Positions 1-64,000 of a stretch of 64,000 bases of DNA are shown in pieces (position 1 is the first letter of the stretch; each line of letters starts with the position of its first letter). Below the pieces are notes generated by a model. The model was given only the letters and a program-made list of their open reading frames with translations. It searched no databases and was not told the origin of the DNA. This stretch comes from Roseimicrobium gellanilyticum (GTDB taxonomy: Bacteria; Verrucomicrobiota; Verrucomicrobiia; Verrucomicrobiales; Verrucomicrobiaceae): assembly GCF_003315205.1 (NCBI RefSeq), contig NZ_QNRR01000006.1, positions 248,001 to 312,000 of the forward strand, in the 5' to 3' direction. Made by a program: the position numbers and the translations under genes.

Positions 1-459
1 ATTGCGCTTCTTCTCACCGCCGGAGAAGCCTTCATTCACACTGCGGGAGGTGAAGGTGCGGCTCATCTCGAGCTGGTCCATGCGGGAGTAGAGCCTCTTG
101 TAGAAGGCCACTGCGTCGAGTTCCTCACCCTTCGGCAGGCGGGCCTGCAGGGCGGCGCGGATGAAGTTGGCGTTGCTCACGCCGGGAATCTCAAAGGGAT
201 ACTGGAAGGCCAGGAACAGGCCGGCGCGCGCGCGCTCATCGACCGCCATGGAGAGCACATCCTGCCCGTCCAAGGTCACCGTGCCGCTGTCCACGGCATA
301 TTCCTCATGGCCGCACAGCACCTTGCTCAACGTGCTCTTGCCAGAGCCGTTGGGTCCCATGATCGCATGGACTTCACCGGGCTTCACTTCGAGGGAGAAA
401 CCTTTGAGGATCTGGCGGTCAGGGATGCTGGCGTGGAGGTCTTGGATGTTCAGGCTCAT
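1..459 (-). CDS. sufC: Fe-S cluster assembly ATPase SufC (partial, C-terminus off the left edge)
   Basis: The first 153 residues of an ABC-type ATPase are present. The Walker A motif GPNGSGKST lies near residues 36-44, and the signature region [13 protein letters not shown] is at the left edge of the window. The [12 protein letters not shown] form of the signature is typical of SufC, the ATPase of the cytosolic SufBCD scaffold that builds Fe-S clusters. The Walker B and the rest of the C-terminus lie outside the window. The ATG start is 51 nt downstream of a Fur-family regulator on the same strand, so the two are probably co-transcribed, with sufB/sufD/sufS expected beyond position 1. Function is firm from the signature. 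The operon partners are inferred. Confidence 0.93.
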
Positions 460-477
460 CTAGTGATTCGAGATTAC

Positions 478-496
478 AGATTTGAAATTTGAGATT
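478..496. repeat. AT-rich intergenic motif, copy 1
   Basis: An A+T-rich tract contains AGATTTGAAATTT followed by GAGATT, between the Fur-family gene and sufC. The same AGATTTGAAATTT and AAATTTGAGATT strings occur at 34808-34836, also just upstream of a minus-strand ATG. It contrasts sharply with the GC-rich genes around it. No function can be read from it. Confidence 0.5.
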
Positions 497-510
497 GGGT
501 ACGGCGGCGG

Positions 511-948
511 TCAGGGCGTGGGCTTTTTCTTGGCGCACTCGGGGCAGAGACCGCGGATGGCGACGTCGAGCTTGGTCACGCGACTGCCCTTGGGCAGTCT
601 CCAGAGCTTGGGCGCCTCGATCATGTCGAGCGGCTGCGCGTCTGCGACAGCCCCGCACTGCTCACAGTGGAAATGCACGTGATCGTTCAGATTCGCACAG
701 AACCGGGTGGAGCTACGCTCCAGATTCACCTGACGCACCAGCTTGTGCTCTACCAACGTATCCAGGCAGTTGTACACCGTCGCCAGTGAGATACCGGGCA
801 TCCGGTCCTTCGCGCGGATGAAGACATCCGTGGCCGTGGGGTGGTCGTGGGAGGCACGCAATACCTCATGCACAATGCTACGCTGCGGCGTCATGCGCAG
901 GTCCGTTGGCATGGTAGGTTCTTCGTGGTCGGGCAGAGGAGCTTTCAT
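511..948 (-). CDS. Fur/PerR-family metal-dependent transcriptional regulator
   Basis: A 145-residue Fur-superfamily repressor. The N-terminal winged helix contains RMTPQRSIVHEVLRA and the segment PGISLATVYNCLDTL. The C-terminal metal-binding domain shows DHVHFHCEQCG and a final CPEC, giving a Cys4-type structural zinc site (CxxC...CxxC) as in PerR and Fur. Family members sense iron, peroxide or zinc. I cannot assign the effector, but the location directly before sufC favours an iron or oxidative-stress role in Fe-S assembly (inference). A longer reading from 1017 is possible, but that ATG sits inside a PerR-box-like dyad, so the ATG at 948 (or 912) is preferred. No strong Shine-Dalgarno sequence is visible. 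Confidence 0.87.
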   Translation of the reverse strand: MKAPLPDHEEPTMPTDLRMTPQRSIVHEVLRASHDHPTATDVFIRAKDRMPGISLATVYNCLDTLVEHKLVRQVNLERSSTRFCANLNDHVHFHCEQCGAVADAQPLDMIEAPKLWRLPKGSRVTKLDVAIRGLCPECAKKKPTP

Positions 949-1007
949 GGGCAACCAGGGTGAGCAAGGTGGTTGGGGAAACAGGGTACGCTCGATTGGA
1001 ATGAGAT

Positions 1008-1022
1008 CAAGAATCATTCTAA
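1008..1022 (-). promoter_or_regulatory. Candidate PerR/Fur-type operator upstream of the regulator gene
   Basis: On the minus strand the sequence reads TTAGAATGATTCTTG. It contains the perfect dyad AGAAT-G-ATTCT and closely resembles the 7-1-7 PerR box TTATAATNATTATAA. It lies about 60-75 nt upstream of the preferred start of the Fur-family gene, a plausible place for autoregulation. Binding is inferred from sequence only. Confidence 0.45.
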
Positions 1023-1118
1023 TTTCGTTCGCAAAATGGAGCTAGGGGTTGATGCTGAGAGATCCGCAGTAGGGATTGAACGATTCCCCACCAGACCATC
1101 CACTCCCCGCATCCATCC

Positions 1119-1703
1119 ATGATCGCCTTTCTGGATGTTCACTATCAAGGTGATATCGCTTATGCGGCTGCGGTAGTCTGCGACGACTTGACGGCCTCAA
1201 GCCCCACCTTGGAGAAAGTGGTCCGAGTTTACCACATCGCGGCCTACGAGCCAGGAAACTTCTTCAAGCGTGAACTTCCCTGCCTGCTGGCGGTGCTGCA
1301 GGCCTGCCCACCCGTGGACCATCTGGTCATCGACGGAAACGTGTGGCTCGATCAGGGCAACATGGGCTTGGGTGCTCATCTGTATGAAACGTTGCTGCGG
1401 AAAGTGCCCGTCATCGGCATCGCCAAGACAGCCTACCGCGGCTCGACCGATGCCCACGCGGTGTTGCGAGGGACGAGTCAGCGGCCGTTGTATGTCACGG
1501 CAGCAGGCATGGATCCTGTGGTCGTCGCGGAACTGGTGAGGCACCTGCATGGTCCTCATCGCACACCCACGCTGGTGACACGAGCGGATCAACTCTGCCG
1601 CAGATGCGGGGAGAAGCAACAAAGGCAACTCACCACCGTCAAGCAAGCCATAGCAGTTCACTGCCTCCACATTCCAGGCCTTGGTGCCCGCACATCAAAC
1701 TAA
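1119..1703 (+). CDS. nfi: Endonuclease V family protein
   Basis: A 194-residue protein with the EndoV layout: an N-terminal strand ending in LDVHY (Asp6), then the YEPGNFFKRELP segment (Glu52) matching the family's PYxPGxLxFRE motif, and VIDGNVWLD (Asp72) matching the third acidic residue. EndoV nicks DNA, or RNA in some lineages, near deaminated bases such as inosine. The usual HP after the DGNG motif is replaced by WLDQGNMGLGAHLY, a version I recall from a bacterial subfamily, so substrate preference may differ. It is shorter than E. coli Nfi (about 220 residues). The gene is divergent from the Fur-family gene, and its stop overlaps the stop of the convergent HD-domain gene by 4 nt. Confidence 0.8.
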   Translation: MIAFLDVHYQGDIAYAAAVVCDDLTASSPTLEKVVRVYHIAAYEPGNFFKRELPCLLAVLQACPPVDHLVIDGNVWLDQGNMGLGAHLYETLLRKVPVIGIAKTAYRGSTDAHAVLRGTSQRPLYVTAAGMDPVVVAELVRHLHGPHRTPTLVTRADQLCRRCGEKQQRQLTTVKQAIAVHCLHIPGLGARTSN

Positions 1704-4510
1704 CTACTTTCGCCTACAACTGCTCCGTCCAGACGAATGTTTCGCCGCCTTTCAAACAAGGGAATCCACTTCTGTCCCTCGAACATTCCCGTGCACCAGA
1801 AGGCGGCAATCGTCATTGATGGAGTATTGTAAGGAAACAGGATTGTTCCTTCGGTCTCGTGGTCTCCGAGGGCTCTTCGTTTGGCCGCATTTCTCATCAA
1901 CTCCTTCTCACCTGGAGCAGCAGCTTCATAGACGTCGGGCAAAAGTATTTGGGCACCGACCTTTGATAGATAGCTCTTCAACTGCAGCCGTTTTGCCTCT
2001 TCCAAGATGGATCCGGATCCAGAAAGAATGCGCTCCTCACTTCTGAGGCACCGACCCATTGTCACTTTTACCCGATCGGAGTCCACACCCACCAGATGCA
2101 ATGCGGCCCGAAATTCTTGTTCACTCTGTTCACGACCCACTCCAAATACAAATATCAGGTTAATTTGCTTCAGGCGTTTCTGTGCGACTTTACCAAGAGG
2201 GTCAACGTGGTGCTCAGCCAGTTTCACATTCTCCGGAAGATCGACCTCGAGCCATTCAGCCAGAATGTTTAGCGCTTGATATCCAGAGTTGATATTGTCG
2301 TCAAAAAGGATTATCGTTTCCGAAGTTCTGACAACGCTATCAGCTAACATAGTAACTTTATTGCCTACAGTTCTGATTTTTTCATCGGCGTTGTTCTTCC
2401 ACGAGTAGATCAAGTGATTGGCGCTGTCGGCGAGATTTCCCAAAGGAACAATTGCCACCTTTCCAGACAACTGGTCACTTGCATCGTGAAAGACCTCGGA
2501 AACCAGCTTTCCCACCTGAATAGGGTACACAATTTCAAATCTATCGCAGAGCATCAATGCAGACGGTTGCAATTCCTGAGGAAACTGCCCCACGAAGGCA
2601 GTCACATCAGCTACCGTTACCGGTAACTTTCCAGGGGGGCAGAAGGCTCTCAATTTAGCTGTAATGGAGGCAATTTTCTCGTTTGTAGCCATCAACTTTA
2701 AAAAGGGCGACAGCGGCTTGAGGCGCCTTGCACCGACATAGTAGTTATTTTTGTCCAACTGTTGCCTGATGCGTTCCGCATTGGAAATCACAGATGACGC
2801 AACATAGCCTTCTTGCGCGTATTGAAGAGCGAATTCATCCCAGATCACGCGTTCCGCTGCCAGCAGCACGAGCGCACAAAGTTGCGAAGGCGCAAACAAA
2901 TAACCGAGAGCCCGATTCTGAAGGTAGTAGTGAACTACTTGGTCGATTGGCAGTGTCCACCGAATGGGCAAGCTCGCTGGGTGTTCTATGTACAGCGAGT
3001 TTTGCCCTTGTTGCACACGCTCATACTCTGGGACATCCAGTAGAATATCCCTGAGATCGTCCTCGTGAATCGGAGTCGAGGCGTCCAAGGCTGCCACAAT
3101 TTTGCGCAACTCAGCGAGAATCAACAGCGTGTAGCCATCCGCTCCATTCTTCATAACTTGAAACAAACTCATTGAGCGAGTTGGTGCCGTATGCTGATCA
3201 GTGCTGGGCAGCGGGTCCGAGAGACTATTGCTAGGTCCGAATGCAAAAGCTCGTCGAACTAGCGCACGATCGCGCAGTTTGGTGACCCCGAAATCGGAGT
3301 ACTTAATCTCCATTTCTTTATAACTTTCAACCTTCACTTCACGTGGCAAAAGAGAATCCGGCTGAGCCACTCCCGATTCGCTTAACCATAGCCAACTGTG
3401 CAGTTGATCATACTCGCGCACTTTCGAAGGGATTCGCGCCAAATAAGACCCCAACTGAGCTTCAGCCGCTCTAACCTTCTGGTGAAGGTAGATCTTGTCA
3501 TACAACGACACTCGAGCGAGACAGAATTCCTCGAAGGCAAATTGTCCTCCCTTCGACATGCCGAACACAAGCAGACCTTGATCATCGAAGCATTCCTTCA
3601 GGTGTCTAAGTCCCTCAGGCAAACTTTCACCCTTGCACTCAAAGACATTGATCTTATCGATGATCCGCCCCAAGTCTACGGATAGAGGTAAGTTTGCATA
3701 GTGCGCCTCTCGAGGCATATAGTCCAGTTTGTCCGCGTCGAGCCCACCACTTATTACCTGTGCTAAAAAGACTGTGTTTGGTCGTCCAGGGACTGGCATT
3801 CCTGCGATAAAGTGAGCTGCGTCGCACACCCACCGAGCGATAATATTGTCTCTCCCTCCTTCTTTAATATCCAGTTTTCGCAGAAAAGACCGCATGGGCT
3901 CGCAGGTCAGAATTGCGATGGACAAGACCTCTGCAGGGGCAAGCATTTTCGGCCTGCGAAAGAATGTCTGAAATTCTTTCAATATTTGCTGTGAAGAAGG
4001 GTAACGGTCCGAGCCTTGAAGATTCCATAAGATCCGCTCGGATACGTGACTGAAAAGACAATGTCCTATGTCATGGAACAATGCTGCGAGGCGGACTGGT
4101 GTCAGAAAGTCATCAATAGTCGCACCCACCGGCATCTTAGGGTATTTGGCCACTGAATCGATGTACTTTAATCGATTGACCATTTCCATCGACCTCGCGA
4201 GCACCCCGAGGGTATGCTCGAACCTGCTGTATGCTAGAGCAGGATACACCAGTTTGGCCAATCCAAGCTGGGTAATGCCTCTAAGTCGCTGGAACAACCG
4301 TGTGTCCACGATCGCAACTTCCCAAGGAAGAAGGTGACTGTACCCTACAATAGGATCTGAGATGGACTTGCCTCCATAGGAATCAAATGCCTCCTCAGAG
4401 AGTCCCGCCACAGGCTCCAGATGGTATGCGACAAACTTCGACACACCTTGCCAGAACTGCGCTAACGGTCGCGAAGTTTGCAACTCAGAGAGCAGTTCAA
4501 TTTGTTCCAT
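1700..4510 (-). CDS. HD-domain (SAMHD1/dGTPase-like) hydrolase fused to a PRTase-CE-like domain
   Basis: A 936-residue protein. The N-terminal half carries an HD phosphohydrolase: SRFEHTLGV (His99), ALFHDIGH (His146-Asp147) and GGLDADKLDYMPREAHY near 255-271, the last being characteristic of dNTP triphosphohydrolases of the SAMHD1/dGTPase type. The C-terminal part has a phosphoribosyltransferase-like loop, ETIILFDDNINSGYQ, around residues 725-740. It ends in FPYNTPSMTIAAFW...WIPLFERR, which matches my memory of the PRTase-CE family described from biological-conflict systems. No signal peptide is seen, so it is cytosolic. The ATG at 4510 is preferred to an upstream TTG at 4522. Lines I counted range from 38 to 57% GC, lower than the neighbours, which suggests horizontal acquisition. 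Nucleotide hydrolysis is well supported. A defence role is inference. Confidence 0.75.
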   Translation of the reverse strand: MEQIELLSELQTSRPLAQFWQGVSKFVAYHLEPVAGLSEEAFDSYGGKSISDPIVGYSHLLPWEVAIVDTRLFQRLRGITQLGLAKLVYPALAYSRFEHTLGVLARSMEMVNRLKYIDSVAKYPKMPVGATIDDFLTPVRLAALFHDIGHCLFSHVSERILWNLQGSDRYPSSQQILKEFQTFFRRPKMLAPAEVLSIAILTCEPMRSFLRKLDIKEGGRDNIIARWVCDAAHFIAGMPVPGRPNTVFLAQVISGGLDADKLDYMPREAHYANLPLSVDLGRIIDKINVFECKGESLPEGLRHLKECFDDQGLLVFGMSKGGQFAFEEFCLARVSLYDKIYLHQKVRAAEAQLGSYLARIPSKVREYDQLHSWLWLSESGVAQPDSLLPREVKVESYKEMEIKYSDFGVTKLRDRALVRRAFAFGPSNSLSDPLPSTDQHTAPTRSMSLFQVMKNGADGYTLLILAELRKIVAALDASTPIHEDDLRDILLDVPEYERVQQGQNSLYIEHPASLPIRWTLPIDQVVHYYLQNRALGYLFAPSQLCALVLLAAERVIWDEFALQYAQEGYVASSVISNAERIRQQLDKNNYYVGARRLKPLSPFLKLMATNEKIASITAKLRAFCPPGKLPVTVADVTAFVGQFPQELQPSALMLCDRFEIVYPIQVGKLVSEVFHDASDQLSGKVAIVPLGNLADSANHLIYSWKNNADEKIRTVGNKVTMLADSVVRTSETIILFDDNINSGYQALNILAEWLEVDLPENVKLAEHHVDPLGKVAQKRLKQINLIFVFGVGREQSEQEFRAALHLVGVDSDRVKVTMGRCLRSEERILSGSGSILEEAKRLQLKSYLSKVGAQILLPDVYEAAAPGEKELMRNAAKRRALGDHETEGTILFPYNTPSMTIAAFWCTGMFEGQKWIPLFERRRNIRLDGAVVGESS

Positions 4511-4714
4511 TTTTGTGGACAAAAAGTTTTTCCATCCCGGGTGAAAGTCAAGTGGGGCCTGACAAACACGTTGATTTAGCGGGATGGCCTACCGGCAAAC
4601 AGCTGAAGGATCTGATTTTTTGAACATCACCAACTGCTCCCGCCGAACACCGGCTTAAGCATGTGCAACGCCGCAATTCTAAGCAAGCCGCTCATCAAGT
4701 CCGTAAGCTACAAG

Positions 4715-4748
4715 GACCTGGGGCAGGTGTCTCCACCTGCCCCAGGTC
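4715..4748. terminator. Perfect 15-bp hairpin downstream of the first TonB-dependent receptor
   Basis: GACCTGGGGCAGGTG and its exact reverse complement are separated by the loop TCTC. It lies 38 nt beyond the stop of the receptor gene, on the side where transcription ends. No run of T follows on the minus strand, so it may be a transcript-stabilising or REP-like hairpin rather than a classical terminator. Its core (GGCAGGTG..CTCC..CCTGCC) resembles the hairpin at 7046-7076. The rest of 4511-4785 holds the presumed promoter region of the HD gene and nothing else I can recognise. Confidence 0.55.
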
Positions 4749-4785
4749 ACCAACCGGGATACACTGGCACTGAAACTGTCTCGCT

Positions 4786-6999
4786 CTAGAACTTCCAGGT
4801 GACGCTGGCGCTCACGTTGAAAGGCTCGCCGGGGAGCACGTAGAGTTCGTCGTAGGAACCGACGAAGTGGCGCTTGTCGAACACGTTGTTGAAGTTCACC
4901 TGGATGCGGTAGTTCTCGCGCTCATAGAAGAGGGCGGTGTCCACCAATCCGTAGCTGGGCAGGTCGAAGGTGTGGTAGGTGTCGCCGGACTGGCTGCTGT
5001 AGTAGCGGCCACCCACGCCCACGCCGAAGCCCTTCAGCGGACCATCCTGCACGGTGTACTTCAGCCATGCGGTGACGGTGTGATCCGGCACGCCGAGCAG
5101 CGGAGTGCCCACGGGGATGTCGTTATCTTCCGTCACTTCGGCATCGAGATACGTGTAGGCGGCGATCAGTTGCAGACCGGGCAGAAGCTCGGCGGCGGTT
5201 TCGAATTCGAAACCACGGCTGCGCTGTTCACCACTCACGGTGGCATCCGACGGATCCGGGGTGGCAAGGTTGCTGGTGGCGACGTTCTCACGCGTCAGTT
5301 GGAACACGGAGATCATGCCGGTGAGACGGCCATCAAGGAGGTCGTACTTCACGCCGCCTTCCCAGTTCTCGCCTTCTTCTGGAGCGATGGGTGCGCCGGT
5401 TTCATCGCGGGAGCCCCACTGGGGAGCGTAAGAGCGGCTGTAGTTCGCATAGGCGGCGACGCCGGGGACGAACTCATACGTGATGCCCGCCTTCGGCGTG
5501 AAGGCATCGTCCGTGGCATCCGCGGGGATGCTGCCGTAGGAGCCGGAGTCATCCAGCCAGAGGTACTCGTAACGACCGCCGACGGTGAAGGTCAGCTTGT
5601 CCGTGAGCTTCATGTGGTCCTGCAGGTAGATGCCCACATTGTGCTCCTTCTTCAGGAATGAACCGGCGATGGTCGGCTGCGGGATGGAGACGTTGTAGTT
5701 CGGCTTGAAGAGATCGATGGCGACGTACGAACCGGGGAAGTCGTCATAGTTGATCTCGGTGTACCGGGCCTTCTGATTGGAATAGTAGTAGTCCGTGCCA
5801 AGAGTCAGCGAGTGCTTGATCGAGCCCGTGTCGAAGAGGAAATCGACCGCGGTGTCCACCATGAAGCGCTGGTAGAGGCCACGATTGTAGTCGTAGGGAT
5901 TCGCATACAGCGTGCGAAGGTCGTCATCGAGAACGGAGTTGTACAGGATGTCATTCCAATGCTGCTCCACACGATAGTAAGCAAGGTTCTGGCGAATCGA
6001 GAGGGAGTCATTGAAGCGATGCTTGAACTCATACCCGAGACGGAGGGTATCAAGGTTGAGCAGACCTGACTTGCCGGGGACGCCGATGAAACGGCTCACA
6101 GGGATCTCTCCATTCGGATTCGGCAGCACGGTGCCACGCGCGGGAAGCGGCATGGAGAACAGGCCATCATCTCTCAAATAGCTCGTGAGGAAGGTGAGTG
6201 AGGTGTCGTCACCCCATTCAAACGTCAGCGACGGAGCGATGTAGATGCGCTCGTAGTCGTAGTAGTCCACGAAGGAACCCTTGTCACGATACAGCGCGGC
6301 GAGACGGAAGTAGATGCCGAGGTCATCACTGGTGGAGACGGCGATGGGTTGCACCGCCTTCGCACCTTTGCCCAAAGGAGCCGGAGTCACGGGAGCGCCA
6401 GGCGTGAGCAGAGGAACATTGATATCGATGGTGCCCTCATAGAAGTCCCACGTACCACCGGTGAAGCCGATCTCGCCGCCGAACTCACGACGCGGACGCT
6501 TGCTCACGAGGTTCACGATGCCACCGAGAGGCGCCTGACCGTACAGGGTGGAGGCAGGTCCCTTGATCACTTCCACACGCTCGAGGCCGAACGTTTCCGC
6601 GCCAATGCCATCATAGTCACCACGCAGGCCATCCTGATAGGTGGTGAAGGCCGCATCAAAGCCGCGGATGCGGTAGTAGTCCCACTCGGAGTAGTAGCCG
6701 CCCGGGGTCACACCCGCGACGTTCTTGATCACATCACCGAGGTCGCGTGCGGCCTGATCCTTGATCACCGCTTGGGGCACTACCGAAATGGCCTGGGGTG
6801 TTTCCAAAAGCGGAGTGTCTGTCTTCAATCCGCTTACCGTGCTGGTGGGCGCATTGTACGTCGTGTTTTCCGCATCTGCCGTGACGGTGATGGGAGCGAG
6901 AGTCTGCTCAGCGGCGGGGGCCGGTGCGGTCGTGGTCTGGGCGTGCGCAGCACTTCCCATGACGAGAAGGGCAGCGCAACCAAGTGGTTTCAGTTTCAT
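4786..6999 (-). CDS. TonB-dependent siderophore receptor (copy 1)
   Basis: A 737-residue outer-membrane receptor. A signal peptide (MKLKPLGCAALLVMGSAAHA) is followed by a plug domain with TPLLETPQAISVVP, the RIRGFDAAF motif and VEVIKGPASTLYGQAPLGG, which are hallmarks of FpvA/FhuA-type receptors. The 22-stranded barrel ends in the aromatic-terminated NVSASVTWKF. Such receptors import ferric siderophores or other large ligands using TonB energy. The barrel includes the family motif AAYANYSRSYAPQ. An in-frame TTG at 7038 is ignored because the ATG at 6999 begins the signal peptide. It is a close paralogue of the next gene upstream but is separated from it by a strong terminator, so it should have its own promoter. 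The ligand is unknown. Confidence 0.93.
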   Translation of the reverse strand: MKLKPLGCAALLVMGSAAHAQTTTAPAPAAEQTLAPITVTADAENTTYNAPTSTVSGLKTDTPLLETPQAISVVPQAVIKDQAARDLGDVIKNVAGVTPGGYYSEWDYYRIRGFDAAFTTYQDGLRGDYDGIGAETFGLERVEVIKGPASTLYGQAPLGGIVNLVSKRPRREFGGEIGFTGGTWDFYEGTIDINVPLLTPGAPVTPAPLGKGAKAVQPIAVSTSDDLGIYFRLAALYRDKGSFVDYYDYERIYIAPSLTFEWGDDTSLTFLTSYLRDDGLFSMPLPARGTVLPNPNGEIPVSRFIGVPGKSGLLNLDTLRLGYEFKHRFNDSLSIRQNLAYYRVEQHWNDILYNSVLDDDLRTLYANPYDYNRGLYQRFMVDTAVDFLFDTGSIKHSLTLGTDYYYSNQKARYTEINYDDFPGSYVAIDLFKPNYNVSIPQPTIAGSFLKKEHNVGIYLQDHMKLTDKLTFTVGGRYEYLWLDDSGSYGSIPADATDDAFTPKAGITYEFVPGVAAYANYSRSYAPQWGSRDETGAPIAPEEGENWEGGVKYDLLDGRLTGMISVFQLTRENVATSNLATPDPSDATVSGEQRSRGFEFETAAELLPGLQLIAAYTYLDAEVTEDNDIPVGTPLLGVPDHTVTAWLKYTVQDGPLKGFGVGVGGRYYSSQSGDTYHTFDLPSYGLVDTALFYERENYRIQVNFNNVFDKRHFVGSYDELYVLPGEPFNVSASVTWKF

Positions 7000-7040
7000 G
7001 GATGTTGTGGGAGATTGGAAAAAGATTTGTGTGCGCAAAG

Positions 7041-7076
7041 AAAAACACGTGGCAGGCGTACTCCGCCTGCCACGTG
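7041..7076 (-). terminator. Intrinsic terminator of the second TonB-dependent receptor gene
   Basis: A perfect 13-bp stem (CACGTGGCAGGCG, loop TACTC) is followed on the minus strand by TTTTTCTTT. It lies 37 nt after the stop of the receptor gene at 7114. Stem plus U-tract makes this a convincing Rho-independent terminator separating the two receptor genes. Confidence 0.85.
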
Positions 7077-7113
7077 CTCACCTACCAATTGATGCACTGC
7101 ATGAGTGAGAGCA

Positions 7114-9291
7114 TCAAAACTTCCAGGTCACGCTGGCGCTCACGTTGAAGGGCTCGCCCGGGAGGACGTAGACCTCGTCATAGGAGCCGGTGAAGTGCCG
7201 CTTGTCCGTGATGTTGTTGAAGTTCACCTGAATGCGGAAGTCTTCGCGCTCATAGTACAGAGCCGCGTCGAGGAGCGCATAGGAGGGAATCGTGAAGGTG
7301 TCATTGATGTCACCCGACTTGTCGCCCACATAGGTGCCACCCACACCGATGCCGAAGCCCTTGAGCGGACCATCCTGCACGGTGTACTTCAGCCAGGCGC
7401 TGGCGGCATGTTCCGGCACACCCTGCAGGCGGGTGCCCACGGGAATGTCGTTGTCTTCCGTCACCTCGGTGTCGAGGTAGGTGTATGCGGCAACGAAGTT
7501 GAGGCCAGGGGCGAGTTCAGCGCCGATTTCGAACTCCACACCACGGGAGCGTTGTTCACCAGCCACCGAGGAGTCGAACGGATCCGGCGTGGACAGGTTC
7601 GAGGTGGCGACGTTCTCACGCGTGAGTTGGAACACGGAAACCATCCCGGTGATCCGGCCATCCGCCAGATTGTACTTCACACCAGCTTCCCAGTTCTCAC
7701 CCTCTTCCGGATCCACCGGCTTGCCTGAGGCATCCGTGTTGAAGGACTGCGGCTGGAAGGAACGGCTGTAGTTCGCATAAGCGGCCACGCCGGGTACGAA
7801 CTCGTAGGTCAGACCGACCTTCGGAGTGAAGGCTTCCTGGCGATCGTCCACTGCCCAATGCAGATCATAGCGCCCACCGAAGGTAACGGTGAACTGGTCG
7901 GTGAGCTTCGCGTGATCCTGGAAGTAGAAGCCCAGGGAGTCCGTGTCATCCTCGTCGTACGAGGTGAGCGAGGGCTTCACGATATTGTGGTACGAGGGGC
8001 GGTACAGGTCGATCAACACGTACTGTCCGGGGTCATCATAGTTGATCTGCTTGGCCATGTTCTCATAGGCCTCACGGAAGTAATCCACACCCACCGTCAG
8101 CGTGTGATCGATAGAGCCCGTCGCAAACTTCACATCGATCGCGGTATCCACGCCAAAACGGTTGTTCTGGTCATCGTAGATGTAGGGATAGGCGGAGAGG
8201 ACGCGGCCATCCGCGCTCAGCGAGCTTGGGTAGACGATCGAGTTCCACTTCTGGTCGATGTAGGTGTAGCTCAGGTTCTGACGCAGGCTCAGTGAGTCAC
8301 TGAAATTGTGACGGAACTGGTAGCCGATGCGGTAGATGTCCTGCTCGATGTCGTTCGACTTGCCGGGGTAGCCGATGAAGCGGCGGATGTCGATGTTGCC
8401 ATTGGGATTCGGCCTCACCGTGCCGGAGGCCGGCAGGGGCATGCCCACGGTATTGGTGTCATGAGTGTAGTCCGCCAGGAACGTGATGGAAGTATCCGGA
8501 CCGATGTCCCATGTGAGCGAGGGAGCCACGTAGATGCGCTCAGCATCCGCGTAGTCCACGAAGGAACCCTGATTACGATACAGACCCACCAGGCGCGCAT
8601 ACACACCCGTGTCTGTGCCGGGGCTGCCGGCCACCACATTCTTCGCATCTTTGCCCGAGGCAGCCACAGGAGCCACCGGGGTGACGATGGGGATGTTCAC
8701 ATCGAAGAAACCCTCGTAGTGATCCCACATGCCGCCGGCCACGCCAACTTCACCGGAGAAGCCGCGCTCACGGGAGGGCTTCTTGCTCACGAGGTTGATC
8801 AGACCGCCCAGAGGACCTTGTCCGTACAGGGTGGAGGCCGGGCCTTTCACCACTTCCACGCGCTCCACTCCGTAGAGCTCGGAGTTCAGACCATAGTCGC
8901 CCTTCAGGCCGTCGCGGTAGGTCTCGAAGGAAGCGTCAAAGCCACGCAGGCGGTAGTAGTCCCAGTCCTGGTAGTAGCCGCCGGGAGTCACGCCAGCCAC
9001 ATTGCGCAGGATCTTTTCCAGCTTGGGGACGCCCTGGTCTTTGATGGCGGCCTCAGAAATCACCGAAATGGCCTGGGGCGTTTCGAGGAGCGGCACATCC
9101 ATTTTCAAACCGCCGGTGTTGGAAACAGGGGCTGAGTAAGGGGTGACGGCCTCTGCAGTCACGGTCACGGGAGCGAGGGTCACGCCACCACCCGTGGGAG
9201 CAGGTGCAGGAGGCGCGGGAGTTTGGGAGAAGGCGGTGGTCCCGAGCACAAGCAGGGACGCAGCAGCGCAGCTTCGACGTCTGAGGGTCAT
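7114..9291 (-). CDS. TonB-dependent siderophore receptor (copy 2)
   Basis: A 725-residue paralogue of the receptor at 4786-6999. It has a signal peptide (MTLRRRSCAAASLLVLGTTAFS), a Pro/Ala-rich linker, a plug with VPLLETPQAISVIS, YRLRGFDASFETY and VEVVKGPASTLYGQGPLGG, and a barrel ending in NVSASVTWKF. The last 40 or so residues are nearly identical to copy 1 (PFNVSASVTWKF preceded by DKRHF.GSYDE.YVLPGE), while the extracellular loops differ. This is what duplication followed by change of ligand specificity would leave. The ATG at 9291 fits the signal peptide. The ligand is unknown, though siderophores are the usual cargo of this subfamily. Confidence 0.93.
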   Translation of the reverse strand: MTLRRRSCAAASLLVLGTTAFSQTPAPPAPAPTGGGVTLAPVTVTAEAVTPYSAPVSNTGGLKMDVPLLETPQAISVISEAAIKDQGVPKLEKILRNVAGVTPGGYYQDWDYYRLRGFDASFETYRDGLKGDYGLNSELYGVERVEVVKGPASTLYGQGPLGGLINLVSKKPSRERGFSGEVGVAGGMWDHYEGFFDVNIPIVTPVAPVAASGKDAKNVVAGSPGTDTGVYARLVGLYRNQGSFVDYADAERIYVAPSLTWDIGPDTSITFLADYTHDTNTVGMPLPASGTVRPNPNGNIDIRRFIGYPGKSNDIEQDIYRIGYQFRHNFSDSLSLRQNLSYTYIDQKWNSIVYPSSLSADGRVLSAYPYIYDDQNNRFGVDTAIDVKFATGSIDHTLTVGVDYFREAYENMAKQINYDDPGQYVLIDLYRPSYHNIVKPSLTSYDEDDTDSLGFYFQDHAKLTDQFTVTFGGRYDLHWAVDDRQEAFTPKVGLTYEFVPGVAAYANYSRSFQPQSFNTDASGKPVDPEEGENWEAGVKYNLADGRITGMVSVFQLTRENVATSNLSTPDPFDSSVAGEQRSRGVEFEIGAELAPGLNFVAAYTYLDTEVTEDNDIPVGTRLQGVPEHAASAWLKYTVQDGPLKGFGIGVGGTYVGDKSGDINDTFTIPSYALLDAALYYEREDFRIQVNFNNITDKRHFTGSYDEVYVLPGEPFNVSASVTWKF

Positions 9292-9444
9292 TGGTGGGTG
9301 TGTTGTTGGTTGGTTGCCAGCCTGGTGGCTGCCCCGAGAGGGAGGCGTGGTGGGAGTACCACGAGGCCGCTGGCATTACTGCGACTGGGTCTCACGTGCA
9401 ATATATAAATGAGATTGAGACTAACCCGCAATTGCTGCACAGCA

Positions 9445-9473
9445 AAAAGCGGCAGCCTTTTGGGGCTGCCGCT
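9445..9473 (-). terminator. Intrinsic terminator of the 93-residue exported protein gene
   Basis: A 9-bp GC-rich stem (GCGGCAGCC, loop TTTTGG, GGCTGCCGC) is followed on the minus strand by TTTTT. It lies 31 nt after the stop at 9504. The rest of 9292-9503 is the upstream region of the TonB receptor gene. It includes an A+T-rich patch (ATATATAAAT near 9401-9410) that could hold the promoter. Confidence 0.8.
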
Positions 9474-9503
9474 GCAAGATACCGGTGATGGAACCGGAGG
9501 AAG

Positions 9504-9785
9504 TTACTTCACGCGGATGATGACGGCGCTCACGTCATCCAGGCTGATGACCGCGTCATAGAATTCCTGGCCGGTCAGTTCGGAGATATGCACCGCCTTT
9601 TCGCCGACGGCGGTGACCTTGCCGGAAATCTTCTCGCCGGACTTCAGGCGGATCTCCGCCTTCTGGCCTTCGTTGCGCTTCAGGACCGTGGCGGGAGTGT
9701 CGGATGGGGTGAAGCCGATCTTGTCAGCAGCAACGGCGGAGGCGGCAAGGGTGGTCATGAGGGCAAGGATGGTAAGAGTTTTCAT
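9504..9785 (-). CDS. Small exported protein with a short Sm/SH3-like beta-barrel-type sequence
   Basis: A 93-residue protein with a clear signal peptide (MKTLTILALMTTLAASAVAA). The mature part, AEIRLKSGEKISGKVTAVGEKAVHISEL followed by an acidic FYDAVISLDDVSAVIIRV segment, has the alternating pattern of a small all-beta barrel resembling Sm-like folds (fold resemblance is inference). It lies between the TonB receptors and a second small exported protein, all on the minus strand, and has its own terminator. I do not recognise a named family or function. Confidence 0.7.
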   Translation of the reverse strand: MKTLTILALMTTLAASAVAADKIGFTPSDTPATVLKRNEGQKAEIRLKSGEKISGKVTAVGEKAVHISELTGQEFYDAVISLDDVSAVIIRVK

Positions 9786-9841
9786 TGGCTGATTGGACTT
9801 GATGTGGATGTGATTTGTTTCTTGGGATGGTGAAATGAGAG

Positions 9842-10246
9842 TTACTTCACTTCAAATTTGATGGTGGCAGTGTTCTCGCCGGAGGTGATGCTCAGGAGGT
9901 ACTTGCCCGGGGACAGTTTCTGTTTGTCCATGGTCTGGTCAAGCTTTCCGGCATTCGTTCCCTGAAGAATGATGATGGCGGGCTGGGAGCTCGGGTCGGG
10001 CGTGGTGCCGTCCGCAGCGGTCTTGTGTGCGTTGATGATGGTCATCTCGGCTTTGTTGCCAATGGAGATGGCGGCATCCGCAGCGACGGGCTTCTCGATC
10101 TGGGCGAAGGGTTCGCCGGCTTTGTGCGTGGCAGTCTGGTCACCGACCTTCACTTCGAAGGGCAGCGGGCCCTCAGCAGCAGCACTGCTGATACTGGTTC
10201 CAGCAAGGATGAGAATGGCGAGGGTTTTGAGGAAGGAATGTTTCAT
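9842..10246 (-). CDS. Small exported protein of unknown function
   Basis: A 134-residue protein with a signal peptide (MKHSFLKTLAILILAGTSISSAAA), then a beta-rich domain ending in SPGKYLLSITSGENTATIKFEVK. The final part looks like an immunoglobulin- or PPC-like sandwich strand pattern (resemblance only). I placed the start at the ATG at 10246, because the longer open frame to 10321 would add 25 residues before the signal peptide. It is codirectional with the 93-residue gene 56 nt downstream, and they may be co-transcribed. No family recognised. Confidence 0.65.
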   Translation of the reverse strand: MKHSFLKTLAILILAGTSISSAAAEGPLPFEVKVGDQTATHKAGEPFAQIEKPVAADAAISIGNKAEMTIINAHKTAADGTTPDPSSQPAIIILQGTNAGKLDQTMDKQKLSPGKYLLSITSGENTATIKFEVK

Positions 10247-10331
10247 ATCTGGACTCACTTCATTTGAAGTGGCCAGTGATTGTGACGCAACTGACGAAAT
10301 CTTTTCGCCATGGCGGTGCATCTCCTGGGAA

Positions 10332-10398
10332 CTTCGGCTTTAGCCGCCGAAGGAAACCTGTACGGGCAAACCACCCTCAACGGCGACTGCAGTCGCCG
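10332..10398. repeat. Palindrome cluster (REP-like or bidirectional terminator)
   Basis: Two dyads lie in the 176-nt gap between the PQQ-type gene and the small exported protein gene. One is CTTCGGC...GCCGAAG at 10332-10352, containing the nested CGGCTTTAGCCG. The other is the 18-nt perfect palindrome CGGCGACTGCAGTCGCCG at 10381-10398. The second is 25 nt past the stop of the PQQ gene and could terminate it, but no T-run follows. Paired palindromes of this kind are often genome-wide REP-like elements. Confidence 0.5.
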
Positions 10399-10422
10399 CC
10401 CCTTGCTACTCGTCGCCTCTCT

Positions 10423-11979
10423 TCACAACTTTGATGGAATCTCGTAGCACACCGCCTCGCGATCATTGCGCACCAGCAGGTAGCGCCCCGCGAGTGTGGG
10501 TGGATTCCAGGTCTTTGAGCTCAGCGCCTTGATCCTGCCGACTTCTTCCAGCTTCTCCGGATTGGCCTTCACCAAAACAACATCGCCCGGCTCCGTTTGA
10601 ACTAGAAGATGATCTCCCACGACAAGGTGCTGGCCAAATCCATACCTGCCTTCACGCCACACACGCTCCCCATCCGCGAGATTCACACAGGCCAGGGTAC
10701 CCTCATCCAGGGCATAGGCGTGATTCCCAATCACCGCGGCGCTGCTGAACTTCGTGCGCGGCGTCGTGCTCGTCCACACCACTGCGCAGGCGAACTTGCC
10801 ACCATCATTCCTCGTGATCTGCAGCAGGTGGCTCTTCATGCCGTAGCTCGCGGTCACGAGCAGTCGATCCGTTCCCACGAGAATGGGCTGGCCAACCTTC
10901 GCATACGCATTGGGCGGCCAGTCAAAGTTCCAAAGCACCTCGCCCGTTGCAATGTCATGACCAGTCACGGAGCTGGCGTTGACACTGACGATCTGTTCTT
11001 TGCCTCCCAGAGTACGCACCACCGGCGAGCTGTAGCTCGCGCCATCCACACCAGCCTTCCAAACGATTTCACCGCTGTCCCTCCTCATTGCGAGCAGTGT
11101 CGGCGCACCCGTACCCCCACTCACCACCACCAGATCACCCACGAGCAGCGGCGCAATGCTCTTGGCCCAGACGAGATTCTCCGTACCGGATTCGCTGAGA
11201 ATGTTCCGGCTCCACACCAGCTTGCCGGTGTCGAGTTCCAGACAGTTGAGGATTCCCGTCGCCCCGAGGGAGTAGACCAGTTTCTTCTCCAGATCGAGGG
11301 TCGGGGTGGCCCGAGGTCCATCACCACCCATGCCTTCGGAAAACCTCGCTTGATCCTTGTGTGACCATAACAACGAGCCGTTGGTGATGTCGTAGCAGCT
11401 CACATACTCTTCCTCGCCGCGCTGCTCCTGGGTGATGGCACGCCGCCCCGCCACGGCAAATCCCGGCCACCCAAGGCCGATGGGGATTCTCCACAGTTCA
11501 CGCGGCGCATGCGTCTTCCAATCTGTCTGGATGCCGGCATCAGGAATGACGCCATCACCATTCACTCCCATGAACCGCGTGAAGTCTGCCACGCCCGCCG
11601 GCACGGGACCGATATCGCCTTTCGCAGCCTGAGTTTCCGCAAGGGCAGGCAGATCGACCACACCCGGCTTCGTCCAGCGCCAGGTGAATTTCGGAAACGC
11701 CGTGCCATCCGCGGAGCCTTCACGACGCACGGTGAAGGCAATTGCGGCAGCCAGCAATACCCCTGCCAGCACCACCACACCCAGCCTCGCCAGACGCCTG
11801 CCTTTTCCTCGCAACACCCACCACGTAGCAGTGAGCGCCAACCACAGAACCGGCAGCAAGATGAGAGCTGCCGAGCGGGCCACATGCCCATCCATCCAGG
11901 TCCAGGCGATGACGCCTCCAAGGATGAGCGCCGCAATGACAGGGAAACTCAACAAAAATCGGAGCGGGGCGGAGTTCAT
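10423..11979 (-). CDS. Membrane-anchored PQQ-type beta-propeller protein
   Basis: A 518-residue protein. Three hydrophobic segments occupy residues 1-85 (around 8-27, 36-56 and 66-83), followed by a large periplasmic beta-propeller. Repeats show the W-motif of pyrrolo-quinoline-quinone-like propellers: GSLLWSHKD, GKLVWSRN, GEIVWKAG, GEVLWNFDW and ERVWREG. In verrucomicrobia and planctomycetes these proteins are common. They are usually scaffolds, with no proven dehydrogenase activity, and no heme or PQQ-dehydrogenase signature is seen here. The gene is divergent from the hydrolase gene starting at 12071. The enzymatic role is unassigned. Confidence 0.85.
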   Translation of the reverse strand: MNSAPLRFLLSFPVIAALILGGVIAWTWMDGHVARSAALILLPVLWLALTATWWVLRGKGRRLARLGVVVLAGVLLAAAIAFTVRREGSADGTAFPKFTWRWTKPGVVDLPALAETQAAKGDIGPVPAGVADFTRFMGVNGDGVIPDAGIQTDWKTHAPRELWRIPIGLGWPGFAVAGRRAITQEQRGEEEYVSCYDITNGSLLWSHKDQARFSEGMGGDGPRATPTLDLEKKLVYSLGATGILNCLELDTGKLVWSRNILSESGTENLVWAKSIAPLLVGDLVVVSGGTGAPTLLAMRRDSGEIVWKAGVDGASYSSPVVRTLGGKEQIVSVNASSVTGHDIATGEVLWNFDWPPNAYAKVGQPILVGTDRLLVTASYGMKSHLLQITRNDGGKFACAVVWTSTTPRTKFSSAAVIGNHAYALDEGTLACVNLADGERVWREGRYGFGQHLVVGDHLLVQTEPGDVVLVKANPEKLEEVGRIKALSSKTWNPPTLAGRYLLVRNDREAVCYEIPSKL

Positions 11980-12070
11980 TTCAGAGCAGTGTACGCCAGC
12001 CAGGCGGCATGTGGAGGTGAATTCCTTGAAAGGCAGCTCCCCTCCCGCCTGTCTCTATTCACCCAATCTC

Positions 12071-13123
12071 ATGCATTCTCTCGTTCCCGCCCGTCTCCTT
12101 TCGCTTTTCGCCTGTGCGGCAATCCTGCCTGCCACTTCTGCAGCAACTCCCTACAACGACCCCAATCCCCAGCGCTACGAGCTGACCGCCCGGGCCAGCG
12201 AGATTGATTCGAACGCGAAGGAGCATCCGGAAATCGATTTCGTTTTCACCAAGAACGGCAAACCCAGTGACACCGAGAAGGCCGTGGTGGACACGCGAGT
12301 GGCGCCGAAAGGAAAGCTGGTCATCTGGCTCATGGGCTACAACGGACAGCTGTTTGACCGTGTCTCCAGCTACGGCATGCACGCCATCCAGGTGCACTAC
12401 GCCAACGGCTGGTTCGGCAAGCTCTCCAAACTCGCTGGTGATGATGACAAGTACCTGGGCAAAATCCGGCTCGAAGCCTCCACCGGAGAAGACTTCACCC
12501 CAGCAGTCACCATTCCCAAGGCTGACGGCATGATGGAGCGCGCCTATCAGTTTGTGAAGTGGCTGTCACAAAAGAACCCCCAGGGGAAATGGGAACAGTT
12601 CCTCACGGAGGACGGCAAGGGCCTGCGCTGGGACAAGGTGATCATCTCCGGAGCGTCCCATGGCGCCACCACTTCAGCCCGCTTCGCACTTCATCAAAAG
12701 GTGGACCGCGTGGTGATGTTCTGCGGACCGCGCGACCAGCTTGAAACCTGGCAGGCCCTGCCCTCCGCCACACCGAAGAATCGCTTCTTCGGCTTCAGCC
12801 ATGTGCTCGATGGCGGCTGGACGGGCGACCACTACTGCCGCTCCTGGGAGCTGCTGGGCCTGCATCAGTTCGGCCCCATTGTGAACGTGGACAAGGAAAA
12901 GGCGCCCTACGGCAGCACCCGCCGGCTCATCACGGATGCCGATGTGAAGAATGATGCCAAGAAGGCCCACGGCTGCGTGGTGCCCGGAGGCAGCGCCGTG
13001 AAGGGTGCCGATGGCAAGTTCATCCACGAAGACGTGTGGCGTTACCTGTTCCTCCACCCCGTGGAAGAAACCGGCAGCGCGGTAGCAGCGGATGCCGACT
13101 GCGTGAAGGATCAGCGGAAGTAG
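12071..13123 (+). CDS. Secreted alpha/beta-hydrolase-like protein
   Basis: A 350-residue protein with a signal peptide (MHSLVPARLLSLFACAAILPATSAA). The segment KVIISGASHGATTSARFAL holds a nucleophile elbow GASHG, with the serine near residue 195, preceded by a hydrophobic strand as in alpha/beta-hydrolases. Candidate acid and histidine residues lie downstream but cannot be fixed by eye. The open frame extends upstream to 11684, but the signal peptide sets the start at 12071. It resembles the BPSS1187-type secreted proteins as I recall them (low certainty). Substrate unknown; ester or peptide hydrolysis is possible. The start is 91 nt from the divergent PQQ gene. Confidence 0.7.
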   Translation: MHSLVPARLLSLFACAAILPATSAATPYNDPNPQRYELTARASEIDSNAKEHPEIDFVFTKNGKPSDTEKAVVDTRVAPKGKLVIWLMGYNGQLFDRVSSYGMHAIQVHYANGWFGKLSKLAGDDDKYLGKIRLEASTGEDFTPAVTIPKADGMMERAYQFVKWLSQKNPQGKWEQFLTEDGKGLRWDKVIISGASHGATTSARFALHQKVDRVVMFCGPRDQLETWQALPSATPKNRFFGFSHVLDGGWTGDHYCRSWELLGLHQFGPIVNVDKEKAPYGSTRRLITDADVKNDAKKAHGCVVPGGSAVKGADGKFIHEDVWRYLFLHPVEETGSAVAADADCVKDQRK

Positions 13124-13266
13124 GCCGCCGTGCGCAGATTCTGCAAGGCGTTGTGAAAAAGCAGCCTTGACGGGTCACGACCTGCGTGATGCAATTTCCC
13201 ACTGTTGAGTGAGCACTCCCCCGGGCTCGCGTCTGTACTTCTGACGTCGTCCAAAACAACACTGCC

Positions 13267-14285
13267 ATGTGTGCTACCCATCGCTCCACCGTGTGGAAGT
13301 CCGCGCCTTTCACGATAGGATGCCGGACCCTCGTCGCGATTGCGGCGCTGACCCTGGCCCCAACATGTTTGACCCGGGCCAATGATCCGACGCCAGCCCA
13401 GCGCCTGGGTGAACTGCATACCCAGTTTACTGAGACGCTGGACCGCGAAGTACTGACCGCTCATGCGGCCGCAGCCGCCAAATTGCGCGCCAGCTACATC
13501 ACGGCGCTGGAACAGGCACTGGCCGCTTCCACCAAGGCTGCCAATCTGGGCGACTCCCTCGCCCTGCGCGATGAGATCAAACGCATCAATGCCGACCCTG
13601 CGGCAAAACCTGCCTCCACTGAACCTCCGCCACCAACCCTGGCCCAGTTGCGGGAAAAATACGAAGGAGCACTCGCCAGGCTGGAGTCTGACAAGGACAA
13701 GAAGAGCCAGCCGTACTACGCCATGTACGCGACGGTGCTGTCCAATTACCTGAAGGACCTGACCAAGAAGGGCGACCTGGATGGAGCATCGAGCGTGCAA
13801 GAACGCCTCAAGGAAGTAGCCCAGAAACAACCGGCTGATGCGCCCAAGCCAGCAGAATCCCGCCAGGCAAAGGTCGAGATCGAGAATGTGCAGATGGCGC
13901 CCTTCAGGAAAGGCGAGCCCATACACGGCGATACGGACAAGTTCACATGGGAAGATGTTCCGGAGCGCTTTGCCGGGTATCAGTTTTCGAGAGACAAGAC
14001 CCGCTATGTCGGTGTCCTGCGCTTCAAGGTGACCTCAGATGGCACCGTCTATCTAGGCTGCTCTGATCGCTGGGGTGGAGGTGGGAACGATGGCCCATGG
14101 AAAAATGAAGTCATCACCCAATCCAAGATGAAGTCGGATGGCTGGAAGTCCGTGAAAGCGCAACAGCCCGGGGCAATGGCGGAGACCATGGATGGGTCTT
14201 CTTCTCCCGGGAATGCAAGGCGGGCGAATCCTTTGCCATCCGCACGGAAAAGTACGTGAGCCCGATTCTGCTGTTGAAGGATTGA
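13267..14285 (+). CDS. Exported coiled-coil protein, frameshifted near the C-terminus
   Basis: It starts with an exported N-terminus (hydrophobic RTLVAIAALTLAPTCLTRA), then a long Ala/Lys/Glu-rich coiled coil (about residues 40-200) including LAQLREKYEGALARLESDKDKK, and a beta-rich C-terminal domain (YVGVLRFKVTSDGTVYLGCSDRWGG). In the original frame the reading ends at 14259 with a non-conserved tail. The -1 frame from about 14185 reads DHGWVFFSRECKAGESFAI then RTEKYVSPILLLKD and stops at 14285, which is clearly the natural end of the domain. One base therefore seems to be missing between about 14130 and 14185, where a CCCGGGG run lies. This may be a sequencing error or a real mutation. Function unknown. 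Confidence 0.65.
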
Positions 14286-14331
14286 GCGCCAGCACTGCTC
14301 GCATCCCACAACGCCAGAGGGGAGGGCGTGC

Positions 14332-15720
14332 TCAAGCCACAATCTTTTGCAACACCTCACCATGCACATCCGTGAGGCGATAGTCCCGGCCACCATGCTC
14401 AAAGGTGAGCTTCTTGTGATTGATGCCCATGAGATGCAGGATCGTGGCATGCAGATCAGGCATGGTGACAACGTCCTCCACCGCCCTGTAGCCATACTCG
14501 TCCGTGGCGCCGTAGGTCATGCCCCCCTTCACTCCACCACCGGCCATCCAGATGGTAAAGCCCTGCGGATTGTGATCACGTCCATCCGCGCCCTGCGCGA
14601 AGGGCGTCCGCCCAAATTCACCCGCCCAAATCACCAGCGTGCTGTCCAGCAGTCCGCGTGACTTTAGATCTGTCAGCAATGCAGCGATGGCCTGGTCCAC
14701 AATGTAAGCATTCTGCGCATGGTGCTGCATCAGGGAACCATGCTGGTCCCATGGCGCGACATTACGGATGCCGCGCACATACCCCACCTCCACGCAGCGG
14801 ACGCCTCTCTCCACCATGCGACGTGCGAGCAGGAGCTGGCGTCCATATTGGGACTTCAACTTGTCCGCTGAATCCAGGCCGTAGAGCTTTCTGGTGATTT
14901 CTGTTTCACCACGCAGATCCGTGAGCTCCGGCACAGCCGACTGCATGGCGAAGGCGGTCTCGTAGTTTCGTATCGCGGCATCCACGGCGGGATCTGCATG
15001 CCCCAGGGATTTGAGAAACGCCTGATCGGATGTGGCCACGAAATCCAGCTTGCCGATCTGACGCGTGACAGCTTCACGTGGCGTGATGTTGGGAATCGCT
15101 TCGCCGCCACTGAAGGCATCAAACGTGGAGGCCTGATGTGTGGCAGGCAGGAAGCCACTCCCAAAATTCTCCACTCCGCCAAGCGGCACCATGCCACCAC
15201 TGACCACGGCATACGCGGGCAGGTTCTGATTCTCCGTGCCCAACCCATAACTCAACCACGAACCCATGCTCGGTCGCCCCTGTAGCGGATGCCCGCAGTG
15301 CAGCATGAGGGTGGCCTGCGCGTGCTCCGGGAAGTCCACCTTCATGGAGCGAATGACACAGATGTCATCGATGACCGAACCGGTACACGGAAACAAATCG
15401 CTCACCGGAATACCGGATTTCCCATATGGTTTGAAACTCCAGGGACTGGCAAGCACATGGCCATTGGCATCGAACTGCGTGGCCTCGATCTTCATTTTGA
15501 AGGGCAGGCCGTTCTCTTTCTTCAGCAGCGGCTTGGGATCGAAGCTGTCTACATGCGACACGCCTCCATCCATGAACAGCAGGATGGCATGCTTTGCACG
15601 CGGCTTGAAGTGCGGCTTCTGCGCCTGGGCGGTCCCGGCCAGCATGGCATTCAATGCCAGCCAGCCAAATCCATGCGCGCCATGCTGGAGAAGCTGCCTG
15701 CGATTGATGTAAGGATTCAT
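14332..15720 (-). CDS. DUF1501 protein, pair 1
   Basis: A 462-residue protein of the DUF1501 family, which I recall as belonging to the alkaline-phosphatase-like clan. A twin-arginine signal (INRRQLLQHGAHGFGW) predicts Tat export. The core has HAILLFMDGGVSHVDSFDPK, with Asp and His metal-ligand candidates, and WAGEFGRTPFAQGADGRDHN followed by FTIWMAGGGVKGG. The start at 15720 overlaps the stop of the PSD1 gene as ATGA, so the two are translationally coupled. A longer frame to 15774 is rejected for that reason. Substrate unproven; phospho- or sulfo-ester chemistry would fit the fold. Confidence 0.9.
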   Translation of the reverse strand: MNPYINRRQLLQHGAHGFGWLALNAMLAGTAQAQKPHFKPRAKHAILLFMDGGVSHVDSFDPKPLLKKENGLPFKMKIEATQFDANGHVLASPWSFKPYGKSGIPVSDLFPCTGSVIDDICVIRSMKVDFPEHAQATLMLHCGHPLQGRPSMGSWLSYGLGTENQNLPAYAVVSGGMVPLGGVENFGSGFLPATHQASTFDAFSGGEAIPNITPREAVTRQIGKLDFVATSDQAFLKSLGHADPAVDAAIRNYETAFAMQSAVPELTDLRGETEITRKLYGLDSADKLKSQYGRQLLLARRMVERGVRCVEVGYVRGIRNVAPWDQHGSLMQHHAQNAYIVDQAIAALLTDLKSRGLLDSTLVIWAGEFGRTPFAQGADGRDHNPQGFTIWMAGGGVKGGMTYGATDEYGYRAVEDVVTMPDLHATILHLMGINHKKLTFEHGGRDYRLTDVHGEVLQKIVA

Positions 15721-18575
15721 GGAATGAAGATGAACTCCTTCATGTTGAAAAGCGCGTGAGCGAGGTCCCTCCACGCCACATCACCGCCCTCCGCATTTCT
15801 CTTGCCGACACTCTCATCTGCCTTGGCTACAGGCTGCACGGCACGCACTGCCAAAAAGTTCATGGCACGACCCAGCTCCCCGCCAGTGGGAGCACGGCCG
15901 AATGCTTCCTGATACATCAGGACCACACGTTGTTCGTTGCCGACGGGCAAAGCCTCCACGCGACGCGCCCATACCTGTGCCTGATGCAGCACAAAGGGGT
16001 CGTTCATCAACGTGATGCTCTGTGCTGGAACATTCGTAACGCTGCGATTGCCTGTGGGATTGTTTGGACGGGGAAAATCGAAGACGGTCAGAAAGTCACT
16101 CAGGAAATTCCTTCGCACCTCGAGGTAGAGACTGCGTCGGCCACGCCCATCCAGCGGTCCAGAAGGCGGCTGCTTGTCCGGATCCACCGCAGTGCGGTAG
16201 TGGAAGTGCTCACTCGGACCGCCCTGGTGCAGGCTGAGATTCCCAGCCGTATGCAGCATGGCATCGCGAATGGATTCCGCTGGCAGCCGGCGCACATGCG
16301 CGTGTGAGAGCAGCAGATTCCCCGGATCCTTCATAAGGGCATCGGGAGACGGCTCACTGCTGGTCTGCCAGGTGCTGCTGGCGACAATGTAGCGCACCAG
16401 TTTCTTCACGGACCAACCTTCCTCCATGAACTTTGTGGCCAGATGATCCAGCAACTCCGGATGCGTCGGCTTGTCACCCATGCGCCCGAAATTGTCCGTG
16501 CTGCCCACCAGCCCGCGTCCGAAGAGATGATGCCAGATACGGTTCACCATGACTCGCGCCGTGAGTGGATTGTCACGCCGGGTGAGCTCCACAGCCAGCG
16601 CATGGCGATCACCTCGCGCGTCCGTCAGCATGCGTCCTCCCAGCACCTCGGGCATGCGGCGCGGCACCATTTCGCCCGGCGTCAGAGGATCGCCCCGGAC
16701 AAAGATGGGTGTATCGTTACCGCTGCCATCATCCTGCACACCCGGCGCACGCAGGGCGTTGGGAATGGCATTCTCCAGCTCGCGATACTCTCGCACCAGC
16801 CCCTCCAGCACACTCCCCTGCTGGAAGGAGTTCTGAAGCAATTTCTCATCCAGCAACCCCTGGAGCAATCGTGCCTGGGCATCGTCGAGATTGCCGCTCT
16901 TCCAACAGGTCATGGCATCATGCACCGCACCTTCAAAGCGCCTCACATACGCGTCCCAGGGCTCATCGACCTTTTGCATCAGAGCCACAGGCAATGCTCC
17001 GCGCCATGCGAGCGGCTGGCCATCCTCGTGCAAAGCAACATCCAGGACGCCAAATGAAGATCTGCCATTGGAGGATGCTGCCCACTTCACTGCGTCTTTC
17101 ACATTGCCAACAGTCGGCAGATCATCACGCGTCATCACCTCCACATGAGCACGACGGCCCAACCACTGCTGCTTCAACCGCATGGTGTACCATCGTGGCA
17201 CAGCATCGTTGAGATCCTTGTTTGCTGGAGCGAAGAGGACGATGTCGCCCTGGCAACCCTCCACCACCAGACGGAGCCTCGCCTTGCCCGTGCCAGATGC
17301 GAGCACGCTCACATTCTGCTTCGCGAGAACAAACTCCGGTGAGCGCAGCGAACCGCCATGACGCTCGGACACCGCATCAGAATAGTATCCAGCAGGTTGG
17401 ACCGCTCGCACCAGTGCGGGGCCTGTCGCATGCAGTGAAAGCGTTCCAGCAGTTGCGGGGCCTTCCGGCAAACCGGGCCCGGAGTGGCGCCACTTTTCCG
17501 GCGCCAAGTCACGTGATGGCACCACCGCAGCCGTCAGCCTCCCACGCATGCCATTCAGTTCTGCAAGATCGGAGTTCCCCGCTGCTTTCATGAGCACGGC
17601 ACGCAGGGCATCACCATCAATCCCGTCCTTCAACCACTGCGCACACAGTTCATCGCGGATGGCATTCTTCAGCATTGCGAGCTTGTCGTCATGCCGTGTC
17701 AAAGATGTGGGTTCATCAATGATATTCAGCACCGGACGCGCGCCGGCAAAGACACCATAGAGCGCGTAGAAATCCGCCGTCGAAATAGGGTCAAACTTGT
17801 GGTCGTGGCAGCGCGCACAGGAGATTGTGAGGCCCATGAAAGCGCGGCTGAGATTCTCGATCTGCCAGTCGATGACTGAGGCTTGCTCACGCATCACATC
17901 CACCGGTGTGGCGTAAAACTCGGACATGCGCTGGTAGGCGGTGCCCAGGAGAGATTCATTGATGCCCAACGCCGCATTCATGCGTGGGGTATCCAACAGA
18001 TCCCCGGCAACCTGCTCACGGACGAACCGGTCGTACGGCAGATCCTCATTGAATGCGCGCACGAGGTAGTCGCGATAACGCCACGCGTAGGGATTCAAGT
18101 AGTCATGCTCAGAGCCAAAGGTCTCCGCATAACGCGCTACATCCATCCAATGCCGTGCCCAGTGCTCCCCGAACGCCGGTGAAGCCAGCAGGCGCTCCAC
18201 TTGCACTTCAAATGGCAGCCCATGCAGAGACTCCTCAGGAGGCAGCCCGGTGAGCGCGAAGCTGAGTCGACGCGCCAGGACCTCAGGCGCTGCCTGCGCC
18301 GAAGGCTTCAGTCCCTCCGACTCCAGCCGTGCAACGATGAAGCGATCCAGAGCATTCACGGGCCACATGGCATCCTTCACCGCAGGAGGCGCCGGATCCG
18401 TGACGGGTTGAAAGCACCACTGCTCCTTCCGTTCCGCATACTTTTCCGCCCATGTCCGCCCTGCTCCATTTTCCGGAGGAAAGGGCGGCTGGTGAAAAGA
18501 CGGAGCCTCCGCCAGCAGCGTCGGCACCGCGACGCTGCAAGCAAGAAGGATTAGAGATGTACGTGAGCCGTGCAC
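15717..18575 (-). CDS. DUF1549/DUF1553 (PSD1) protein, pair 1
   Basis: A 952-residue exported protein starting at GTG, with an N-terminal signal (TSLILLACSVAVPTLLA). It lacks the N-terminal PSCyt1 heme domain. DUF1549 (about 60-290) includes RYAETFGSEHDYLNPYAWRYRDY and a CARCHDHKFDPIST motif, a CxxCH that could bind c-type heme. The middle holds an insert of roughly 250 residues. DUF1553 is at the C-terminus, with DNPLTARVMVNRIWHHLFGRG and NVPAQSITLMNDPFV. The families are typical of planctomycetes and verrucomicrobia and are associated with glycan catabolism. The biochemical role is not established. It forms an operon with the DUF1501 gene. Confidence 0.9.
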   Translation of the reverse strand: MHGSRTSLILLACSVAVPTLLAEAPSFHQPPFPPENGAGRTWAEKYAERKEQWCFQPVTDPAPPAVKDAMWPVNALDRFIVARLESEGLKPSAQAAPEVLARRLSFALTGLPPEESLHGLPFEVQVERLLASPAFGEHWARHWMDVARYAETFGSEHDYLNPYAWRYRDYLVRAFNEDLPYDRFVREQVAGDLLDTPRMNAALGINESLLGTAYQRMSEFYATPVDVMREQASVIDWQIENLSRAFMGLTISCARCHDHKFDPISTADFYALYGVFAGARPVLNIIDEPTSLTRHDDKLAMLKNAIRDELCAQWLKDGIDGDALRAVLMKAAGNSDLAELNGMRGRLTAAVVPSRDLAPEKWRHSGPGLPEGPATAGTLSLHATGPALVRAVQPAGYYSDAVSERHGGSLRSPEFVLAKQNVSVLASGTGKARLRLVVEGCQGDIVLFAPANKDLNDAVPRWYTMRLKQQWLGRRAHVEVMTRDDLPTVGNVKDAVKWAASSNGRSSFGVLDVALHEDGQPLAWRGALPVALMQKVDEPWDAYVRRFEGAVHDAMTCWKSGNLDDAQARLLQGLLDEKLLQNSFQQGSVLEGLVREYRELENAIPNALRAPGVQDDGSGNDTPIFVRGDPLTPGEMVPRRMPEVLGGRMLTDARGDRHALAVELTRRDNPLTARVMVNRIWHHLFGRGLVGSTDNFGRMGDKPTHPELLDHLATKFMEEGWSVKKLVRYIVASSTWQTSSEPSPDALMKDPGNLLLSHAHVRRLPAESIRDAMLHTAGNLSLHQGGPSEHFHYRTAVDPDKQPPSGPLDGRGRRSLYLEVRRNFLSDFLTVFDFPRPNNPTGNRSVTNVPAQSITLMNDPFVLHQAQVWARRVEALPVGNEQRVVLMYQEAFGRAPTGGELGRAMNFLAVRAVQPVAKADESVGKRNAEGGDVAWRDLAHALFNMKEFIFIP

Positions 18576-18712
18576 TCTGAGGGAGGAATAACCGTCTGAA
18601 AGGGGGCATTCTATCCGGCCTCAGTGTTCCTGGCCCAGCAGTCCCGGGTCCCTCCCGCAAAGATTCACATTGCTTCGGCCCCTGCCTTGCGTAGTGCTGA
18701 CGCGACTGATTG

Positions 18713-19366
18713 ATGAAGACGATTCTTTGCTACGGCGACTCAAACACGTGGGGCTATGATCCCGTTGCCTCTGCCGGCACTCCCTACGCCATCCGCCATC
18801 CCCACGATGTGCGGTGGACCGGGGTGCTCGCCCGTGAACTAGGGGAGGGGCATCGCGTCATTGAGGAGGGCATGAATGGCCGCACGACCGTACTCGATGA
18901 TCCGGTCATCCAGCATCGCAACGGACGCGCCTATCTACCCGCCTGCCTGGAATCTCACAAACCCATCGACCTTGTGGTGCTCATGCTCGGGACCAACGAT
19001 CTCAAGGTGATGTACAACCTCCCCCCAAGCGAAATCGCCGCGGGAGCCGGACAACTCGTGAAGCTGATCAAGCAGAGCGAAAGCGGACCGAAGGCAGGCG
19101 CGCCACGCATTCTGCTCGTCAGCCCAGCACTCGTTGGCGACTTTTCACGCGTGCCGGATATCGCCGAGAAGTTTGTCGACGCCATGGAGAAGACCCGGCG
19201 ATTCCCCGTGCTGTACGAAGCCATCGCCCAGCAGCATGGTTGTGCGTTTCTGAACATCCAGCCACACGCGAAGGCCAGCGATTGGGATGGACTTCACTTC
19301 GAAGCGGATCAGCACACGAGCATTGGGCTCGCGATGGCGTCGGCCGTGAGACGTGTCCTGGGCTGA
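18713..19366 (+). CDS. SGNH/GDSL-family hydrolase
   Basis: A 217-residue protein beginning MKTILCYGDSNTWGYDP, which has the block I GDS motif with nucleophile Ser10. Block III is LMLGTNDLKVMY and the C-terminal catalytic block is DWDGLHFEADQH, giving the Asp/His pair. Members are esterases, including arylesterases, carbohydrate deacetylases and lysophospholipases. No signal peptide is present, so it should act in the cytoplasm. I start it at the ATG at 18713, since the preceding in-frame codon at 18710 is TTG. It is divergent from the PSD1 gene and convergent with the LysR gene. Substrate unknown, though sugar-ester removal would fit the neighbourhood. Confidence 0.88.
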   Translation: MKTILCYGDSNTWGYDPVASAGTPYAIRHPHDVRWTGVLARELGEGHRVIEEGMNGRTTVLDDPVIQHRNGRAYLPACLESHKPIDLVVLMLGTNDLKVMYNLPPSEIAAGAGQLVKLIKQSESGPKAGAPRILLVSPALVGDFSRVPDIAEKFVDAMEKTRRFPVLYEAIAQQHGCAFLNIQPHAKASDWDGLHFEADQHTSIGLAMASAVRRVLG

Positions 19367-19407
19367 AAGGGCGGTACTGTCAATGTCGCTGGGCGACCAG
19401 TGGACCT

Positions 19408-20322
19408 TCAGCCAGCCGTCACCTCGTTAAGAGCGTCCACCAGCGCCCGTGTCGAAGCGGGGGCACGACCGCGCTGCCAGAGAACGATGAAGTCCCACCG
19501 CGCCCGCTCATCCGTGACGGGTACGAAGGTCACGCCCGGATGCTGGGACTTGAGGAAGTAATCCGGCAGGAGGGTCACGGCGGATTCTGAAGCCACCTGC
19601 GAGAGCACGTTGGTGATGCCATCCACGGTAACGAGAAAGCGGGCTTTGAAACCTGCGGCCTTGCACACCTCCGACATCCAGCGATTCCGCCCCGGCATCT
19701 GCTCCTCGTCCACGCCTATGAAGTCACGGCCCTTCAACTCTCTGAGCGATACAGCCTTCCGCTGCGCGAGAGGATCCCTGTCGGCCATGGCGACGCAGAC
19801 ACCGAAGGAGCGAAGCCTGGCATGATGAAAGTCCCCTGCCGCGACCGCCCCCTCCTGGCCGATGAGCGCGACATCAAGCTCGCCCGCTCGCAGACCATCG
19901 ATCTGCTCACGTGGAGAAGTGTCATGCAATTTCAGCTTCAGGTCAGGGTGTGTTTTGCGCAGCCGTGACAGCGCGGGCGTGAGCACGGATTGCGCCGCAG
20001 AAATGAGGTAACCCACCCGCAGCTCCGATCGCTCCCCCCGCGCCTCCCGGCGCAGGTTTGCCAGCGCCGCATCATATGCCTTCACCACGGGACGCATGGA
20101 CTTCACCACGGCGTGGCCAAGTGCCGTGGGAGACACACCGCTCGCCTCCCGCTCCAGCAACCTCCCGCCCACCTCGTTTTCCAGCGCCTTCATCTGGCGG
20201 CTCAGGGCAGGCTGGGTGATGCGCAGCCGTAATGCAGCGCGGTTCACGCTGCCTTCCTCAATCACCATGAGCAGCGCGCGGATACGGTCGATCATGTCCC
20301 CATGGTTATGCATTTTCAGCAT
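19408..20322 (-). CDS. LysR-family transcriptional regulator
   Basis: A 304-residue LysR-type regulator. The N-terminal winged helix reads VIEEGSVNRAALRLRITQPALSRQMKALENEVGG, followed by a periplasmic-binding-protein-like effector domain (about 95-300) with LRVGYLISAAQSVLTPAL and ALIGQEGAV. Starts at 20322, 20313 and 20295 are all ATG. The one at 20295 would give the most usual spacing to the helix-turn-helix. It is transcribed divergently from a flavin-binding-type protein gene across a 76-nt gap, the classic arrangement for a LysR regulator and its target. The effector is unknown. Confidence 0.92.
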   Translation of the reverse strand: MLKMHNHGDMIDRIRALLMVIEEGSVNRAALRLRITQPALSRQMKALENEVGGRLLEREASGVSPTALGHAVVKSMRPVVKAYDAALANLRREARGERSELRVGYLISAAQSVLTPALSRLRKTHPDLKLKLHDTSPREQIDGLRAGELDVALIGQEGAVAAGDFHHARLRSFGVCVAMADRDPLAQRKAVSLRELKGRDFIGVDEEQMPGRNRWMSEVCKAAGFKARFLVTVDGITNVLSQVASESAVTLLPDYFLKSQHPGVTFVPVTDERARWDFIVLWQRGRAPASTRALVDALNEVTAG

Positions 20323-20369
20323 ACCGGCAACGACGAACCGGCATTACCCATCCCTCTCTGCCGGATGCA

Positions 20370-20393
20370 CTTTGGGCACATACAACCCCAAAG
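20370..20393. promoter_or_regulatory. Candidate LysR operator in the divergent intergenic region
   Basis: The dyad CTTTGGG-N10-CCCAAAG lies between the LysR gene and its divergent neighbour, ending 5 nt before the neighbour's ATG. The interrupted dyad is compatible with LysR-type sites, but it lacks the exact T-N11-A form and could instead be an RNA hairpin over the ribosome-binding region. Confidence 0.35.
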
Positions 20394-20398
20394 TAAAT

Positions 20399-21007
20399 AT
20401 GGCCGACCGTTTCATGCATACCGTGCTCACGCCCGCTGTCCTGGAGGCGGAGCGCCACTACTACGGACGCACCTACCCCACGTTTGATACCGAGCCGGAG
20501 AGTGATGCCTTCACTGAAGCTGAAGTGGATTTCATCCAGAGCCGGGACTCCTTCTACATGGCTACCATCACCGAGAATGGCTGGCCCTACCTCCAACATC
20601 GCGGCGGGACCAAGGGATTCCTACGCGTCACCGGTCCCAACGAACTCATGTTCGCGGACCACGGAGGCAACCGGCAGATGATCAGCGTGGGAAGCCTCGC
20701 CGTGAATGACCGCGTGAATCTGTTCCTGATGGACTACCCGTCACGCTCACGGTTGAAGATCCTTGGACATGCCAAGGCGCTGGACGCGAGGGAGCATCCG
20801 GACTTGGTAGAGAAGATCAAACCGCCCGGTGGTCATGCCTCCAAGGTGGAGCGGATCTTTGTCATCAAGGTGCTATCCTACGACTGGAATTGTCCCAAAT
20901 TCATCACGCCGCGCTACACCGCTGATGAAGTGGCAAAGACAGTGGCGCCACTCAAAGCGCGCATCGCCGAGTTGGAAGTACAGCTCAAGCAACGCACTTC
21001 ATCATGA
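20399..21007 (+). CDS. Pyridoxamine 5'-phosphate oxidase-family (FMN-binding split barrel) protein
   Basis: A 202-residue cytosolic protein. The split-barrel core shows SRDSFYMATITENGWPYLQH, then GPNELMFADHGGNRQMISVGSLAVNDRVNLFLMDY and LKILGHAKAL. This is the arrangement of the PNPOx-like flavin-binding superfamily. The C-terminal 25 residues (KTVAPLKARIAELEVQLKQR) look like a short coiled coil. Members include oxidoreductases and stress proteins that bind FMN or F420; the substrate is not predictable here. The start is the ATG at 20399. The longer open frame from 20096 runs antisense into the LysR gene. Probably regulated by the divergent LysR protein. Confidence 0.85.
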   Translation: MADRFMHTVLTPAVLEAERHYYGRTYPTFDTEPESDAFTEAEVDFIQSRDSFYMATITENGWPYLQHRGGTKGFLRVTGPNELMFADHGGNRQMISVGSLAVNDRVNLFLMDYPSRSRLKILGHAKALDAREHPDLVEKIKPPGGHASKVERIFVIKVLSYDWNCPKFITPRYTADEVAKTVAPLKARIAELEVQLKQRTSS

Positions 21008-21037
21008 ACCCGCGTGGCTGAGGGAAGATGTGCCACA

Positions 21038-21126
21038 CCGCGACCAACGGTCGCAGCCACAGTGGCTGCCAGGGCGTTGCTCCCGTGACGCAGGACTCAG
21101 GCTGTGGCTGCGACCGTTGGTCGCGG
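21038..21126. repeat. Perfect 25-bp inverted repeat around a 39-nt loop
   Basis: The arm at 21038-21062 contains CGACCAACGGTCG and GCAGCCACAG. It is the exact reverse complement of 21102-21126. Each arm is itself partly palindromic (CGACC-AAC-GGTCG). It lies between the convergent flavin-protein and DUF1501 genes and could serve as a bidirectional terminator, but the length and internal symmetry look more like a mobile palindromic element. The rest of 21008-21191 holds nothing I recognise. Confidence 0.7.
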
Positions 21127-21191
21127 TTGAGTGCTGCTACTCGCAGCACCCAACTCAAATAACTCTAGACGCCACGAAGGCATCACACGCC

Positions 21192-22652
21192 TTACGCGAT
21201 CAGGTCCTTGATCACCTTCGGACCGTCTTCCACGCCTGTGAGACGGTAGTCGAGGCCCGCGTAGCGGTAGGTGAAGCGCTCATGGTCGAACCCAAGCAGA
21301 TGCAGAATCGTGGCGTGCAGGTCGCGAACATGCATCGGCTTCTCGACGGCCTGGAAGCCGAACTCATCCGTGGCGCCATAGATGGTGCCGCCCTTCACGC
21401 CGCCACCGGCCATCCAGGTGGTGAAGCCCCAGTGGTTGTGGTCGCGACCACGCTGCTTGCCGGCATTGGATCCCGGAGTCGGCAGCTCAACGGATGGCGT
21501 ACGGCCGAATTCTCCACCCCAGATGATCAGAGTTTCATCGAAAAGACCACGCTGCTTGAGGTCGGTCATCAGTGCTGCAATCGGGCGGTCTGTCTGTTCC
21601 GCAAGGCGCTTGTGATCGAGGATCTCATCGTGGTTATCCCACGGCTGGCCTTCACCCGTCCAGAGCTGGAGGAAACGCACCCCACGCTCCAGCAGACGGC
21701 GCGTGATGAGACACTGGCGCGCGAAGGCTTCGCGGCCCTTGCCAAAGATGCCGTACATCTGGCGCACCGACTCCGGCTCCTTCATGATGTCGAAGGCGTC
21801 GCTGGCCTCCATCTGCATGCGATAGCCAAGCTCGTAGCTCTGGATGCGGGCATCCAGTTGACCGTCGCGCTGGCGCTCGATCATGTGACGCTGGTTCAAC
21901 TCAAGAAGCAGGTCGAGCTGGCGACGCTGCTGCTTCAGGTCGAGCGACGTGTTGCGCACGAACTCCACGAGTTTATCCACCTCGAGATTTTCCGAGTCCA
22001 CATACGTGCCTTGATACACGCTGGGAAGGAACGCAGCCTGCCAGTTCTTTGAGCGGCGCACTGGCATGCCATTAGGGCACATCACAATGTAGCCTGGCAG
22101 GTTCTGATTTTCTGAACCCAGGCCGTAGGTGATCCACGAGCCCATGCTCGGGCGGTTGAGGCGGCTTTCGCCGCAGTTCAGCAGGCCGAGCGACGGCTCG
22201 TGATTGGGCACATCCGCGTGCATGGAGCGGATGACGCACATGTCATCAGCATGCTGCGCGGTGTTTGCAAAGAGCTCGCTGACCTCAAGACCGCACTTCC
22301 CATACTTCTGGAAGGTGAAGGGTGACTTGAAACCTGCTCCCGTGGGACGCTCCGTCTTGAGAGTGTTCGGCAGCGTCTTGCCGTCCATCTTTGTGAGCAT
22401 CGGCTTCGGGTCGAAGGTGTCCACATGGGAGGGACCACCATTCATGAAGAGATGCACCACGCGCTTCGCTTTCGGTGCGAAATGCGGAACACGCACACCA
22501 AACGGATCTTGTACCGTGGACGGCGCGGCCTGGGCACCAGTCTCATGCATGAGCTTGCCCAGCGCCATGGATCCAAACCCCATGCCGATGCGTGAGAGCA
22601 ATCCGCGGCGGGTCAGGAAATGATGTTCAAGATTGGGGGCGTGATGGGACAT
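21192..22652 (-). CDS. DUF1501 protein, pair 2
   Basis: A 486-residue Tat-type exported protein (LTRRGLLSRIGMGFGSMALG) with the DUF1501 core: VVHLFMNGGPSHVDTFDPKP, then LIIWGGEFGRTPSVELPTP, RGRDHNHWGFTTWMAGGG and HDHERF-type C-terminal motifs (LLGFDHERFTYRYAGLDYRL). It lies 13 nt downstream of its PSD1 partner. It shares the same order of motifs as the other four DUF1501 proteins of the window, and a close match to the pair-5 copy (GGVKGGTIYGATDEFGF). It is probably a periplasmic hydrolase of the phosphatase-like clan, with no proven substrate. Confidence 0.9.
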   Translation of the reverse strand: MSHHAPNLEHHFLTRRGLLSRIGMGFGSMALGKLMHETGAQAAPSTVQDPFGVRVPHFAPKAKRVVHLFMNGGPSHVDTFDPKPMLTKMDGKTLPNTLKTERPTGAGFKSPFTFQKYGKCGLEVSELFANTAQHADDMCVIRSMHADVPNHEPSLGLLNCGESRLNRPSMGSWITYGLGSENQNLPGYIVMCPNGMPVRRSKNWQAAFLPSVYQGTYVDSENLEVDKLVEFVRNTSLDLKQQRRQLDLLLELNQRHMIERQRDGQLDARIQSYELGYRMQMEASDAFDIMKEPESVRQMYGIFGKGREAFARQCLITRRLLERGVRFLQLWTGEGQPWDNHDEILDHKRLAEQTDRPIAALMTDLKQRGLFDETLIIWGGEFGRTPSVELPTPGSNAGKQRGRDHNHWGFTTWMAGGGVKGGTIYGATDEFGFQAVEKPMHVRDLHATILHLLGFDHERFTYRYAGLDYRLTGVEDGPKVIKDLIA

Positions 22653-22665
22653 GGGGGATTCTATC

Positions 22666-25600
22666 TTAGTCTACGAACTGGAACTCATTGCTCATCAGCA
22701 AAACTTGGACGAGCTGGGAAAGAGGGTTCTGCGGGCGCGGACGCTTGATGGGCCAATGGCTGGCATCGTTGAAGTCTTCGTCAGACTTGGTGAGCAACGT
22801 GGTCTTTCCATTCACCTCATCCACGCCGTAGATCGCCGGGCGCCAGTCGAAGCTGTCGCTGTTCGTGTCGCCGTTTTCAGAGTCGACCACGAAGTCGATG
22901 ACCTCGCCGCGGGTCACTGCAAGGCTGGCAACTTCCATGTTCTTTTCTGACTTGGGAGCGATCAGATCATTGACCAGGATGCCCTGCTTGTTGGAAATGA
23001 TGAGGCCACGGATGCCATTGCCGTTCGGGTTGTCGCGATCCAGTCTGCCAGAGATGCGGATGGTGCCATCGAAAGGCGAGGTCCAGCGGAGCACGGTCGC
23101 GTGCTGGCTACCGGGGTGGCCGCCGCCTTCCGCCCATTGCGTGTAGCTCCACTGCTTATCCGGCATGTCCTTGCTCATGCTCCACCACTTCCGGCTCTTG
23201 GTGCCGTTGTACGTGGCAAAGGGAATGAACTCGTAGCCGGTGATCTTCCCGCTGGCATCGCGCTGCGGTTTGCCGGCACCATACTTCCAGAGGAAGGGTG
23301 GCTTGTCCTGCAGATCCATCGCATCGTTCACGAAGCGCTGGGCCAGCTCCACCTCCTCCAGCTTCGGCTCACGCTGGAGGACCTTGCGATACAGTGCGGT
23401 GATGGTTTGCGAGTCGATGGTGCTACCCTCCTGCGGCAGCTTCGCGGCGAGCTTGCCAGACTGATCCCGCATGAAGGGCGAGTTCATGAGGAAGAGCGCC
23501 TGCTGCGGCACGGTCGTGTTGTAGCGCTGTGGGCTGTGCGTGTCCGGATTCGCGAAGTCGAACATCGCCGGCACCGTCGCCTGATTGTAGCGGTCCACGA
23601 TGAGGTACAGGCTGCGACGGGAGTTCACATCGGCAGCATTCAGTGCCACGGGACGTCCACCCATCTTCGCCGGATTGAGCGTTCCAGTGACATCGATCAT
23701 CGCGTCTCGCATGGATTCGTAGTCCAGGCGCTGGCGGCTCTGGCGGCTTAGAAGCGTGTTATCCGCATCCTTCAGGTCCTTGTCAGGAGTGGAAACAGCG
23801 CTCTGCTGCCAGGTGCGCGAGTTCAGAATCACGCGGTGCAGGTTCTTCAGACTCCAGCCCTGCTCCATGAAACTGGCGGAAAGCCAGTTCAACAGATCCA
23901 GCTGCACCGGCGCAGGCGTCTGCACGCCGAAGTCGCTGGTCTGGCTCACAAGCGGCGAGCCAAAATGCTGCAACCACACGCGATTCACCATGACGCGGGC
24001 CGTCAGCGGATTGTCGCGGCTGGCAATGGCATTCGCCAGTTCTTCACGGCCACTCCCCTTGCTGAACTTCTGTCCTCCAAGGAAGGTCAGGAACCCACGC
24101 GGCGCCACCTCTCCGGGGCGACCCTGGTTGCCACGGATGAAGATGCGCACGTCATTGGGCTTCTCCTTGTCATTCATCACCATCGCGCGAGGAGGCGCTC
24201 CGGGGGAACTCAGCTCGATCTTCTTAATCTCATTGCGGAAGCGGGTCATCGTCTCCGTGTCCTTCCGGGTGAAGAACTGATCCACCTGATCCACCGGCAC
24301 AGCCATGGGGGACTGCGGCTCCAGCAACACGCTGCGTACCGCCTGCCAGTCCGCATTGTCCGGTTCCTTGCCCGTAAGGCAGGTCACAAACACATCGGCA
24401 TACAAGCCCAGCACCTCGTCCATCGACTTCGGCGCCGGCCGCTTGGCAAGTTCGTTGCGAATCACCGCATTCGTGGCGCTGCCTTCCTTGGTAAGCTTGT
24501 CCTTCACCCCTGCGGAAGCCTGCTCAAAGCCTTCCTTCGGCAGCGTCGAGAACTCCTTCCACGCCATCATCACCGGGTGCGGCTTGGAGGTTGCTGTGTG
24601 ACGCTTCACAAATTCACGCCAGCGCGAGGCCACGCGGTCACGCAGCTTGAGCTGACCTGCCTTGCCGCGGAATGCCTCACCATTGATGTCCTCCTTCACC
24701 GCCTGCTGGGCAAAGGCCAGATACTCACGCATGCGATCTGCCTTGCGCATGTCATCGAAAACCTCCTTGCGGAAGACGGTCATCTTCTCCTCCACCTTCG
24801 ATACCTCACCACGATAGGCGGCATATTCCACTTCACTGGAAGCCTTGCCGATCACAGGGAATTCCTCCGGGATCTCGCTGCTGGAGAAGACACCGTAGAT
24901 CGCATAGTAATCCTTCGTGGGAATCGGGTCGAACTTGTGATCGTGGCAACGCGCGCACGTGACAGTAAGGCCAAGCGTGCCACGCGTGAGCACGTCGATG
25001 CGGTCGTCTGTCTGCAGGTCCTTGTTGGAGATGAAAGTGTCACCTACCGTCAGGAACCCGAGGGCAGCGAGATTCTTGGAACCCGCGTCCGCTCCGGCGA
25101 TGCGATCCGCAGCAATCTGGTGCTTCAGGAACTCATCATACGGCATGTCCGCATTCAAGGAATCCACCACCCAGTCACGATAGGTGAAGGCGTAGGGGAA
25201 GCGGTAGTCCTTGCCACCGACCTGATAACCTTCCGTGTCGGAGTAGCGCGCCACGTCCAGCCAGTAGCGGCCCCAGCGCTCGCCATAGTGCGGCGAGTTG
25301 AGAAGGTCATCAATGAGCTTCGCCGGCGCATCGGGCGACGGATCTTTCACAAATGCCTGCAGTTCTTCAAACGAAGGCGGCAGACCAGTAAGCGTCACGT
25401 AGAGGCGACGACCGAGGATGGCACGATCGGTCTGAGGAGCAAAATCAAGACCAGCCTTCTCCAGCTTCGCAGCCACAAACGCATCCAGCGGGTTGGCGGG
25501 TTTCAGCTTGGGATTGGCGACCACCGGGACGGCCGGCTTCGCGACCTTCTGGAAGGCCCAGTGGTCCTCCCAAGAGGCATGCTGATGATCACCCGCCGCT

Positions 25601-26013
25601 TCCTTCGGCCAGGGAGCTCCCATCTTCACCCACTGCACGAGTGCTTCGATCTGATTCGCCGCGAGTTGGGGCTTCTTCGCGGGCATGGGCTCCGCACCCG
25701 CCGCGTGGCGGATGGCCTTGATGAGCACGCTGTTCTCAGGGTCGCCGGGGATGATGACCTTCTTGTAGTCTGTGCCGCGCATGACCCCCGCGCGTGAGTT
25801 GAGCATGAGGCCGCTCTTGGCCTTGTGTCCTTCGTGGCAGGAGTAGCAATTCTCCGCCAGCACCGGGCGCACGTTCTTCTCGAAGAAGGTGATCTGCTCC
25901 GCTGTGAAGACCGGTTCGGCTTCAGGCTTCGTGGATGCTGAGTACAAAGACGCAGTGCAGGCGGCCGTGACGCCGCCTGTCAGCATCAACCGGAAGGTCA
26001 AGGAGAAGGCCAT
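22666..26013 (-). CDS. Cytochrome-containing DUF1549/DUF1553 (PSD1) protein, pair 2
   Basis: A 1115-residue exported protein. The N-terminal PSCyt1 heme domain shows ENCYSCHEGHKAKSGLMLNSR and MPAKKPQL, giving a CxxCH and a likely distal Met. DUF1549 follows with RYSDTEGYQVGGKDYRFPYA and CARCHDHKFDPIPTKDYY. DUF1553 has DNPLTARVMVNRVWLQHFG and NTTVPQQALFLMNSPF. A beta-sandwich insert near the C-terminus (SQHATVLRWTSPFDGTIRI to FDWRPAIYGVD) resembles a carbohydrate-binding or galactose-binding-like module (inference). I use the ATG at 26013, since the frame can extend only to a TTG at 26043. Two CxxCH motifs suggest a redox role. Confidence 0.9.
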   Translation of the reverse strand: MAFSLTFRLMLTGGVTAACTASLYSASTKPEAEPVFTAEQITFFEKNVRPVLAENCYSCHEGHKAKSGLMLNSRAGVMRGTDYKKVIIPGDPENSVLIKAIRHAAGAEPMPAKKPQLAANQIEALVQWVKMGAPWPKEAAGDHQHASWEDHWAFQKVAKPAVPVVANPKLKPANPLDAFVAAKLEKAGLDFAPQTDRAILGRRLYVTLTGLPPSFEELQAFVKDPSPDAPAKLIDDLLNSPHYGERWGRYWLDVARYSDTEGYQVGGKDYRFPYAFTYRDWVVDSLNADMPYDEFLKHQIAADRIAGADAGSKNLAALGFLTVGDTFISNKDLQTDDRIDVLTRGTLGLTVTCARCHDHKFDPIPTKDYYAIYGVFSSSEIPEEFPVIGKASSEVEYAAYRGEVSKVEEKMTVFRKEVFDDMRKADRMREYLAFAQQAVKEDINGEAFRGKAGQLKLRDRVASRWREFVKRHTATSKPHPVMMAWKEFSTLPKEGFEQASAGVKDKLTKEGSATNAVIRNELAKRPAPKSMDEVLGLYADVFVTCLTGKEPDNADWQAVRSVLLEPQSPMAVPVDQVDQFFTRKDTETMTRFRNEIKKIELSSPGAPPRAMVMNDKEKPNDVRIFIRGNQGRPGEVAPRGFLTFLGGQKFSKGSGREELANAIASRDNPLTARVMVNRVWLQHFGSPLVSQTSDFGVQTPAPVQLDLLNWLSASFMEQGWSLKNLHRVILNSRTWQQSAVSTPDKDLKDADNTLLSRQSRQRLDYESMRDAMIDVTGTLNPAKMGGRPVALNAADVNSRRSLYLIVDRYNQATVPAMFDFANPDTHSPQRYNTTVPQQALFLMNSPFMRDQSGKLAAKLPQEGSTIDSQTITALYRKVLQREPKLEEVELAQRFVNDAMDLQDKPPFLWKYGAGKPQRDASGKITGYEFIPFATYNGTKSRKWWSMSKDMPDKQWSYTQWAEGGGHPGSQHATVLRWTSPFDGTIRISGRLDRDNPNGNGIRGLIISNKQGILVNDLIAPKSEKNMEVASLAVTRGEVIDFVVDSENGDTNSDSFDWRPAIYGVDEVNGKTTLLTKSDEDFNDASHWPIKRPRPQNPLSQLVQVLLMSNEFQFVD

Positions 26014-26191
26014 TTTTGAAGTCGTCCGCGGCTGGGTTTTCAATCAACACCACGGAAGCAATAAACGTGCTTTATGGGCCTGATTTTTCAACGGTGAGTC
26101 GTTCGCCCGAAACCAATTTGCCCAGTGATTTGAGCCGGAAGGCCCCACATCCCAGACTTGCAGTTTTTCTTCGATTGTGAATTATGGTCTC

Positions 26192-27205
26192 ATGCGTGCG
26201 CCCCCTACTTGTGTACGACTTTGGGCAGGCCTCAGTCTCGTGACGGGTTTCACACTCGCCACAGGCTTCTTGCATCAGGTAGCGGCCGCCACGGGCACCG
26301 GAAATGACACCGAAATCCTCGCGAGGGATTTGGGCGGGACCAGGTGGTTCTGGCACGGGCGGGAGGACCGCGTTCTGGAACTCCGCAAGGACGGCACTTT
26401 TGACCTCGAGGACTGGAAGCAGCAGGGCATCTCCGCCATCTGGAAAGCCACCGGACCAAAGCAGGTGACGGTGACCGTGGTCAGTCAAAAGTTCAGGAAC
26501 CTGACCGCCACCCTCGACTTCGACACCTCCCTGAACTCGTTCACCGGCAAGGATTTGGACCAGAAGCGAGCCATCGCACCCAGCCCTCGCATAGCTGTCA
26601 GTCCGGGACCGGGAGGCGGACACCCCGCACTCACCAAATTGCTTGGCGGCACCCAATGGTACTGGCACGGGAAAAAGGACAGGGTGCTCGAATTCCGCAA
26701 GGATGGGAACTTCCAACTCGCAGACTGGGCTCAACAGGGGATCAGTGCCGTCTGGCAAGCCTCCGGGGAACGCGAGGTCACCGTCACGGTCACCAGCGCG
26801 AAATTCAAGAACCTGACGGCCACGCTCATTTTCACCGAGAATCTCAGCCTCTTCACAGGCACGGATCTCGACAAGAATCGCATCATCGCCGTGAGCCCAC
26901 GCGTGGATGACGGAGCCTTGCTGGCCCAGAACTTGGGCGGCACCCGGTGGCTCTGGCACGGAAAAAAGGACCGCGTGATGAAACTGCGCAAGGACGGACA
27001 CTTCGAGCTGGGCGACTGGAACCAGCAAGGCATTTCCGCCGTGTGGCAGGCGACCGGCCCAAGGGAAGTCACGGTGACCGTCATCAGCCCCAAGTTTCGG
27101 GACCTCACGGCAACCCTCGTCTTTGACGGGGGCCTGACTTCCTTCACTGGCACCGACCTCGACAAGAAGCGGCAGGTCGTCAGGAGCCCGCGTGTCGATC
27201 ACTGA
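26192..27205 (+). CDS. Exported protein with three tandem ~95-residue repeats
   Basis: A signal-peptide-like N-terminus (LWAGLSLVTGFTLATGFLHQVAAA) is followed by three copies of one domain. Each begins LGGT(R/Q)W.WHG..DRVLE.RKDG.F.L.DW and continues QQGISA(I/V)W.A.G...VTVTV.S.KF.NLTATL.F...L..FTG.DLD..R. Spacing is about 90-105 residues. The pattern is that of a lipocalin-like or small beta-barrel repeat seen in planctomycete and verrucomicrobial secreted proteins, but I cannot name the family. The start is uncertain: a GTG at 26177 would add 5 residues. It is followed by the DUF4291 gene on the same strand. Confidence 0.7.
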   Translation: MRAPPTCVRLWAGLSLVTGFTLATGFLHQVAAATGTGNDTEILARDLGGTRWFWHGREDRVLELRKDGTFDLEDWKQQGISAIWKATGPKQVTVTVVSQKFRNLTATLDFDTSLNSFTGKDLDQKRAIAPSPRIAVSPGPGGGHPALTKLLGGTQWYWHGKKDRVLEFRKDGNFQLADWAQQGISAVWQASGEREVTVTVTSAKFKNLTATLIFTENLSLFTGTDLDKNRIIAVSPRVDDGALLAQNLGGTRWLWHGKKDRVMKLRKDGHFELGDWNQQGISAVWQATGPREVTVTVISPKFRDLTATLVFDGGLTSFTGTDLDKKRQVVRSPRVDH

Positions 27206-27334
27206 CAATCGAGCCCAGCCTGCGACCTACATCCGCAAGGCCGTCGGACTCTTGCTCTTTTGCTTTCCCCCTTCAGAGTGACGATTGGGGCAGTCAGTCC
27301 ATTCTCCAGAGAACGGACCTTATTCCGCACCACC

Positions 27335-27931
27335 ATGCCAGCACCCCATGAAATCCGTGCCACGTATGATCGCGACAACATCGTGATGTACCAGGCCTAT
27401 TCCCCGGCCATCGCGGATGCGGCATTGAAAGCTCAGACATTCGTACCGCCATTCTCCATGGAGCGGATGACCTGGATCAAACCATCATTTCTCTGGCTCA
27501 TGCACCGTAGCAACTGGGGGAGTAAAAACGGTCAGGAGCGGACCCTTGCAGTCACGATATCTCGCAGCGGGTGGGAAGAGGCTCTGAGCAAGGCCGTCCT
27601 CACCGTGTACGAGCCTTCTGTGTTCAAGTCCAAGACCGACTGGGATGAGCGATTCCAAAACTCCGAAGTTCACGTGCAGTGGGATCCGGAGCGCAACCTT
27701 CGTGGGGCTTCACTCAACTGGTACAGCATCCAGGTGGGCATCAGCCGTCATGTCATTCGGGAGTTCGTCGACGACTGGATTCAAAAAATCGAGGACTTCA
27801 CCCCACGTGTCGCGAAGATTCACACCTTGCTGCGCAGCGGAAAGGCAGATGAAGCAAAGCGCCATCTGCCAGTCGAGCGAGTCTATACGCCACCAGCAGC
27901 CATCGCAAGACGGCTGCTGATCCACTCGTGA
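27335..27931 (+). CDS. DUF4291 family protein
   Basis: A 198-residue cytosolic protein that closely follows the DUF4291 pattern: [19 protein letters not shown], then [43 protein letters not shown] and [15 protein letters not shown]. The family is widespread in bacteria and fungi and has no established biochemical function that I know of. The ATG at 27335 matches the usual N-terminus of the family; the open frame upstream to 27260 is not needed. It is convergent with the RND permease gene across a 39-nt gap that shows no clear hairpin. Confidence 0.85.
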
Positions 27932-27970
27932 TCAGAAGAGCCTGACGGACTGGTGAAGCCCGTCGCCAGC

Positions 27971-30900
27971 TCACGAAATCTCCCCGGCAATCTCATGCGC
28001 GTCCGCGTGCGCATTGCGGCGCTTCATGAACTTCGCGATGATCACGTAGAACACCGGTGTGAAGATCAGGCCGAAGAACGTCACCCCGATCATCCCGTAG
28101 AATACCGCGGTACCGAGCGCCTGGCGCATCTCCGCACCGGCACCACGTGCCAGCACAAGCGGGAGCACGCCGAGGATGAAGGCGAAGCTGGTCATCAGAA
28201 TCGGACGCAAACGCAGACGGCAGGCTTCCACCGCTGCCTTGAACCGATCCTCGCCGGCATCCTGTCTCTGTCGCGCAAACTCCACGATGAGGATCGCATT
28301 CTTCGCCGCCAGACCAATCAACACCACCAGACCGATCTGGGTGAAGAGGTTGTTGTCCTGCCCGCGCAGCCATACGCCGCCGATGGCACTGAGCAGACAC
28401 ATGGGCACGATGAGGATCACTGCAAGCGGCAGCAGCCAGCTCTCATACTGGGCAGAGAGCACCAGGAAGACGAAGAGCACGCACAGCGGGAAGACGAATA
28501 CGATCGTGTTCCCCGCGAGGATCTGCTGGTACGTCAGGTCCGTCCATTCGAAGTCGAATCCGGATGGCAGGTTTTCTTTGGCAAGGCGGCTCACCGTCTC
28601 AATCATCTCACCGGAACTCACCTCTAGCCCGGTGTTCCCGTTGATGTCGGAACTGGTGAACATGTTGTAGCGCTGCACGCGGTCGACGCCGCCAATCTTG
28701 GTCACCTTCACCATCGCTCCTAGAGGCACGAGGTTTCCATCACGGTTTCTCGTCTTCAGGGCTGTGACATCTTCGGGCTTCACACGGTATTGCGGCTCCG
28801 CCTGGGCGGTAACCTGCCACGTGCGGCCGAAGAGGTTGAAGTCATTCACATACATGGACCCCAAGTAGACCTGCAACGTCTCATTCAGATCATTGAGAGA
28901 GACCCCCATGTTCTTCGCCGCCTGGCGATCGATGTCCACATAGTACTGGGGTGCATTCGAGCGGAAGCCGGTGATGATGGAGGTGAAGCCCGGCTCCTTG
29001 CTGATGGCATCCACCAGCTTCTGAGTCGCGCCCTGGAGAGCCGTGAAACCGGCATTGTCGAGGTCCTGCACTTGCAGCTTGAAGCCCCCGGCATTCCCCA
29101 GACCACGCAGCGGTGGTGGCGGCAGAATCAGCACGCGCGCCTCCTGGATGCCTGCGGTGCGCTTCTTCAGCTCCGCCATCAGGGCATTCACGTGCTGGGA
29201 TGCGTCTCGCTCGGCGAAGGGCTTGGGAATGATGAAGGCCGCACCCACGTTCGACTGGTTGGCCTGGAGCACAGAGGAGTAGCCCACAATGGCGAAGGTA
29301 TGGTCTACACCGGGAATTTCCCGTGCGATGGCGTCGATTCGTTTCGTCACCGCATCGGTGCGGTCAAAGGAAGCTCCATCGGGAAGCTGGATAACCACGA
29401 GGAAGTAGCCCATGTCCTGCACGGGAATGAACCCCGTGGGCACTTTTTTGAAGAGCCATCCCGCGGAGTAGATCAGTCCCCCGTAGAGGAACAGCATGAT
29501 GAACGCCATGCGGATGATCCGTGCCACGGCGCCGCCGTAGAAGACGGAAAGCTTGTCGAAGACATAGTTGAAGCCGCGGAAAAACCAGTTTTTCCGCGGT
29601 GGCTTTCCATTTGCATCGAGCTCCTCATGCTTCAGGAGCAGCGCACAGAGCGCGGGAGAAAGGGTGAGCGAATTCAGCGCGGAGATCACCGTGGATACGG
29701 CAATGGTCAGCGCGAACTGCTGGTAGAACTGGCCGGTGATGCCACCAAGGAATGCCGTGGGCACGAACACCGCACAGAGTACCAGCGCCACAGCAACGAC
29801 CGGGCCGGTCACTTCCTTCATGGCCCGCAGGGTGGCCTCACGGGCATGGAATCCCTTGGCCAGATAGCGCTCCACATTCTCCACCACCACGATGGCGTCA
29901 TCCACCACGATGCCGATGGCCAGCACCAGTCCGAAGAGCGAGAGGTTGTTCAGCGAGAAGCCGAAGACCAGCATCACGGCCAGTGTGCCGATGAGTGACA
30001 CCGGGACCGCAAGCAGCGGAATGATACTGGCGCGCCAGTTCTGCAGGAACACAATCACCACCAGCACCACCAGCAGCACCGCCTCCAGGAGCGTGTGCAG
30101 CACGGACTTCATGGAGTCCCGCACGAACTTCGTCGGGTCATAGTTGATGCGGTAGTCCACACCCGGCGGGAAGCGCTCCTTGATCTTCTTCATCTCGGCA
30201 TACACCGCATCTGCCGTGGACAATGCATTGCTACCTGGAAGCTGGAACACACGGAGGGAGATGGCGTTCTTCCCGTCCATATAACTTTTCACCGAGTAGT
30301 CACGTGCGCCCAGTTCCACCCGTGCCACGTCCCTCACGCGAATCACGTCACCATTGTCTCCGGTGCGCAGCACGATGTCGCCGAACTCATCTGCAGTGAG
30401 CAAGCGGCCACGTGTCGTCAGCGTGTACTGGAACTCCGTGCCGGCAGGCGCGGGCTGCTGGCCGAGCTGGCCCGCCGCCACCTGCACGTTCTGCTCACGT
30501 ACCGCACGCACGAGGTCGCCTGCGGTGAGATTGCGCGCGGCGAGCTTGGCCGGGTCCAGCCACAGACGCATGTTGAAGTCCAGGCCACCGAGCGTCGAAG
30601 CCTCCGCCACACCGGGGAGCCTCGCGATACGGTTCTGCACTTGCAACGCGACGTAGTTCGCCAGGTAGAAGGTGTCGCGCGATTCATCCGGCGAGTAGAA
30701 CTGCACGGACATGGTGAGATCCGGCGAGCGCTTCTGCGCGGTCACGCCGAGCCGGCGCACATCCTCAGGCAGACGTGGCAGGGCCGCATTCACCCGGTTC
30801 TGCACCAGCACCTGGGCCTGATCCAGGTTCGTGCCCAGTTTGAAGGTGATGGTGATCTGCAGCCTGCCGTCACTCGTGCTGGAGGAGGAGAGGTAGAGCA

Positions 30901-31129
30901 TGTTCTCCACCCCGTTGATTTCCTGCTCAAGTGGGGCAGCCACAGTCTCAGCCAGGGTCTGCGCATTGGCGCCGGGATAGGTGGCGGCCACCACCACGGT
31001 GGGCGGAGCCACCTCTGGATACTGCGATACCGGCAACGCGAAGTACGCAAGACCACCCAACAGGGTGATGATGATGCTCAGTACCGCGGCGAAGATGGGA
31101 CGGTCGACAAAGAAGCGGGGGAGATTCAT
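27971..31129 (-). CDS. RND-family efflux transporter permease (HAE1/AcrB type)
   Basis: A 1052-residue inner-membrane proton/drug antiporter of full AcrB length. TM4 contains GIVVDDAIVVVENVER, whose adjacent Asp pair is the proton relay, and TM10 contains GLAAKNAILIVEFA with the matching Lys. The N-terminus MNLPRFFVDRPIFAAVLSI is the usual family start. Periplasmic porter domains include VEVNGVENMLYLSSSSTSDG-like and QIEGVDHTF-like segments typical of HAE1 pumps. It lies 15 nt downstream of its adaptor gene, forming a two-gene operon. No TolC-type outer-membrane factor follows, so the pump probably uses one encoded elsewhere. Substrates are likely hydrophobic toxins. Confidence 0.95.
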   Translation of the reverse strand: MNLPRFFVDRPIFAAVLSIIITLLGGLAYFALPVSQYPEVAPPTVVVAATYPGANAQTLAETVAAPLEQEINGVENMLYLSSSSTSDGRLQITITFKLGTNLDQAQVLVQNRVNAALPRLPEDVRRLGVTAQKRSPDLTMSVQFYSPDESRDTFYLANYVALQVQNRIARLPGVAEASTLGGLDFNMRLWLDPAKLAARNLTAGDLVRAVREQNVQVAAGQLGQQPAPAGTEFQYTLTTRGRLLTADEFGDIVLRTGDNGDVIRVRDVARVELGARDYSVKSYMDGKNAISLRVFQLPGSNALSTADAVYAEMKKIKERFPPGVDYRINYDPTKFVRDSMKSVLHTLLEAVLLVVLVVIVFLQNWRASIIPLLAVPVSLIGTLAVMLVFGFSLNNLSLFGLVLAIGIVVDDAIVVVENVERYLAKGFHAREATLRAMKEVTGPVVAVALVLCAVFVPTAFLGGITGQFYQQFALTIAVSTVISALNSLTLSPALCALLLKHEELDANGKPPRKNWFFRGFNYVFDKLSVFYGGAVARIIRMAFIMLFLYGGLIYSAGWLFKKVPTGFIPVQDMGYFLVVIQLPDGASFDRTDAVTKRIDAIAREIPGVDHTFAIVGYSSVLQANQSNVGAAFIIPKPFAERDASQHVNALMAELKKRTAGIQEARVLILPPPPLRGLGNAGGFKLQVQDLDNAGFTALQGATQKLVDAISKEPGFTSIITGFRSNAPQYYVDIDRQAAKNMGVSLNDLNETLQVYLGSMYVNDFNLFGRTWQVTAQAEPQYRVKPEDVTALKTRNRDGNLVPLGAMVKVTKIGGVDRVQRYNMFTSSDINGNTGLEVSSGEMIETVSRLAKENLPSGFDFEWTDLTYQQILAGNTIVFVFPLCVLFVFLVLSAQYESWLLPLAVILIVPMCLLSAIGGVWLRGQDNNLFTQIGLVVLIGLAAKNAILIVEFARQRQDAGEDRFKAAVEACRLRLRPILMTSFAFILGVLPLVLARGAGAEMRQALGTAVFYGMIGVTFFGLIFTPVFYVIIAKFMKRRNAHADAHEIAGEIS

Positions 31130-31144
31130 GATCGGCGCAGTCCG

Positions 31145-32311
31145 TTACTTCGCGGCAGTTCCTTCCAAGGGCCATGGCATGGGCGACTCCTGGGGATTCA
31201 CCTTGCCACTGTTGCGCACGGCCATGAGGCCGTTGATCACGATTTTCTCCCCGGGCTTCAAACCGTTCCGGACAATCCGCAGACCATCCTCCAGCGCGCC
31301 GGTTTCGATGGTGCGGTAGTGCGCCACATTCTCCGCATCCACCACAAACACGAAAGGCCTTCCCTGATCGCTCCCGATGGAGCTGTCGCGTACCAGCAAA
31401 GCATCGTATTCCCCACTGCCAGGTACACGCACACGAGCGAAGTACCCTGGGGACATCAGTGAGTCCTTGTTCGGAAACACGCAGCGAGACCGGATGGTGC
31501 CCGTGTCCGGGGAGATTTCGTTGTCCACGAAGTCAACCACCCCCCGGTGCGGGAAGCCTTCTTCATTCGCGAGCGCCATCTCCGCCTCCACTTCGCCGAA
31601 GAGCGCGCTGGCCCGCTTGCCCTGCTTGTAGAGCTCACGGTATTTCAGCGAGGAACGCTCATCCACCTCAATGTAACAGTAGATGGGGTCCACGGCCACG
31701 ATGGTGGTGAGCAGGGTCGAGTTGTTCGAGTCGTCACCTATGACGAGGTTCCCCTCACGCACACGGGCATCACTGATGCGACCGGCGATGGGCGCACGTA
31801 CTTCGGTGTGAGCCAGATCAATCTTCGCCAGCTCCACAGCCGCAGCCGCAGCACGCACCTCAGCATCGGCGCCCCGGCGGGTGTTCACGCGCTGCTCGAA
31901 GTCTTCCGCAGAGATTGCCTTTGCAGCCACGAGCCCCTCAGCGCGTCTCGCCTCACTGGCAGCCAGCTCCTGCCGCGTACGGGCCCTCTCCAGTTCCGCC
32001 TCGGCACGCTCCACGGTGGCACGGTAGGAACGGGGATCGATGGTGTAGAGGACATCGCCTGCCTTCACTTGGGCGCCGTCCTTGGCGTGGACTTTGTCCA
32101 GATAGCCGGAGACGCGCGCGCGCAGCTGCACCGTCTGGGGTGAAGCGAGGCGTCCCACATATTCATCCCATTCCTTGAGTCTTTTCTGCACCGGCACAGC
32201 CACGGTGACATTGGGAATTGTCTGGGCGGATGCCGGAGGGGCTGGCTTCTCGCAAGAGGCGAGCAAACCGGCCACCCCTGCGAGCGCGAGGAGTTTGGGG
32301 AATCGTGTCAT
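31145..32311 (-). CDS. RND efflux periplasmic adaptor (membrane fusion lipoprotein)
   Basis: A 388-residue MFP/AcrA-type adaptor. A lipoprotein signal (MTRFPKLLALAGVAGLLASC) places the lipidated Cys at residue 20. The barrel-sandwich hybrid is visible as LRARVSGYLDKVHAKDGAQVKAGDVLYTID, then a long alpha-hairpin rich in RAEAELERARTRQ, and KIDLAHTEVRAPIAGRISDA. The C-terminal membrane-proximal domain includes LKPGEKIVINGL. It links the inner-membrane RND pump to an outer-membrane channel. The ATG at 32311 is chosen because it begins the lipoprotein signal; an upstream in-frame start at 32347 is not credible. Confidence 0.94.
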   Translation of the reverse strand: MTRFPKLLALAGVAGLLASCEKPAPPASAQTIPNVTVAVPVQKRLKEWDEYVGRLASPQTVQLRARVSGYLDKVHAKDGAQVKAGDVLYTIDPRSYRATVERAEAELERARTRQELAASEARRAEGLVAAKAISAEDFEQRVNTRRGADAEVRAAAAAVELAKIDLAHTEVRAPIAGRISDARVREGNLVIGDDSNNSTLLTTIVAVDPIYCYIEVDERSSLKYRELYKQGKRASALFGEVEAEMALANEEGFPHRGVVDFVDNEISPDTGTIRSRCVFPNKDSLMSPGYFARVRVPGSGEYDALLVRDSSIGSDQGRPFVFVVDAENVAHYRTIETGALEDGLRIVRNGLKPGEKIVINGLMAVRNSGKVNPQESPMPWPLEGTAAK

Positions 32312-32418
32312 CAGGAAGGGGTTGGGGGGACCAAAACGTACGCACATACCCTGTGCAAGGTTGCAGCGTCCGGTCCATTGGATGCGCTACGCAGCCAAAA
32401 TGGGACCCCTAGCTGTAC

Positions 32419-33327
32419 CTAGGAAATTTTGTTAGCTCGGGGATGCGCCCCTTCATAGACCTTCTTCATGCGCTCCGTGGTCACATGAGTGTAGATTTGC
32501 GTAGTGCTCAGGCTGGCATGTCCCAGGAGTTCCTGAACACTCCGGAGGTCGGCGCCATTATCTAGCAGGTGCGTGGCAAAACTGTGACGAAACTTGTGAG
32601 GCGTCACCTTCACCGGCACGCCGGCGAGACGGCAGTATTTTTTAACGATGTCGGTGATGGCCTGGGTCGTCATGCGTTTCCCCACCTTGCTGCGGAAGAG
32701 TGCACCGTCGTGCACCCCCGCCTTGCTGCGGTAACGCTGCACTGCGGTCACTGCAGGCGCACCCATGGGACAGAAACGTTGCTTCCTCCCCTTTCCCAGC
32801 ACCTTCACCGTCTCGGTGTACACATCCACGTCCTCCACGTTCATACCGGCGAGTTCACTGATGCGGACGCCGGTGCTGTAGAACATCTCAAGAATGGCCG
32901 CATCGCGCTCGGGTGCCCATGCAGGAGCCTGCTTTTCCTTCGGAGTGACCATGGGCAGATCGAGCATGGAGGTCACCTGGTTCACCGTGAGCGTGACCGG
33001 CAGCTTCTTCTCCTGCTTGGGAAGCTGCACCTCCAGCAACGGATTCTTGGCCAGCCCGCAACGGCGTGAGAGAAACTTGAAGAAGGAACGAAGGGCCGCG
33101 AAGTGCAGCCGGATGGTGGCGCGGCCCAGTTCAGCCTTCATCTGCTCGAACAGGTAGCGCCGGAAATCATCTGCGGCGAGGGCCTCCCATGAGGTGAATC
33201 CGCGATGATCCTTGCGGAAGGTATCCAGCGCGTGCCGGTAGTTCTCCAGTGTGCGCGGTGACGCATTCCGCTCCACCTCCATGAAAGTGAGGAAGCGTTC
33301 CGTAAGGGAGTCGGGCTCGAGGGGCAT
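32419..33327 (-). CDS. Tyrosine recombinase of the XerC/XerD type
   Basis: A 302-residue recombinase, the usual length for chromosomal XerC/D. The N-terminal core-binding domain (about 8-90) has RTLENYRHALDTF. The catalytic domain carries Arg155 (STGVRISELAG), Lys179 (LGKGRKQR), His244 and Arg247 (PHKFRHSFATHLL), His270 (LLGHASLSTTQIYTHV) and the nucleophile Tyr279, all at positions matching E. coli XerC. It is therefore probably the dimer-resolution recombinase acting at dif with FtsK, not a phage integrase. No att-like flanks or other phage genes are nearby. A 7-bp hairpin (33331-33354) sits 3 nt upstream of the ATG. Confidence 0.88.
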   Translation of the reverse strand: MPLEPDSLTERFLTFMEVERNASPRTLENYRHALDTFRKDHRGFTSWEALAADDFRRYLFEQMKAELGRATIRLHFAALRSFFKFLSRRCGLAKNPLLEVQLPKQEKKLPVTLTVNQVTSMLDLPMVTPKEKQAPAWAPERDAAILEMFYSTGVRISELAGMNVEDVDVYTETVKVLGKGRKQRFCPMGAPAVTAVQRYRSKAGVHDGALFRSKVGKRMTTQAITDIVKKYCRLAGVPVKVTPHKFRHSFATHLLDNGADLRSVQELLGHASLSTTQIYTHVTTERMKKVYEGAHPRANKIS

Positions 33328-33419
33328 GCGCGTGGCACTCGCGTGAATGCCACGGGAAGGATTAACGCAAAGCAGCGAAGCAGCAAAGAGAATGGAGACT
33401 TCGCGTGGTACGGCATGTT

Positions 33420-34799
33420 CTAGGAAACAATCTCCATGGCCACACGCCCGTGCACATCCGTGAGGCGGAAGTCGCGGCCCGCGTACTTGTAAGTGAGGAT
33501 TTCGTGATCAAGCCCCAGGAGGTGCAGGATGGTGGCGTGGACATCGTGGGTGTCCATCTTGCCTTCCACGGCTGCCTTTCCAGTCTCATCCGTGGCACCA
33601 TGGCGCATGCCGCCTTTTACACCGCCGCCGGCCATCCACATGGTGAAGCCGGTGGCGTTGTGACCGCGACCGTTGCCATCACCCTTGTCATCGTTGGGCG
33701 TACGGCCGAACTCGCCACCCCACAGGATGAGGGTGTCCTTTAGCATATCCCGCTGCTTCAGATCCGCGATGAGGCCGGAGATGGGCTTGTCGATGGACTC
33801 GGCCCGGCTACCAAGGTTCTGCCGCAGGTTGTTGTGATGATCCCACCCGGTGTGGGTGATCTGAATGAAGCGTACGCCTTTCTCGGCAAGACGTCGCGCC
33901 GTCAGGCACTGTGTGCCAAAGCGTTCGGTGGCTGCATTGTCGAGACCGTACAGAGCACTCATGGAATCCGGTTCCTTGGAGAGGTCGAGCACGCCCGGTA
34001 CGGAAGTCTGCATCTGGCAGGCCATCTCCATGGATTGGATCACGCCTTCCAATTCCGGGTTGGAAGGATCGTGCTGAGTGAGCAGGCGACGATTCAGCTT
34101 CTGCATGAAGTCCACCTGAGTGCGCTGATTTTCATAGGTGAGCAGCGGGTCCAGATTGGGCAGGCCGCGCTGGCCTCCGCTGATGCGTGTGCCCTGGTAG
34201 GTGGCTGGAAGGAAGGCGGAACCATAGTTCATGGCGCCACCTTGATCATGCGGAGGGTCAATGGTGATGAAGCCCGGCAGATCCTGTGCCTCTGTACCGA
34301 GGCCATAGACCGACCACGCGCCCAGCGAAGGACGCACGAACATCTCATTCCCAGTATGCAGCGCGACGGTGGCCTGCTGGTGCGAAGGCGTGCGGGTGGT
34401 GCAACCATTCAACAAGCACAGCTCATCGGCATGCTTCGAGAGTTCCGGGAACGCCTCGGAGATCATGAGGCCACTCTTGCCGCGGGGCTCGAACTTGAAG
34501 CGAGAGCCCAGAATCGCACCACTGGGCCCGCCTTCACGATCCGCGATCTCCGGCTTCCAGTCGAAGGTGTCGAGATGGCTGGGGCCTCCCTGCATGTAGA
34601 GGAAGATCACACGTTTCGCCTTGGGAGCATGATGTGGCTTCTTCGGTGCGAGGGGATTGACATAACCGGCCTTCTGCTCCGCTGCCTGAAGCTGCCAGCC
34701 ATTGAGCGCAGAAAATGCCAGCCAGCCAAATCCGGCACTGGTGCTCTGCAGGAAGCCACGACGCGTGGTCGCCAGGGAGATGTTTGAGCAGGTGTTCAT
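33420..34799 (-). CDS. DUF1501 protein, pair 3
   Basis: A 459-residue Tat-type exported protein (TTRRGFLQSTSAGFGWLAFSAL) with VIFLYMQGGPSHLDTFDWKPE, LILWGGEFGRTPNDDKGDG and GHNATGFTMWMAGGGVKGG. It ends in a short FRLTDVHGRVA motif shared by the window's DUF1501 proteins. I start it at the ATG at 34799, because 34814 would be a TTG start 15 nt upstream. It is separated from its PSD1 partner by 42 nt containing the A+T-rich motif at 34808-34836. It is probably a periplasmic hydrolase of unproven substrate. Confidence 0.9.
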   Translation of the reverse strand: MNTCSNISLATTRRGFLQSTSAGFGWLAFSALNGWQLQAAEQKAGYVNPLAPKKPHHAPKAKRVIFLYMQGGPSHLDTFDWKPEIADREGGPSGAILGSRFKFEPRGKSGLMISEAFPELSKHADELCLLNGCTTRTPSHQQATVALHTGNEMFVRPSLGAWSVYGLGTEAQDLPGFITIDPPHDQGGAMNYGSAFLPATYQGTRISGGQRGLPNLDPLLTYENQRTQVDFMQKLNRRLLTQHDPSNPELEGVIQSMEMACQMQTSVPGVLDLSKEPDSMSALYGLDNAATERFGTQCLTARRLAEKGVRFIQITHTGWDHHNNLRQNLGSRAESIDKPISGLIADLKQRDMLKDTLILWGGEFGRTPNDDKGDGNGRGHNATGFTMWMAGGGVKGGMRHGATDETGKAAVEGKMDTHDVHATILHLLGLDHEILTYKYAGRDFRLTDVHGRVAMEIVS

Positions 34800-34807
34800 G
34801 GGCGTGG

Positions 34808-34836
34808 ATTTCAAATTTGAGATTTGAAATTTCAGA
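34808..34836. repeat. AT-rich intergenic motif, copy 2 (with a 9-bp dyad)
   Basis: ATTTCAAAT-TTGAG-ATTTGAAAT forms a perfect 9-bp dyad with a 5-nt loop, between the pair 3 PSD1 stop and the DUF1501 ATG. It shares AGATTTGAAATTT and AAATTTGAGATT with the tract at 478-496. The element is unlike the GC-rich flanking genes and may be a dispersed intergenic repeat. Confidence 0.55.
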
Positions 34837-34841
34837 GCGTG

Positions 34842-36869
34842 CTACAGGAGATAGCGGAACTCGGCGCTGCTCATGAGCGCCTGGATGAAGATGCTCCACC
34901 GGGCGGTGCCTGTGGCATCAAGTGCCTTCATCATATCGCGGGCCGCTGTGATCTCCGAGGCATCCGGCTTGCGTCCAAGAATGCGGACGTAGGCGGCTTG
35001 CACACGTGCGGCATCGTCCTTGTGCTCTTCTTCCAGCAGACGCTCCGCCGCAGCCCGCGCCAGTGAGGCGGAGAGTTCCCCATTCAGGAAGAACAAGGCC
35101 TGCGGTGCCACGGTAGTGACCTCACGCAATCCCTTGATCTGGCTGGGATCCGGGAAATCAAATGTCTCATGCATCGGAGTGAGCAGTGACCGCAAAACCG
35201 GCAGATACACGGCGCGGCAGGGTTCATCATCCGGGGTGAGACTGCGCAACCGCGCCTCTTTCCCCTTTCCTCCGTAGCCAGCTACTTGCGTTCCCTCCGG
35301 TCTCTCCAGGTTCAGTTCACCTGCCATGAAGAACATGGAATCACGAATGGCTTCCATCTCCAGCCGCCTCAGGTTCATCCGCCAGAAGTAGTCGTTGGCG
35401 CCATCGAGCTCTTCCCTGGCAGCATCACCCTTGCTGCTGAGGCGATAGGTGCGACTGAGCATGATGCTGCGGATCATCTGCTTCACGGACCAGCCATTCT
35501 CCACGAAGCGCACCGCGAGATGATCCAGCAGTTCCGGATGCGTGGGCTCCTCCCCGGTGCGTCCAAAGTCATCCACACTGCGCACGATGCCCCGGCCAAA
35601 GAGATGCTGCCAGATGCGATTCACCATGACGCGTGAGGTCAGCGGATGATTGGGTGTGGCAATCCATTTCGCGAGTTCCAGTCGTCCGCTGGCTTTCCCT
35701 GAAATGACCGGCAGCGCTGGCAGCATGGGAATCTGCAAGTCACCTCGCTTGGGCGCTTCCCCCCGATCATAGGCATCACCTTTGATGGCGATGGGGCAAT
35801 CCGTCGGCTCACCCTCGGCCAGCCCCATGGCACGCGTGGCATCATAGCGGAAGAACACGGGGTACCGCCCGTTGTTCATCTGCATGTCCATCATGCCGCT
35901 GTCGTCAGCACCTCCCGCAGAGCTGCCACCACTGGATGACGATGCGACGCTTCCCTTGCTGCTATTTGATGCCACCATCGGTCCCGCTGCGGGCACGCGC
36001 ACCAGGGCATCCACATCTACATAGCCATTCGCACCGAGGTCGCCTTTGGGCCGTTGACCCTGCCAGGTCTCGCTGCTGTAGAAGATGCCCGCGAGCGCGT
36101 AGTAGTCGTGCTGGGTGATGGCATCCGTCTTGTGATCGTGGCAACGTGCGCAAGCCACGGTGAGACCGAAGAACGCTCGCGTGGTGACATCAATCTGATC
36201 GTCCACCTGATCCATGCGGAAGAGCTCGCCGCCATCCGAGAGATCCAGCGAGGCCATGGTGAGCATGCCGGTGGCGATGGTGTTCTCCGACTTCTCCTGC
36301 GGTGTGGCTGCAGGCAGCAGGTCTCCTGCAATCTGCTCCGCAATGAAACGATTGTATGGCTTATCCTTGTTGAAAGCGTCGATCACATAGTCGCGGTACC
36401 GTCGCGCGAAGGGAAATGCGGCATTCATGGTGCGACCCACGCTGTCCGCATAGCGCACCACATCCAGCCAGTGGCGGCCCCAGCGCTCGCCAAAACGCGG
36501 CGATTGCAGCAGGCGATCCACCGCTTTCGCGAAAGCTTGATCATCGTTGGCCGGATCCCGCAGGAAATCTTCCAGCTCTTTCTCCGTGGGTGGCAAACCC
36601 GTGAGATCAAACGTGGCACGCCGCAGCAGGACCGTGCGGTCCGCATCCAGATTCGGCAAAATCTTCTTCTCCGTGAGCTTCGCGAGGATGAAGCGATCCA
36701 AGTCATCACGCACCCAGGTTTCATGCTCCACCGTCGGCGTCGCCGGACGATACAACGGGCGGAAGGCCCACGACACCGCTTCTTTATCACGAGCCACGGT
36801 GGACGATGACGCCAGCAGAAGGATCACGGTCACCACTCTGGTCACCTTCAGAAACAAGGACGCATGCAT
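34842..36869 (-). CDS. DUF1549/DUF1553 (PSD1) protein, pair 3 (compact form with Ser/Gly-rich linker)
   Basis: A 675-residue exported protein, the shortest PSD1 of the window, without an N-terminal PSCyt1 domain. DUF1549 has RYADSVGRTMNAAFPFARRYRDY and CARCHDHKTDAITQHDYY, where FDP is replaced by TDA. It is joined by a low-complexity linker (SNSSKGSVASSSSGGSSAGG, then Met/Asp-rich DSGMMDMQMNNG, about residues 300-335) to DUF1553, with NHPLTSRVMVNRIWQHLFGRG. The large middle domain of the other copies is missing. The signal is MHASLFLKVTRVVTVILLLASS. It lies 5 nt downstream of the pectate-lyase-like gene, so this is a likely operon. Confidence 0.88.
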   Translation of the reverse strand: MHASLFLKVTRVVTVILLLASSSTVARDKEAVSWAFRPLYRPATPTVEHETWVRDDLDRFILAKLTEKKILPNLDADRTVLLRRATFDLTGLPPTEKELEDFLRDPANDDQAFAKAVDRLLQSPRFGERWGRHWLDVVRYADSVGRTMNAAFPFARRYRDYVIDAFNKDKPYNRFIAEQIAGDLLPAATPQEKSENTIATGMLTMASLDLSDGGELFRMDQVDDQIDVTTRAFFGLTVACARCHDHKTDAITQHDYYALAGIFYSSETWQGQRPKGDLGANGYVDVDALVRVPAAGPMVASNSSKGSVASSSSGGSSAGGADDSGMMDMQMNNGRYPVFFRYDATRAMGLAEGEPTDCPIAIKGDAYDRGEAPKRGDLQIPMLPALPVISGKASGRLELAKWIATPNHPLTSRVMVNRIWQHLFGRGIVRSVDDFGRTGEEPTHPELLDHLAVRFVENGWSVKQMIRSIMLSRTYRLSSKGDAAREELDGANDYFWRMNLRRLEMEAIRDSMFFMAGELNLERPEGTQVAGYGGKGKEARLRSLTPDDEPCRAVYLPVLRSLLTPMHETFDFPDPSQIKGLREVTTVAPQALFFLNGELSASLARAAAERLLEEEHKDDAARVQAAYVRILGRKPDASEITAARDMMKALDATGTARWSIFIQALMSSAEFRYLL

Positions 36870-36874
36870 GGATA

Positions 36875-38422
36875 TCAGCGTGGTTTGGATTTCAGCCAGA
36901 GGCAGAGCTGCTGGACATTCTTCACAAAAGTCTCGCTATGCAGCACGCCACCGGGAGGGCTGGTCTTCTTCCCTTCTGCATTTCTCATGATGCCCCGATC
37001 ATCCTTCGCCTCTGCCCAGGCGCCTTCGGCATTCATGCTCGCAAGAATTTCGCCGGCCTCCGCATCCGTGGGCGTGGTGAGCGGTGGAAGCTGATACAAC
37101 CCCGGCGCCACGCCGCCAGCCTGCAGCCGCTGCATGGTACGCTGAATCGCGTCGAGTTCCGGCTCCCACTTCCAGCCATAGTTCGAGGCGGTGCGATCAT
37201 CGTCGTAGGTGAGCTCGTGCCCCTTGCCTCCAGGGCCACGTTTGAAGTACAGCGGTTTGTTCGTCTGAAGTTCGTAGAAGCGTGCCAGCTTGCCCTCCGG
37301 TAACTTCGACTTGCCCAAGTAGCTGATGGCGGCGGGCAGGGGCTCCAGATACTTCTTTTCTCCTGTGGCCGCCGTCAGCGTGAGCAGTGACCACATCACG
37401 GCTTGAGACTCGCGTCCACTGATGGCCGGCGGCTCAAAGGCACGGCTCCACACGGGCTGCATATTTGCATCATACTGCTGCGCCCAGGCCGGCTGTGGCT
37501 CGGGCATGCGAGCCAGCAGCAGGAAATCACCGGCACGCTTCGCCGCCTCGAGGTAGCGCTGCTCTTTGTACGTCTGTCCCGCAAGCAGCAGGGTGCGGAT
37601 CAACGTGGCATGCATGTTGTCATTCGTGACATAGCAACCGGTGAAGTCCTTCGTCCAGGTGCGCGACCACGTGGCTGGATAGGACGCCTGCTTCACGGGA
37701 TAGCGTGTGGCGTCTGGAGATGTGGCCGGATAGACGTCAAAACTCGCCGACCACGCACCGCATGGATACTGCGCCTTCACCAATGCATCCAGGGCATAGA
37801 GGGCGGCCTCGTGAATTTCCGCATCCTTGAACTCGAGCGCCTGATCCACGCGCACCAGCAGACGCACGGCGCTCTGCGTCACATCATCATCCAGTGTGGA
37901 GTAGTTCGTGTCCTTGTACTTGCGCTCACGCCAGATGTGCCAGCCAGACTCACCGCTCGGCGAATTGCCACGGTCCAGCAGTTTTCCACTCGCATCACGG
38001 CGGTAGAGCACCTTGGTACGGGTGCCTTCGGCAAAGTGCCCGGAGTAATCCCAGCCTCCGGAGGCAAGCTGTGTGCGTGTCAGCGCATGCGCGGCATCCG
38101 TCGCCGCCTTGAGGCAGGTGGCATCGCCCGTCGCCAAGTACACTTCAAGGAACGCGTCTCCCACCGCCGGTGTGCCCGGAGGCTGAATCCAGATGGTGTC
38201 CGGAGCAGGAATGCCCTCCGCCTCACGCAGCGTGAAGTCCGCACTATACCGGTACACATAACCACCGTGCGATGCCGCCTTCTGGTGATAGAAAGCCACC
38301 GCGCGTTTCAGCGCCTGCGTGACGCTGTCGCGCGTGGGAGGCGCCGCGCAAGCTGCGGCGCTCCCATAGAAAAGCGCTGCAAGAAGCAGCGGCAATGCAA
38401 ACGCTGGTGATCCTTGGCGCAT
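36875..38422 (-). CDS. PL10-like pectate lyase (exported)
   Basis: A 515-residue secreted protein (signal MRQGSPAFALPLLLAALFYGSAAACA). The alpha/alpha-toroid-type pattern includes TSPDATRYPVKQASYPATWS, TKDFTGCYVTNDNMHATLIRTLL and AQQYDANMQPVWSRAFEPPAIS. The last matches my memory of PL10 pectic acid lyases (EQYD..kPVWARAYE.PSIS). These enzymes cleave polygalacturonate by beta-elimination in the periplasm or outside the cell. Alternatively it could be a more distant alpha/alpha-barrel glycan hydrolase. It is 50 nt downstream of the M56 gene and directly upstream of PSD1 pair 3. That supports pectin use as a role for the operon (inference). Confidence 0.55.
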   Translation of the reverse strand: MRQGSPAFALPLLLAALFYGSAAACAAPPTRDSVTQALKRAVAFYHQKAASHGGYVYRYSADFTLREAEGIPAPDTIWIQPPGTPAVGDAFLEVYLATGDATCLKAATDAAHALTRTQLASGGWDYSGHFAEGTRTKVLYRRDASGKLLDRGNSPSGESGWHIWRERKYKDTNYSTLDDDVTQSAVRLLVRVDQALEFKDAEIHEAALYALDALVKAQYPCGAWSASFDVYPATSPDATRYPVKQASYPATWSRTWTKDFTGCYVTNDNMHATLIRTLLLAGQTYKEQRYLEAAKRAGDFLLLARMPEPQPAWAQQYDANMQPVWSRAFEPPAISGRESQAVMWSLLTLTAATGEKKYLEPLPAAISYLGKSKLPEGKLARFYELQTNKPLYFKRGPGGKGHELTYDDDRTASNYGWKWEPELDAIQRTMQRLQAGGVAPGLYQLPPLTTPTDAEAGEILASMNAEGAWAEAKDDRGIMRNAEGKKTSPPGGVLHSETFVKNVQQLCLWLKSKPR

Positions 38423-38472
38423 GGAAGTGCGAGGAGAAGAAATCGGTCGGCATTGCCGCAGCGTCAGCTCCC

Positions 38473-40224
38473 TTAACGCTCTTCGGAGCTCGCACTCTTC
38501 GTGCCGCGACCTTCCCTGCCGTCTCTGGACGACACCACCTTCACCTTGTTGTCACGCGCCGCATCAATCACCTCAGCCACTGCCTTGTCAGGCACGTCCG
38601 CATCAGCCTGCACCTGGAGCGTCATCCCGGCGCCATGCTCACTGAGATAACCACGCAGCCTGCCCACCGGAATGGTTTCATTGCCAATCTTCACCTGTTC
38701 ACCCTTGTCAGTCACGAGCAGCACCACGGCCTGACCTTCAGCCCCATCGCGACCACTTTTGGCAGCTTCTCCATCTCGGGCGCCACGCTTGGTGGAGCCT
38801 TCCCCGTCGCGCATGCCCTCCTTCCTTCCCTCACCATCGCGGGGTCCTTTCTTTTGCCCTTCTCCGTCGCGAAGGCCGGTCTTCTTGGCTTCCCCGTCGC
38901 GCACACCTTCTCGCTTGCCTTCGCCGTCGCGGGCGCCGGTCTTCCTTTCCTCCCCATCGCGAGGTCCGGATTTTTTCTCTTCACCGTCTCGTGGGCCCGT
39001 TTTTTTGACCTCGCCATCCCGGGGGCCGGTCGACTTTGCCTCGCCATCCCGAGGTCCATCCTTTTTCGCCTCGCCATCACGAGGTCCGGTTTTTGCCTGC
39101 TCGCCATCACCCTTGGACTTTTCTTCCGTGCTCCTTGGCTGGCCATCAGGATCTGCGCTGGCAGTGGTGAAAGTGAGGCAGGCCAGTGCAGGCACAATCA
39201 AGAGGGCCGCATAGCGGGCCACAGCAGAGGAGCGGGGCAGTGCGATCATTTGGATGCGAGTTTGGATTTCCTTGGTGTGACGGAAGAACGGCACCGCAGG
39301 CACAGGCACGCTTGCGAGGCTGTTTTCCAAAGTCTTCAACAGCGCCTCGCCATAATGCGAACGCTGCGTGTGGCTGAGCTTCTCCAGCGCGATGCGGTCG
39401 CACTCCAGCTCCGCATCTGCCCGCATGCGGCGGGCCAGCAACCACACAAGTGGATTGAACCAATGCAGTGCGCACACCGCCAGCAGCACACGGCCCCAGA
39501 TCAGGTCGCCACGGCGTACATGGGCAAGCTCATGCAGGAACATCCCGCGAATCTCCTCGGCGCTGAATCGCTCGCTCAAGCCCTCCGGCACCAGAATGAC
39601 CGGGCGCAGCCACCCATGCACAGCCATGGTAGGCAGGCCGCGCACCGTCCAGAGACCGCAGCCCTTTGCCACGCCCATGCGTTGCTGGCACCACTCCAGT
39701 TCACGAAAAAGACCTGTGTCCGTGCGTGTGCGATGACGGGAAATCAAATGGTGCAAGACTACATGCGAATACACGATCCATGCAGCGACGCTCACCAAGC
39801 CTGCGAGCCAGAGCCACACCGCCATCGACCACAGTGAAGGCATGGCGAAGGCCCTTTCATGAACCGCAGTTGTTTCACTTAACGCATGTCCGCGCTCAGC
39901 CGCGACTCCCTCGTCAGGCAATCCCTGGTGAATGGGGACCATCTCCACCGGCAGCGACACCTCACTACGCTGCGTCAATGGGGCCACCTGCGCATGCTGC
40001 AGCGGCACTTCCAACGAGGGTCTCCACGAAACCTCCGGCACCCACGGCAACAGCAAACGCACCACCACAATGGCAGCGAGCCAACTGCGCCAGCGCGCCG
40101 GAAAACTCTGCCAACGTCCAAGAAGCAAAACAACCAGAGCAGGCAGCAGGATGATGAGCGAGGTATTCCACGCCCAGGTGGCTGCGGTCACAAGGCCTGA
40201 GGTGAGCGAGTCTGGCAGGTTCAT
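38473..40224 (-). CDS. M56-family (BlaR1-like) membrane metalloprotease with decapeptide-repeat linker and ExbD/TolR-like tail
   Basis: A 583-residue protein. The N-terminal membrane segments are near 18-36, 46-62 and 136-154. The M56 protease domain carries GMFLHELAHVRRGDLIW (zinc motif HExxH) and ADAELECDRIALEKL, as in BlaR1/MecR1 sensors. After a further hydrophobic segment (YAALLIVPALACLTFTTASA) come eleven copies of a GPRDGEAKK-like decapeptide (DNA 38755-39087). The last roughly 85 residues, VVLLVTDKGEQVKIGNETI then LQVQADADVPDKAVAEVIDAA, resemble the periplasmic domain of TolR/ExbD. It has no penicillin-binding sensor domain. The start overlaps the blaI-like stop as ATGA. By analogy it would cleave the repressor on receiving a signal. 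The signal is unknown. Confidence 0.85.
   Translation of the reverse strand: MNLPDSLTSGLVTAATWAWNTSLIILLPALVVLLLGRWQSFPARWRSWLAAIVVVRLLLPWVPEVSWRPSLEVPLQHAQVAPLTQRSEVSLPVEMVPIHQGLPDEGVAAERGHALSETTAVHERAFAMPSLWSMAVWLWLAGLVSVAAWIVYSHVVLHHLISRHRTRTDTGLFRELEWCQQRMGVAKGCGLWTVRGLPTMAVHGWLRPVILVPEGLSERFSAEEIRGMFLHELAHVRRGDLIWGRVLLAVCALHWFNPLVWLLARRMRADAELECDRIALEKLSHTQRSHYGEALLKTLENSLASVPVPAVPFFRHTKEIQTRIQMIALPRSSAVARYAALLIVPALACLTFTTASADPDGQPRSTEEKSKGDGEQAKTGPRDGEAKKDGPRDGEAKSTGPRDGEVKKTGPRDGEEKKSGPRDGEERKTGARDGEGKREGVRDGEAKKTGLRDGEGQKKGPRDGEGRKEGMRDGEGSTKRGARDGEAAKSGRDGAEGQAVVLLVTDKGEQVKIGNETIPVGRLRGYLSEHGAGMTLQVQADADVPDKAVAEVIDAARDNKVKVVSSRDGREGRGTKSASSEER
38755..39087 (-). repeat. Tandem 30-bp coding repeats (decapeptide GxRDGExxxx, 11 copies)
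   Basis: Eleven in-frame units of about 30 bp encode G(P/A/V/L/M)RDGE followed by four mostly Lys/Glu/Thr residues. One unit is 11 residues long (RDGEGSTKR). They lie inside the M56 gene, so this is a coding minisatellite. Strongly charged, it should form an extended periplasmic linker. Slippage could change copy number between strains. Confidence 0.9.
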
Positions 40225-40634
40225 TTCTGATCTCCTTTCAACAAGCGACGCATCTCCTCGATTTCCTTCGGCGTGACCTCCTCACGCTCGAGGAAGCAGG
40301 CCAGCAACGGGGCGAGCCGGCCTCCAAATACACGGTCTACAAAAGTCTTGCTCGCCTCATGCACGCACTGTGCTTCCCCCACGAGTGGCCGGTAGATGTA
40401 CTCACGTCCCTCCTGCCGGAAGCCGAGCGCCTGCTTCTGCACCAAGCGATTGATCAGCGACTGCACCGTGCGCGGCTTCCAGTGCTGCTTCCCCTCCAGG
40501 GCCGCGACGATCTGCTTCGCAGTAGCTTCAGCGAGGCGCCAGAATTCCGTCATGACCACCCACTCTGCATCGGAGATGGAAGGAATGGTGGGGGCGGATT
40601 TCGTCGTGGCAGACTTGGAACGGGGCGAGGGCAT
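40221..40634 (-). CDS. BlaI/MecI-family transcriptional repressor
   Basis: A 137-residue winged-helix regulator. PSISDAEWVVMTEFW, KQIVAALEGKQHWKPRTVQSLINRLVQK and EGREYIYRPLVG match the BlaI/MecI/CopY DNA-binding domain, and a C-terminal dimerisation helix (ASKTFVDRVFGGRLAPLLACFLERE) follows. The ATG at 40634 is chosen. The longer frame to 40856 runs back over the divergent kinase gene start and has no support. It overlaps the M56 protease gene by 4 nt, the classical repressor-sensor pair. It probably represses its own operon from the dyads at 40651-40690, and perhaps the divergent kinase. Confidence 0.9.
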   Translation of the reverse strand: MPSPRSKSATTKSAPTIPSISDAEWVVMTEFWRLAEATAKQIVAALEGKQHWKPRTVQSLINRLVQKQALGFRQEGREYIYRPLVGEAQCVHEASKTFVDRVFGGRLAPLLACFLEREEVTPKEIEEMRRLLKGDQK

Positions 40635-40650
40635 GCGTGAGGACGTTTTG

Positions 40651-40690
40651 ATTACGCTCGTAATATTAGGGATGAAATCACAAGTGTAAT
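40651..40690. promoter_or_regulatory. Two BlaI-type operator candidates
   Basis: Two dyads with the same 6-2-6 geometry lie upstream of the BlaI-type gene: ATTACG-CT-CGTAAT at 40651-40664 (perfect) and ATCACA-AG-TGTAAT at 40677-40690 (one mismatch). Their centres are 26 bp apart. The second matches the TACA..TGTA core of known BlaI/MecI operators. A TAATAT between them could be a -10 box on the minus strand. Both also lie upstream of the divergent kinase gene. Binding is inferred. Confidence 0.5.
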
Positions 40691-40795
40691 CGGTGGGCAA
40701 GGGCTTTTTTGCACTTTCGACAAAAAGAGGCACGGCGGGTGGTACGTGGCCGCTTGGCAAGACTTTCTCCGGCAGGTTGTATTGTGACTCTGCAG

Positions 40796-42775
40796 ATGGC
40801 GAGCCTCCGCACCACGTTTCCCTGGCTGATTCTCTTCCTGTTGATGTCCCCCTCATCAGCGGTCGCTGAGGTGTGGACCCTGCTCAACAAGCACCTCGCC
40901 TCCATCGATCACTGGCGCAGCCTCACACACGCTCGCCTGGCATCATTGCCTCCCCTGCCCCCGCCGCAGGCGCATGAGCATGCGGGATTTCACAGCAGCT
41001 TTTCCTCCACGGAAGATGCGGTCCGCTGGGTGCAAGTGGACCTTGGCAAAGAGGTGCCCGTGGATCAGGTGGTAGTGATTCCGGCATACTTCGGCGCGAC
41101 CAGCGAGGGCGCCGGCCCGTACGGATGGCCTGCACGTTTCCGCATCGATGCTTCGCGGGATGCCGAGTTCACCGAATCCGTGACTCTCTTCGATGGCACG
41201 GGACAGGAGCAGCCTTCACGCGTGGCGCCATGCGTCGCGGATGGCAAAGGCATCACCGCGAGATACGTGCGTTTCAGTGCCAACCGGCTCGCGCGCCAGC
41301 TTCGCAGCCAGAACCGCTACATGTTCTGCCTCGGAGAGCTGATGGTCTTCTCTCAAGGTGTGAACGTCGCGCTGCACGCGGCCGTGACCTCCACAAGATC
41401 CCTCGACACTCCACCGACATGGTCGGCCACTCACCTCGTGGATGGTTGGACGGCGCTTGGCATTCCGGCGATACTCAATCCGAGTCGACCCCCAGGTAAT
41501 GGCTGGCACAGCGGCATCTCGCCCCTGGCGGACACAGCCAAATGGGTGCAGGTGGATCTGGGCAGCAGCACACCGATTGAAGAGGTGCGCCTGTATCCGG
41601 CGCATCCGCCTGATTTTCCAGATCGGCCGGGGTTTGGGTTTCCGCGTCGCTTTCGACTGGAGTCCTCGAACGATGCCACCTTCACCAACGCGCAGGTGAT
41701 CGCGGATCACACGGACGCGGATTTTGCCAACCCTGCGGATAACGTGGTCACCTTCCGCACGAGTCAACTGAAAGGGCGGTATGTGCGACTCACCGCCACT
41801 CAACTTTGGCAGCGCAACGAGGACTTCGTCTTCGCCCTGGCGGAATTGGAAGTGATGTCTTCGGGAAGGAATGTCGCGATGGGCGCGCCCGTCACATTCC
41901 TCGATGAGACCAGTACCGGCTCATGGAATCGCACCCGGCTGGTCGATGGTGAAGTGGCGCAAGGAGGCCTGGTGGATCCACTCTCATGGTACCGGGAACT
42001 CGCCGGGCGGGTGAAGCTTGAAGAAGAACTCATCAAGCTGGACTCCGGGCGCACGGCCGCTCTGGCCCTGGCCCACGAACGCGCCTTGTGGGTCGGAGGT
42101 ACGTTGGTGATGTCTGCCGCGGTCACGGGACTGGCACTGATGCAACGCGGACGTCAGGCAAGGCGTCGCGAACTGGAAGCCTTGCGCGAGCGCATCGCGC
42201 GCGACCTGCATGATGAAGTGGGCAGCCACCTCGGGAGCATCTCCCTCGCCGGTGAACTGGCGCTACGTCAGAAGGATCTCGATGAAGACACGCGTGCTGC
42301 ACTGGACGAGATGCAACGCGCCGCGAAGCAGGCAGCGGAGTCCATGCGTGGCATCTTGTGGCTTGTGCGAGAGGAGGGTGAGCCCTCCCTGCTGCGGCTT
42401 ATGCAGGCCCTGCGAGAGAGTGCCACCGCCCAACTTCACGGCATCGACTGGGACGTGCAGGTGAAAGAGCCCGCCCTGGATCGAGCAGCACCTCTGGAGT
42501 TTCACCGGCATGTGTTCCTCTTCTTCAAGGAGGCCATGCACAACATTGCGCGTCACGCGCACGCCACGGAAGTGCGCGTGAACGTGGCATGGCATGACCA
42601 TGCCTTTGACTTGAGCATTCACGACAACGGCCACGGCTTTGATGCAGCACGCAAGTCTGATGGCAGCGGACTGGCGAACATGAAACATCGCGCGGAGGCA
42701 TTGCACGGACGCATGGAACTTGCCACCGTGCCTGGAAGCGGCACCACCATCACCCTCAACGCACAGCTTGCCTGA
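40796..42775 (+). CDS. Sensor histidine kinase with two discoidin-like (F5/8 type C) periplasmic domains
   Basis: A 659-residue kinase. The signal peptide is MASLRTTFPWLILFLLMSPSSAVA. Two periplasmic discoidin-like domains follow. The first (about 60-185) has RWVQVDLGKEVPVDQVVVIP and ARYVRFSANRL. The second (about 190-350) has KWVQVDLGSSTPIEEVRLYP and GRYVRLTATQL. A transmembrane helix (LWVGGTLVMSAAVTGLALM) lies near 428-446. The HisKA_3 motif RIARDLHDEVGSHLGSISLA has its His near residue 471, and the HATPase shows DNGHGFDAARKSDGSGLANMKHRAEALHG. Discoidin folds commonly bind sugars, so an extracellular glycan is a likely signal. The response regulator follows after 1 nt. Confidence 0.9.
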   Translation: MASLRTTFPWLILFLLMSPSSAVAEVWTLLNKHLASIDHWRSLTHARLASLPPLPPPQAHEHAGFHSSFSSTEDAVRWVQVDLGKEVPVDQVVVIPAYFGATSEGAGPYGWPARFRIDASRDAEFTESVTLFDGTGQEQPSRVAPCVADGKGITARYVRFSANRLARQLRSQNRYMFCLGELMVFSQGVNVALHAAVTSTRSLDTPPTWSATHLVDGWTALGIPAILNPSRPPGNGWHSGISPLADTAKWVQVDLGSSTPIEEVRLYPAHPPDFPDRPGFGFPRRFRLESSNDATFTNAQVIADHTDADFANPADNVVTFRTSQLKGRYVRLTATQLWQRNEDFVFALAELEVMSSGRNVAMGAPVTFLDETSTGSWNRTRLVDGEVAQGGLVDPLSWYRELAGRVKLEEELIKLDSGRTAALALAHERALWVGGTLVMSAAVTGLALMQRGRQARRRELEALRERIARDLHDEVGSHLGSISLAGELALRQKDLDEDTRAALDEMQRAAKQAAESMRGILWLVREEGEPSLLRLMQALRESATAQLHGIDWDVQVKEPALDRAAPLEFHRHVFLFFKEAMHNIARHAHATEVRVNVAWHDHAFDLSIHDNGHGFDAARKSDGSGLANMKHRAEALHGRMELATVPGSGTTITLNAQLA

Positions 42776-42776
42776 C

Positions 42777-43430
42777 ATGGAGTCCACGGAAACGAAGCAC
42801 ATCTGGGTTGTGGAAGATCACGTTCCCTTCCGGCGAACGTTGGCAAAGGTGCTCAATGCGGAGGCTGCGCTGCATTGCTCCGCAGCGTTTGACTCTTGCG
42901 AGCGGGCGCTCGAAGCTCTGGCAGATTCCAAAGCGGAACAGCCCGATGTCATCCTGCTGGATGTAGGACTGCCAGGCATGAGCGGGCTGGAGGGCATTCG
43001 CCTGTTCCGCGAACGCAGTCCGCATACGCTGGTGATTATTCTCACCGTCTTCGAGGACGACGAGAAAATCTTCCAAGCCATCTGCGCGGGAGCGTCCGGA
43101 TATCTTCTGAAAACTGCCGGTGCGGATGCCATCGTGCAGGCCATCCATGATGCGCTGGCTGGAGGTTCTCCGATGAATCCACGCATCGCGCGGCGCGTGC
43201 TTGAGATGTTTTCGCGGCTGGCGCCCAAGAAGGCGGACTATGGTCTGAGCGAGCGCGAAAAGGAAATCCTCCAGCACATGGTGAAAGGTCTCATCAAGAA
43301 GGAAATCGCCGATCGCCTGCAACTCAGCGTGCACACGGTGGATACCTACTTGCGCCGCATCTACGAGAAGCTGGAGGTGAACACCCGCACCGGCGCCGTC
43401 GCGAAGGCGCTGAAGGAAGGGTTGGTTTAA
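42777..43430 (+). CDS. NarL/LuxR-type response regulator
   Basis: A 217-residue regulator. The receiver domain has the acidic pair in WVVEDH (13-14), the phospho-acceptor Asp62 in VILLDVGLPGMSG, Thr in VIILTVFED and Lys in GYLLKTAG. The C-terminal LuxR helix-turn-helix is LSEREKEILQHMVKGLIKKEIADRLQLSVHTVDTYLRRIYEKL. The ATG lies 1 nt after the kinase stop, so the two are co-translated. A HisKA_3 kinase with a NarL-type regulator is the standard pairing. Its targets probably include the PSD1/DUF1501 pair that begins 72 nt downstream (inference). Confidence 0.95.
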   Translation: MESTETKHIWVVEDHVPFRRTLAKVLNAEAALHCSAAFDSCERALEALADSKAEQPDVILLDVGLPGMSGLEGIRLFRERSPHTLVIILTVFEDDEKIFQAICAGASGYLLKTAGADAIVQAIHDALAGGSPMNPRIARRVLEMFSRLAPKKADYGLSEREKEILQHMVKGLIKKEIADRLQLSVHTVDTYLRRIYEKLEVNTRTGAVAKALKEGLV

Positions 43431-43450
43431 GGGAGGGGGTAGCAACCTGT

Positions 43451-43464
43451 CACGCGGACGCGTG
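43451..43464. promoter_or_regulatory. Dyad upstream of PSD1 pair 4
   Basis: CACGCG-GA-CGCGTG is a perfect 6-2-6 dyad, 20 nt after the response regulator stop and 38 nt before the PSD1 start. It could be an operator for the adjacent response regulator or the stem of a small hairpin. No T-run follows. Assignment is tentative. Confidence 0.3.
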
Positions 43465-43502
43465 GCATGAAAACGCAGCAGAAAGTCCGTTAATGGACGG
43501 TG

Positions 43503-46500
43503 ATGCTTCGTGCCGTCCCTGCCATTCCGAGCCTGCTCGTACTCCTGTCCACCAGTCTCCCGGCGACACCGGTGGAATTCGTGCGGGACGTGCGGCCTAT
43601 CTTCGAGAAGCACTGCTACGAGTGTCACGGCGCAGACAAACAGAAGAGCGGCTTCCGGCTGGATGTGAGGCAGGAGGCCTTCACCAGTGGCGATGGCCAC
43701 GCGCCCAACCTGCTGACGGGCAAGAGCACGGAGAGCCCGCTTTACCGCTTCATCAGCGGCATGGATGACAAGGTCCAAATGCCTCCCAAGGGGAAGGGAA
43801 ACGCACTGAGCCAGGCGGAGGTTGCCACCATCAAGCGATGGCTGGATGAAGGTGCTGTGTGGCCGGATGGTATCGATACCGCCAAGGTGGAGGACCGGAT
43901 GGATTGGTGGGCGTTCAAACCGCTGACACTACCAGATGTGCCAAAGCAGAGCACAGCGGGCGCACCCGGCATAAGCAGGAACGCAATCGATGCCTTCATC
44001 CAGACGAGGCTTCGTGAATACGACGCCACGCCTGCGCCCGAAGCGAACGCGCACACCTTGATTCGCCGCTTGAACTACGATCTCATCGGCCTGCCGCCCA
44101 CGCCTGAGGAAGTGGCTGCATTCACACGGGAGCAATCTTCCGCAGACCCTGCCGAGCGGGAAAGAAGCTACCTAGCACTCGTGGATCGCCTCCTGGCATC
44201 CCCGCGTTATGGTGAACGCTGGGCACGACACTGGCTGGATCTGGCACACTACGGAGAGACACACGGGTATGACAAGGACAAGCTCCGCCTTAACGCGTGG
44301 CCCTATCGCGACTATGTGATCCGCGCCTTCAATGAAGACCGCGCCTATGCACGATTCGTGCAGGAACAGATTGCAGGGGACGTGCTGTATCCCGGCACGG
44401 TTGATGGCATCGTGGCGCTGGGTTTCATCGCGGCGGGTCCGTGGGATCTCATTGGTCACGCCGAGGTCCCGGAGTCGAAAATCGATGGCAAGATTGCCCG
44501 TCACCTCGACCGCGATGACATGGTGCAGAATGCGATGGGCGCCTTCACCTCGCTCACGGTCGGGTGTGCCCAGTGCCACCATCACAAGTTCGACCCCATC
44601 ACCCAGGAAGACTACTATGCACTGCAGGCAGTCTTTTCGGCCCTGGATCGCGCGGACCGGAAATACTTCGCGGATGATCGGCTGACAAAGCAGTTCAATG
44701 ACCTCGAAGCAGCTCAGCAAACCCTGGCGGAGAAACAAAAGCGGCTGGAGGACAAGCTGAAGAGTCTGGGAGGGGAGGCACTGGTCAACCTTGACAGACG
44801 CATGGAAGCCTCGAGGCAACTCGGGAAAGGGAACCTGCGCACCGAGTTCGGCTATCACAGTGCCATCTCATCCGCTCAAGAGGCGACGAAATGGGTGCAG
44901 GTGGATCTGGGCCACAGTGCCGTGCTGGATAGGATTGCAATGCGACCCTGCTACGATGACTTCAATGGTATTGGAGCCGGCTTCGGTTTTCCGCTGCGTT
45001 ACCGCGTCGAAGCCTCCGATGATCCGGCCTTTCAGAAGAGTGTGATCCGGCTCGCCTCGTACGAGGACAAGGACGCAGCCTCACCTGGCACCACTCCCAT
45101 CACCATTCCAGCCAATGGAACGACCGCTCGCTATGTGCGCGTCACCGCCACAAAGCTCGCACCGCGCAAGGACGACTACATCTTCGCGCTCGCAGAGGTG
45201 CAAGCACATGACACCGCGGGCAAGAACGTGGCGGAAGGTGCTTCGGTCACTGCACTGGATTCCATCGAAGCGCCACCACGATGGAGAAAAGCCAATCTGG
45301 TCGATGCCATTTCGCCAGTGGTGGATGACTCCGGTGCATTGGCCATCCTTCAAAAAGAAAGAGAGGAACTGCTGGCGACACTTGGTGACACGGCGCTTCA
45401 CGAAGAACTGGCAGAGACAAAGCAAAAGCGCACTGAAACGACCAAGGCACTCGCAACATTCCCCAAGCCAGATGTGGTGTACGCAGGGACCATCCATCAC
45501 GGCACCGGCGCCTTTGCAGGCACGGGCTCCAGCGGTGGCAAGCCGCGACCCATTTATCTTCTAAAACGTGGAGATGTAAAAACGCCTGCCCAGGAAGTGG
45601 GGCCAGGATCCATCACGGCCATCTCGAACCAATTTCACCTCGCAGCCCGCTTTCAATTTCCGGATGCCTCCACTGAAGGCGCACGTCGTGCTGCGCTGGC
45701 AGACTGGATCACCGCTCGCGACAATCCCCTCACCTGGCGCAGCATCGTGAATCGTGTCTGGCAGCATCACTTCGGGCGCGCGTTGGTGGATACACCGAAT
45801 GACTTCGGGCGCATGGGAGCGAAGCCGACCCACCCGGAGCTTCTGGACTGGCTGGCCGTTTCCTTTCGCGATGATATGCAGGGCTCGCTCAAGCAACTGC
45901 ACAAGCTCATCGTCATGAGCCACACGTATCGCCAGGCTTCGGAGTCCCCCTTTTCGCACATCATGGCGTCTCGTGACGGCGACAATCAACTCCTCTGGAG
46001 ACAGAACCGGCGCAAGCTGGATGCGGAGTGTGTAAGAGACACGGTGCTCTCCATCTCTGGAGAGCTCGACCTCACCATGGGTGGCCCCAGTTTCCAGGAC
46101 TTTGTTATCGAGAAGCCGCAACACTCGCCACACTACGAATACAACCTGCACGACCCCAACGATCCCAAGTCGCATCGGCGAAGCATCTACCGCTTCATCG
46201 TGCGCTCCCAGCAGCAGCCCTTCATGACCACGCTGGATTGTGCGGATCCTTCCATGCGAGTGGACAAGCGCAATGAGTCCATCAGTCCCCTGCAAGCGCT
46301 GGCCCTTCTGAACAACGGTCTCACCGTGGCCATGGCGGACCACTTTGCGAATCGGGTCCAGCACGAAGCGACCACTCTTGAAGCACAGATTCGGCGAGCC
46401 GTTTCCCTGGCGCTGGGACGGCCTGCCACTTCTGAGGAAATGCAGGCACTCTCTGCCTATGTCCGGCAGCACGGGTTTGCCAACCTCTGCCGCCTTCTCA

Positions 46501-46532
46501 TGAATCTGAATGAGTTCAACTTCGTGGACTGA
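43503..46532 (+). CDS. Cytochrome-containing DUF1549/DUF1553 (PSD1) protein with a discoidin-like domain, pair 4
   Basis: A 1009-residue exported protein. The PSCyt1 domain has FEKHCYECHGADKQKSGFRL. DUF1549 has HYGETHGYDKDKLRLNAWPY and CAQCHHHKFDPITQEDYY. A coiled segment (LEAAQQTLAEKQKRLEDKL) leads into a discoidin-like domain (about 440-570) with KWVQVDLGHSAVLDRIAMRP and ARYVRVTATKLAPR. DUF1553 has DNPLTWRSIVNRVWQHHFGRA and ESISPLQALALLNNG. The discoidin-like domain closely matches those of the upstream kinase, word for word in WVQVDLG and ARYVR. I use the ATG at 43503, though a GTG lies directly before it. A DUF1501 gene follows after 8 nt. Confidence 0.9.
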   Translation: MLRAVPAIPSLLVLLSTSLPATPVEFVRDVRPIFEKHCYECHGADKQKSGFRLDVRQEAFTSGDGHAPNLLTGKSTESPLYRFISGMDDKVQMPPKGKGNALSQAEVATIKRWLDEGAVWPDGIDTAKVEDRMDWWAFKPLTLPDVPKQSTAGAPGISRNAIDAFIQTRLREYDATPAPEANAHTLIRRLNYDLIGLPPTPEEVAAFTREQSSADPAERERSYLALVDRLLASPRYGERWARHWLDLAHYGETHGYDKDKLRLNAWPYRDYVIRAFNEDRAYARFVQEQIAGDVLYPGTVDGIVALGFIAAGPWDLIGHAEVPESKIDGKIARHLDRDDMVQNAMGAFTSLTVGCAQCHHHKFDPITQEDYYALQAVFSALDRADRKYFADDRLTKQFNDLEAAQQTLAEKQKRLEDKLKSLGGEALVNLDRRMEASRQLGKGNLRTEFGYHSAISSAQEATKWVQVDLGHSAVLDRIAMRPCYDDFNGIGAGFGFPLRYRVEASDDPAFQKSVIRLASYEDKDAASPGTTPITIPANGTTARYVRVTATKLAPRKDDYIFALAEVQAHDTAGKNVAEGASVTALDSIEAPPRWRKANLVDAISPVVDDSGALAILQKEREELLATLGDTALHEELAETKQKRTETTKALATFPKPDVVYAGTIHHGTGAFAGTGSSGGKPRPIYLLKRGDVKTPAQEVGPGSITAISNQFHLAARFQFPDASTEGARRAALADWITARDNPLTWRSIVNRVWQHHFGRALVDTPNDFGRMGAKPTHPELLDWLAVSFRDDMQGSLKQLHKLIVMSHTYRQASESPFSHIMASRDGDNQLLWRQNRRKLDAECVRDTVLSISGELDLTMGGPSFQDFVIEKPQHSPHYEYNLHDPNDPKSHRRSIYRFIVRSQQQPFMTTLDCADPSMRVDKRNESISPLQALALLNNGLTVAMADHFANRVQHEATTLEAQIRRAVSLALGRPATSEEMQALSAYVRQHGFANLCRLLMNLNEFNFVD

Positions 46533-46540
46533 CTCACACC

Positions 46541-48019
46541 ATGACTGCCCCCCAATCCCATCCCAGACGACACCTCACACGCCGTGAGCTTCTTTCGACC
46601 TGTGCCCAGGGATTCGGTGGCATCGCCCTCGCGTCCTTGATGGGCAGTGAAGGACTCTTCGCCGCGTCACCTCGAGCCGCAGCCACTCGCCCGCCCAAGG
46701 CGCGTCGTGTCATCCAGCTCTTCATGGCCGGCGCCGCGAGCCACATCGATCTCTTTGATTACAAGCCCGAACTGGTGAAGCGCCACGGAGAAGCGTCGGA
46801 TTTTGGGGAGCAAGTCGAGGCATTTCAAAACGGGCTTGGTCCGTGGAAGAAACCAGTGTGGGACTTCCGCCCTTATGGACGCAGCGGAAAGATGATCAGC
46901 GATGCTGTGGCGCCGCTGGGAGACTGCATCGATGACATCGCCTTTGTGCACAATCTGGTGGGCAAGACCGGGGTGCATTCGCAAGGCACCCTACTCCAGG
47001 CCACGGGATTCAATCTCCCCGGCTTCCCCGGCATGGGCGCGTGGGTAAGCTATGGCCTTGGGTCGCTGAGCGAAAATCTGCCTGCCTTTGTCGTGCTTCC
47101 GGATCATCGCGGCTTTGCTTCCAATGGCCCGAAGAACTGGGACGCTGCCTTCCTCCCCTCACAGCACGCAGGCACGGTGATCTACCCCGGCGCGGAGACT
47201 CCCATCTCGGACCTCTTTCCACACAAGTCTGGCCGCTACATCACCCCGAGCTCCGATGCGGAGGGGTTGTCCCTGCTCGCGAAGCTGAACAAGAAGCACG
47301 CCGTGCTCCGCGAAGACGATGCCCGCCTGGAATCGCGCATCCGCAGTTATGAACTGGCTGCCAAGATGCAGCTCGCCGCTCCCGAGGCGCTCGATATCTC
47401 CCGCGAGCCCGCGTACATCCGCGAAATGTATGGCATTCGCGATGGCGGAAGTGCGTGGCCATCCGAGATCAATCCCGAGGAAGAGGCGGACATCATGGGA
47501 CGCAAGTGTCTCGCGGCGCGGAGATTGGTCGAGCGCGGGGTGCGCTTTGTGCAGATCTGGAGTGGCAATGACAATGGCTTCCCCCGGCGCAACTGGGACT
47601 CGCATGAAGACATTGAGCGCGATCACGGACCTCTCGCCTGGGGCATGGCCAAGGCGGTAAGCGCACTCATCCGCGACCTGAAGCAACGCGGCCTGCTGGA
47701 GGACACCCTCATTCTTTGGACCACCGAATTCGGCCGCATGCCCAGCACTCAAGGTGGCAGAGGACGCGACCACAATCCCTACGTCTTCACGAACTGGCTT
47801 TGCGGTGGCGGCATCAAGGGCGGGATCACCCATGGTGAGAGCGATCCGTGGGGCTACAAGCCGCTCGATCGCGCCAACCCCACGCTGGTCTATGACATCC
47901 ATGCGACGATGTTGCATCTCCTGGGCATCGACCACGAGAAACTCACCGTGCGACACAATGGCATCGACCGACGTCTCACGGATGTACACGGGCATGTGAT
48001 TCGTGAGCTGCTCGCCTGA
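46541..48019 (+). CDS. DUF1501 protein, pair 4
   Basis: A 492-residue Tat-type exported protein (LTRRELLSTCAQGFGGIALASL). The core has VIQLFMAGAASHIDLFDYKPE, in which the usual GG(P/V)SHxD is GAASHID, then LILWTTEFGRMPSTQGGRGRDHN and FTNWLCGGGIKGG. The 'sulfatase-like' EFGR motif is retained, but the Gly/Ala changes make this the most divergent of the five copies. It lies 8 nt downstream of PSD1 pair 4. Periplasmic function as for the family; substrate unknown. Confidence 0.9.
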   Translation: MTAPQSHPRRHLTRRELLSTCAQGFGGIALASLMGSEGLFAASPRAAATRPPKARRVIQLFMAGAASHIDLFDYKPELVKRHGEASDFGEQVEAFQNGLGPWKKPVWDFRPYGRSGKMISDAVAPLGDCIDDIAFVHNLVGKTGVHSQGTLLQATGFNLPGFPGMGAWVSYGLGSLSENLPAFVVLPDHRGFASNGPKNWDAAFLPSQHAGTVIYPGAETPISDLFPHKSGRYITPSSDAEGLSLLAKLNKKHAVLREDDARLESRIRSYELAAKMQLAAPEALDISREPAYIREMYGIRDGGSAWPSEINPEEEADIMGRKCLAARRLVERGVRFVQIWSGNDNGFPRRNWDSHEDIERDHGPLAWGMAKAVSALIRDLKQRGLLEDTLILWTTEFGRMPSTQGGRGRDHNPYVFTNWLCGGGIKGGITHGESDPWGYKPLDRANPTLVYDIHATMLHLLGIDHEKLTVRHNGIDRRLTDVHGHVIRELLA

Positions 48020-48063
48020 AATCTTTGCGGGAAAACATGGAGGTCCGGCGGCGTATTGCCCAC

Positions 48064-49167
48064 ATGAAGCGCTGCCTCCTCCTCCTGTCGTGCCTCGATA
48101 TCTCAGTGTGGTCCATGGCCCAAGAAACTTCGGTGCCCGCGGAGCAAGAGCCCTCTGACATCCAGCGCGTGGTCGCAGTGAAGGATGTATGCGCCTGGCC
48201 CAACCTCACGTTGATGAAGGACGGAAGCATCGTGGCAGTGCTGCACAACAAACCCTCCCACGGACAGATGGAGGGTGATGTGGAATGCTGGGCCAGCAAG
48301 GACGGCACCGGGTGGGAGAAACGCAGCGTGATCACCCAGCACGAACCAGACACCATCCGCATGAATCACGCGGCAGGTCTCGCCAAGAATGGAGATCTGA
48401 TCGTGCTGTGCTCGGGCTGGACGAATGTGAAGCAACCCGAGCGCCCTAAGCAGGATCCGTTTCGCGACGCCGTGCTCAGCAACTGGGTGATGCGCTCCAG
48501 TGACGGCGGCAGGACATGGACGAAGAGCGTCGCATTCCCCGGGACAGATGCAGGCTGGTCCCACCATATTCCCTTTGGCGATATCTGGGTCGGCGAAGAC
48601 GGCGCACTGCACACCTCATGCTATCGGGGCAAGCTCGCGAGCCCGGAGAAGAGTTTCAAGATCGCCAGCTACGAGTCCTGGTACTTTCGCAGTGAGGACG
48701 ACTGTCGCACCTGGAAAGCGGTATCCATCATCGGACCGAAGCACAACGAGACCGACATCTTCCCACTCGGCGGCAAGCGCTGGATGGCAGCCGCGCGCAT
48801 CGATGCCATGGAGCTGTTCATCTCCGAGGACAATGGCGTTACCTGGAGCTCGCCGCAACGCGTGACCGCTCGCAATGAGATCAATGGCCACCTCATGCGG
48901 CTCAAGGATGGCCGTCTCGTACTGAGCTACGGCGTCCGTGTGCAAGGACAGCGTGGGGTACGCGCCAAGTTCAGCAGCGATGAAGGCAAGACCTGGAGCG
49001 CCCCCATTCGTGTGATGCGCAGTGACGAAGGCGACTGTGGCTACCCTGCCAGCGTGCAGCGTGCTGATGGAAAGATCGTGACTGCCTACTACTCGCGCAA
49101 AGCGCCAGAACACGATGGTTACCACATGGGCGTGGCCATCTGGGCGCCCCCTGCGGAGAAAAAATAG
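48064..49167 (+). CDS. Sialidase-like (BNR/Asp-box) exported protein
   Basis: A 367-residue protein, a six-bladed-propeller candidate. Asp boxes (S-x-D-x-G-x-x-W) appear as SSDGGRTW, SEDDCRTW, SEDNGVTW and SSDEGKTW, with a degenerate SKDGTGW. The signal peptide is KRCLLLLSCLDISVWSMAQ. The layout matches exo-alpha-sialidase and related planctomycete/verrucomicrobial glycosidases, but Asp boxes are structural and do not prove sialidase activity, and I could not fix the catalytic Arg triad. The start is the ATG at 48064; another ATG at 48037 has a GGGAA ribosome-site-like sequence. It follows the DUF1501 gene on the same strand. Confidence 0.75.
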   Translation: MKRCLLLLSCLDISVWSMAQETSVPAEQEPSDIQRVVAVKDVCAWPNLTLMKDGSIVAVLHNKPSHGQMEGDVECWASKDGTGWEKRSVITQHEPDTIRMNHAAGLAKNGDLIVLCSGWTNVKQPERPKQDPFRDAVLSNWVMRSSDGGRTWTKSVAFPGTDAGWSHHIPFGDIWVGEDGALHTSCYRGKLASPEKSFKIASYESWYFRSEDDCRTWKAVSIIGPKHNETDIFPLGGKRWMAAARIDAMELFISEDNGVTWSSPQRVTARNEINGHLMRLKDGRLVLSYGVRVQGQRGVRAKFSSDEGKTWSAPIRVMRSDEGDCGYPASVQRADGKIVTAYYSRKAPEHDGYHMGVAIWAPPAEKK

Positions 49168-49193
49168 CGGGTTGTGAAAGAGAGGGGCAATCC

Positions 49194-49209
49194 AAACGGT
49201 ATACCGTTT
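49194..49209. promoter_or_regulatory. Palindromic operator candidate of the GntR/FCD regulator
   Basis: AAACGGTATACCGTTT is a perfect 16-nt palindrome 19 nt upstream of the GntR-type start. Its GGTATACC core matches the core of ExuR/UxuR-type operators (TTGGTATACCAA). This suggests autoregulation by a GntR/FCD protein, possibly one sensing uronates. Binding and effector are inferred. Confidence 0.55.
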
Positions 49210-49228
49210 CAACCATCCTCTCCGGCCC

Positions 49229-49900
49229 ATGTTTCACGACGTCCCCACGTCCCCACGCACCCTCACCGATGAAACTGCCCAGCGCCTGCGGCAGGACATC
49301 ATCCACGGCATCACGCCTGCCGGCACACGACTCGCAGAGGCGGCGGTGGCGAAGCAACTCGGGGTGAGCCGGGTGCCAGTGCGTGAGGCGTTGGTCATGC
49401 TGGAGCGTGAAGGGCTCATTGGGTTCAGCACCACGGGCCGCGCCTATGTAAAGGACCTCACGCCGCAGGACTTTGAGGAGCTTTTTCTCCTGCGCCTCGC
49501 CCTGGAACCGCTCTCTGCCAGGTTCGCCGCCGCCCAGCTGAAGGGAGACGCAAGCTTGCTGGAGCAGAACATCCGGGAAACATCCCACGCGAAGACTCTT
49601 CGGGATGTGACCTCGCTGGACCTCGACTTTCACCAGATCATTCTTGAAGCCTCGCTCCAGCCCCGGCTGGTGCGTCTGTGGAAGTCGCTGCGGCCTGAGT
49701 TGGAGCTCTGGCTCTCCCGACTGCACCGCAATCACCAGACGCAGACCCATGCCACGCGCCAGACGACGGTCGAGGCACACACTCGCATGCTGGAATGTTT
49801 CCGCGGAGAAACACCCGCCGCGGCAGAAAAGATTACGCGACAGCACATCGTTGGCTGGAGGGAATGGCTGCCCTCACCGGGAGAGCTGCCGTCGGCATAA
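49229..49900 (+). CDS. GntR-family (FCD/FadR subfamily) transcriptional regulator
   Basis: A 223-residue regulator. The N-terminal winged helix has LRQDIIHGITPAGTRLAEAAVAKQLGVSRVPVREALVMLEREGLI. The FCD effector domain (about 80-215) has ELFLLRLALEPLSARFAA, a DLDFHQIILEAS motif with Asp and His as metal ligands, and AEAH-like TTVEAHTRMLECF. FCD regulators commonly sense sugar acids, organic acids or uronates. A palindrome lies immediately upstream, and PSD1 pair 5 begins 12 nt downstream. So it probably regulates its own operon. Confidence 0.93.
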   Translation: MFHDVPTSPRTLTDETAQRLRQDIIHGITPAGTRLAEAAVAKQLGVSRVPVREALVMLEREGLIGFSTTGRAYVKDLTPQDFEELFLLRLALEPLSARFAAAQLKGDASLLEQNIRETSHAKTLRDVTSLDLDFHQIILEASLQPRLVRLWKSLRPELELWLSRLHRNHQTQTHATRQTTVEAHTRMLECFRGETPAAAEKITRQHIVGWREWLPSPGELPSA

Positions 49901-49912
49901 TTTCGCAGCATC

Positions 49913-52705
49913 ATGCGCAGGACCATCCATCACTGGCTGTTGTGGAGCGTGAGTGCAGGCGTGGGAGCATGCCTCGCACCTCTGGCTGCCGCGGCAGATG
50001 AGCAAGCCTCCGGCGATGCCTTCTTCGAAAAGGAGGTGCGGCCCGTGCTGGAACGCCGGTGCTTTGAATGTCACTCGCACACCGGTGGCAAGGCAAAGGG
50101 CGGTCTGGTGCTCGACTCCAGAAGTGGATGGCAAACGGGTGGTGAAGGCGGGCCTGCCTTGGTGCCGGGAAGCCTTGAGAAAAGCATGCTCATTCGCGCG
50201 GTGCGCCACGTGGATGATGCCCTGAAGATGCCACCTCGCGAGAAGCTCCCCGCGGCAGATATCGCTGTACTGGAGAAATGGGTGTCCATGGGAGCGCCGG
50301 ATCCCCGTGTGAGCAGCGTCGTCAGCACTCATGCGAAGAAGGGCATCGACGTGGAAGCAGGACGCAAGCACTGGGCCTACCAACCCATGCAGACACCGGC
50401 CGTTCCTGCCATGGCAAACGCCTCTGCGGCCTCCAACAGCATCGACGCGTTCATCCATGCCCGGCTGCAGAAGGAAGGGCTGGGCGCCTCATCTCGTGCT
50501 GATGCACGCGTCTTGATTCGTCGTTTGTACTTCGACCTCCTGGGCGTCCCTCCCTCCTTCGAAGAAGTAGAAACCTTTGCCGCAAATCAAGATCCCCAGT
50601 CATACACGCGACTGGTAGATGAATTGCTCGCCCGTCCAGAATATGGCCAGCGCTGGGGGAGGCACTGGCTCGATGTCACGCGCTACGCGGACACCATCGA
50701 GCAGTCCGTCGACGGCGAGCGCCGCATTCCCTTTGCCCACACCTACCGTGACTACGTGGTGGATGCACTCAACGCGGATGTCCCATTCGATCGCATGATT
50801 CTGGAGCAGCTTGCGGCGGACCGCATTCCCAATGGGGACTTGCGCGCCCTGGGTTTTCTCACCGTGGGCCGGCAATTCCGCTCCAATGCTGATGGTCCCA
50901 TGCTGGTGATCGACGATCGCATCGATGTCGTGGGTCGTGGATTCATGGGCATGACCCTGGCCTGCGCCCGATGCCATGATCACAAATTCGATCCGGTGCC
51001 CACGGCGGACTACTATTCCCTCGCGGGCATCCTCGGCAGTGTGGAGCAACCCATCGATCTGCCACAGGTTGGACATGGTAACGTCAGCGACGAAGCGATG
51101 AAGCCCTATCTGGAAAAGCGGCAGCAGCTTCTTCGCGACTGGGAAGCGCATGTCGACCAGTGCTTCGCCAACTCCAAGGCACATTTCCGCACCATGGCCA
51201 CGGAGTACCTCCGGTACATCGTGCGTTCTTCTTCGAATCACCGCACCACGGAGGGCTACATCCCGCTCGACACCCCCTCCGGCCTGCTTTTCTACCAGGC
51301 GCCTCCGCGCTGGGAAGCACTGCTGGAAAAGAGCAAGGCTTCTGGCGAGCCTTTCTTCAAGCTCTGGCATCAGTGCATGACGCTGCCTCGCGAAGGATTT
51401 GCAGAGAAGGTGCAAAGCCTCTTTGAAAACATGCGGAGTACTCCCGCCGCCTACCATCCATGGATTGTGCGCTACTTTTCAGGTGCCACACCCACAGACA
51501 TGCTGGCTGTGGCGGATGTTTACGGTCAGCTCATTCAAGAAGCGCTGAAGTCAGAAACAGCCGAGGCCAAAATTATTGTCGACCTGGTCTATGGGCCGGA
51601 CTCTCCAGTGCCGCCTGCCAATCGTGAAGAAATCGCGGAGGATATTCCACGTTTCCTCACCGAGAAGCGCCTCGTACATCGACGTGAAGCGGAAGCTGGC
51701 ACCGCCATTCTGACGAAGTTGAGCGCGCTCGAAGCCACGGCACCCGTGGAGCGCGCCATGTCGGTGCGGGCTTCCGTAAAACCCATGGATCCACGCGTGC
51801 TGGTGCGGGGCGACATGAAGCGCCCCGGCACTCCTGTTCCCCGACGCTTCCTCAGTGTGCTCTCTGAAGTGGACTCGCGCTCATATGCCGATGACGGACG
51901 CCTGCAACTGGCCGAAGCCATAGCGAATCCCCGCAATCCGCTGACGGCCCGTGTGATTGTGAACCGCGTCTGGCAACACCACTTCGGCAATGGCCTGGTA
52001 GCATCCACGGATGACTTCGGCGTCATGGGTGAAAAGCCCGTGCATCCGGAGCTTCTCGATCATCTCGCTTCATGGTTCATCACCCATGGCTGGTCGATGA
52101 AGGCGTTGCATCGCTACATCCTCACATCGGCAACCTGGCAGCAGAGCAGTATCGCAAATACAGATGGACTCGCCAAGGATCCCTCCAACCGTCTCCTGTG
52201 GCGCGTGTCTCCGCGCAGGCTGGAATTCGAGCCCATGCGCGATGCCTTGCTACAGGCTTCCGGCCAGCTCGACACACGCCACGGCGGGCGCAGTCAGGCA
52301 CTCAACAACGGAAACCTCCGCCGTGCATTGTACGGATACACGGATCGCTTCCGCATTCCCGCGTTGCTGAGAAACTTCGACGTCGCCAATCCTGACACTT
52401 CCATCTCACGACGCAGCGAAACACTCGTGCCGCTGCAGGCGCTGTACATGATGAACAACCCCTTTGTACGTGAGCGCACGGTGGCACTGGTGAAACGCAA
52501 AGATGTATTGGCTGCAGCCACGGATACAGATCGTATCCGCACCGTCTTCAAGATCATCCTGAGCAGGAACCCCGACAACGTGGAGCTGGAGGCTTCGATG
52601 CAGTTCCTCAATGGCGCACGGCTCAGCGAACCTGCAGGCCGCCGGAAGTGGGAGAGCTTCGCGCAAGGGCTGCTGCTCTCGAATGAGTTCGTTTTCGTGG
52701 ATTGA
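49913..52705 (+). CDS. Cytochrome-containing DUF1549/DUF1553 (PSD1) protein, pair 5
   Basis: A 930-residue exported protein with signal IHHWLLWSVSAGVGACLAP. The PSCyt1 domain has RRCFECHSHTGGKAKGGLVL and a KMPPREKL distal Met. DUF1549 has RYADTIEQSVDGERRIPFAH and CARCHDHKFDPVPTADYY. DUF1553 has NPLTARVIVNRVWQHHFGNG and ETLVPLQALYMMNNPFV. The middle segment (about 400-560) is helical and lacks the discoidin-like domain of pair 4. It sits in the operon begun by the GntR regulator and is followed by DUF1501 after 18 nt. Function unproven. Confidence 0.9.
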   Translation: MRRTIHHWLLWSVSAGVGACLAPLAAAADEQASGDAFFEKEVRPVLERRCFECHSHTGGKAKGGLVLDSRSGWQTGGEGGPALVPGSLEKSMLIRAVRHVDDALKMPPREKLPAADIAVLEKWVSMGAPDPRVSSVVSTHAKKGIDVEAGRKHWAYQPMQTPAVPAMANASAASNSIDAFIHARLQKEGLGASSRADARVLIRRLYFDLLGVPPSFEEVETFAANQDPQSYTRLVDELLARPEYGQRWGRHWLDVTRYADTIEQSVDGERRIPFAHTYRDYVVDALNADVPFDRMILEQLAADRIPNGDLRALGFLTVGRQFRSNADGPMLVIDDRIDVVGRGFMGMTLACARCHDHKFDPVPTADYYSLAGILGSVEQPIDLPQVGHGNVSDEAMKPYLEKRQQLLRDWEAHVDQCFANSKAHFRTMATEYLRYIVRSSSNHRTTEGYIPLDTPSGLLFYQAPPRWEALLEKSKASGEPFFKLWHQCMTLPREGFAEKVQSLFENMRSTPAAYHPWIVRYFSGATPTDMLAVADVYGQLIQEALKSETAEAKIIVDLVYGPDSPVPPANREEIAEDIPRFLTEKRLVHRREAEAGTAILTKLSALEATAPVERAMSVRASVKPMDPRVLVRGDMKRPGTPVPRRFLSVLSEVDSRSYADDGRLQLAEAIANPRNPLTARVIVNRVWQHHFGNGLVASTDDFGVMGEKPVHPELLDHLASWFITHGWSMKALHRYILTSATWQQSSIANTDGLAKDPSNRLLWRVSPRRLEFEPMRDALLQASGQLDTRHGGRSQALNNGNLRRALYGYTDRFRIPALLRNFDVANPDTSISRRSETLVPLQALYMMNNPFVRERTVALVKRKDVLAAATDTDRIRTVFKIILSRNPDNVELEASMQFLNGARLSEPAGRRKWESFAQGLLLSNEFVFVD

Positions 52706-52723
52706 TACACCCTTCCCTTCAAA

Positions 52724-54151
52724 ATGAGCACGCCCCCTCCAGCTTCCATGATGACCCGCCGCGAGATGCTGCATCGCTGCGGAGCCGGCTTTGGCATGCT
52801 TGGGCTCGCCTCGCTGCTGCATCAGCAGAACGCATTCGCTGGGACGGCGGAACCGCATCCACTCGCGGCGAAGCAACCCCACTTCCCGGGAAAGGCGAAA
52901 TACGTCATCCAGATCCTCGCAAACGGCGGCCCGGGACAGATGGATACCTTCGACCCGAAGCCGGAACTGACGAAGTACCATGGCCAGCGGCTGCCGCTTC
53001 ACTTTGCCACCGAGCGACCCACTGGCGCCGCACTGGCTTCGCCCTTCAAGTTCCAACGCTACGGCCAAAGCGGCATGGAGGTGAGTGAACTTTTCGCTCC
53101 CCTCGCGGAGCGGCATGCGGATGACCTGTGTGTCATTCGCTCCATGCATACGGACGTGCCCATTCACGAGAGTTCACTGCGTCTCATGAATTGTGGCGCC
53201 AGCATCATGGCGCGACCGAGCATTGGCGCCTGGGTCACCTACGGCCTCGGCACGGAAAACCAAAACCTGCCCGGTTTCGTGGTGCTCGTGCCCAAAGGCA
53301 TGCCGGTAGCTGGTGCGGACAACTGGCAATCCTCCTTCCTGCCCGGATCCTACCAAGGAACCTACATCGAGACCCAGGATCGCAAGCCGCAGGATCTCAT
53401 CGAAAACCTGCGTAACCCCGTGCTCAATCCAGACGAGCAACGCGCGCAGCTCTCTTTCGTGGAGCGCATCAATCGCCGTCACCTCTCCACACGGCATGAA
53501 CCGGTGCTGGAGGCACGCATCCACAGCTTCGAGACCGCCTTCCGCATGCAGACGGCTGCCACGGATGCCTTCGACATCGACCGGGAGCCCGCCCATGTGC
53601 GGGAGATGTATGGTGATACACCACAGGCAAAACAGATGCTTATTGCGCGCCGGCTCATCGAGCGTGGCGTGCGTTTCGTCCAGGTGTGGCATGGTACGCT
53701 GCAACCCTGGGACAGTCACAACAACATCGAGACGGAGCATCGCAAGCTCGCGGCGGAGAGCTGCCAGGGCATCACGGCCCTCCTCACGGATTTGAAGCAG
53801 CGCGGATTGTTTGACGAGACGCTCATCATCTGGGGCGGCGAATTCGGTCGCACGCCCACGGTTGAACTCACCCAGGATGCCGCCGTGAAACCCACGGCGG
53901 GACGCGACCACAACAACCATGGCTTCACCATGTGGCTCGCAGGTGGCGGCGTGAAAGGCGGCACGGTGTATGGCGCTACGGACGACTTCGGATTCAAGGC
54001 GGTGAAGGATCGTGTGCATGTGCATGATCTCCAGGCGACCGTGCTGCACTTGCTGGGAATCGATCACACCCGGTTGGTGTACCGGCATTCAGGCCGTGAC
54101 TTCCGACTGACAGATGTACACGGCGAGGTGGTGAAGGCGCTGCTGACGTAG
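52724..54151 (+). CDS. DUF1501 protein, pair 5
   Basis: A 475-residue Tat-type exported protein (MTRREMLHRCGAGFGMLGLASLL). The core has VIQILANGGPGQMDTFDPKPE, in which GGPSHxD is changed to GGPGQMD, so the usual Ser-His is absent. The remaining motifs, LIIWGGEFGRTPTVELTQD and GRDHNNHGFTMWLAGGGVKGG, are intact. It closely resembles the pair 2 protein. The loss of the His next to Asp may alter metal binding (inference). It lies 18 nt downstream of PSD1 pair 5. Confidence 0.9.
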   Translation: MSTPPPASMMTRREMLHRCGAGFGMLGLASLLHQQNAFAGTAEPHPLAAKQPHFPGKAKYVIQILANGGPGQMDTFDPKPELTKYHGQRLPLHFATERPTGAALASPFKFQRYGQSGMEVSELFAPLAERHADDLCVIRSMHTDVPIHESSLRLMNCGASIMARPSIGAWVTYGLGTENQNLPGFVVLVPKGMPVAGADNWQSSFLPGSYQGTYIETQDRKPQDLIENLRNPVLNPDEQRAQLSFVERINRRHLSTRHEPVLEARIHSFETAFRMQTAATDAFDIDREPAHVREMYGDTPQAKQMLIARRLIERGVRFVQVWHGTLQPWDSHNNIETEHRKLAAESCQGITALLTDLKQRGLFDETLIIWGGEFGRTPTVELTQDAAVKPTAGRDHNNHGFTMWLAGGGVKGGTVYGATDDFGFKAVKDRVHVHDLQATVLHLLGIDHTRLVYRHSGRDFRLTDVHGEVVKALLT

Positions 54152-54202
54152 CTTCTCTCGAGGCTTCCGTCACATCGTGCTTTGCATGCACATAAAGATG
54201 GT

Positions 54203-54613
54203 ATGCATTTCAAGCAGCCATCCCTATCCCGAATCTTGACCCGCCGGGTCTGGATTCAGGCTTGCATGGCTGCTCTCGGAATGCCTGCGTACGCCGCCGT
54301 GAAACCGTCTGCCCAATCATATGGTTCCAAGGTTAAGTACTCCAAAGGGGCCACTCTCCATTTCCCGGATTTTGATCTCACCTATATCGGCAGGAGAAAG
54401 GAGTCGTCCGAGGTATTCAAGCCTGGCTTCACCTTTGAGGACTTTCGAGTTTCGCAAGGCGCACGTTCCGACACCGTATCGTGGACCTCGGGCACCGGGC
54501 TCATTGTGCCACGCCAGTTCAAGTTTCGTGGAAACACCTTCCAGCTCATGCTGTATCACGGGGGCACGGCCGGTAAGCTGAAGTCCGATGAACTGATCGT
54601 GGTCAAGATGTGA
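54203..54613 (+). CDS. Small exported protein, paralogue A
   Basis: A 136-residue protein with an Arg-containing export signal (LTRRVWIQACMAALGMPAYAA), possibly Tat. The mature part, KVKYSKGATLHFPDFDLTYIG then DTVSWTSGTGLIVP, is all-beta. It is a clear paralogue of the next gene (YGTKVKFSKGSPITFPDFELKYVG, KTVSWSSGTGDIGP), at perhaps 40% identity by eye. I do not recognise a family. The start is the ATG at 54203; the frame could extend to a TTG at 54182. It follows DUF1501 pair 5 and may be part of the same operon. Confidence 0.65.
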   Translation: MHFKQPSLSRILTRRVWIQACMAALGMPAYAAVKPSAQSYGSKVKYSKGATLHFPDFDLTYIGRRKESSEVFKPGFTFEDFRVSQGARSDTVSWTSGTGLIVPRQFKFRGNTFQLMLYHGGTAGKLKSDELIVVKM

Positions 54614-54649
54614 ACCGCGATCCTTGCAAGCAGTCCGCACTCTTTCCAC

Positions 54650-55054
54650 ATGAAGACTCTCCTCTCCCACTTCGGTTGCACCCGGCGGCATTTCCTGACC
54701 CTCGGCATGGCGACCTTCGCGATGCCTGCATGTGCCGCGGGCAAGGGTGGGAGTGCCAGTTACGGCACGAAGGTGAAGTTCAGCAAAGGATCTCCCATCA
54801 CCTTCCCCGATTTCGAGTTGAAATACGTCGGCACACGCAAAGTATCATCCTCCACCTACCCACGAGGCTTCCTGTATCACGATTTCGAGGTGTCACGCAG
54901 CAGCGCCTCAAAGACCGTTTCGTGGTCCTCGGGTACAGGCGACATCGGCCCGGCGATCTTCCAGTTTGATGGCAAGGAATTTTGGCTGGAACTCAGCCGC
55001 TCCGATAAACTCGGGAAGCTTGCGGACAACGAGGTCGTGATCTGGAAAAAGTAA
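54650..55054 (+). CDS. Small exported protein, paralogue B
   Basis: A 134-residue protein with a Tat-like signal (TRRHFLTLGMATFAMPACAAG), which also contains a Cys that could be lipidated, though the context is not a standard lipobox. The mature part repeats the pattern of the preceding gene (KFSKGSPITFPDFELKYVG, KTVSWSSGTGDIGPAIFQF, KLGKLADNEVVIWKK). The two lie in tandem 36 nt apart, so they arose by local duplication. Function unknown. Both end in the same K(L/S).(D/S).E(V/L)(V/I)(V/I).K motif. Confidence 0.68.
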   Translation: MKTLLSHFGCTRRHFLTLGMATFAMPACAAGKGGSASYGTKVKFSKGSPITFPDFELKYVGTRKVSSSTYPRGFLYHDFEVSRSSASKTVSWSSGTGDIGPAIFQFDGKEFWLELSRSDKLGKLADNEVVIWKK

Positions 55055-55110
55055 GAGCCGCCCCGGACCCCTTCGATCCATGGACGGCTCACGGTGTTCC
55101 CTGGCAACGA

Positions 55111-55749
55111 CTACTGCTTCTTGATCTTGATGTTCCGATACCACACGTCGTGACCGTGGTCCTGGAAGCCAAGATGACCTGTACGCGGCTGATCCTTCAG
55201 TGCCGTCTTGAACTTGTTCGGCGATCCATCGGGGTTCTTCTCCGCAGTGGTCCAGTCCTCGAGGCTCAGGTCCTGCACCTTCTGGCCATTGATGAGGCAC
55301 ACCAGCTTTGGGCCTTTCAGCTCCAGTCGGAATGTGTTCCATTCGCCAGCCTTCTTCACCGCATTCACCGCCGGAGCTTTGGCATCATACAGGGCGCCGC
55401 AATCATGTTTGCCCGCTTCCTTGCCGAAGGAGTCCATGATCTGGATTTCAAAGCCGCCCTGCACCGGGTTCTTGGGATCCGTGCGGAAGAAGAGGCCGCT
55501 GTTGCAGCCAGGTGTGACCTTGAATTCCATCTCCAGAATGAAGTCGCCATACGTCTCCTTCGTCCACAGATAGCTGGATTGCGGTGACCGGGCCAGCTCG
55601 CCCTTTTTCACGGTCCACACCGCAGGATTGGCAGGCTCGACGAACCAGCCATCGAGGTTCTTGCCGTTGAAAAGATCGACAAAGCCCTCCTCAGCGACTG
55701 CGACAGAGGAGCACAGGAGGAGAGCACAGAGGGTAGTCTTGAATTTCAT
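55111..55749 (-). CDS. DUF1080 (3-keto-disaccharide hydrolase family) protein
   Basis: A 212-residue exported protein (signal MKFKTTLCALLLCSSVAVA). The beta-jellyroll DUF1080 core shows FVDLFNGKNLDGWFVEP, SSYLWTKETYGDFILEMEFK, NSGLFFRTDP and GGFEIQIMDSFG. Some members cleave 3-keto-disaccharides or act as concanavalin-like lyase/hydrolases, and the family is abundant in this phylum. It ends the minus-strand run of the right-hand part. A 56-nt gap separates it from the convergent exported-protein gene. Exact substrate unknown. Confidence 0.85.
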   Translation of the reverse strand: MKFKTTLCALLLCSSVAVAEEGFVDLFNGKNLDGWFVEPANPAVWTVKKGELARSPQSSYLWTKETYGDFILEMEFKVTPGCNSGLFFRTDPKNPVQGGFEIQIMDSFGKEAGKHDCGALYDAKAPAVNAVKKAGEWNTFRLELKGPKLVCLINGQKVQDLSLEDWTTAEKNPDGSPNKFKTALKDQPRTGHLGFQDHGHDVWYRNIKIKKQ

Positions 55750-55779
55750 GGGAGAGACAAAACGCTCTCCGATGAAACA

Positions 55780-56115
55780 TCATGCTGACGGGTCCCAAAA
55801 ACATAAAATGTGTTTGGGGTGAAACGAGATGGTGTCATCGGACTTCAGCAGGTCCGTGTATTGCGGATTGTTGTCCAGTCGGCCGACGAGACAGCCTTCG
55901 CCGAAAGACACGATCTCAACCCACATGCGTTCCGCGTTAAAGCTGCCGGAGTTTCTCACCGGGTCCTTGTAGCGAAAAATCAGCTTTACCATGTCCCCCG
56001 GCTCCGCACCAAACCGCTCCTCGTCCGAGGCGACACCGGGCTCTGATTCCTCCAGAAGTCGGAGCTCAAACCCGTCTTCGTCCCAGAGGGGAAAGGGATA
56101 GTCTTCGGGGCGCAT
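55780..56115 (-). CDS. DUF2314-like small protein
   Basis: A 111-residue cytosolic protein. DMVKLIFRYKD, ERMWVEIVSFGEGCLVGRLDNNPQ and DTISFHPKHILCFWDP match the pattern I recall for DUF2314 and related small domains (EHMWV.V..G.L.N.P...G..V.F...I). The ATG at 56115 is chosen because GGTGGAG lies 6 nt upstream. The frame could also start at a GTG at 56127. The stop of the SDR gene is 14 nt upstream. Function unknown. Confidence 0.65.
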   Translation of the reverse strand: MRPEDYPFPLWDEDGFELRLLEESEPGVASDEERFGAEPGDMVKLIFRYKDPVRNSGSFNAERMWVEIVSFGEGCLVGRLDNNPQYTDLLKSDDTISFHPKHILCFWDPSA

Positions 56116-56129
56116 CGTGTGCTCCACCT

Positions 56130-56918
56130 CTACACCACACTCCGCACAATGCCACCATCCACACGCAACGCCGCGCCATTGATGGCCGAAGCCTTCGAGC
56201 TACAGACGAAGGTGACAAAATCGGCAATCTCCTCCGGCGAGATGAGCCGCTGAATGAGGGAAGTGGGACGGTTCTCCGACACGAATTTCCTCTCCGCCTC
56301 CTCATACGGCAGCCCGGGAAACACATCCTGCACAAACTTGATCACCCCCTCCGTCTTCGTGGAGCCGGGCATGACGGTATTCACAGTGACCTTCGTTCCC
56401 TTGGTGAGTTCCGCGAGGCTCCGTGAGATGGAGAGCTGCATGGTCTTCGTCGCGCTGTAGTGGGCCATTTCAGGCGCCGGATTTACGGCGGACTCGCTGG
56501 AGATAAAGATGACCCTGCCGTGATTGGAGTTGAGCATCTCCTTCAGGTAATGCCGCGCCAAGCGCACGCCGCTCATGATGTTCACCTCGAAGAGCTTCAA
56601 CCATGCCTCATCCGTTTCCTCAAAAAAACCCACGGCTTCATAGATGCCCAGGTTGTTCACCAGGATGTCCACCTTGGGGAACTGCCGGATGGTCTCGGCA
56701 CAACCCTCCGCCGTCGCATTGTCCGCCACCAGCCCCTTCAGCTTCGCATCAGGCACCGTTCCCTTGATCTCGGCGATCGCGGAATCCACGGAAGACTGGG
56801 AGCGCCCATTTACAATCACCGTCGCACCTTCGCGGGCAAGAGAGCGGGCGATTTCCAGGCCAATGCCTCCCGAAGAGGCGGTGACAAGTGCGGTGGAGTT
56901 GCTGAGGTCGAGATTCAT
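56130..56918 (-). CDS. Short-chain dehydrogenase/reductase (SDR)
   Basis: A 262-residue NAD(P)-dependent oxidoreductase. The cofactor motif is [15 protein letters not shown], the NNLG motif is [11 protein letters not shown], and the catalytic Ser and YxxxK lie in FISSESA and AHYSATKTM. It ends in the usual short SDR tail ([12 protein letters not shown]). The ATG at 56918 is used because the Rossmann strand begins right after it. The substrate cannot be deduced. It is codirectional with the DUF2314-like gene and separated by about 100 nt from the 123-residue gene upstream. Confidence 0.93.
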
Positions 56919-57020
56919 GGATCGGAAGTTGGGTTGTTCCGATGGGTACGCGCGGTCGCCAGCGAAGGACGGTTCCCTTTCTTGGGTGGGCTCGCCTCTG
57001 GAAGCCGTCACGCACTCATT

Positions 57021-57392
57021 TCAAGCTCCTTGTGGGAAGTGGCGCTTGGTAAGCAACGCAATCAAATCCTGCAAGCTGTCCACGTCCTCGGCATCAGAGC
57101 CCGAGATGGAGAACCCATGGTCGACTCGAAGGTCATCTAGAAATCGCGCGTAGGTTCCCGGCGGGATCCGCAGTTCCTTGCTGACGGAAAGCGGCTTCCC
57201 GTCCGCATCTTCATACACGCCGAACTCCGTGAGGAAAGCGCGCGTGGTCACTTCCACCATGGAGAATTGATTGCCGGCCGGCTGCATCCACAAGGGTGCA
57301 GCCGAACCATGTGGCTTCAGGCAGCTACGAAATGTCAGATACGCAATGACCGTCCCGACTGAGACGGCAATCAGCAGGAAGGCGTACAACAC
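57021..57392 (-). CDS. Small membrane-anchored protein of unknown function
   Basis: A 123-residue protein. Residues 2-20 (LYAFLLIAVSVGTVIAYLTF) form one membrane segment with the rest cytosolic or periplasmic, including PPGTYARFLDDLRVDHGFSI and a DAEDVDSLQDLIALL helix. It starts at GTG with a weak AGAGG about 11 nt upstream. It lies 18 nt downstream of the Gfo/Idh gene stop. No family recognised. Confidence 0.55.
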   Translation of the reverse strand: MLYAFLLIAVSVGTVIAYLTFRSCLKPHGSAAPLWMQPAGNQFSMVEVTTRAFLTEFGVYEDADGKPLSVSKELRIPPGTYARFLDDLRVDHGFSISGSDAEDVDSLQDLIALLTKRHFPQGA

Positions 57393-57410
57393 AGCAAGGA
57401 GACCTCTGAA

Positions 57411-58796
57411 TTAGGCGATTCCGTATCCCTGGCGATACACCTTGTGCACAATTGATTCCGCCTCGGGGCAGTTGGTGGCCTTGAGATTGGCCGCATCCCA
57501 CTCGATACGCTTTCCAAAGCGCACCGCGAGCAGACCCACGAGGAGCGCTTCCGTGAAGGGTGCGGAATAGTGGAAACCTGAATGCGCGGCCTCGGGCTTG
57601 CCTGCTTTGCACGCCTCAACCCACTCGCGGCGGTGTCCCACGGTGCAGCGCGCAATGGTCTTCGCTGGCATGACAAATTCCTTCATGCGAGCCTCTGGCA
57701 CCAGGCGAGGTGTCCCCGACCATCCACCGGCGAGGATGACACCCTTGTCACCCACGAAGTAGATGCCGTTGTCACCAAGATTGCGCTCAGCCTCCATGCC
57801 AGGTGGCTTGGGAGGAAGCTTGCCGCCATCGTACCACACCATCTTCACTGCCGGCTGCTCGCCGCGCGCAGGGAAGTGATACGTGATGATGCTCCACTCG
57901 GGGAAGGATTCATTGTTGTTCGGCGCGTGCTCGCTCTCCACCCAGTCCGGCTGACCCAGATCGAGTGCATAAAAGGCTGGGTCTGCATTGTGCACCGCCA
58001 TGTCTCCCAGCGCGCCGCAACCAAACTCCCACCACCCACGCCACTTGCGCGGACAATATTCAGAATGGTAGGACCTGTTTGTCGCTACGGGCCCCAACCA
58101 GAGGTCCCAGTCGAGATCCGCTGGCACGGGGGGCGTGTCCTTCGGAAATGGTTTGCCTTGTGAGTCCCAGAACTTGCCGGGCCGGTCGGACCACACATGC
58201 ACTTCGGTCACCTTGCCAATCACGCCTGCCTGAATCCACTCACGAGTAAGGCGGAGTCCTTCACCAGCGTGGCCCTGGTTGCCCATCTGCGTCACCAGGC
58301 CAGTTTCCTTTGCCACCTTCGCCATCTGCCGGGCTTCCCCGATGGAGTGCGCCAGAGGTTTTTCCACATACACATGCTTCCCGGCGCGCAGGGCCAGGAT
58401 GCTGGCAGGCGCATGTACGTGATCCGGTGTGGCCACCACCACGGCATCGATGTCCTTCTGCTCCTCAATGAGCTTGCGGTAGTCGCGGTACAGCTTGGCA
58501 TCAGGATGTTTCTTGATGGTGCCGCCGCCCTGCTTCAGATCCACATCGCACAGCGCGGCGATGTTCACCAGCCCGGTGCTGAACAAATCCGCAATGTCGC
58601 CACCGCCCTGGCCACCCACGCCGATGCAGCCGAGATTGAGCTTCTCGCTCGGCGCGGTGTACCCGGGTCCGCCCAGCACATGGCGGGGTACGATCTGGAA
58701 CCCGAAGGCCGCAGCCGCGGTGGCTGTCGTAGTAGAGAGGAAACGGCGGCGGCTCGTCAGCGGCGGATTCGTGGAGGAGTTCTCTGGAGAGGACAT
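57411..58796 (-). CDS. Gfo/Idh/MocA-family oxidoreductase (Tat-exported)
   Basis: A 461-residue protein. A Tat signal (LTSRRRFLSTTTATAAAAFG) is followed by a Rossmann domain with LGCIGVGGQGGGDIADLF, VVVATPDHVHAPASILAL and the EKP motif HVYVEKPLAHS. The C-terminal domain includes CGALGDMAVHNADPAFYALDLG, found in exported members from planctomycetes and verrucomicrobia. These probably act on glycosides, some by an NAD+-dependent redox mechanism. It is codirectional with the DUF1080 gene further along, and such proteins often co-occur with DUF1080 glycoside-cleaving systems. Confidence 0.92.
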   Translation of the reverse strand: MSSPENSSTNPPLTSRRRFLSTTTATAAAAFGFQIVPRHVLGGPGYTAPSEKLNLGCIGVGGQGGGDIADLFSTGLVNIAALCDVDLKQGGGTIKKHPDAKLYRDYRKLIEEQKDIDAVVVATPDHVHAPASILALRAGKHVYVEKPLAHSIGEARQMAKVAKETGLVTQMGNQGHAGEGLRLTREWIQAGVIGKVTEVHVWSDRPGKFWDSQGKPFPKDTPPVPADLDWDLWLGPVATNRSYHSEYCPRKWRGWWEFGCGALGDMAVHNADPAFYALDLGQPDWVESEHAPNNNESFPEWSIITYHFPARGEQPAVKMVWYDGGKLPPKPPGMEAERNLGDNGIYFVGDKGVILAGGWSGTPRLVPEARMKEFVMPAKTIARCTVGHRREWVEACKAGKPEAAHSGFHYSAPFTEALLVGLLAVRFGKRIEWDAANLKATNCPEAESIVHKVYRQGYGIA

Positions 58797-58860
58797 GGCG
58801 TGAAACTACGGGAGCACGCGCTGCCCTCTTTCGCCGCGTAGGTGCCCGCCATTGAAGCGG

Positions 58861-60594
58861 CTACTTCTGAATTTGCACTTGCTGCCCGGCAGCAAAAGAT
58901 CCGGCGTTCTCGATGACATTCCCCTCGACCGTCACGTCCTTACTTTCGTGAATCCAGATGACGGCATCCTTGGGAATACCGTAGCTGGCACCGGTATCCG
59001 GTGGTGCGTCCTGCTGGGGTGACACTATCTGGTTGTTCCGGATCGTTGCGCCATCCGTGGATGAAATGACGATCGAGGGACCGGCGCCCCCTTCCACGGT
59101 ATTGCCTTCGATACACACGTGCTTGTACACAGGTTCCGCGCGAAGCTTGGAGTTATCAAGCGTCGCCGTGATGGAGATGACGCCCGCCTGACTCGACCAT
59201 GGAGCAGCGCAGAACCACCCTCCATTGCGAATGGTGTTCCCTTTAATCACCATGTCCTCAATACCTACGGCTGCCGTGCCGGGCAGTTCCGGACACGCGA
59301 TGAGAGCATGCGGCGTATCGAGCACATTTCCCTCCATGAGACCACCTGCCTTCAAGAGAATGCGTCCGGGGCTGTGAACATGATTATGTCGAAACACGAA
59401 TCCATTCCCCATGCGATCCGGCGAGTAGACGCTATCACCGCTCTTGAGGTCAGCGGCACGATCCAAAGTGACCACAATGCACTTCGGACTGACCTTCCAC
59501 GCAGACCACGCTTCCGCACCTGCGAGCTTCGCGAGCACTTCTTCAGACAGGGCAGCCTCTTTTCGTGGCACCACCTTGCGCGAGGCGATGCGATACTCCG
59601 GTGAGGATACGCTGGTACGCAGGCGGTCGCCAAGCTGCACACCCTCGGTGAACTCATCCCGGCTGGCCAGCACCACCACACCGCCTTCGTTCTTCAACAC
59701 GAGATGGTCGGATGATTGCACACTCCAGGAGTCGTCACCGGCATGGAAGATTTCGCAATGCTCCACGAGTGGTCCTTTGCGGATCGTCTTGCTCTGGAAG
59801 GCATCCCACGAAGTGCTGAGCAGCCGTTCCTCCGCTGCTCCCGGAGGCTTTGGACCCGGCACGATTTTGCAATGCACGAATGACGACCCGCCTTCCCCGT
59901 CTGCCTCCAGAATGCCCATGCCGGGGGCGCTGTGCACGGTGACATTGCGGAAGGTGATGCGCTCGCAACTGTCCACGGAAATGGCATGCGGTGCTCCGGC
60001 TTCCTGACCTGTGCTCAGCGAGGCGAGATCCCCGGGGCGCGCTGCTTTTCCGATGCCTGCAAGACGGACGCGCACCACATCTTCACCCACCATTTCTGCC
60101 TTGGTGCCCCAGAGGAAAGGCATGCCCTTCTTGCGATAACGTGTCTTCGCATCAATCACATCGACGCGTGAGTATGGCCTTCGTGGATAGCCCGCGTGAA
60201 TCTTGATGTCGATGGAACTCGCGTCCTCCGCTGCTGCAATGACCTCCCCTTGTGTGAAAGGCAGCGGATCGTAGTCCACCGTGAGACCTTGCAGTGTCAC
60301 ACCAGAGCACCGGTGCAGGCTGATGGCTCGCATCAGCTTCGTGCCCACCAGCGTTACGCCCTCCGCAATGATCTCCACATCCTTGAGACCAGATAGATTC
60401 CACAACTCGCCGCCGCCACCGGTCAATGGCGCGAGACGATACGTGCCAGGCGCGATGACGATGCGTTTCTCACCGCGCTTCAGCGCCTCATTGACCTGGG
60501 GTCGGAAGTCCTCCTGAGCCGATGCCGCGAGGACAGACGTCAGGCACAGCATCAGAAGCATTGATGGAGAAGACAGAGCCATCGTAACTTTCAC
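58861..60594 (-). CDS. Right-handed parallel beta-helix protein (exported)
   Basis: A 577-residue secreted protein (signal KVTMALSSPSMLLMLCLTSVLAASA). It has beta-helix rungs such as ISLHRCSGVTLQGLTVDY, SCERITFRNVTVHSAPGMGI, VCIEGNTVEGGAGPSIVISS and KDVTVEGNVIENAG. The fold is common to polysaccharide lyases and GH28-type glycosidases, but I see no clear catalytic signature. The GTG at 60594 overlaps the stop of the upstream gene as GTGA. It also gives a Lys in the signal n-region, so it is preferred to the ATG at 60582. Confidence 0.8.
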   Translation of the reverse strand: MKVTMALSSPSMLLMLCLTSVLAASAQEDFRPQVNEALKRGEKRIVIAPGTYRLAPLTGGGGELWNLSGLKDVEIIAEGVTLVGTKLMRAISLHRCSGVTLQGLTVDYDPLPFTQGEVIAAAEDASSIDIKIHAGYPRRPYSRVDVIDAKTRYRKKGMPFLWGTKAEMVGEDVVRVRLAGIGKAARPGDLASLSTGQEAGAPHAISVDSCERITFRNVTVHSAPGMGILEADGEGGSSFVHCKIVPGPKPPGAAEERLLSTSWDAFQSKTIRKGPLVEHCEIFHAGDDSWSVQSSDHLVLKNEGGVVVLASRDEFTEGVQLGDRLRTSVSSPEYRIASRKVVPRKEAALSEEVLAKLAGAEAWSAWKVSPKCIVVTLDRAADLKSGDSVYSPDRMGNGFVFRHNHVHSPGRILLKAGGLMEGNVLDTPHALIACPELPGTAAVGIEDMVIKGNTIRNGGWFCAAPWSSQAGVISITATLDNSKLRAEPVYKHVCIEGNTVEGGAGPSIVISSTDGATIRNNQIVSPQQDAPPDTGASYGIPKDAVIWIHESKDVTVEGNVIENAGSFAAGQQVQIQK

Positions 60595-60884
60595 CGGGGA
60601 AGAGCACGCATTTTGCGATTCAGTCGATGCCGCCAGATGAGTGAAGGTACAAGGAAGAGAACCGCGAAAGGCAGGGGCCAGAGCCGAGTGATGGTGGTGA
60701 CGATGAACTCGCCTGCGAAGCGACCGACATCAGCAGGCTCCTGCAGGAATTCTCCCGTCGCATCAGTGAGATTGCGAATGTACCCAACCACGCCAATCCC
60801 CACCTCCAGCACCGCTGCAACGCAAAAGAGCACACCGATGATGATACCAGCTCGGCAGAGGCGGTGTTGTGAATCCAAGGTCAT
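60591..60884 (-). CDS. Small inner-membrane protein of unknown function
   Basis: A 97-residue protein with two hydrophobic segments (GIIIGVLFCVAAVLEVGIGVV and WPLPFAVLFLVPSLI) and a basic C-terminal end (WRHRLNRKMRALPR), consistent with the positive-inside rule. It overlaps the beta-helix gene by 4 nt (GTGA), so they are co-translated. The ATG at 60884 is used; a GTG at 60905 is an alternative. No family recognised. Confidence 0.6.
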   Translation of the reverse strand: MTLDSQHRLCRAGIIIGVLFCVAAVLEVGIGVVGYIRNLTDATGEFLQEPADVGRFAGEFIVTTITRLWPLPFAVLFLVPSLIWRHRLNRKMRALPR

Positions 60885-60940
60885 GTGTGCGGTGAGTCCA
60901 ACCACATCGGCCGGATCGCCCCTTCACGCAAGACCTCAAC

Positions 60941-62140
60941 CTATTTTGCCGAGTCCGACTCTATGGCGAGCTTCGGCCAGGTCTTCGGGTCAGTGTAGAG
61001 CTTGGGCAGGTCCGCCAGCGTGGGATCCCCTTCCTCTTCGAAGAGGCTGAGCAGCGAGGGATCCGTAGCAGCCATCCCGGCGATACCCTTGGCATGATGT
61101 ACCCGGAAGATCGTACCCCGGTAGAACACACGATTCTTCGGACGCTCCTTCTTGTCCAGCTTCTCAAAGTCAGCGGTGCGATTCCTGTAGTCACCTTCGC
61201 GCAGAGTCGAGAGAAACTCCATGTCCGACACTTGGCCGCCACGCAGTTGGAGCTTCACCTTCTTCTCCCCCATCACATAGTTGATCCGGTACTTGTCCGT
61301 GGTGCCGATGATCACACACTCCACCTCCACTTCAGTCGGATGGTGGGAGAGGTTCGTGATTTCCGCGCCGATCTTCCATTTGTCTTCCGTACGGTTCGAA
61401 GGCGTGGCCAGCATGCGGCAGGTGATGTGGATGTCGGGCAGTTCCTTCGCCGCGTCGCCACTCTTCTCCATTGCCTCCTTCCACAGCCTCGCTTCCTCCT
61501 CCTTGGTCTGCCCCACGCTGTTTCGCGGCCCGCCATCTTCGATTTTTGCCAGCGTTTTCATACCCGACACTTCTCTGTCGATGGCCTTGAGCGTGGCTTG
61601 ATAGGCCTGCTCCCGAGGTGTCAGGGCGGCGGCATCCACGCGCTTCTTTGAGGGACTCACGAGTCGCACATTGGCCACGTCCCGGGAAAAGGCTGGCGCC
61701 TCGGTCACAGGAACAATGTATTCAAAGACCAGCGGCTGTCCTTGTTCGGGTCCGGTGGTGATTTTCCCGGTGAACTTCTGGTCCCCATCGAAAGCCCCAA
61801 GAACCCGGGCTGTACGCCACATTTCCACCAGGGCGCCGGTGGCAGCGGTCCGATGGACCGGACCCACGTCCGGCCGGAACATATCATAGGCCGTATCCAC
61901 CAGGTCCTCCGCACCCGGGCCTCCCTCGACCTGGGATTTCTCCATGTGCCCAAGGATGGTGCGGATCTGCGCAGACACCCGGCCCAGGCCGCCGGGGTCG
62001 GCCTTTGGGGTCAGGCCCAGCGGCTTGAGCTGCGCCGCCAGCGCCTTGGCGGCGGGATAATTCTTGGCCTCAAGAAGCGTGGGCACACTCAATGCTGCGA
62101 TGCAAATGGTGACTGAGGCTGCTCGACGGACGTAATTCAT
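60941..62140 (-). CDS. Exported protein of unknown function
   Basis: A 399-residue protein. A signal peptide (MNYVRRAASVTICIAALSVPTLLEA) is followed by a helical N-terminal part (LAAQLKPLGLTPKADPGGLG), a Lys/Glu-rich segment (QTKEEEARLWKEAMEK) and a beta-rich part (PSNRTEDKWKIGAEITNLSHHPTEVEVECVIIG). The immunoglobulin-like pattern in the last part is suggestive only. The start at 62140 fits the signal; the longer frame to 62290 reaches the clpX start and is not needed. It is divergent from clpX. Verrucomicrobial genomes carry many such exported proteins. No function assigned. Confidence 0.7.
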   Translation of the reverse strand: MNYVRRAASVTICIAALSVPTLLEAKNYPAAKALAAQLKPLGLTPKADPGGLGRVSAQIRTILGHMEKSQVEGGPGAEDLVDTAYDMFRPDVGPVHRTAATGALVEMWRTARVLGAFDGDQKFTGKITTGPEQGQPLVFEYIVPVTEAPAFSRDVANVRLVSPSKKRVDAAALTPREQAYQATLKAIDREVSGMKTLAKIEDGGPRNSVGQTKEEEARLWKEAMEKSGDAAKELPDIHITCRMLATPSNRTEDKWKIGAEITNLSHHPTEVEVECVIIGTTDKYRINYVMGEKKVKLQLRGGQVSDMEFLSTLREGDYRNRTADFEKLDKKERPKNRVFYRGTIFRVHHAKGIAGMAATDPSLLSLFEEEGDPTLADLPKLYTDPKTWPKLAIESDSAK

Positions 62141-62292
62141 GCGCGGTGGTGGGGCCCATTCTGCCTCCCTTCCTACGCGTTTTACCATCCATTTCATTCT
62201 TCCCAGACCTCCTCCCTCGTTCTCCACAAAACGCTTGCGCCTGATACGCGCTCCATGCGACAGTTCCGCAACCCTCATCCCAGCCAGCAAGT

Positions 62293-63573
62293 ATGGCCCG
62301 TGCCTCCAATCTCACCATCTGCTCCTTCTGCGGCAAAAGCCACGCGGAAGTAAAGAAGCTGATCGCCGGGCCCGGCGTGTACATCTGCGACAACTGCATC
62401 GGCGTCTGCAAGTCGATCCTGGACAAGGAAGCCCAACAGGAGGTGGACACCCATCCGCCGCTGGTGGTGCCGCGTCCCTCGGACATCATGGCTGCGCTGG
62501 ATCAGCATGTGATCGGCCAGGCCCACGCGAAGAAGGTGCTCAGCGTGGCGGTGCACAATCACTACAAGCGCATCCTCAGCACCCAGGCGGGTGCCGCCAG
62601 TGCTGGCGCCAAGCCCGCCGCTGTGGCGGACTTCGAAGGCGTGGAAATTGAGAAGAGCAACGTGATGCTGGTGGGCCCCACCGGTTGCGGCAAGACCCTC
62701 CTCGCGAAGACCCTTGCCCGAGTACTCAACGTGCCCTTCAGCATCGCGGACGCCACCACGCTGACCGAGGCCGGCTATGTGGGTGAAGACGTCGAGAACA
62801 TCATCCTGCGCCTCCTTCAGGCTGCAGACTACGATGTGGCCCGCGCCGAGATCGGCATCATCTACGTGGACGAGATCGACAAGATCGGACGCAAGACGGA
62901 AAACGTCAGCATCACCCGCGACGTGAGTGGTGAAGGCGTGCAGCAGGCGCTGCTCAAGATTCTGGAAGGCACCGTCTGCAACGTGCCCCCGCAAGGTGGC
63001 CGCAAGCATCCTCAACAGGAGTACATCCAGGTGAATACGGAGAACATCCTCTTCATCTGCGGTGGTGCCTTTGTCGGGCTGGAGCAGATCATGAAGCGCC
63101 GCCGCGGTGGCAAGGGTCTTGGCTTCAGCGCCGAGCTGCTCAACCGTGAAATGACGGAAGAAACACTCCGCAAGGACGTGGAACCCGAGGATCTGCTCGG
63201 CTTCGGCCTCATCCCCGAGTTCATCGGTCGTCTCCCCGTGGTCGTCGCCATGGAGCAGCTCACCGAGGACGAACTCGTGCGCGTGCTCACCGAGCCGAAG
63301 AACGCCCTCATCAAGCAGTATGCCAAGCTGCTGGGCATGGACGGCGTGGATCTCCAGGTGAACCGCGATGCACTCGGCGCCATGGCGCGTGAAGCGCTGA
63401 AGCGCGGAACAGGCGCCCGTGGTCTCCGCAGCATCCTCGAGCGCATCATGCTCGATGTGATGTATGACATCCCCAGCCGCCGCGACGTGCGCGCCGTGAC
63501 CATCACGGAAGCCGTGGTAAAGGGCGACCGCCCACCGCTGGTGAAGAAGAGCGCTGCAAAGAGTGCGGCATAA
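62293..63573 (+). CDS. clpX: ATP-dependent Clp protease ATP-binding subunit ClpX
   Basis: A 426-residue AAA+ unfoldase that delivers substrates to ClpP. The zinc-binding domain uses Cys10, Cys13, Cys32 and Cys35 ([19 protein letters not shown]). Walker A is GPTGCGKT (128-135), Walker B is IIYVDEID (Asp193, Glu194), the pore loop is GYVGED (161-166), and [15 protein letters not shown] matches the RKH region. KGLGF near 274-278 occupies the IGF-loop position that docks on ClpP. Sensor 2 is [16 protein letters not shown]. No clpP or tig lies alongside; the gene is followed by terminator hairpins. Confidence 0.96.
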
Positions 63574-63578
63574 CGTAG

Positions 63579-63598
63579 AAGGCTTCTCCAGAAGCCTT
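63579..63598 (+). terminator. Hairpin 1 after clpX
   Basis: AAGGCTTCT-CC-AGAAGCCTT is a perfect 9-bp stem with a 2-nt loop, 5 nt after the clpX stop. It is followed by TTTCACG, only a short T-run. It shares the GAAGGCTTCT..AGAAGCCTT core with the larger hairpin at 63695-63728. A further dyad, CACGCG-TTTT-CGCGTG, lies at 63614-63629. Confidence 0.6.
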
Positions 63599-63634
63599 TC
63601 ACGAACACGCTGCCACGCGTTTTCGCGTGACCTC

Positions 63635-63663
63635 AAAAAAAGAGAGGGAACGCATCGTCCCCT
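63635..63663 (-). terminator. Minus-strand terminator with T7 tract
   Basis: On the minus strand a stem (AGGGGACG/CGTTCCCT with one mismatch, loop ATG) is followed by CTC-rich bases and TTTTTTT. It would terminate transcription arriving from the lactonase-like gene at the right edge, after the hairpin at 63695-63728. Confidence 0.5.
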
Positions 63664-63694
63664 CCCTCCGCGAATTGTAGTTCAATCTCTCCAC

Positions 63695-63728
63695 AAAATG
63701 GAAGGCTTCTGGAGAAGCCTTCCATTTT
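63695..63728. terminator. Bidirectional hairpin (16-bp perfect stem)
   Basis: AAAATGGAAGGCTTCT and its exact complement are separated by GG. The stem ends in an A4/T4 tract, so it can act as a terminator in both directions. It lies between convergent clpX and the lactonase-like gene, 6 nt past the latter's stop. Confidence 0.75.
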
Positions 63729-63734
63729 GAGATC

Positions 63735-64000
63735 TCACTTCTGCAGGAAGCGCACGCACACCGGGGCGCCCACATCGAAGGTCTGGCCGGTGGGCTTCAG
63801 CTTCCCGGTTTCCTGGTCGATGCTGAACACGGCGATGGTGCTCGAGTTCTGACCGGCGGTGATGAGCCACTTGCCCGTGGGGTCGATGCCGAAGTTGCGC
63901 GGGATGTTCACACCGGCAGGAGCATTCTCCACATAGGTGAGCTTGCCGGTCGCCGGATCCACTTTGAAGATGGCGATGGTGTCATGGCCGCGGTTGGACA
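63735..64000 (-). CDS. Lactonase-type beta-propeller (6-phosphogluconolactonase-like) protein, partial
   Basis: The visible 88 or so C-terminal residues include NRGHDTIAIFKVDPATGKL, PRNFGIDPTGKWLITAGQNS and TIAVFSIDQETGKLKPTGQT. This is the repeat of the seven-bladed lactonase propeller (Pgl, PF10282-type), ending at VCVRFLQK. The N-terminus lies beyond the right edge. Family members hydrolyse 6-phosphogluconolactone, while many homologues are exported proteins of unknown function. Which applies here cannot be told from the fragment. Confidence 0.8.
   Translation of the reverse strand, partial: SNRGHDTIAIFKVDPATGKLTYVENAPAGVNIPRNFGIDPTGKWLITAGQNSSTIAVFSIDQETGKLKPTGQTFDVGAPVCVRFLQK

Follow-up and report, generated by a model that had tools for sequence, protein, structure and literature searches.

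The sensor histidine kinase and the adjacent PSD1 protein at a locus of Roseimicrobium gellanilyticum carry discoidin modules of a single subfamily (PF00754; CBM32 fold), two in the kinase and one in the PSD1 protein, and the locus is probably a dedicated sensing and handling unit, in which the kinase senses the ligand of the PSD1 insert and controls the PSD1-DUF1501 operon. The domains, their common descent, the synteny of the genes, a common cis element and the co-divergence of the second kinase module (D2) with the PSD1 module are established at the level of sequence.

The locus and its two-component system

The locus lies in a window of 64,000 nucleotides (the whole stretch of DNA that was analysed) with the following features.

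40740..40759, + strand: weak copy of the dyad upstream of the kinase ATG, 3 mismatches, doubtful
40796..42775, + strand: sensor histidine kinase, 659 aa (ATG at 40796, stop codon ending at 42775); domain order: hydrophobic N-terminus, helical arm, discoidin D1, D2, second hydrophobic stretch (about residues 430-449), HisKA_3, HATPase_c
40979..41359, + strand: core of discoidin module D1, kinase residues 62-188; PF00754 34.9 bits alone; strands in the structure model
41489..41863, + strand: core of discoidin module D2, kinase residues 232-356; PF00754 44.0 bits alone; seen in the structure model
41864..41959, + strand: post-D2 segment NVAxGxxVT..LVDG, resembling the strand that normally opens the fold at its N-terminus but placed C-terminally
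42777..43430, + strand: response regulator, receiver and GerE (NarL/LuxR-type) DNA-binding domain
43448..43470, + strand: dyad TGTCACGCG-GA-CGCGTGGCATGA, proposed operator ahead of the PSD1 gene
43503..46532, + strand: PSD1 protein (PSCyt1-PSCyt2-[discoidin]-PSD1), CxxCH at residues 39 and 356, numbered from GTG 43500
44841..45218, + strand: discoidin module of the PSD1 protein, CBM32 fold, residues 448-573 from GTG 43500
45219..45308, + strand: C-terminal segment of the PSD1 module, NVAEGASVTALDS..NLVDA
46541..48019, + strand: DUF1501 protein, starting 8 nt past the PSD1 gene

The regulator ATG is 1 nt past the kinase stop codon, and the PSD1 gene, which starts at GTG 43500 or ATG 43503 and ends at 46532, follows the regulator as the first-pass annotation had stated, with 72 nt to its ATG rather than 73. 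A DUF1501 gene is downstream of PSD1 in many of the fetched loci. An Rfam scan of the window at gathering scores returned 0 matches. The HisKA_3, HATPase_c, receiver and GerE domains of the kinase/regulator pair all score above their profile cut-offs, and the HisKA_3 histidine (H472) is invariant across 68 sequences. The best NCBIfam relatives of the kinase are UhpB (73.6 bits, cut-off 408) and NarX (69.8 bits, cut-off 578), and its structural relatives are DesK and VraS; the locus resembles UhpB/NarX/DesK-type systems in its HisKA_3 core and GerE regulator and differs from them in sensor domain and target. The PSD1 protein belongs to the PSCyt/PSD1 families by its PSCyt1, PSCyt2 and PSD1 domains and CxxCH haem motifs; Pfam labels these families proteins of unknown function, and the genome of the window has 58 PSD1 profile matches.

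In polysaccharide utilization loci of Bacteroides, hybrid two-component systems whose genes adjoin the regulated locus sense periplasmic glycan breakdown products; here kinase and regulator are separate genes and not the single chain of a hybrid system, the sensor is a tandem discoidin and the regulator is NarL-type. Another comparable system is SigI/RsgI in Clostridium thermocellum, for which passages of PMC4711584 describe a membrane regulator whose outside part is a CBM3 or Xyn10D-like GH10 domain, as in the enzymes or scaffoldin of its own cellulosome regulon. The likeness is that a membrane regulator shares a domain type with proteins of its regulon (at the present locus, of its predicted regulon), but SigI/RsgI uses an anti-sigma and a sigma factor with CBM3, PA14 or GH10 domains, whereas the present locus has a kinase and a regulator, tandem discoidin modules and PSD1; the anti-sigma domain that marks an RsgI-type sensor is absent from the Pfam matches of the kinase at E up to 0.1.

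One discoidin subfamily in the kinase and the PSD1 protein

The PF00754 profile (cut-off 28.2) matches the kinase with 71.9 bits over two stretches and the PSD1 protein once with 30.2 bits, or 33.7 bits for the PSD1 module core alone. The motifs quoted in the first-pass annotation are present in the modules, except that D1 has RWVQVDLG where KWVQVDLG had been given: D1 has RWVQVDLG and ARYVRFSA; D2 has KWVQVDLG, GFGFPRRFRLESS and GRYVRLTA; and the PSD1 module has KWVQVDLG, GFGFPLRYRVEAS and ARYVRVTA. An alignment of five modules (D1, D2 and the PSD1 module of the window, and two from a paralogous kinase) has 18 invariant columns, and the profile built from it finds matches in 105 of the 141 genomes of the order. 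Superposed on CBM32 structures, the PSD1 insert gives VIA-align Z 10.9, rmsd 2.1 and 103 aligned residues with 4zxe, and Z 10.6, rmsd 2.2 and 105 with 2v72. The VIA-align rows shown for the kinase model cover the kinase core only; Foldseek pairs the model at rank 49 with the two tandem discoidin domains of neuropilin-1 (9eou, E 1.1e-8, 314 columns). Scores, alignment, profile and superposition thus bear out the original reading of two kinase modules and one PSD1 module of a common discoidin type, and they place the three in one subfamily of one fold rather than in unrelated folds.

The likeness to CBM32 lies in the fold and in the conserved His of the module GxHS motif, which aligns with the WHS His in 4lks; the difference is that the module makes up a subfamily of its own, marked by a GFGFPxRF core and by a strand order that is likely circularly permuted. 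Moving the post-D2 segment in front of the D2 core raises the PF00754 score from 44.0 to 49.6 bits, and moving the C-terminal segment of the PSD1 module in front raises it from 33.7 to 37.2 bits, while a shuffled segment leaves it at 33.7. The fucose-binding His of the F-type lectin motif is a criterion for that lectin class. The idea that the module is a canonical F-type lectin was not followed: lectinolysin and a fucolectin are weak profile matches, and the lectin THT His falls on a lower-case (not conserved) column of the module profile.

The 127 module proteins of the order sample are 71 PSD1 proteins (one module each), 54 kinases (two each) and 2 alpha-L-rhamnosidases, and the same module occurs elsewhere in GH78 and GH127 glycosidases. 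In some planctomycetal PSD1 proteins the insert runs collinear with the entire kinase sensor (45% identity, 366 columns). The two-module insert of one such PSD1 protein (L162) has 165/366 identities with the window kinase sensor (E 3e-89), and against that sensor it scores above 64 of the 120 kinase sensors in both samples taken together. By these alignments, kinase sensor and PSD1 insert are one module by descent. Passages of He et al. 2017 (PMC5615132) class the PF00754 (F5_F8_type_C) domain of PSCyt genes among protein-protein interaction domains and suggest a carbohydrate role from CBMs and context; those passages describe no module-sharing kinase and no link between two-component systems and PSCyt genes, and the main text has 0 occurrences of "kinase".

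Gene neighbourhood and the upstream dyad

Kinase, regulator and PSD1 genes cluster in Verrucomicrobiota, and in a few cases seen in Planctomycetota, in co-directional or divergent arrangement. In two samples that have genomes in common, the named sample (67 kinases) and the order sample (54 kinases), the regulator is directly past the kinase in 64/67 and 45/54 cases, a module-bearing PSD1 gene is within 10 kb in 35/67 and 31/54, and any PSD1 gene in 43/67 and 36/54; where the kinase has no PSD1 gene, a contig or locus end cuts the neighbourhood in 18/24 and 10/18 cases. Thus the neighbourhood association proposed as a check is found in other genomes and the synteny is conserved. A survey limited to the 12 HisKA_3 kinases of the window's own genome places both discoidin kinases and 0/10 others within 10 kb of PSD1 (Fisher p 0.015). 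Some partners are of another kind: in L008, a paralogous operon of the window's genome, the PSD1 protein has another PF00754 type without the subfamily module, the neighbouring PSD1 proteins of L189, L122 and L208 gave no match in a PF00754 scan, and all 4 Opitutia kinases of the named sample have no module-bearing PSD1 nearby, 3 of them having a module-less one. Some Prosthecobacter-like genomes have GlcD, GlcE and GlcF (glycolate-oxidase-like, with equivalog scores below cut-offs), a class V aminotransferase and an LctP permease within the cluster. Glycolate or L-lactate was rejected as the ligand because these genes are absent from the window locus; they are taken as a lineage-specific output.

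New in the present analysis is a dyad, TGTCnCGCG-NN-CGCGTGGCATGA, mostly 25-34 nt upstream of module-bearing PSD1 genes, including those to which no regulator gene is adjacent; a related dyad is upstream of many of the kinases, and the two genes can both have it even when kilobases apart. Among cultured relatives with the locus, Brevifollis gellanilyticus (L155) has the dyad ahead of its PSD1 gene, while the record of Chthoniobacter flavus Ellin428 (L182) shows broken reading frames for both kinase and PSD1. Its core occurs in 36/88 distinct upstream regions of module-bearing PSD1 genes (1.3 expected) and 27/86 of kinases (1.2 expected), being absent from the other 52 and 59, and in 0/19 of module-less PSD1 genes and 3/89 of DUF1501 genes. 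The exact pattern has 1 occurrence in the 7.93 Mb genome, ahead of the window PSD1 gene. In 10 genomes picked for holding the locus, and with a regex composed after the sites had been seen, 13/13 exact matches and 18/25 matches at up to 1 mismatch are at the locus, compared with 0 for the reversed-pattern control. A blind comparison of kinase with PSD1 upstream regions is weak (9/48 pairs above all 60 shuffles; means of 15.0 within the own locus versus 14.7 across loci). Synteny and dyad support in silico the earlier proposal that the two-component system controls the operon; within the window, the copy ahead of PSD1 matches exactly and the one ahead of the kinase is doubtful, the sister locus L079 having no counterpart of the latter.

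It is rather unlikely that the dyad instead forms an RNA leader structure or serves a dedicated sigma factor as promoter element, with a third factor co-regulating kinase and PSD1. The narrow spacing from dyad to start codon and its nearly single orientation (coding strand in 36/36 PSD1 and 26/27 kinase regions) would suit such an element, and a dyad hairpin forms in 2 of 4 folded leaders (window, L079); yet the other 2 leaders have none, none of the 4 is clearly better folded than its own shuffles (z -1.43 to 1.19), and the 2-nt gap between half sites suits a NarL-type dimer. Folding gives no support to an RNA leader in place of a DNA operator, despite those hairpins.

That every kinase of the family serves a PSD1 was rejected as a general rule. 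In genome G296, 13 tandem-discoidin kinases were identified, and a single 885-kb contig carries 12 of these. The kinases of loci L215-L254 have PSD1 at two loci (L252, L253) and mostly stand without it, and the core dyad is in 0/28 of their upstream regions, so the reach of the kinase family extends beyond the control of PSD1. Around the kinases of L215-L231, sulfatases make up 22 and alpha-L-fucosidases 8 of 99 scanned neighbours (genes of at least 200 aa within 5 kb, the scan reaching to L231; L215-L234 have 142 genes of that size at any distance). On contig G296:C2, 7/12 kinases are within 5 kb of a GH29 gene (2.7 expected; 91/5000 circular shifts as high), and again 7 at 8 kb (361/5000), with 23 of the 30 GH29 matches used and 7 short or weak ones dropped; this closeness is only modest.

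Proposed ligand and mechanism

In the module tree, D2 is nearer than D1 to the PSD1 modules. Partial Mantel tests, which are anti-conservative on a tree and here control for the kinase and PSD1 cores, give r 0.37 for D2 versus the PSD1 module (0/1000 permutations) and r -0.02 for D1 (605/1000); a correlation with the PSD1 module is seen for the kinase core as well (0.26). By this measure D2 co-diverges with the PSD1 module and D1 does not. It is unlikely that domain shuffling alone produced the resemblance, the kinase regulating PSD1 but having a ligand unrelated to that of the insert: this would accommodate D1 and the pairing of kinases with module-less PSD1 in L008 and several other loci, but not so readily the co-divergence of D2, the collinear planctomycetal inserts or the confinement of 125/127 subfamily members in the order sample to PSD1 proteins and kinases. 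The suggestion of the first-pass annotation that kinase and PSD1 protein sense and handle one ligand is plausible on indirect grounds, the tree position and co-divergence of D2 speaking for it and D1 and the module-less partners against it.

Presence of the module in GH78 and GH127 enzymes leads to the guess that its ligand is an L-sugar glycan. Homotypic sensing, in which the kinase modules bind the PSD1 protein itself (or compete for a cell-surface polymer) and report whether PSD1 is free or busy, is quite unlikely. Direct contact would also yield co-divergence of D2 and the PSD1 module beyond that of their host proteins, and helices precede the module in both structure models, but a carbohydrate ligand explains more, because the module is found in these glycosidases and two-module kinases stand at loci where no PSD1 is seen.

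In the preferred model of a dedicated sensing and handling unit, the membrane kinase would display its two tandem discoidin/CBM32-type modules in the periplasm. Module D2 would bind a glycan that most likely contains L-sugars such as rhamnose, fucose or arabinose, and D1 and the helical arm perhaps act as signal transmitters; ligand binding would shift the state of the DesK/NarX-type kinase core and lead to phosphorylation of the NarL-type regulator, which is predicted to bind the dyad ahead of the PSD1 gene and, in many relatives, also ahead of its own operon. The PSD1-DUF1501 operon would then be governed by what is presumably the same ligand that the inserted module of PSD1 binds. A bolder and doubtful extension would make the kinase sensor a PSD1 insert that was transplanted. 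The discoidin module, circularly permuted and binding L-sugars, would then be interchangeable among sensors, PSD1 haem proteins and GH78/GH127 glycosidases of the PVC group, with each sensor copy carrying the ligand code of its target system; on this view the PSD1 proteins of the group would be redox enzymes that handle L-sugar glycans and belong to dedicated regulons with two sites, one at the kinase operon and the other at the PSD1 operon.

In Planctomycetota and Verrucomicrobiota the PSD1/PSCyt proteins form a large family that is still unexplained, and a sensor with the binding module of PSD1, together with a predicted operator, offers a first handle on their purpose. With matching sensor module, predicted operator and cultured relatives, the question of the PSD1 substrate would become one of binding and reporter assays, and the tandem-discoidin kinases would be a candidate glycan-sensing class of Planctomycetota and Verrucomicrobiota.

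Genes and modules of the kinase locus

Features of the locus (G000:C6:248001-312000, in a genome of 7.93 Mb), in window coordinates on the forward strand of the contig
40796-42775: kinase (659 aa), two PF00754 stretches (modules D1 and D2), HisKA_3, HATPase_c
42777-43430: response regulator, receiver and GerE domains
43448-43470: dyad, TGTCACGCG-GA-CGCGTGGCATGA
43503 (ATG) or 43500 (GTG) to 46532: PSD1 gene, with PSCyt1, PSCyt2, one PF00754 and PSD1
46541-48019: DUF1501 gene, directly after the PSD1 gene

Because the gaps between these four genes are only 1, 72 and 8 nt, they are likely to form a single operon. The minus-strand region 38473-40856, divergent from the kinase, encodes a BlaI-type repressor together with an M56 (BlaR1-like) peptidase that carries GPRDGE-type repeats. 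The DUF1501 gene is followed by a BNR-repeat (sialidase-like) gene and by one for a GntR/FCD regulator (48025-49900), the latter lying ahead of the next PSD1-DUF1501 pair; five PSD1 genes, each adjoined by a DUF1501 gene, occupy 40 kb of the window (14332-54151), and the genome has 58 PSD1 profile matches.

The motifs by which the first-pass annotation had assigned a shared discoidin-like domain were found in the kinase and the PSD1 protein, except that kinase module 1 reads RWVQVDLG, not KWVQVDLG, and the alignment of five modules (two each from this kinase and a paralogous kinase, one from PSD1) has 18 invariant columns. Structure models were obtained for the kinase (mean pLDDT 90.3, 68 sequences) and for PSD1 (mean pLDDT 79.7, 40 sequences). 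In the predicted PSD1 model the insert (residues 448-573) sits between long helices and superposes on the CBM32 domain 4zxe (Z 10.9, rmsd 2.1, 103 residues), followed by galactose- and fucose-binding relatives; the Foldseek match of the kinase model at rank 49 is the neuropilin-1 b1b2 pair. Profile matches of the module in the PDB (CBM32, lectinolysin, neuropilins, fucolectin) are all weak.

CBM32 alignments begin at about residue 27-32 of the isolated modules, and sequence resembling the first strand (NVAxGxxVTAxDS..LVDG) follows the core in D1, D2 and PSD1. Circular permutation as a trait shared by these modules is favoured because placing the segment in front raises the PF00754 scores, by small amounts: from 33.7 to 37.2 for PSD1 (33.7 with a shuffled segment), from 34.9 to 39.9 for D1 (40.1 if the segment is taken from behind D2), and from 44.0 to 49.6 for D2 (45.1 with the naturally upstream segment). 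The PF22633 score of the PSD1 module did not gain from its C-terminal segment in front.

Distribution and neighbourhood of the module

The subfamily is common mainly to two proteins, the kinase and PSD1. Within the order, 105 of 141 genomes gave a match to a profile of the five aligned modules (E 1e-10); of at least 150 matches, the 150 listed represent 96 places in 76 genomes, all of which were read (loci L041-L134, the window and L008, the paralogous kinase operon of the same genome). Among the matches listed, this order sample holds 127 module proteins: 71 PSD1, every one with a single module, 54 kinases, every one with two, and two GH78 alpha-L-rhamnosidases. A named sample, the best 80 of at least 437 relatives from a search of 16 kinase sensors against named genomes, holds 67 kinases with two modules each, 48 PSD1 (41 single-module, six two-module and one three-module), and an additional two-module frame that is a frameshift-broken kinase (L182). 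A phylum-wide search (E 1e-15) matched 29 of 240 genomes, and the loci read from it added 13 module proteins other than kinases and PSD1, of which nine were scanned (seven GH78, two GH127 beta-L-arabinofuranosidases).

The two samples overlap in genomes and are not independent. In 64 of 67 cases (named) and 45 of 54 (order) the gene directly after the kinase is that of the regulator. Adjacency of a discoidin kinase to module-bearing PSD1, for which the first-pass annotation had proposed a test in other genomes, recurs across both samples, with such a PSD1 within 10 kb of 35/67 and 31/54 kinases. Only PSD1 without a visible module is near the kinase in 8/67 (the PSD1 of L147 and L154 being cut by the locus end) and 5/54 (L075 and L119 cut), and no PSD1 is seen at this distance in 24/67 (18 of them cut within 4.5 kb) and 18/54 (10 cut). 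PSD1 is co-directional and downstream in 30 (named) and 26 (order) cases, divergent in three and five, and upstream in two and none. In the named sample, kinases near module-bearing PSD1 number 20/36 in Verrucomicrobiia, 9/11 in Verrucomicrobiota without class, 4/7 in Spartobacteria, 2/6 in Planctomycetota (one Gemmataceae, one Planctomycetaceae), 0/4 in Opitutia (three with module-less PSD1), 0/2 in Pedosphaerae and 0/1 in an Acidobacteriota MAG. Starting from PSD1, a two-module kinase is present within 10 kb for 31 of the 71 module-bearing proteins in the order sample, and 13 of the 40 without one are cut. The window's genome has 12 HisKA_3 kinases, and the two discoidin kinases among them are the ones with a PSD1 gene within 10 kb (Fisher p 0.015); the PSD1 that comes after the second (L008) has a PF00754 domain of another type. 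The kinase-PSD1 association is real, and wider than could be seen from the window.

In some Prosthecobacter-like genomes, GlcD/GlcE/GlcF-like (glycolate-oxidase-like) genes occur near the kinase, regulator or PSD1 (L086, L106, L120, L135, L149, L161), several of these clusters also having a class V aminotransferase and L120 an LctP permease; many members of this group have PSD2-5/PSCyt3 and DUF1552 genes around the kinase.

Descent and co-divergence

In a tree of 126 modules made by a quick method, one branch (SH-aLRT 96) gathers every D2 (43), every PSD1 module (37) and the two GH78 modules, but just 3 of 44 D1. Most single PSD1 modules there (19 of 24) group with the first modules of multi-module PSD1, and the remaining five, like the second and third modules, fall among D2. 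A planctomycetal PSD1 (L162) has a two-module insert that aligns with the kinase sensor at 165/366 identities (E 3e-89), the alignment extending into the helix that follows module 2, and the score of this insert against the sensor of the window exceeds that of 64 of 120 kinase sensors in both samples and of 29 of 29 from the phylum-wide set. At the level of sequence, then, the sensor is a PSD1-type insert placed on a kinase, or the reverse.

Co-divergence was assessed by partial correlation of distances in 43 distinct kinase-PSD1 pairs (65 before removal of near-copies). With both protein cores fixed, the PSD1 module correlates with D2 (r 0.37, 0/1000 permutations) but not with D1 (r -0.02, 605/1000). 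Distance correlations of this kind are anti-conservative for sequences related by a tree; it is this contrast between D2 and D1 that informs. The other values were 0.43 for D1 versus D2, 0.44 for D1 versus PSD1 core (controlling for kinase core and PSD1 module), and 0.26 (2/1000) for kinase core versus PSD1 module (D1, D2 and PSD1 core fixed).

A shared dyad and the candidate ligand

A dyad occurs in many of 36 distinct regulator-PSD1 gaps; its half sites, 2 nt apart, suit a NarL-type dimer. In the 7.93-Mb genome the pattern TGNCACGCGNNCGCGTGNCA occurs once without mismatch, and at up to two mismatches 8 times versus 10 for a control. A matrix built from seven variants places the dyad mostly 25-34 nt 5' of module-bearing PSD1 frames, including nine distinct loci without an adjoining regulator gene (L059, L077, L102, L106, L108, L111, L112, L123, L133). 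Many kinase frames have a related dyad, TGTCCCGCCTTCGCGTGGGTTGC or a variant of it, 5' of them or within their extended 5' part; the matrix gave 133 matches at threshold, some of them elsewhere, versus 14 in shuffled sequence on one strand. Among distinct upstream regions, the core dyad GT[CG][AC]CG-N6-CG[TG]G, a pattern drawn up after the sites were seen, was found in 36/88 from module-bearing PSD1 (1.3 expected), 27/86 from kinases (1.2 expected), 3/89 from DUF1501 (1.3 expected), 0/19 from module-less PSD1 and 0/28 from L215-L254 kinases, and is missing from over half of the upstream regions examined. In ten genomes chosen for holding the locus, a lineage pattern has 13 exact matches, all at the start of the locus's kinase or PSD1, as are 18 of the 25 obtained when one mismatch is allowed (reversed control, 0). 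The kinase-promoter copy in the window (40740-40759) has three mismatches, about 0.9 such matches being expected in the window, and is absent from the sister locus; a blind comparison of kinase and PSD1 upstream regions had little power. In the paralogous operon another perfect dyad, TCACGATCTCTCGTGA, lies 5' of PSD1 in two genomes (L008 and L078), with no second copy within these two loci. Synteny and the shared dyad make regulation of the PSD1 gene by the kinase-regulator system, as proposed in the first-pass annotation, well supported in silico.

Neither kinases with this discoidin module nor PSD1-gene regulation were found in the listed titles and abstract openings of mainly open-access literature, and term searches of PMC8857213 and PMC12872454 gave no occurrence of "two-component" or "histidine kinase". 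The nearest logic to the kinase-PSD1 arrangement is RsgI sensing (PMC4711584). He et al. 2017 (PMC5615132) name F5_F8_type_C among the domains of PSCyt genes, describe the functions as wholly unknown, and suggest a carbohydrate role.

Two-module kinases with adjoining regulators are expanded in some genomes. In one of these, G296 (L215-L226, contigs C1 and C2), 13 paralogous kinase-regulator pairs were read, of which a single contig of 884,666 bases carries 12; this looks like an expansion of glycan-locus regulators. Among 99 scanned neighbours of the L215-L231 kinases are 22 sulfatases and eight alpha-L-fucosidases, but genes of these kinds are common there (38 GH29 matches in G296), and the closeness of kinases to GH29 genes is modest. 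The module is also attached to GH78 and GH127 enzymes (alpha-L-rhamnosidase and beta-L-arabinofuranosidase by Pfam name; L093:5291-9553, L124:8024-12295, L235-L247), 11 of the 15 module proteins of this kind having been scanned. Beside the module-bearing GH78 of L093 is a HisKA_3 kinase (2227-4461) whose sensor looks discoidin by eye and has no Pfam match. The ligand is likely to be common to the kinase sensor and the PSD1 module, a first guess being a glycan with L-sugars, and the GH78 and GH127 module proteins are a source of ligand candidates.
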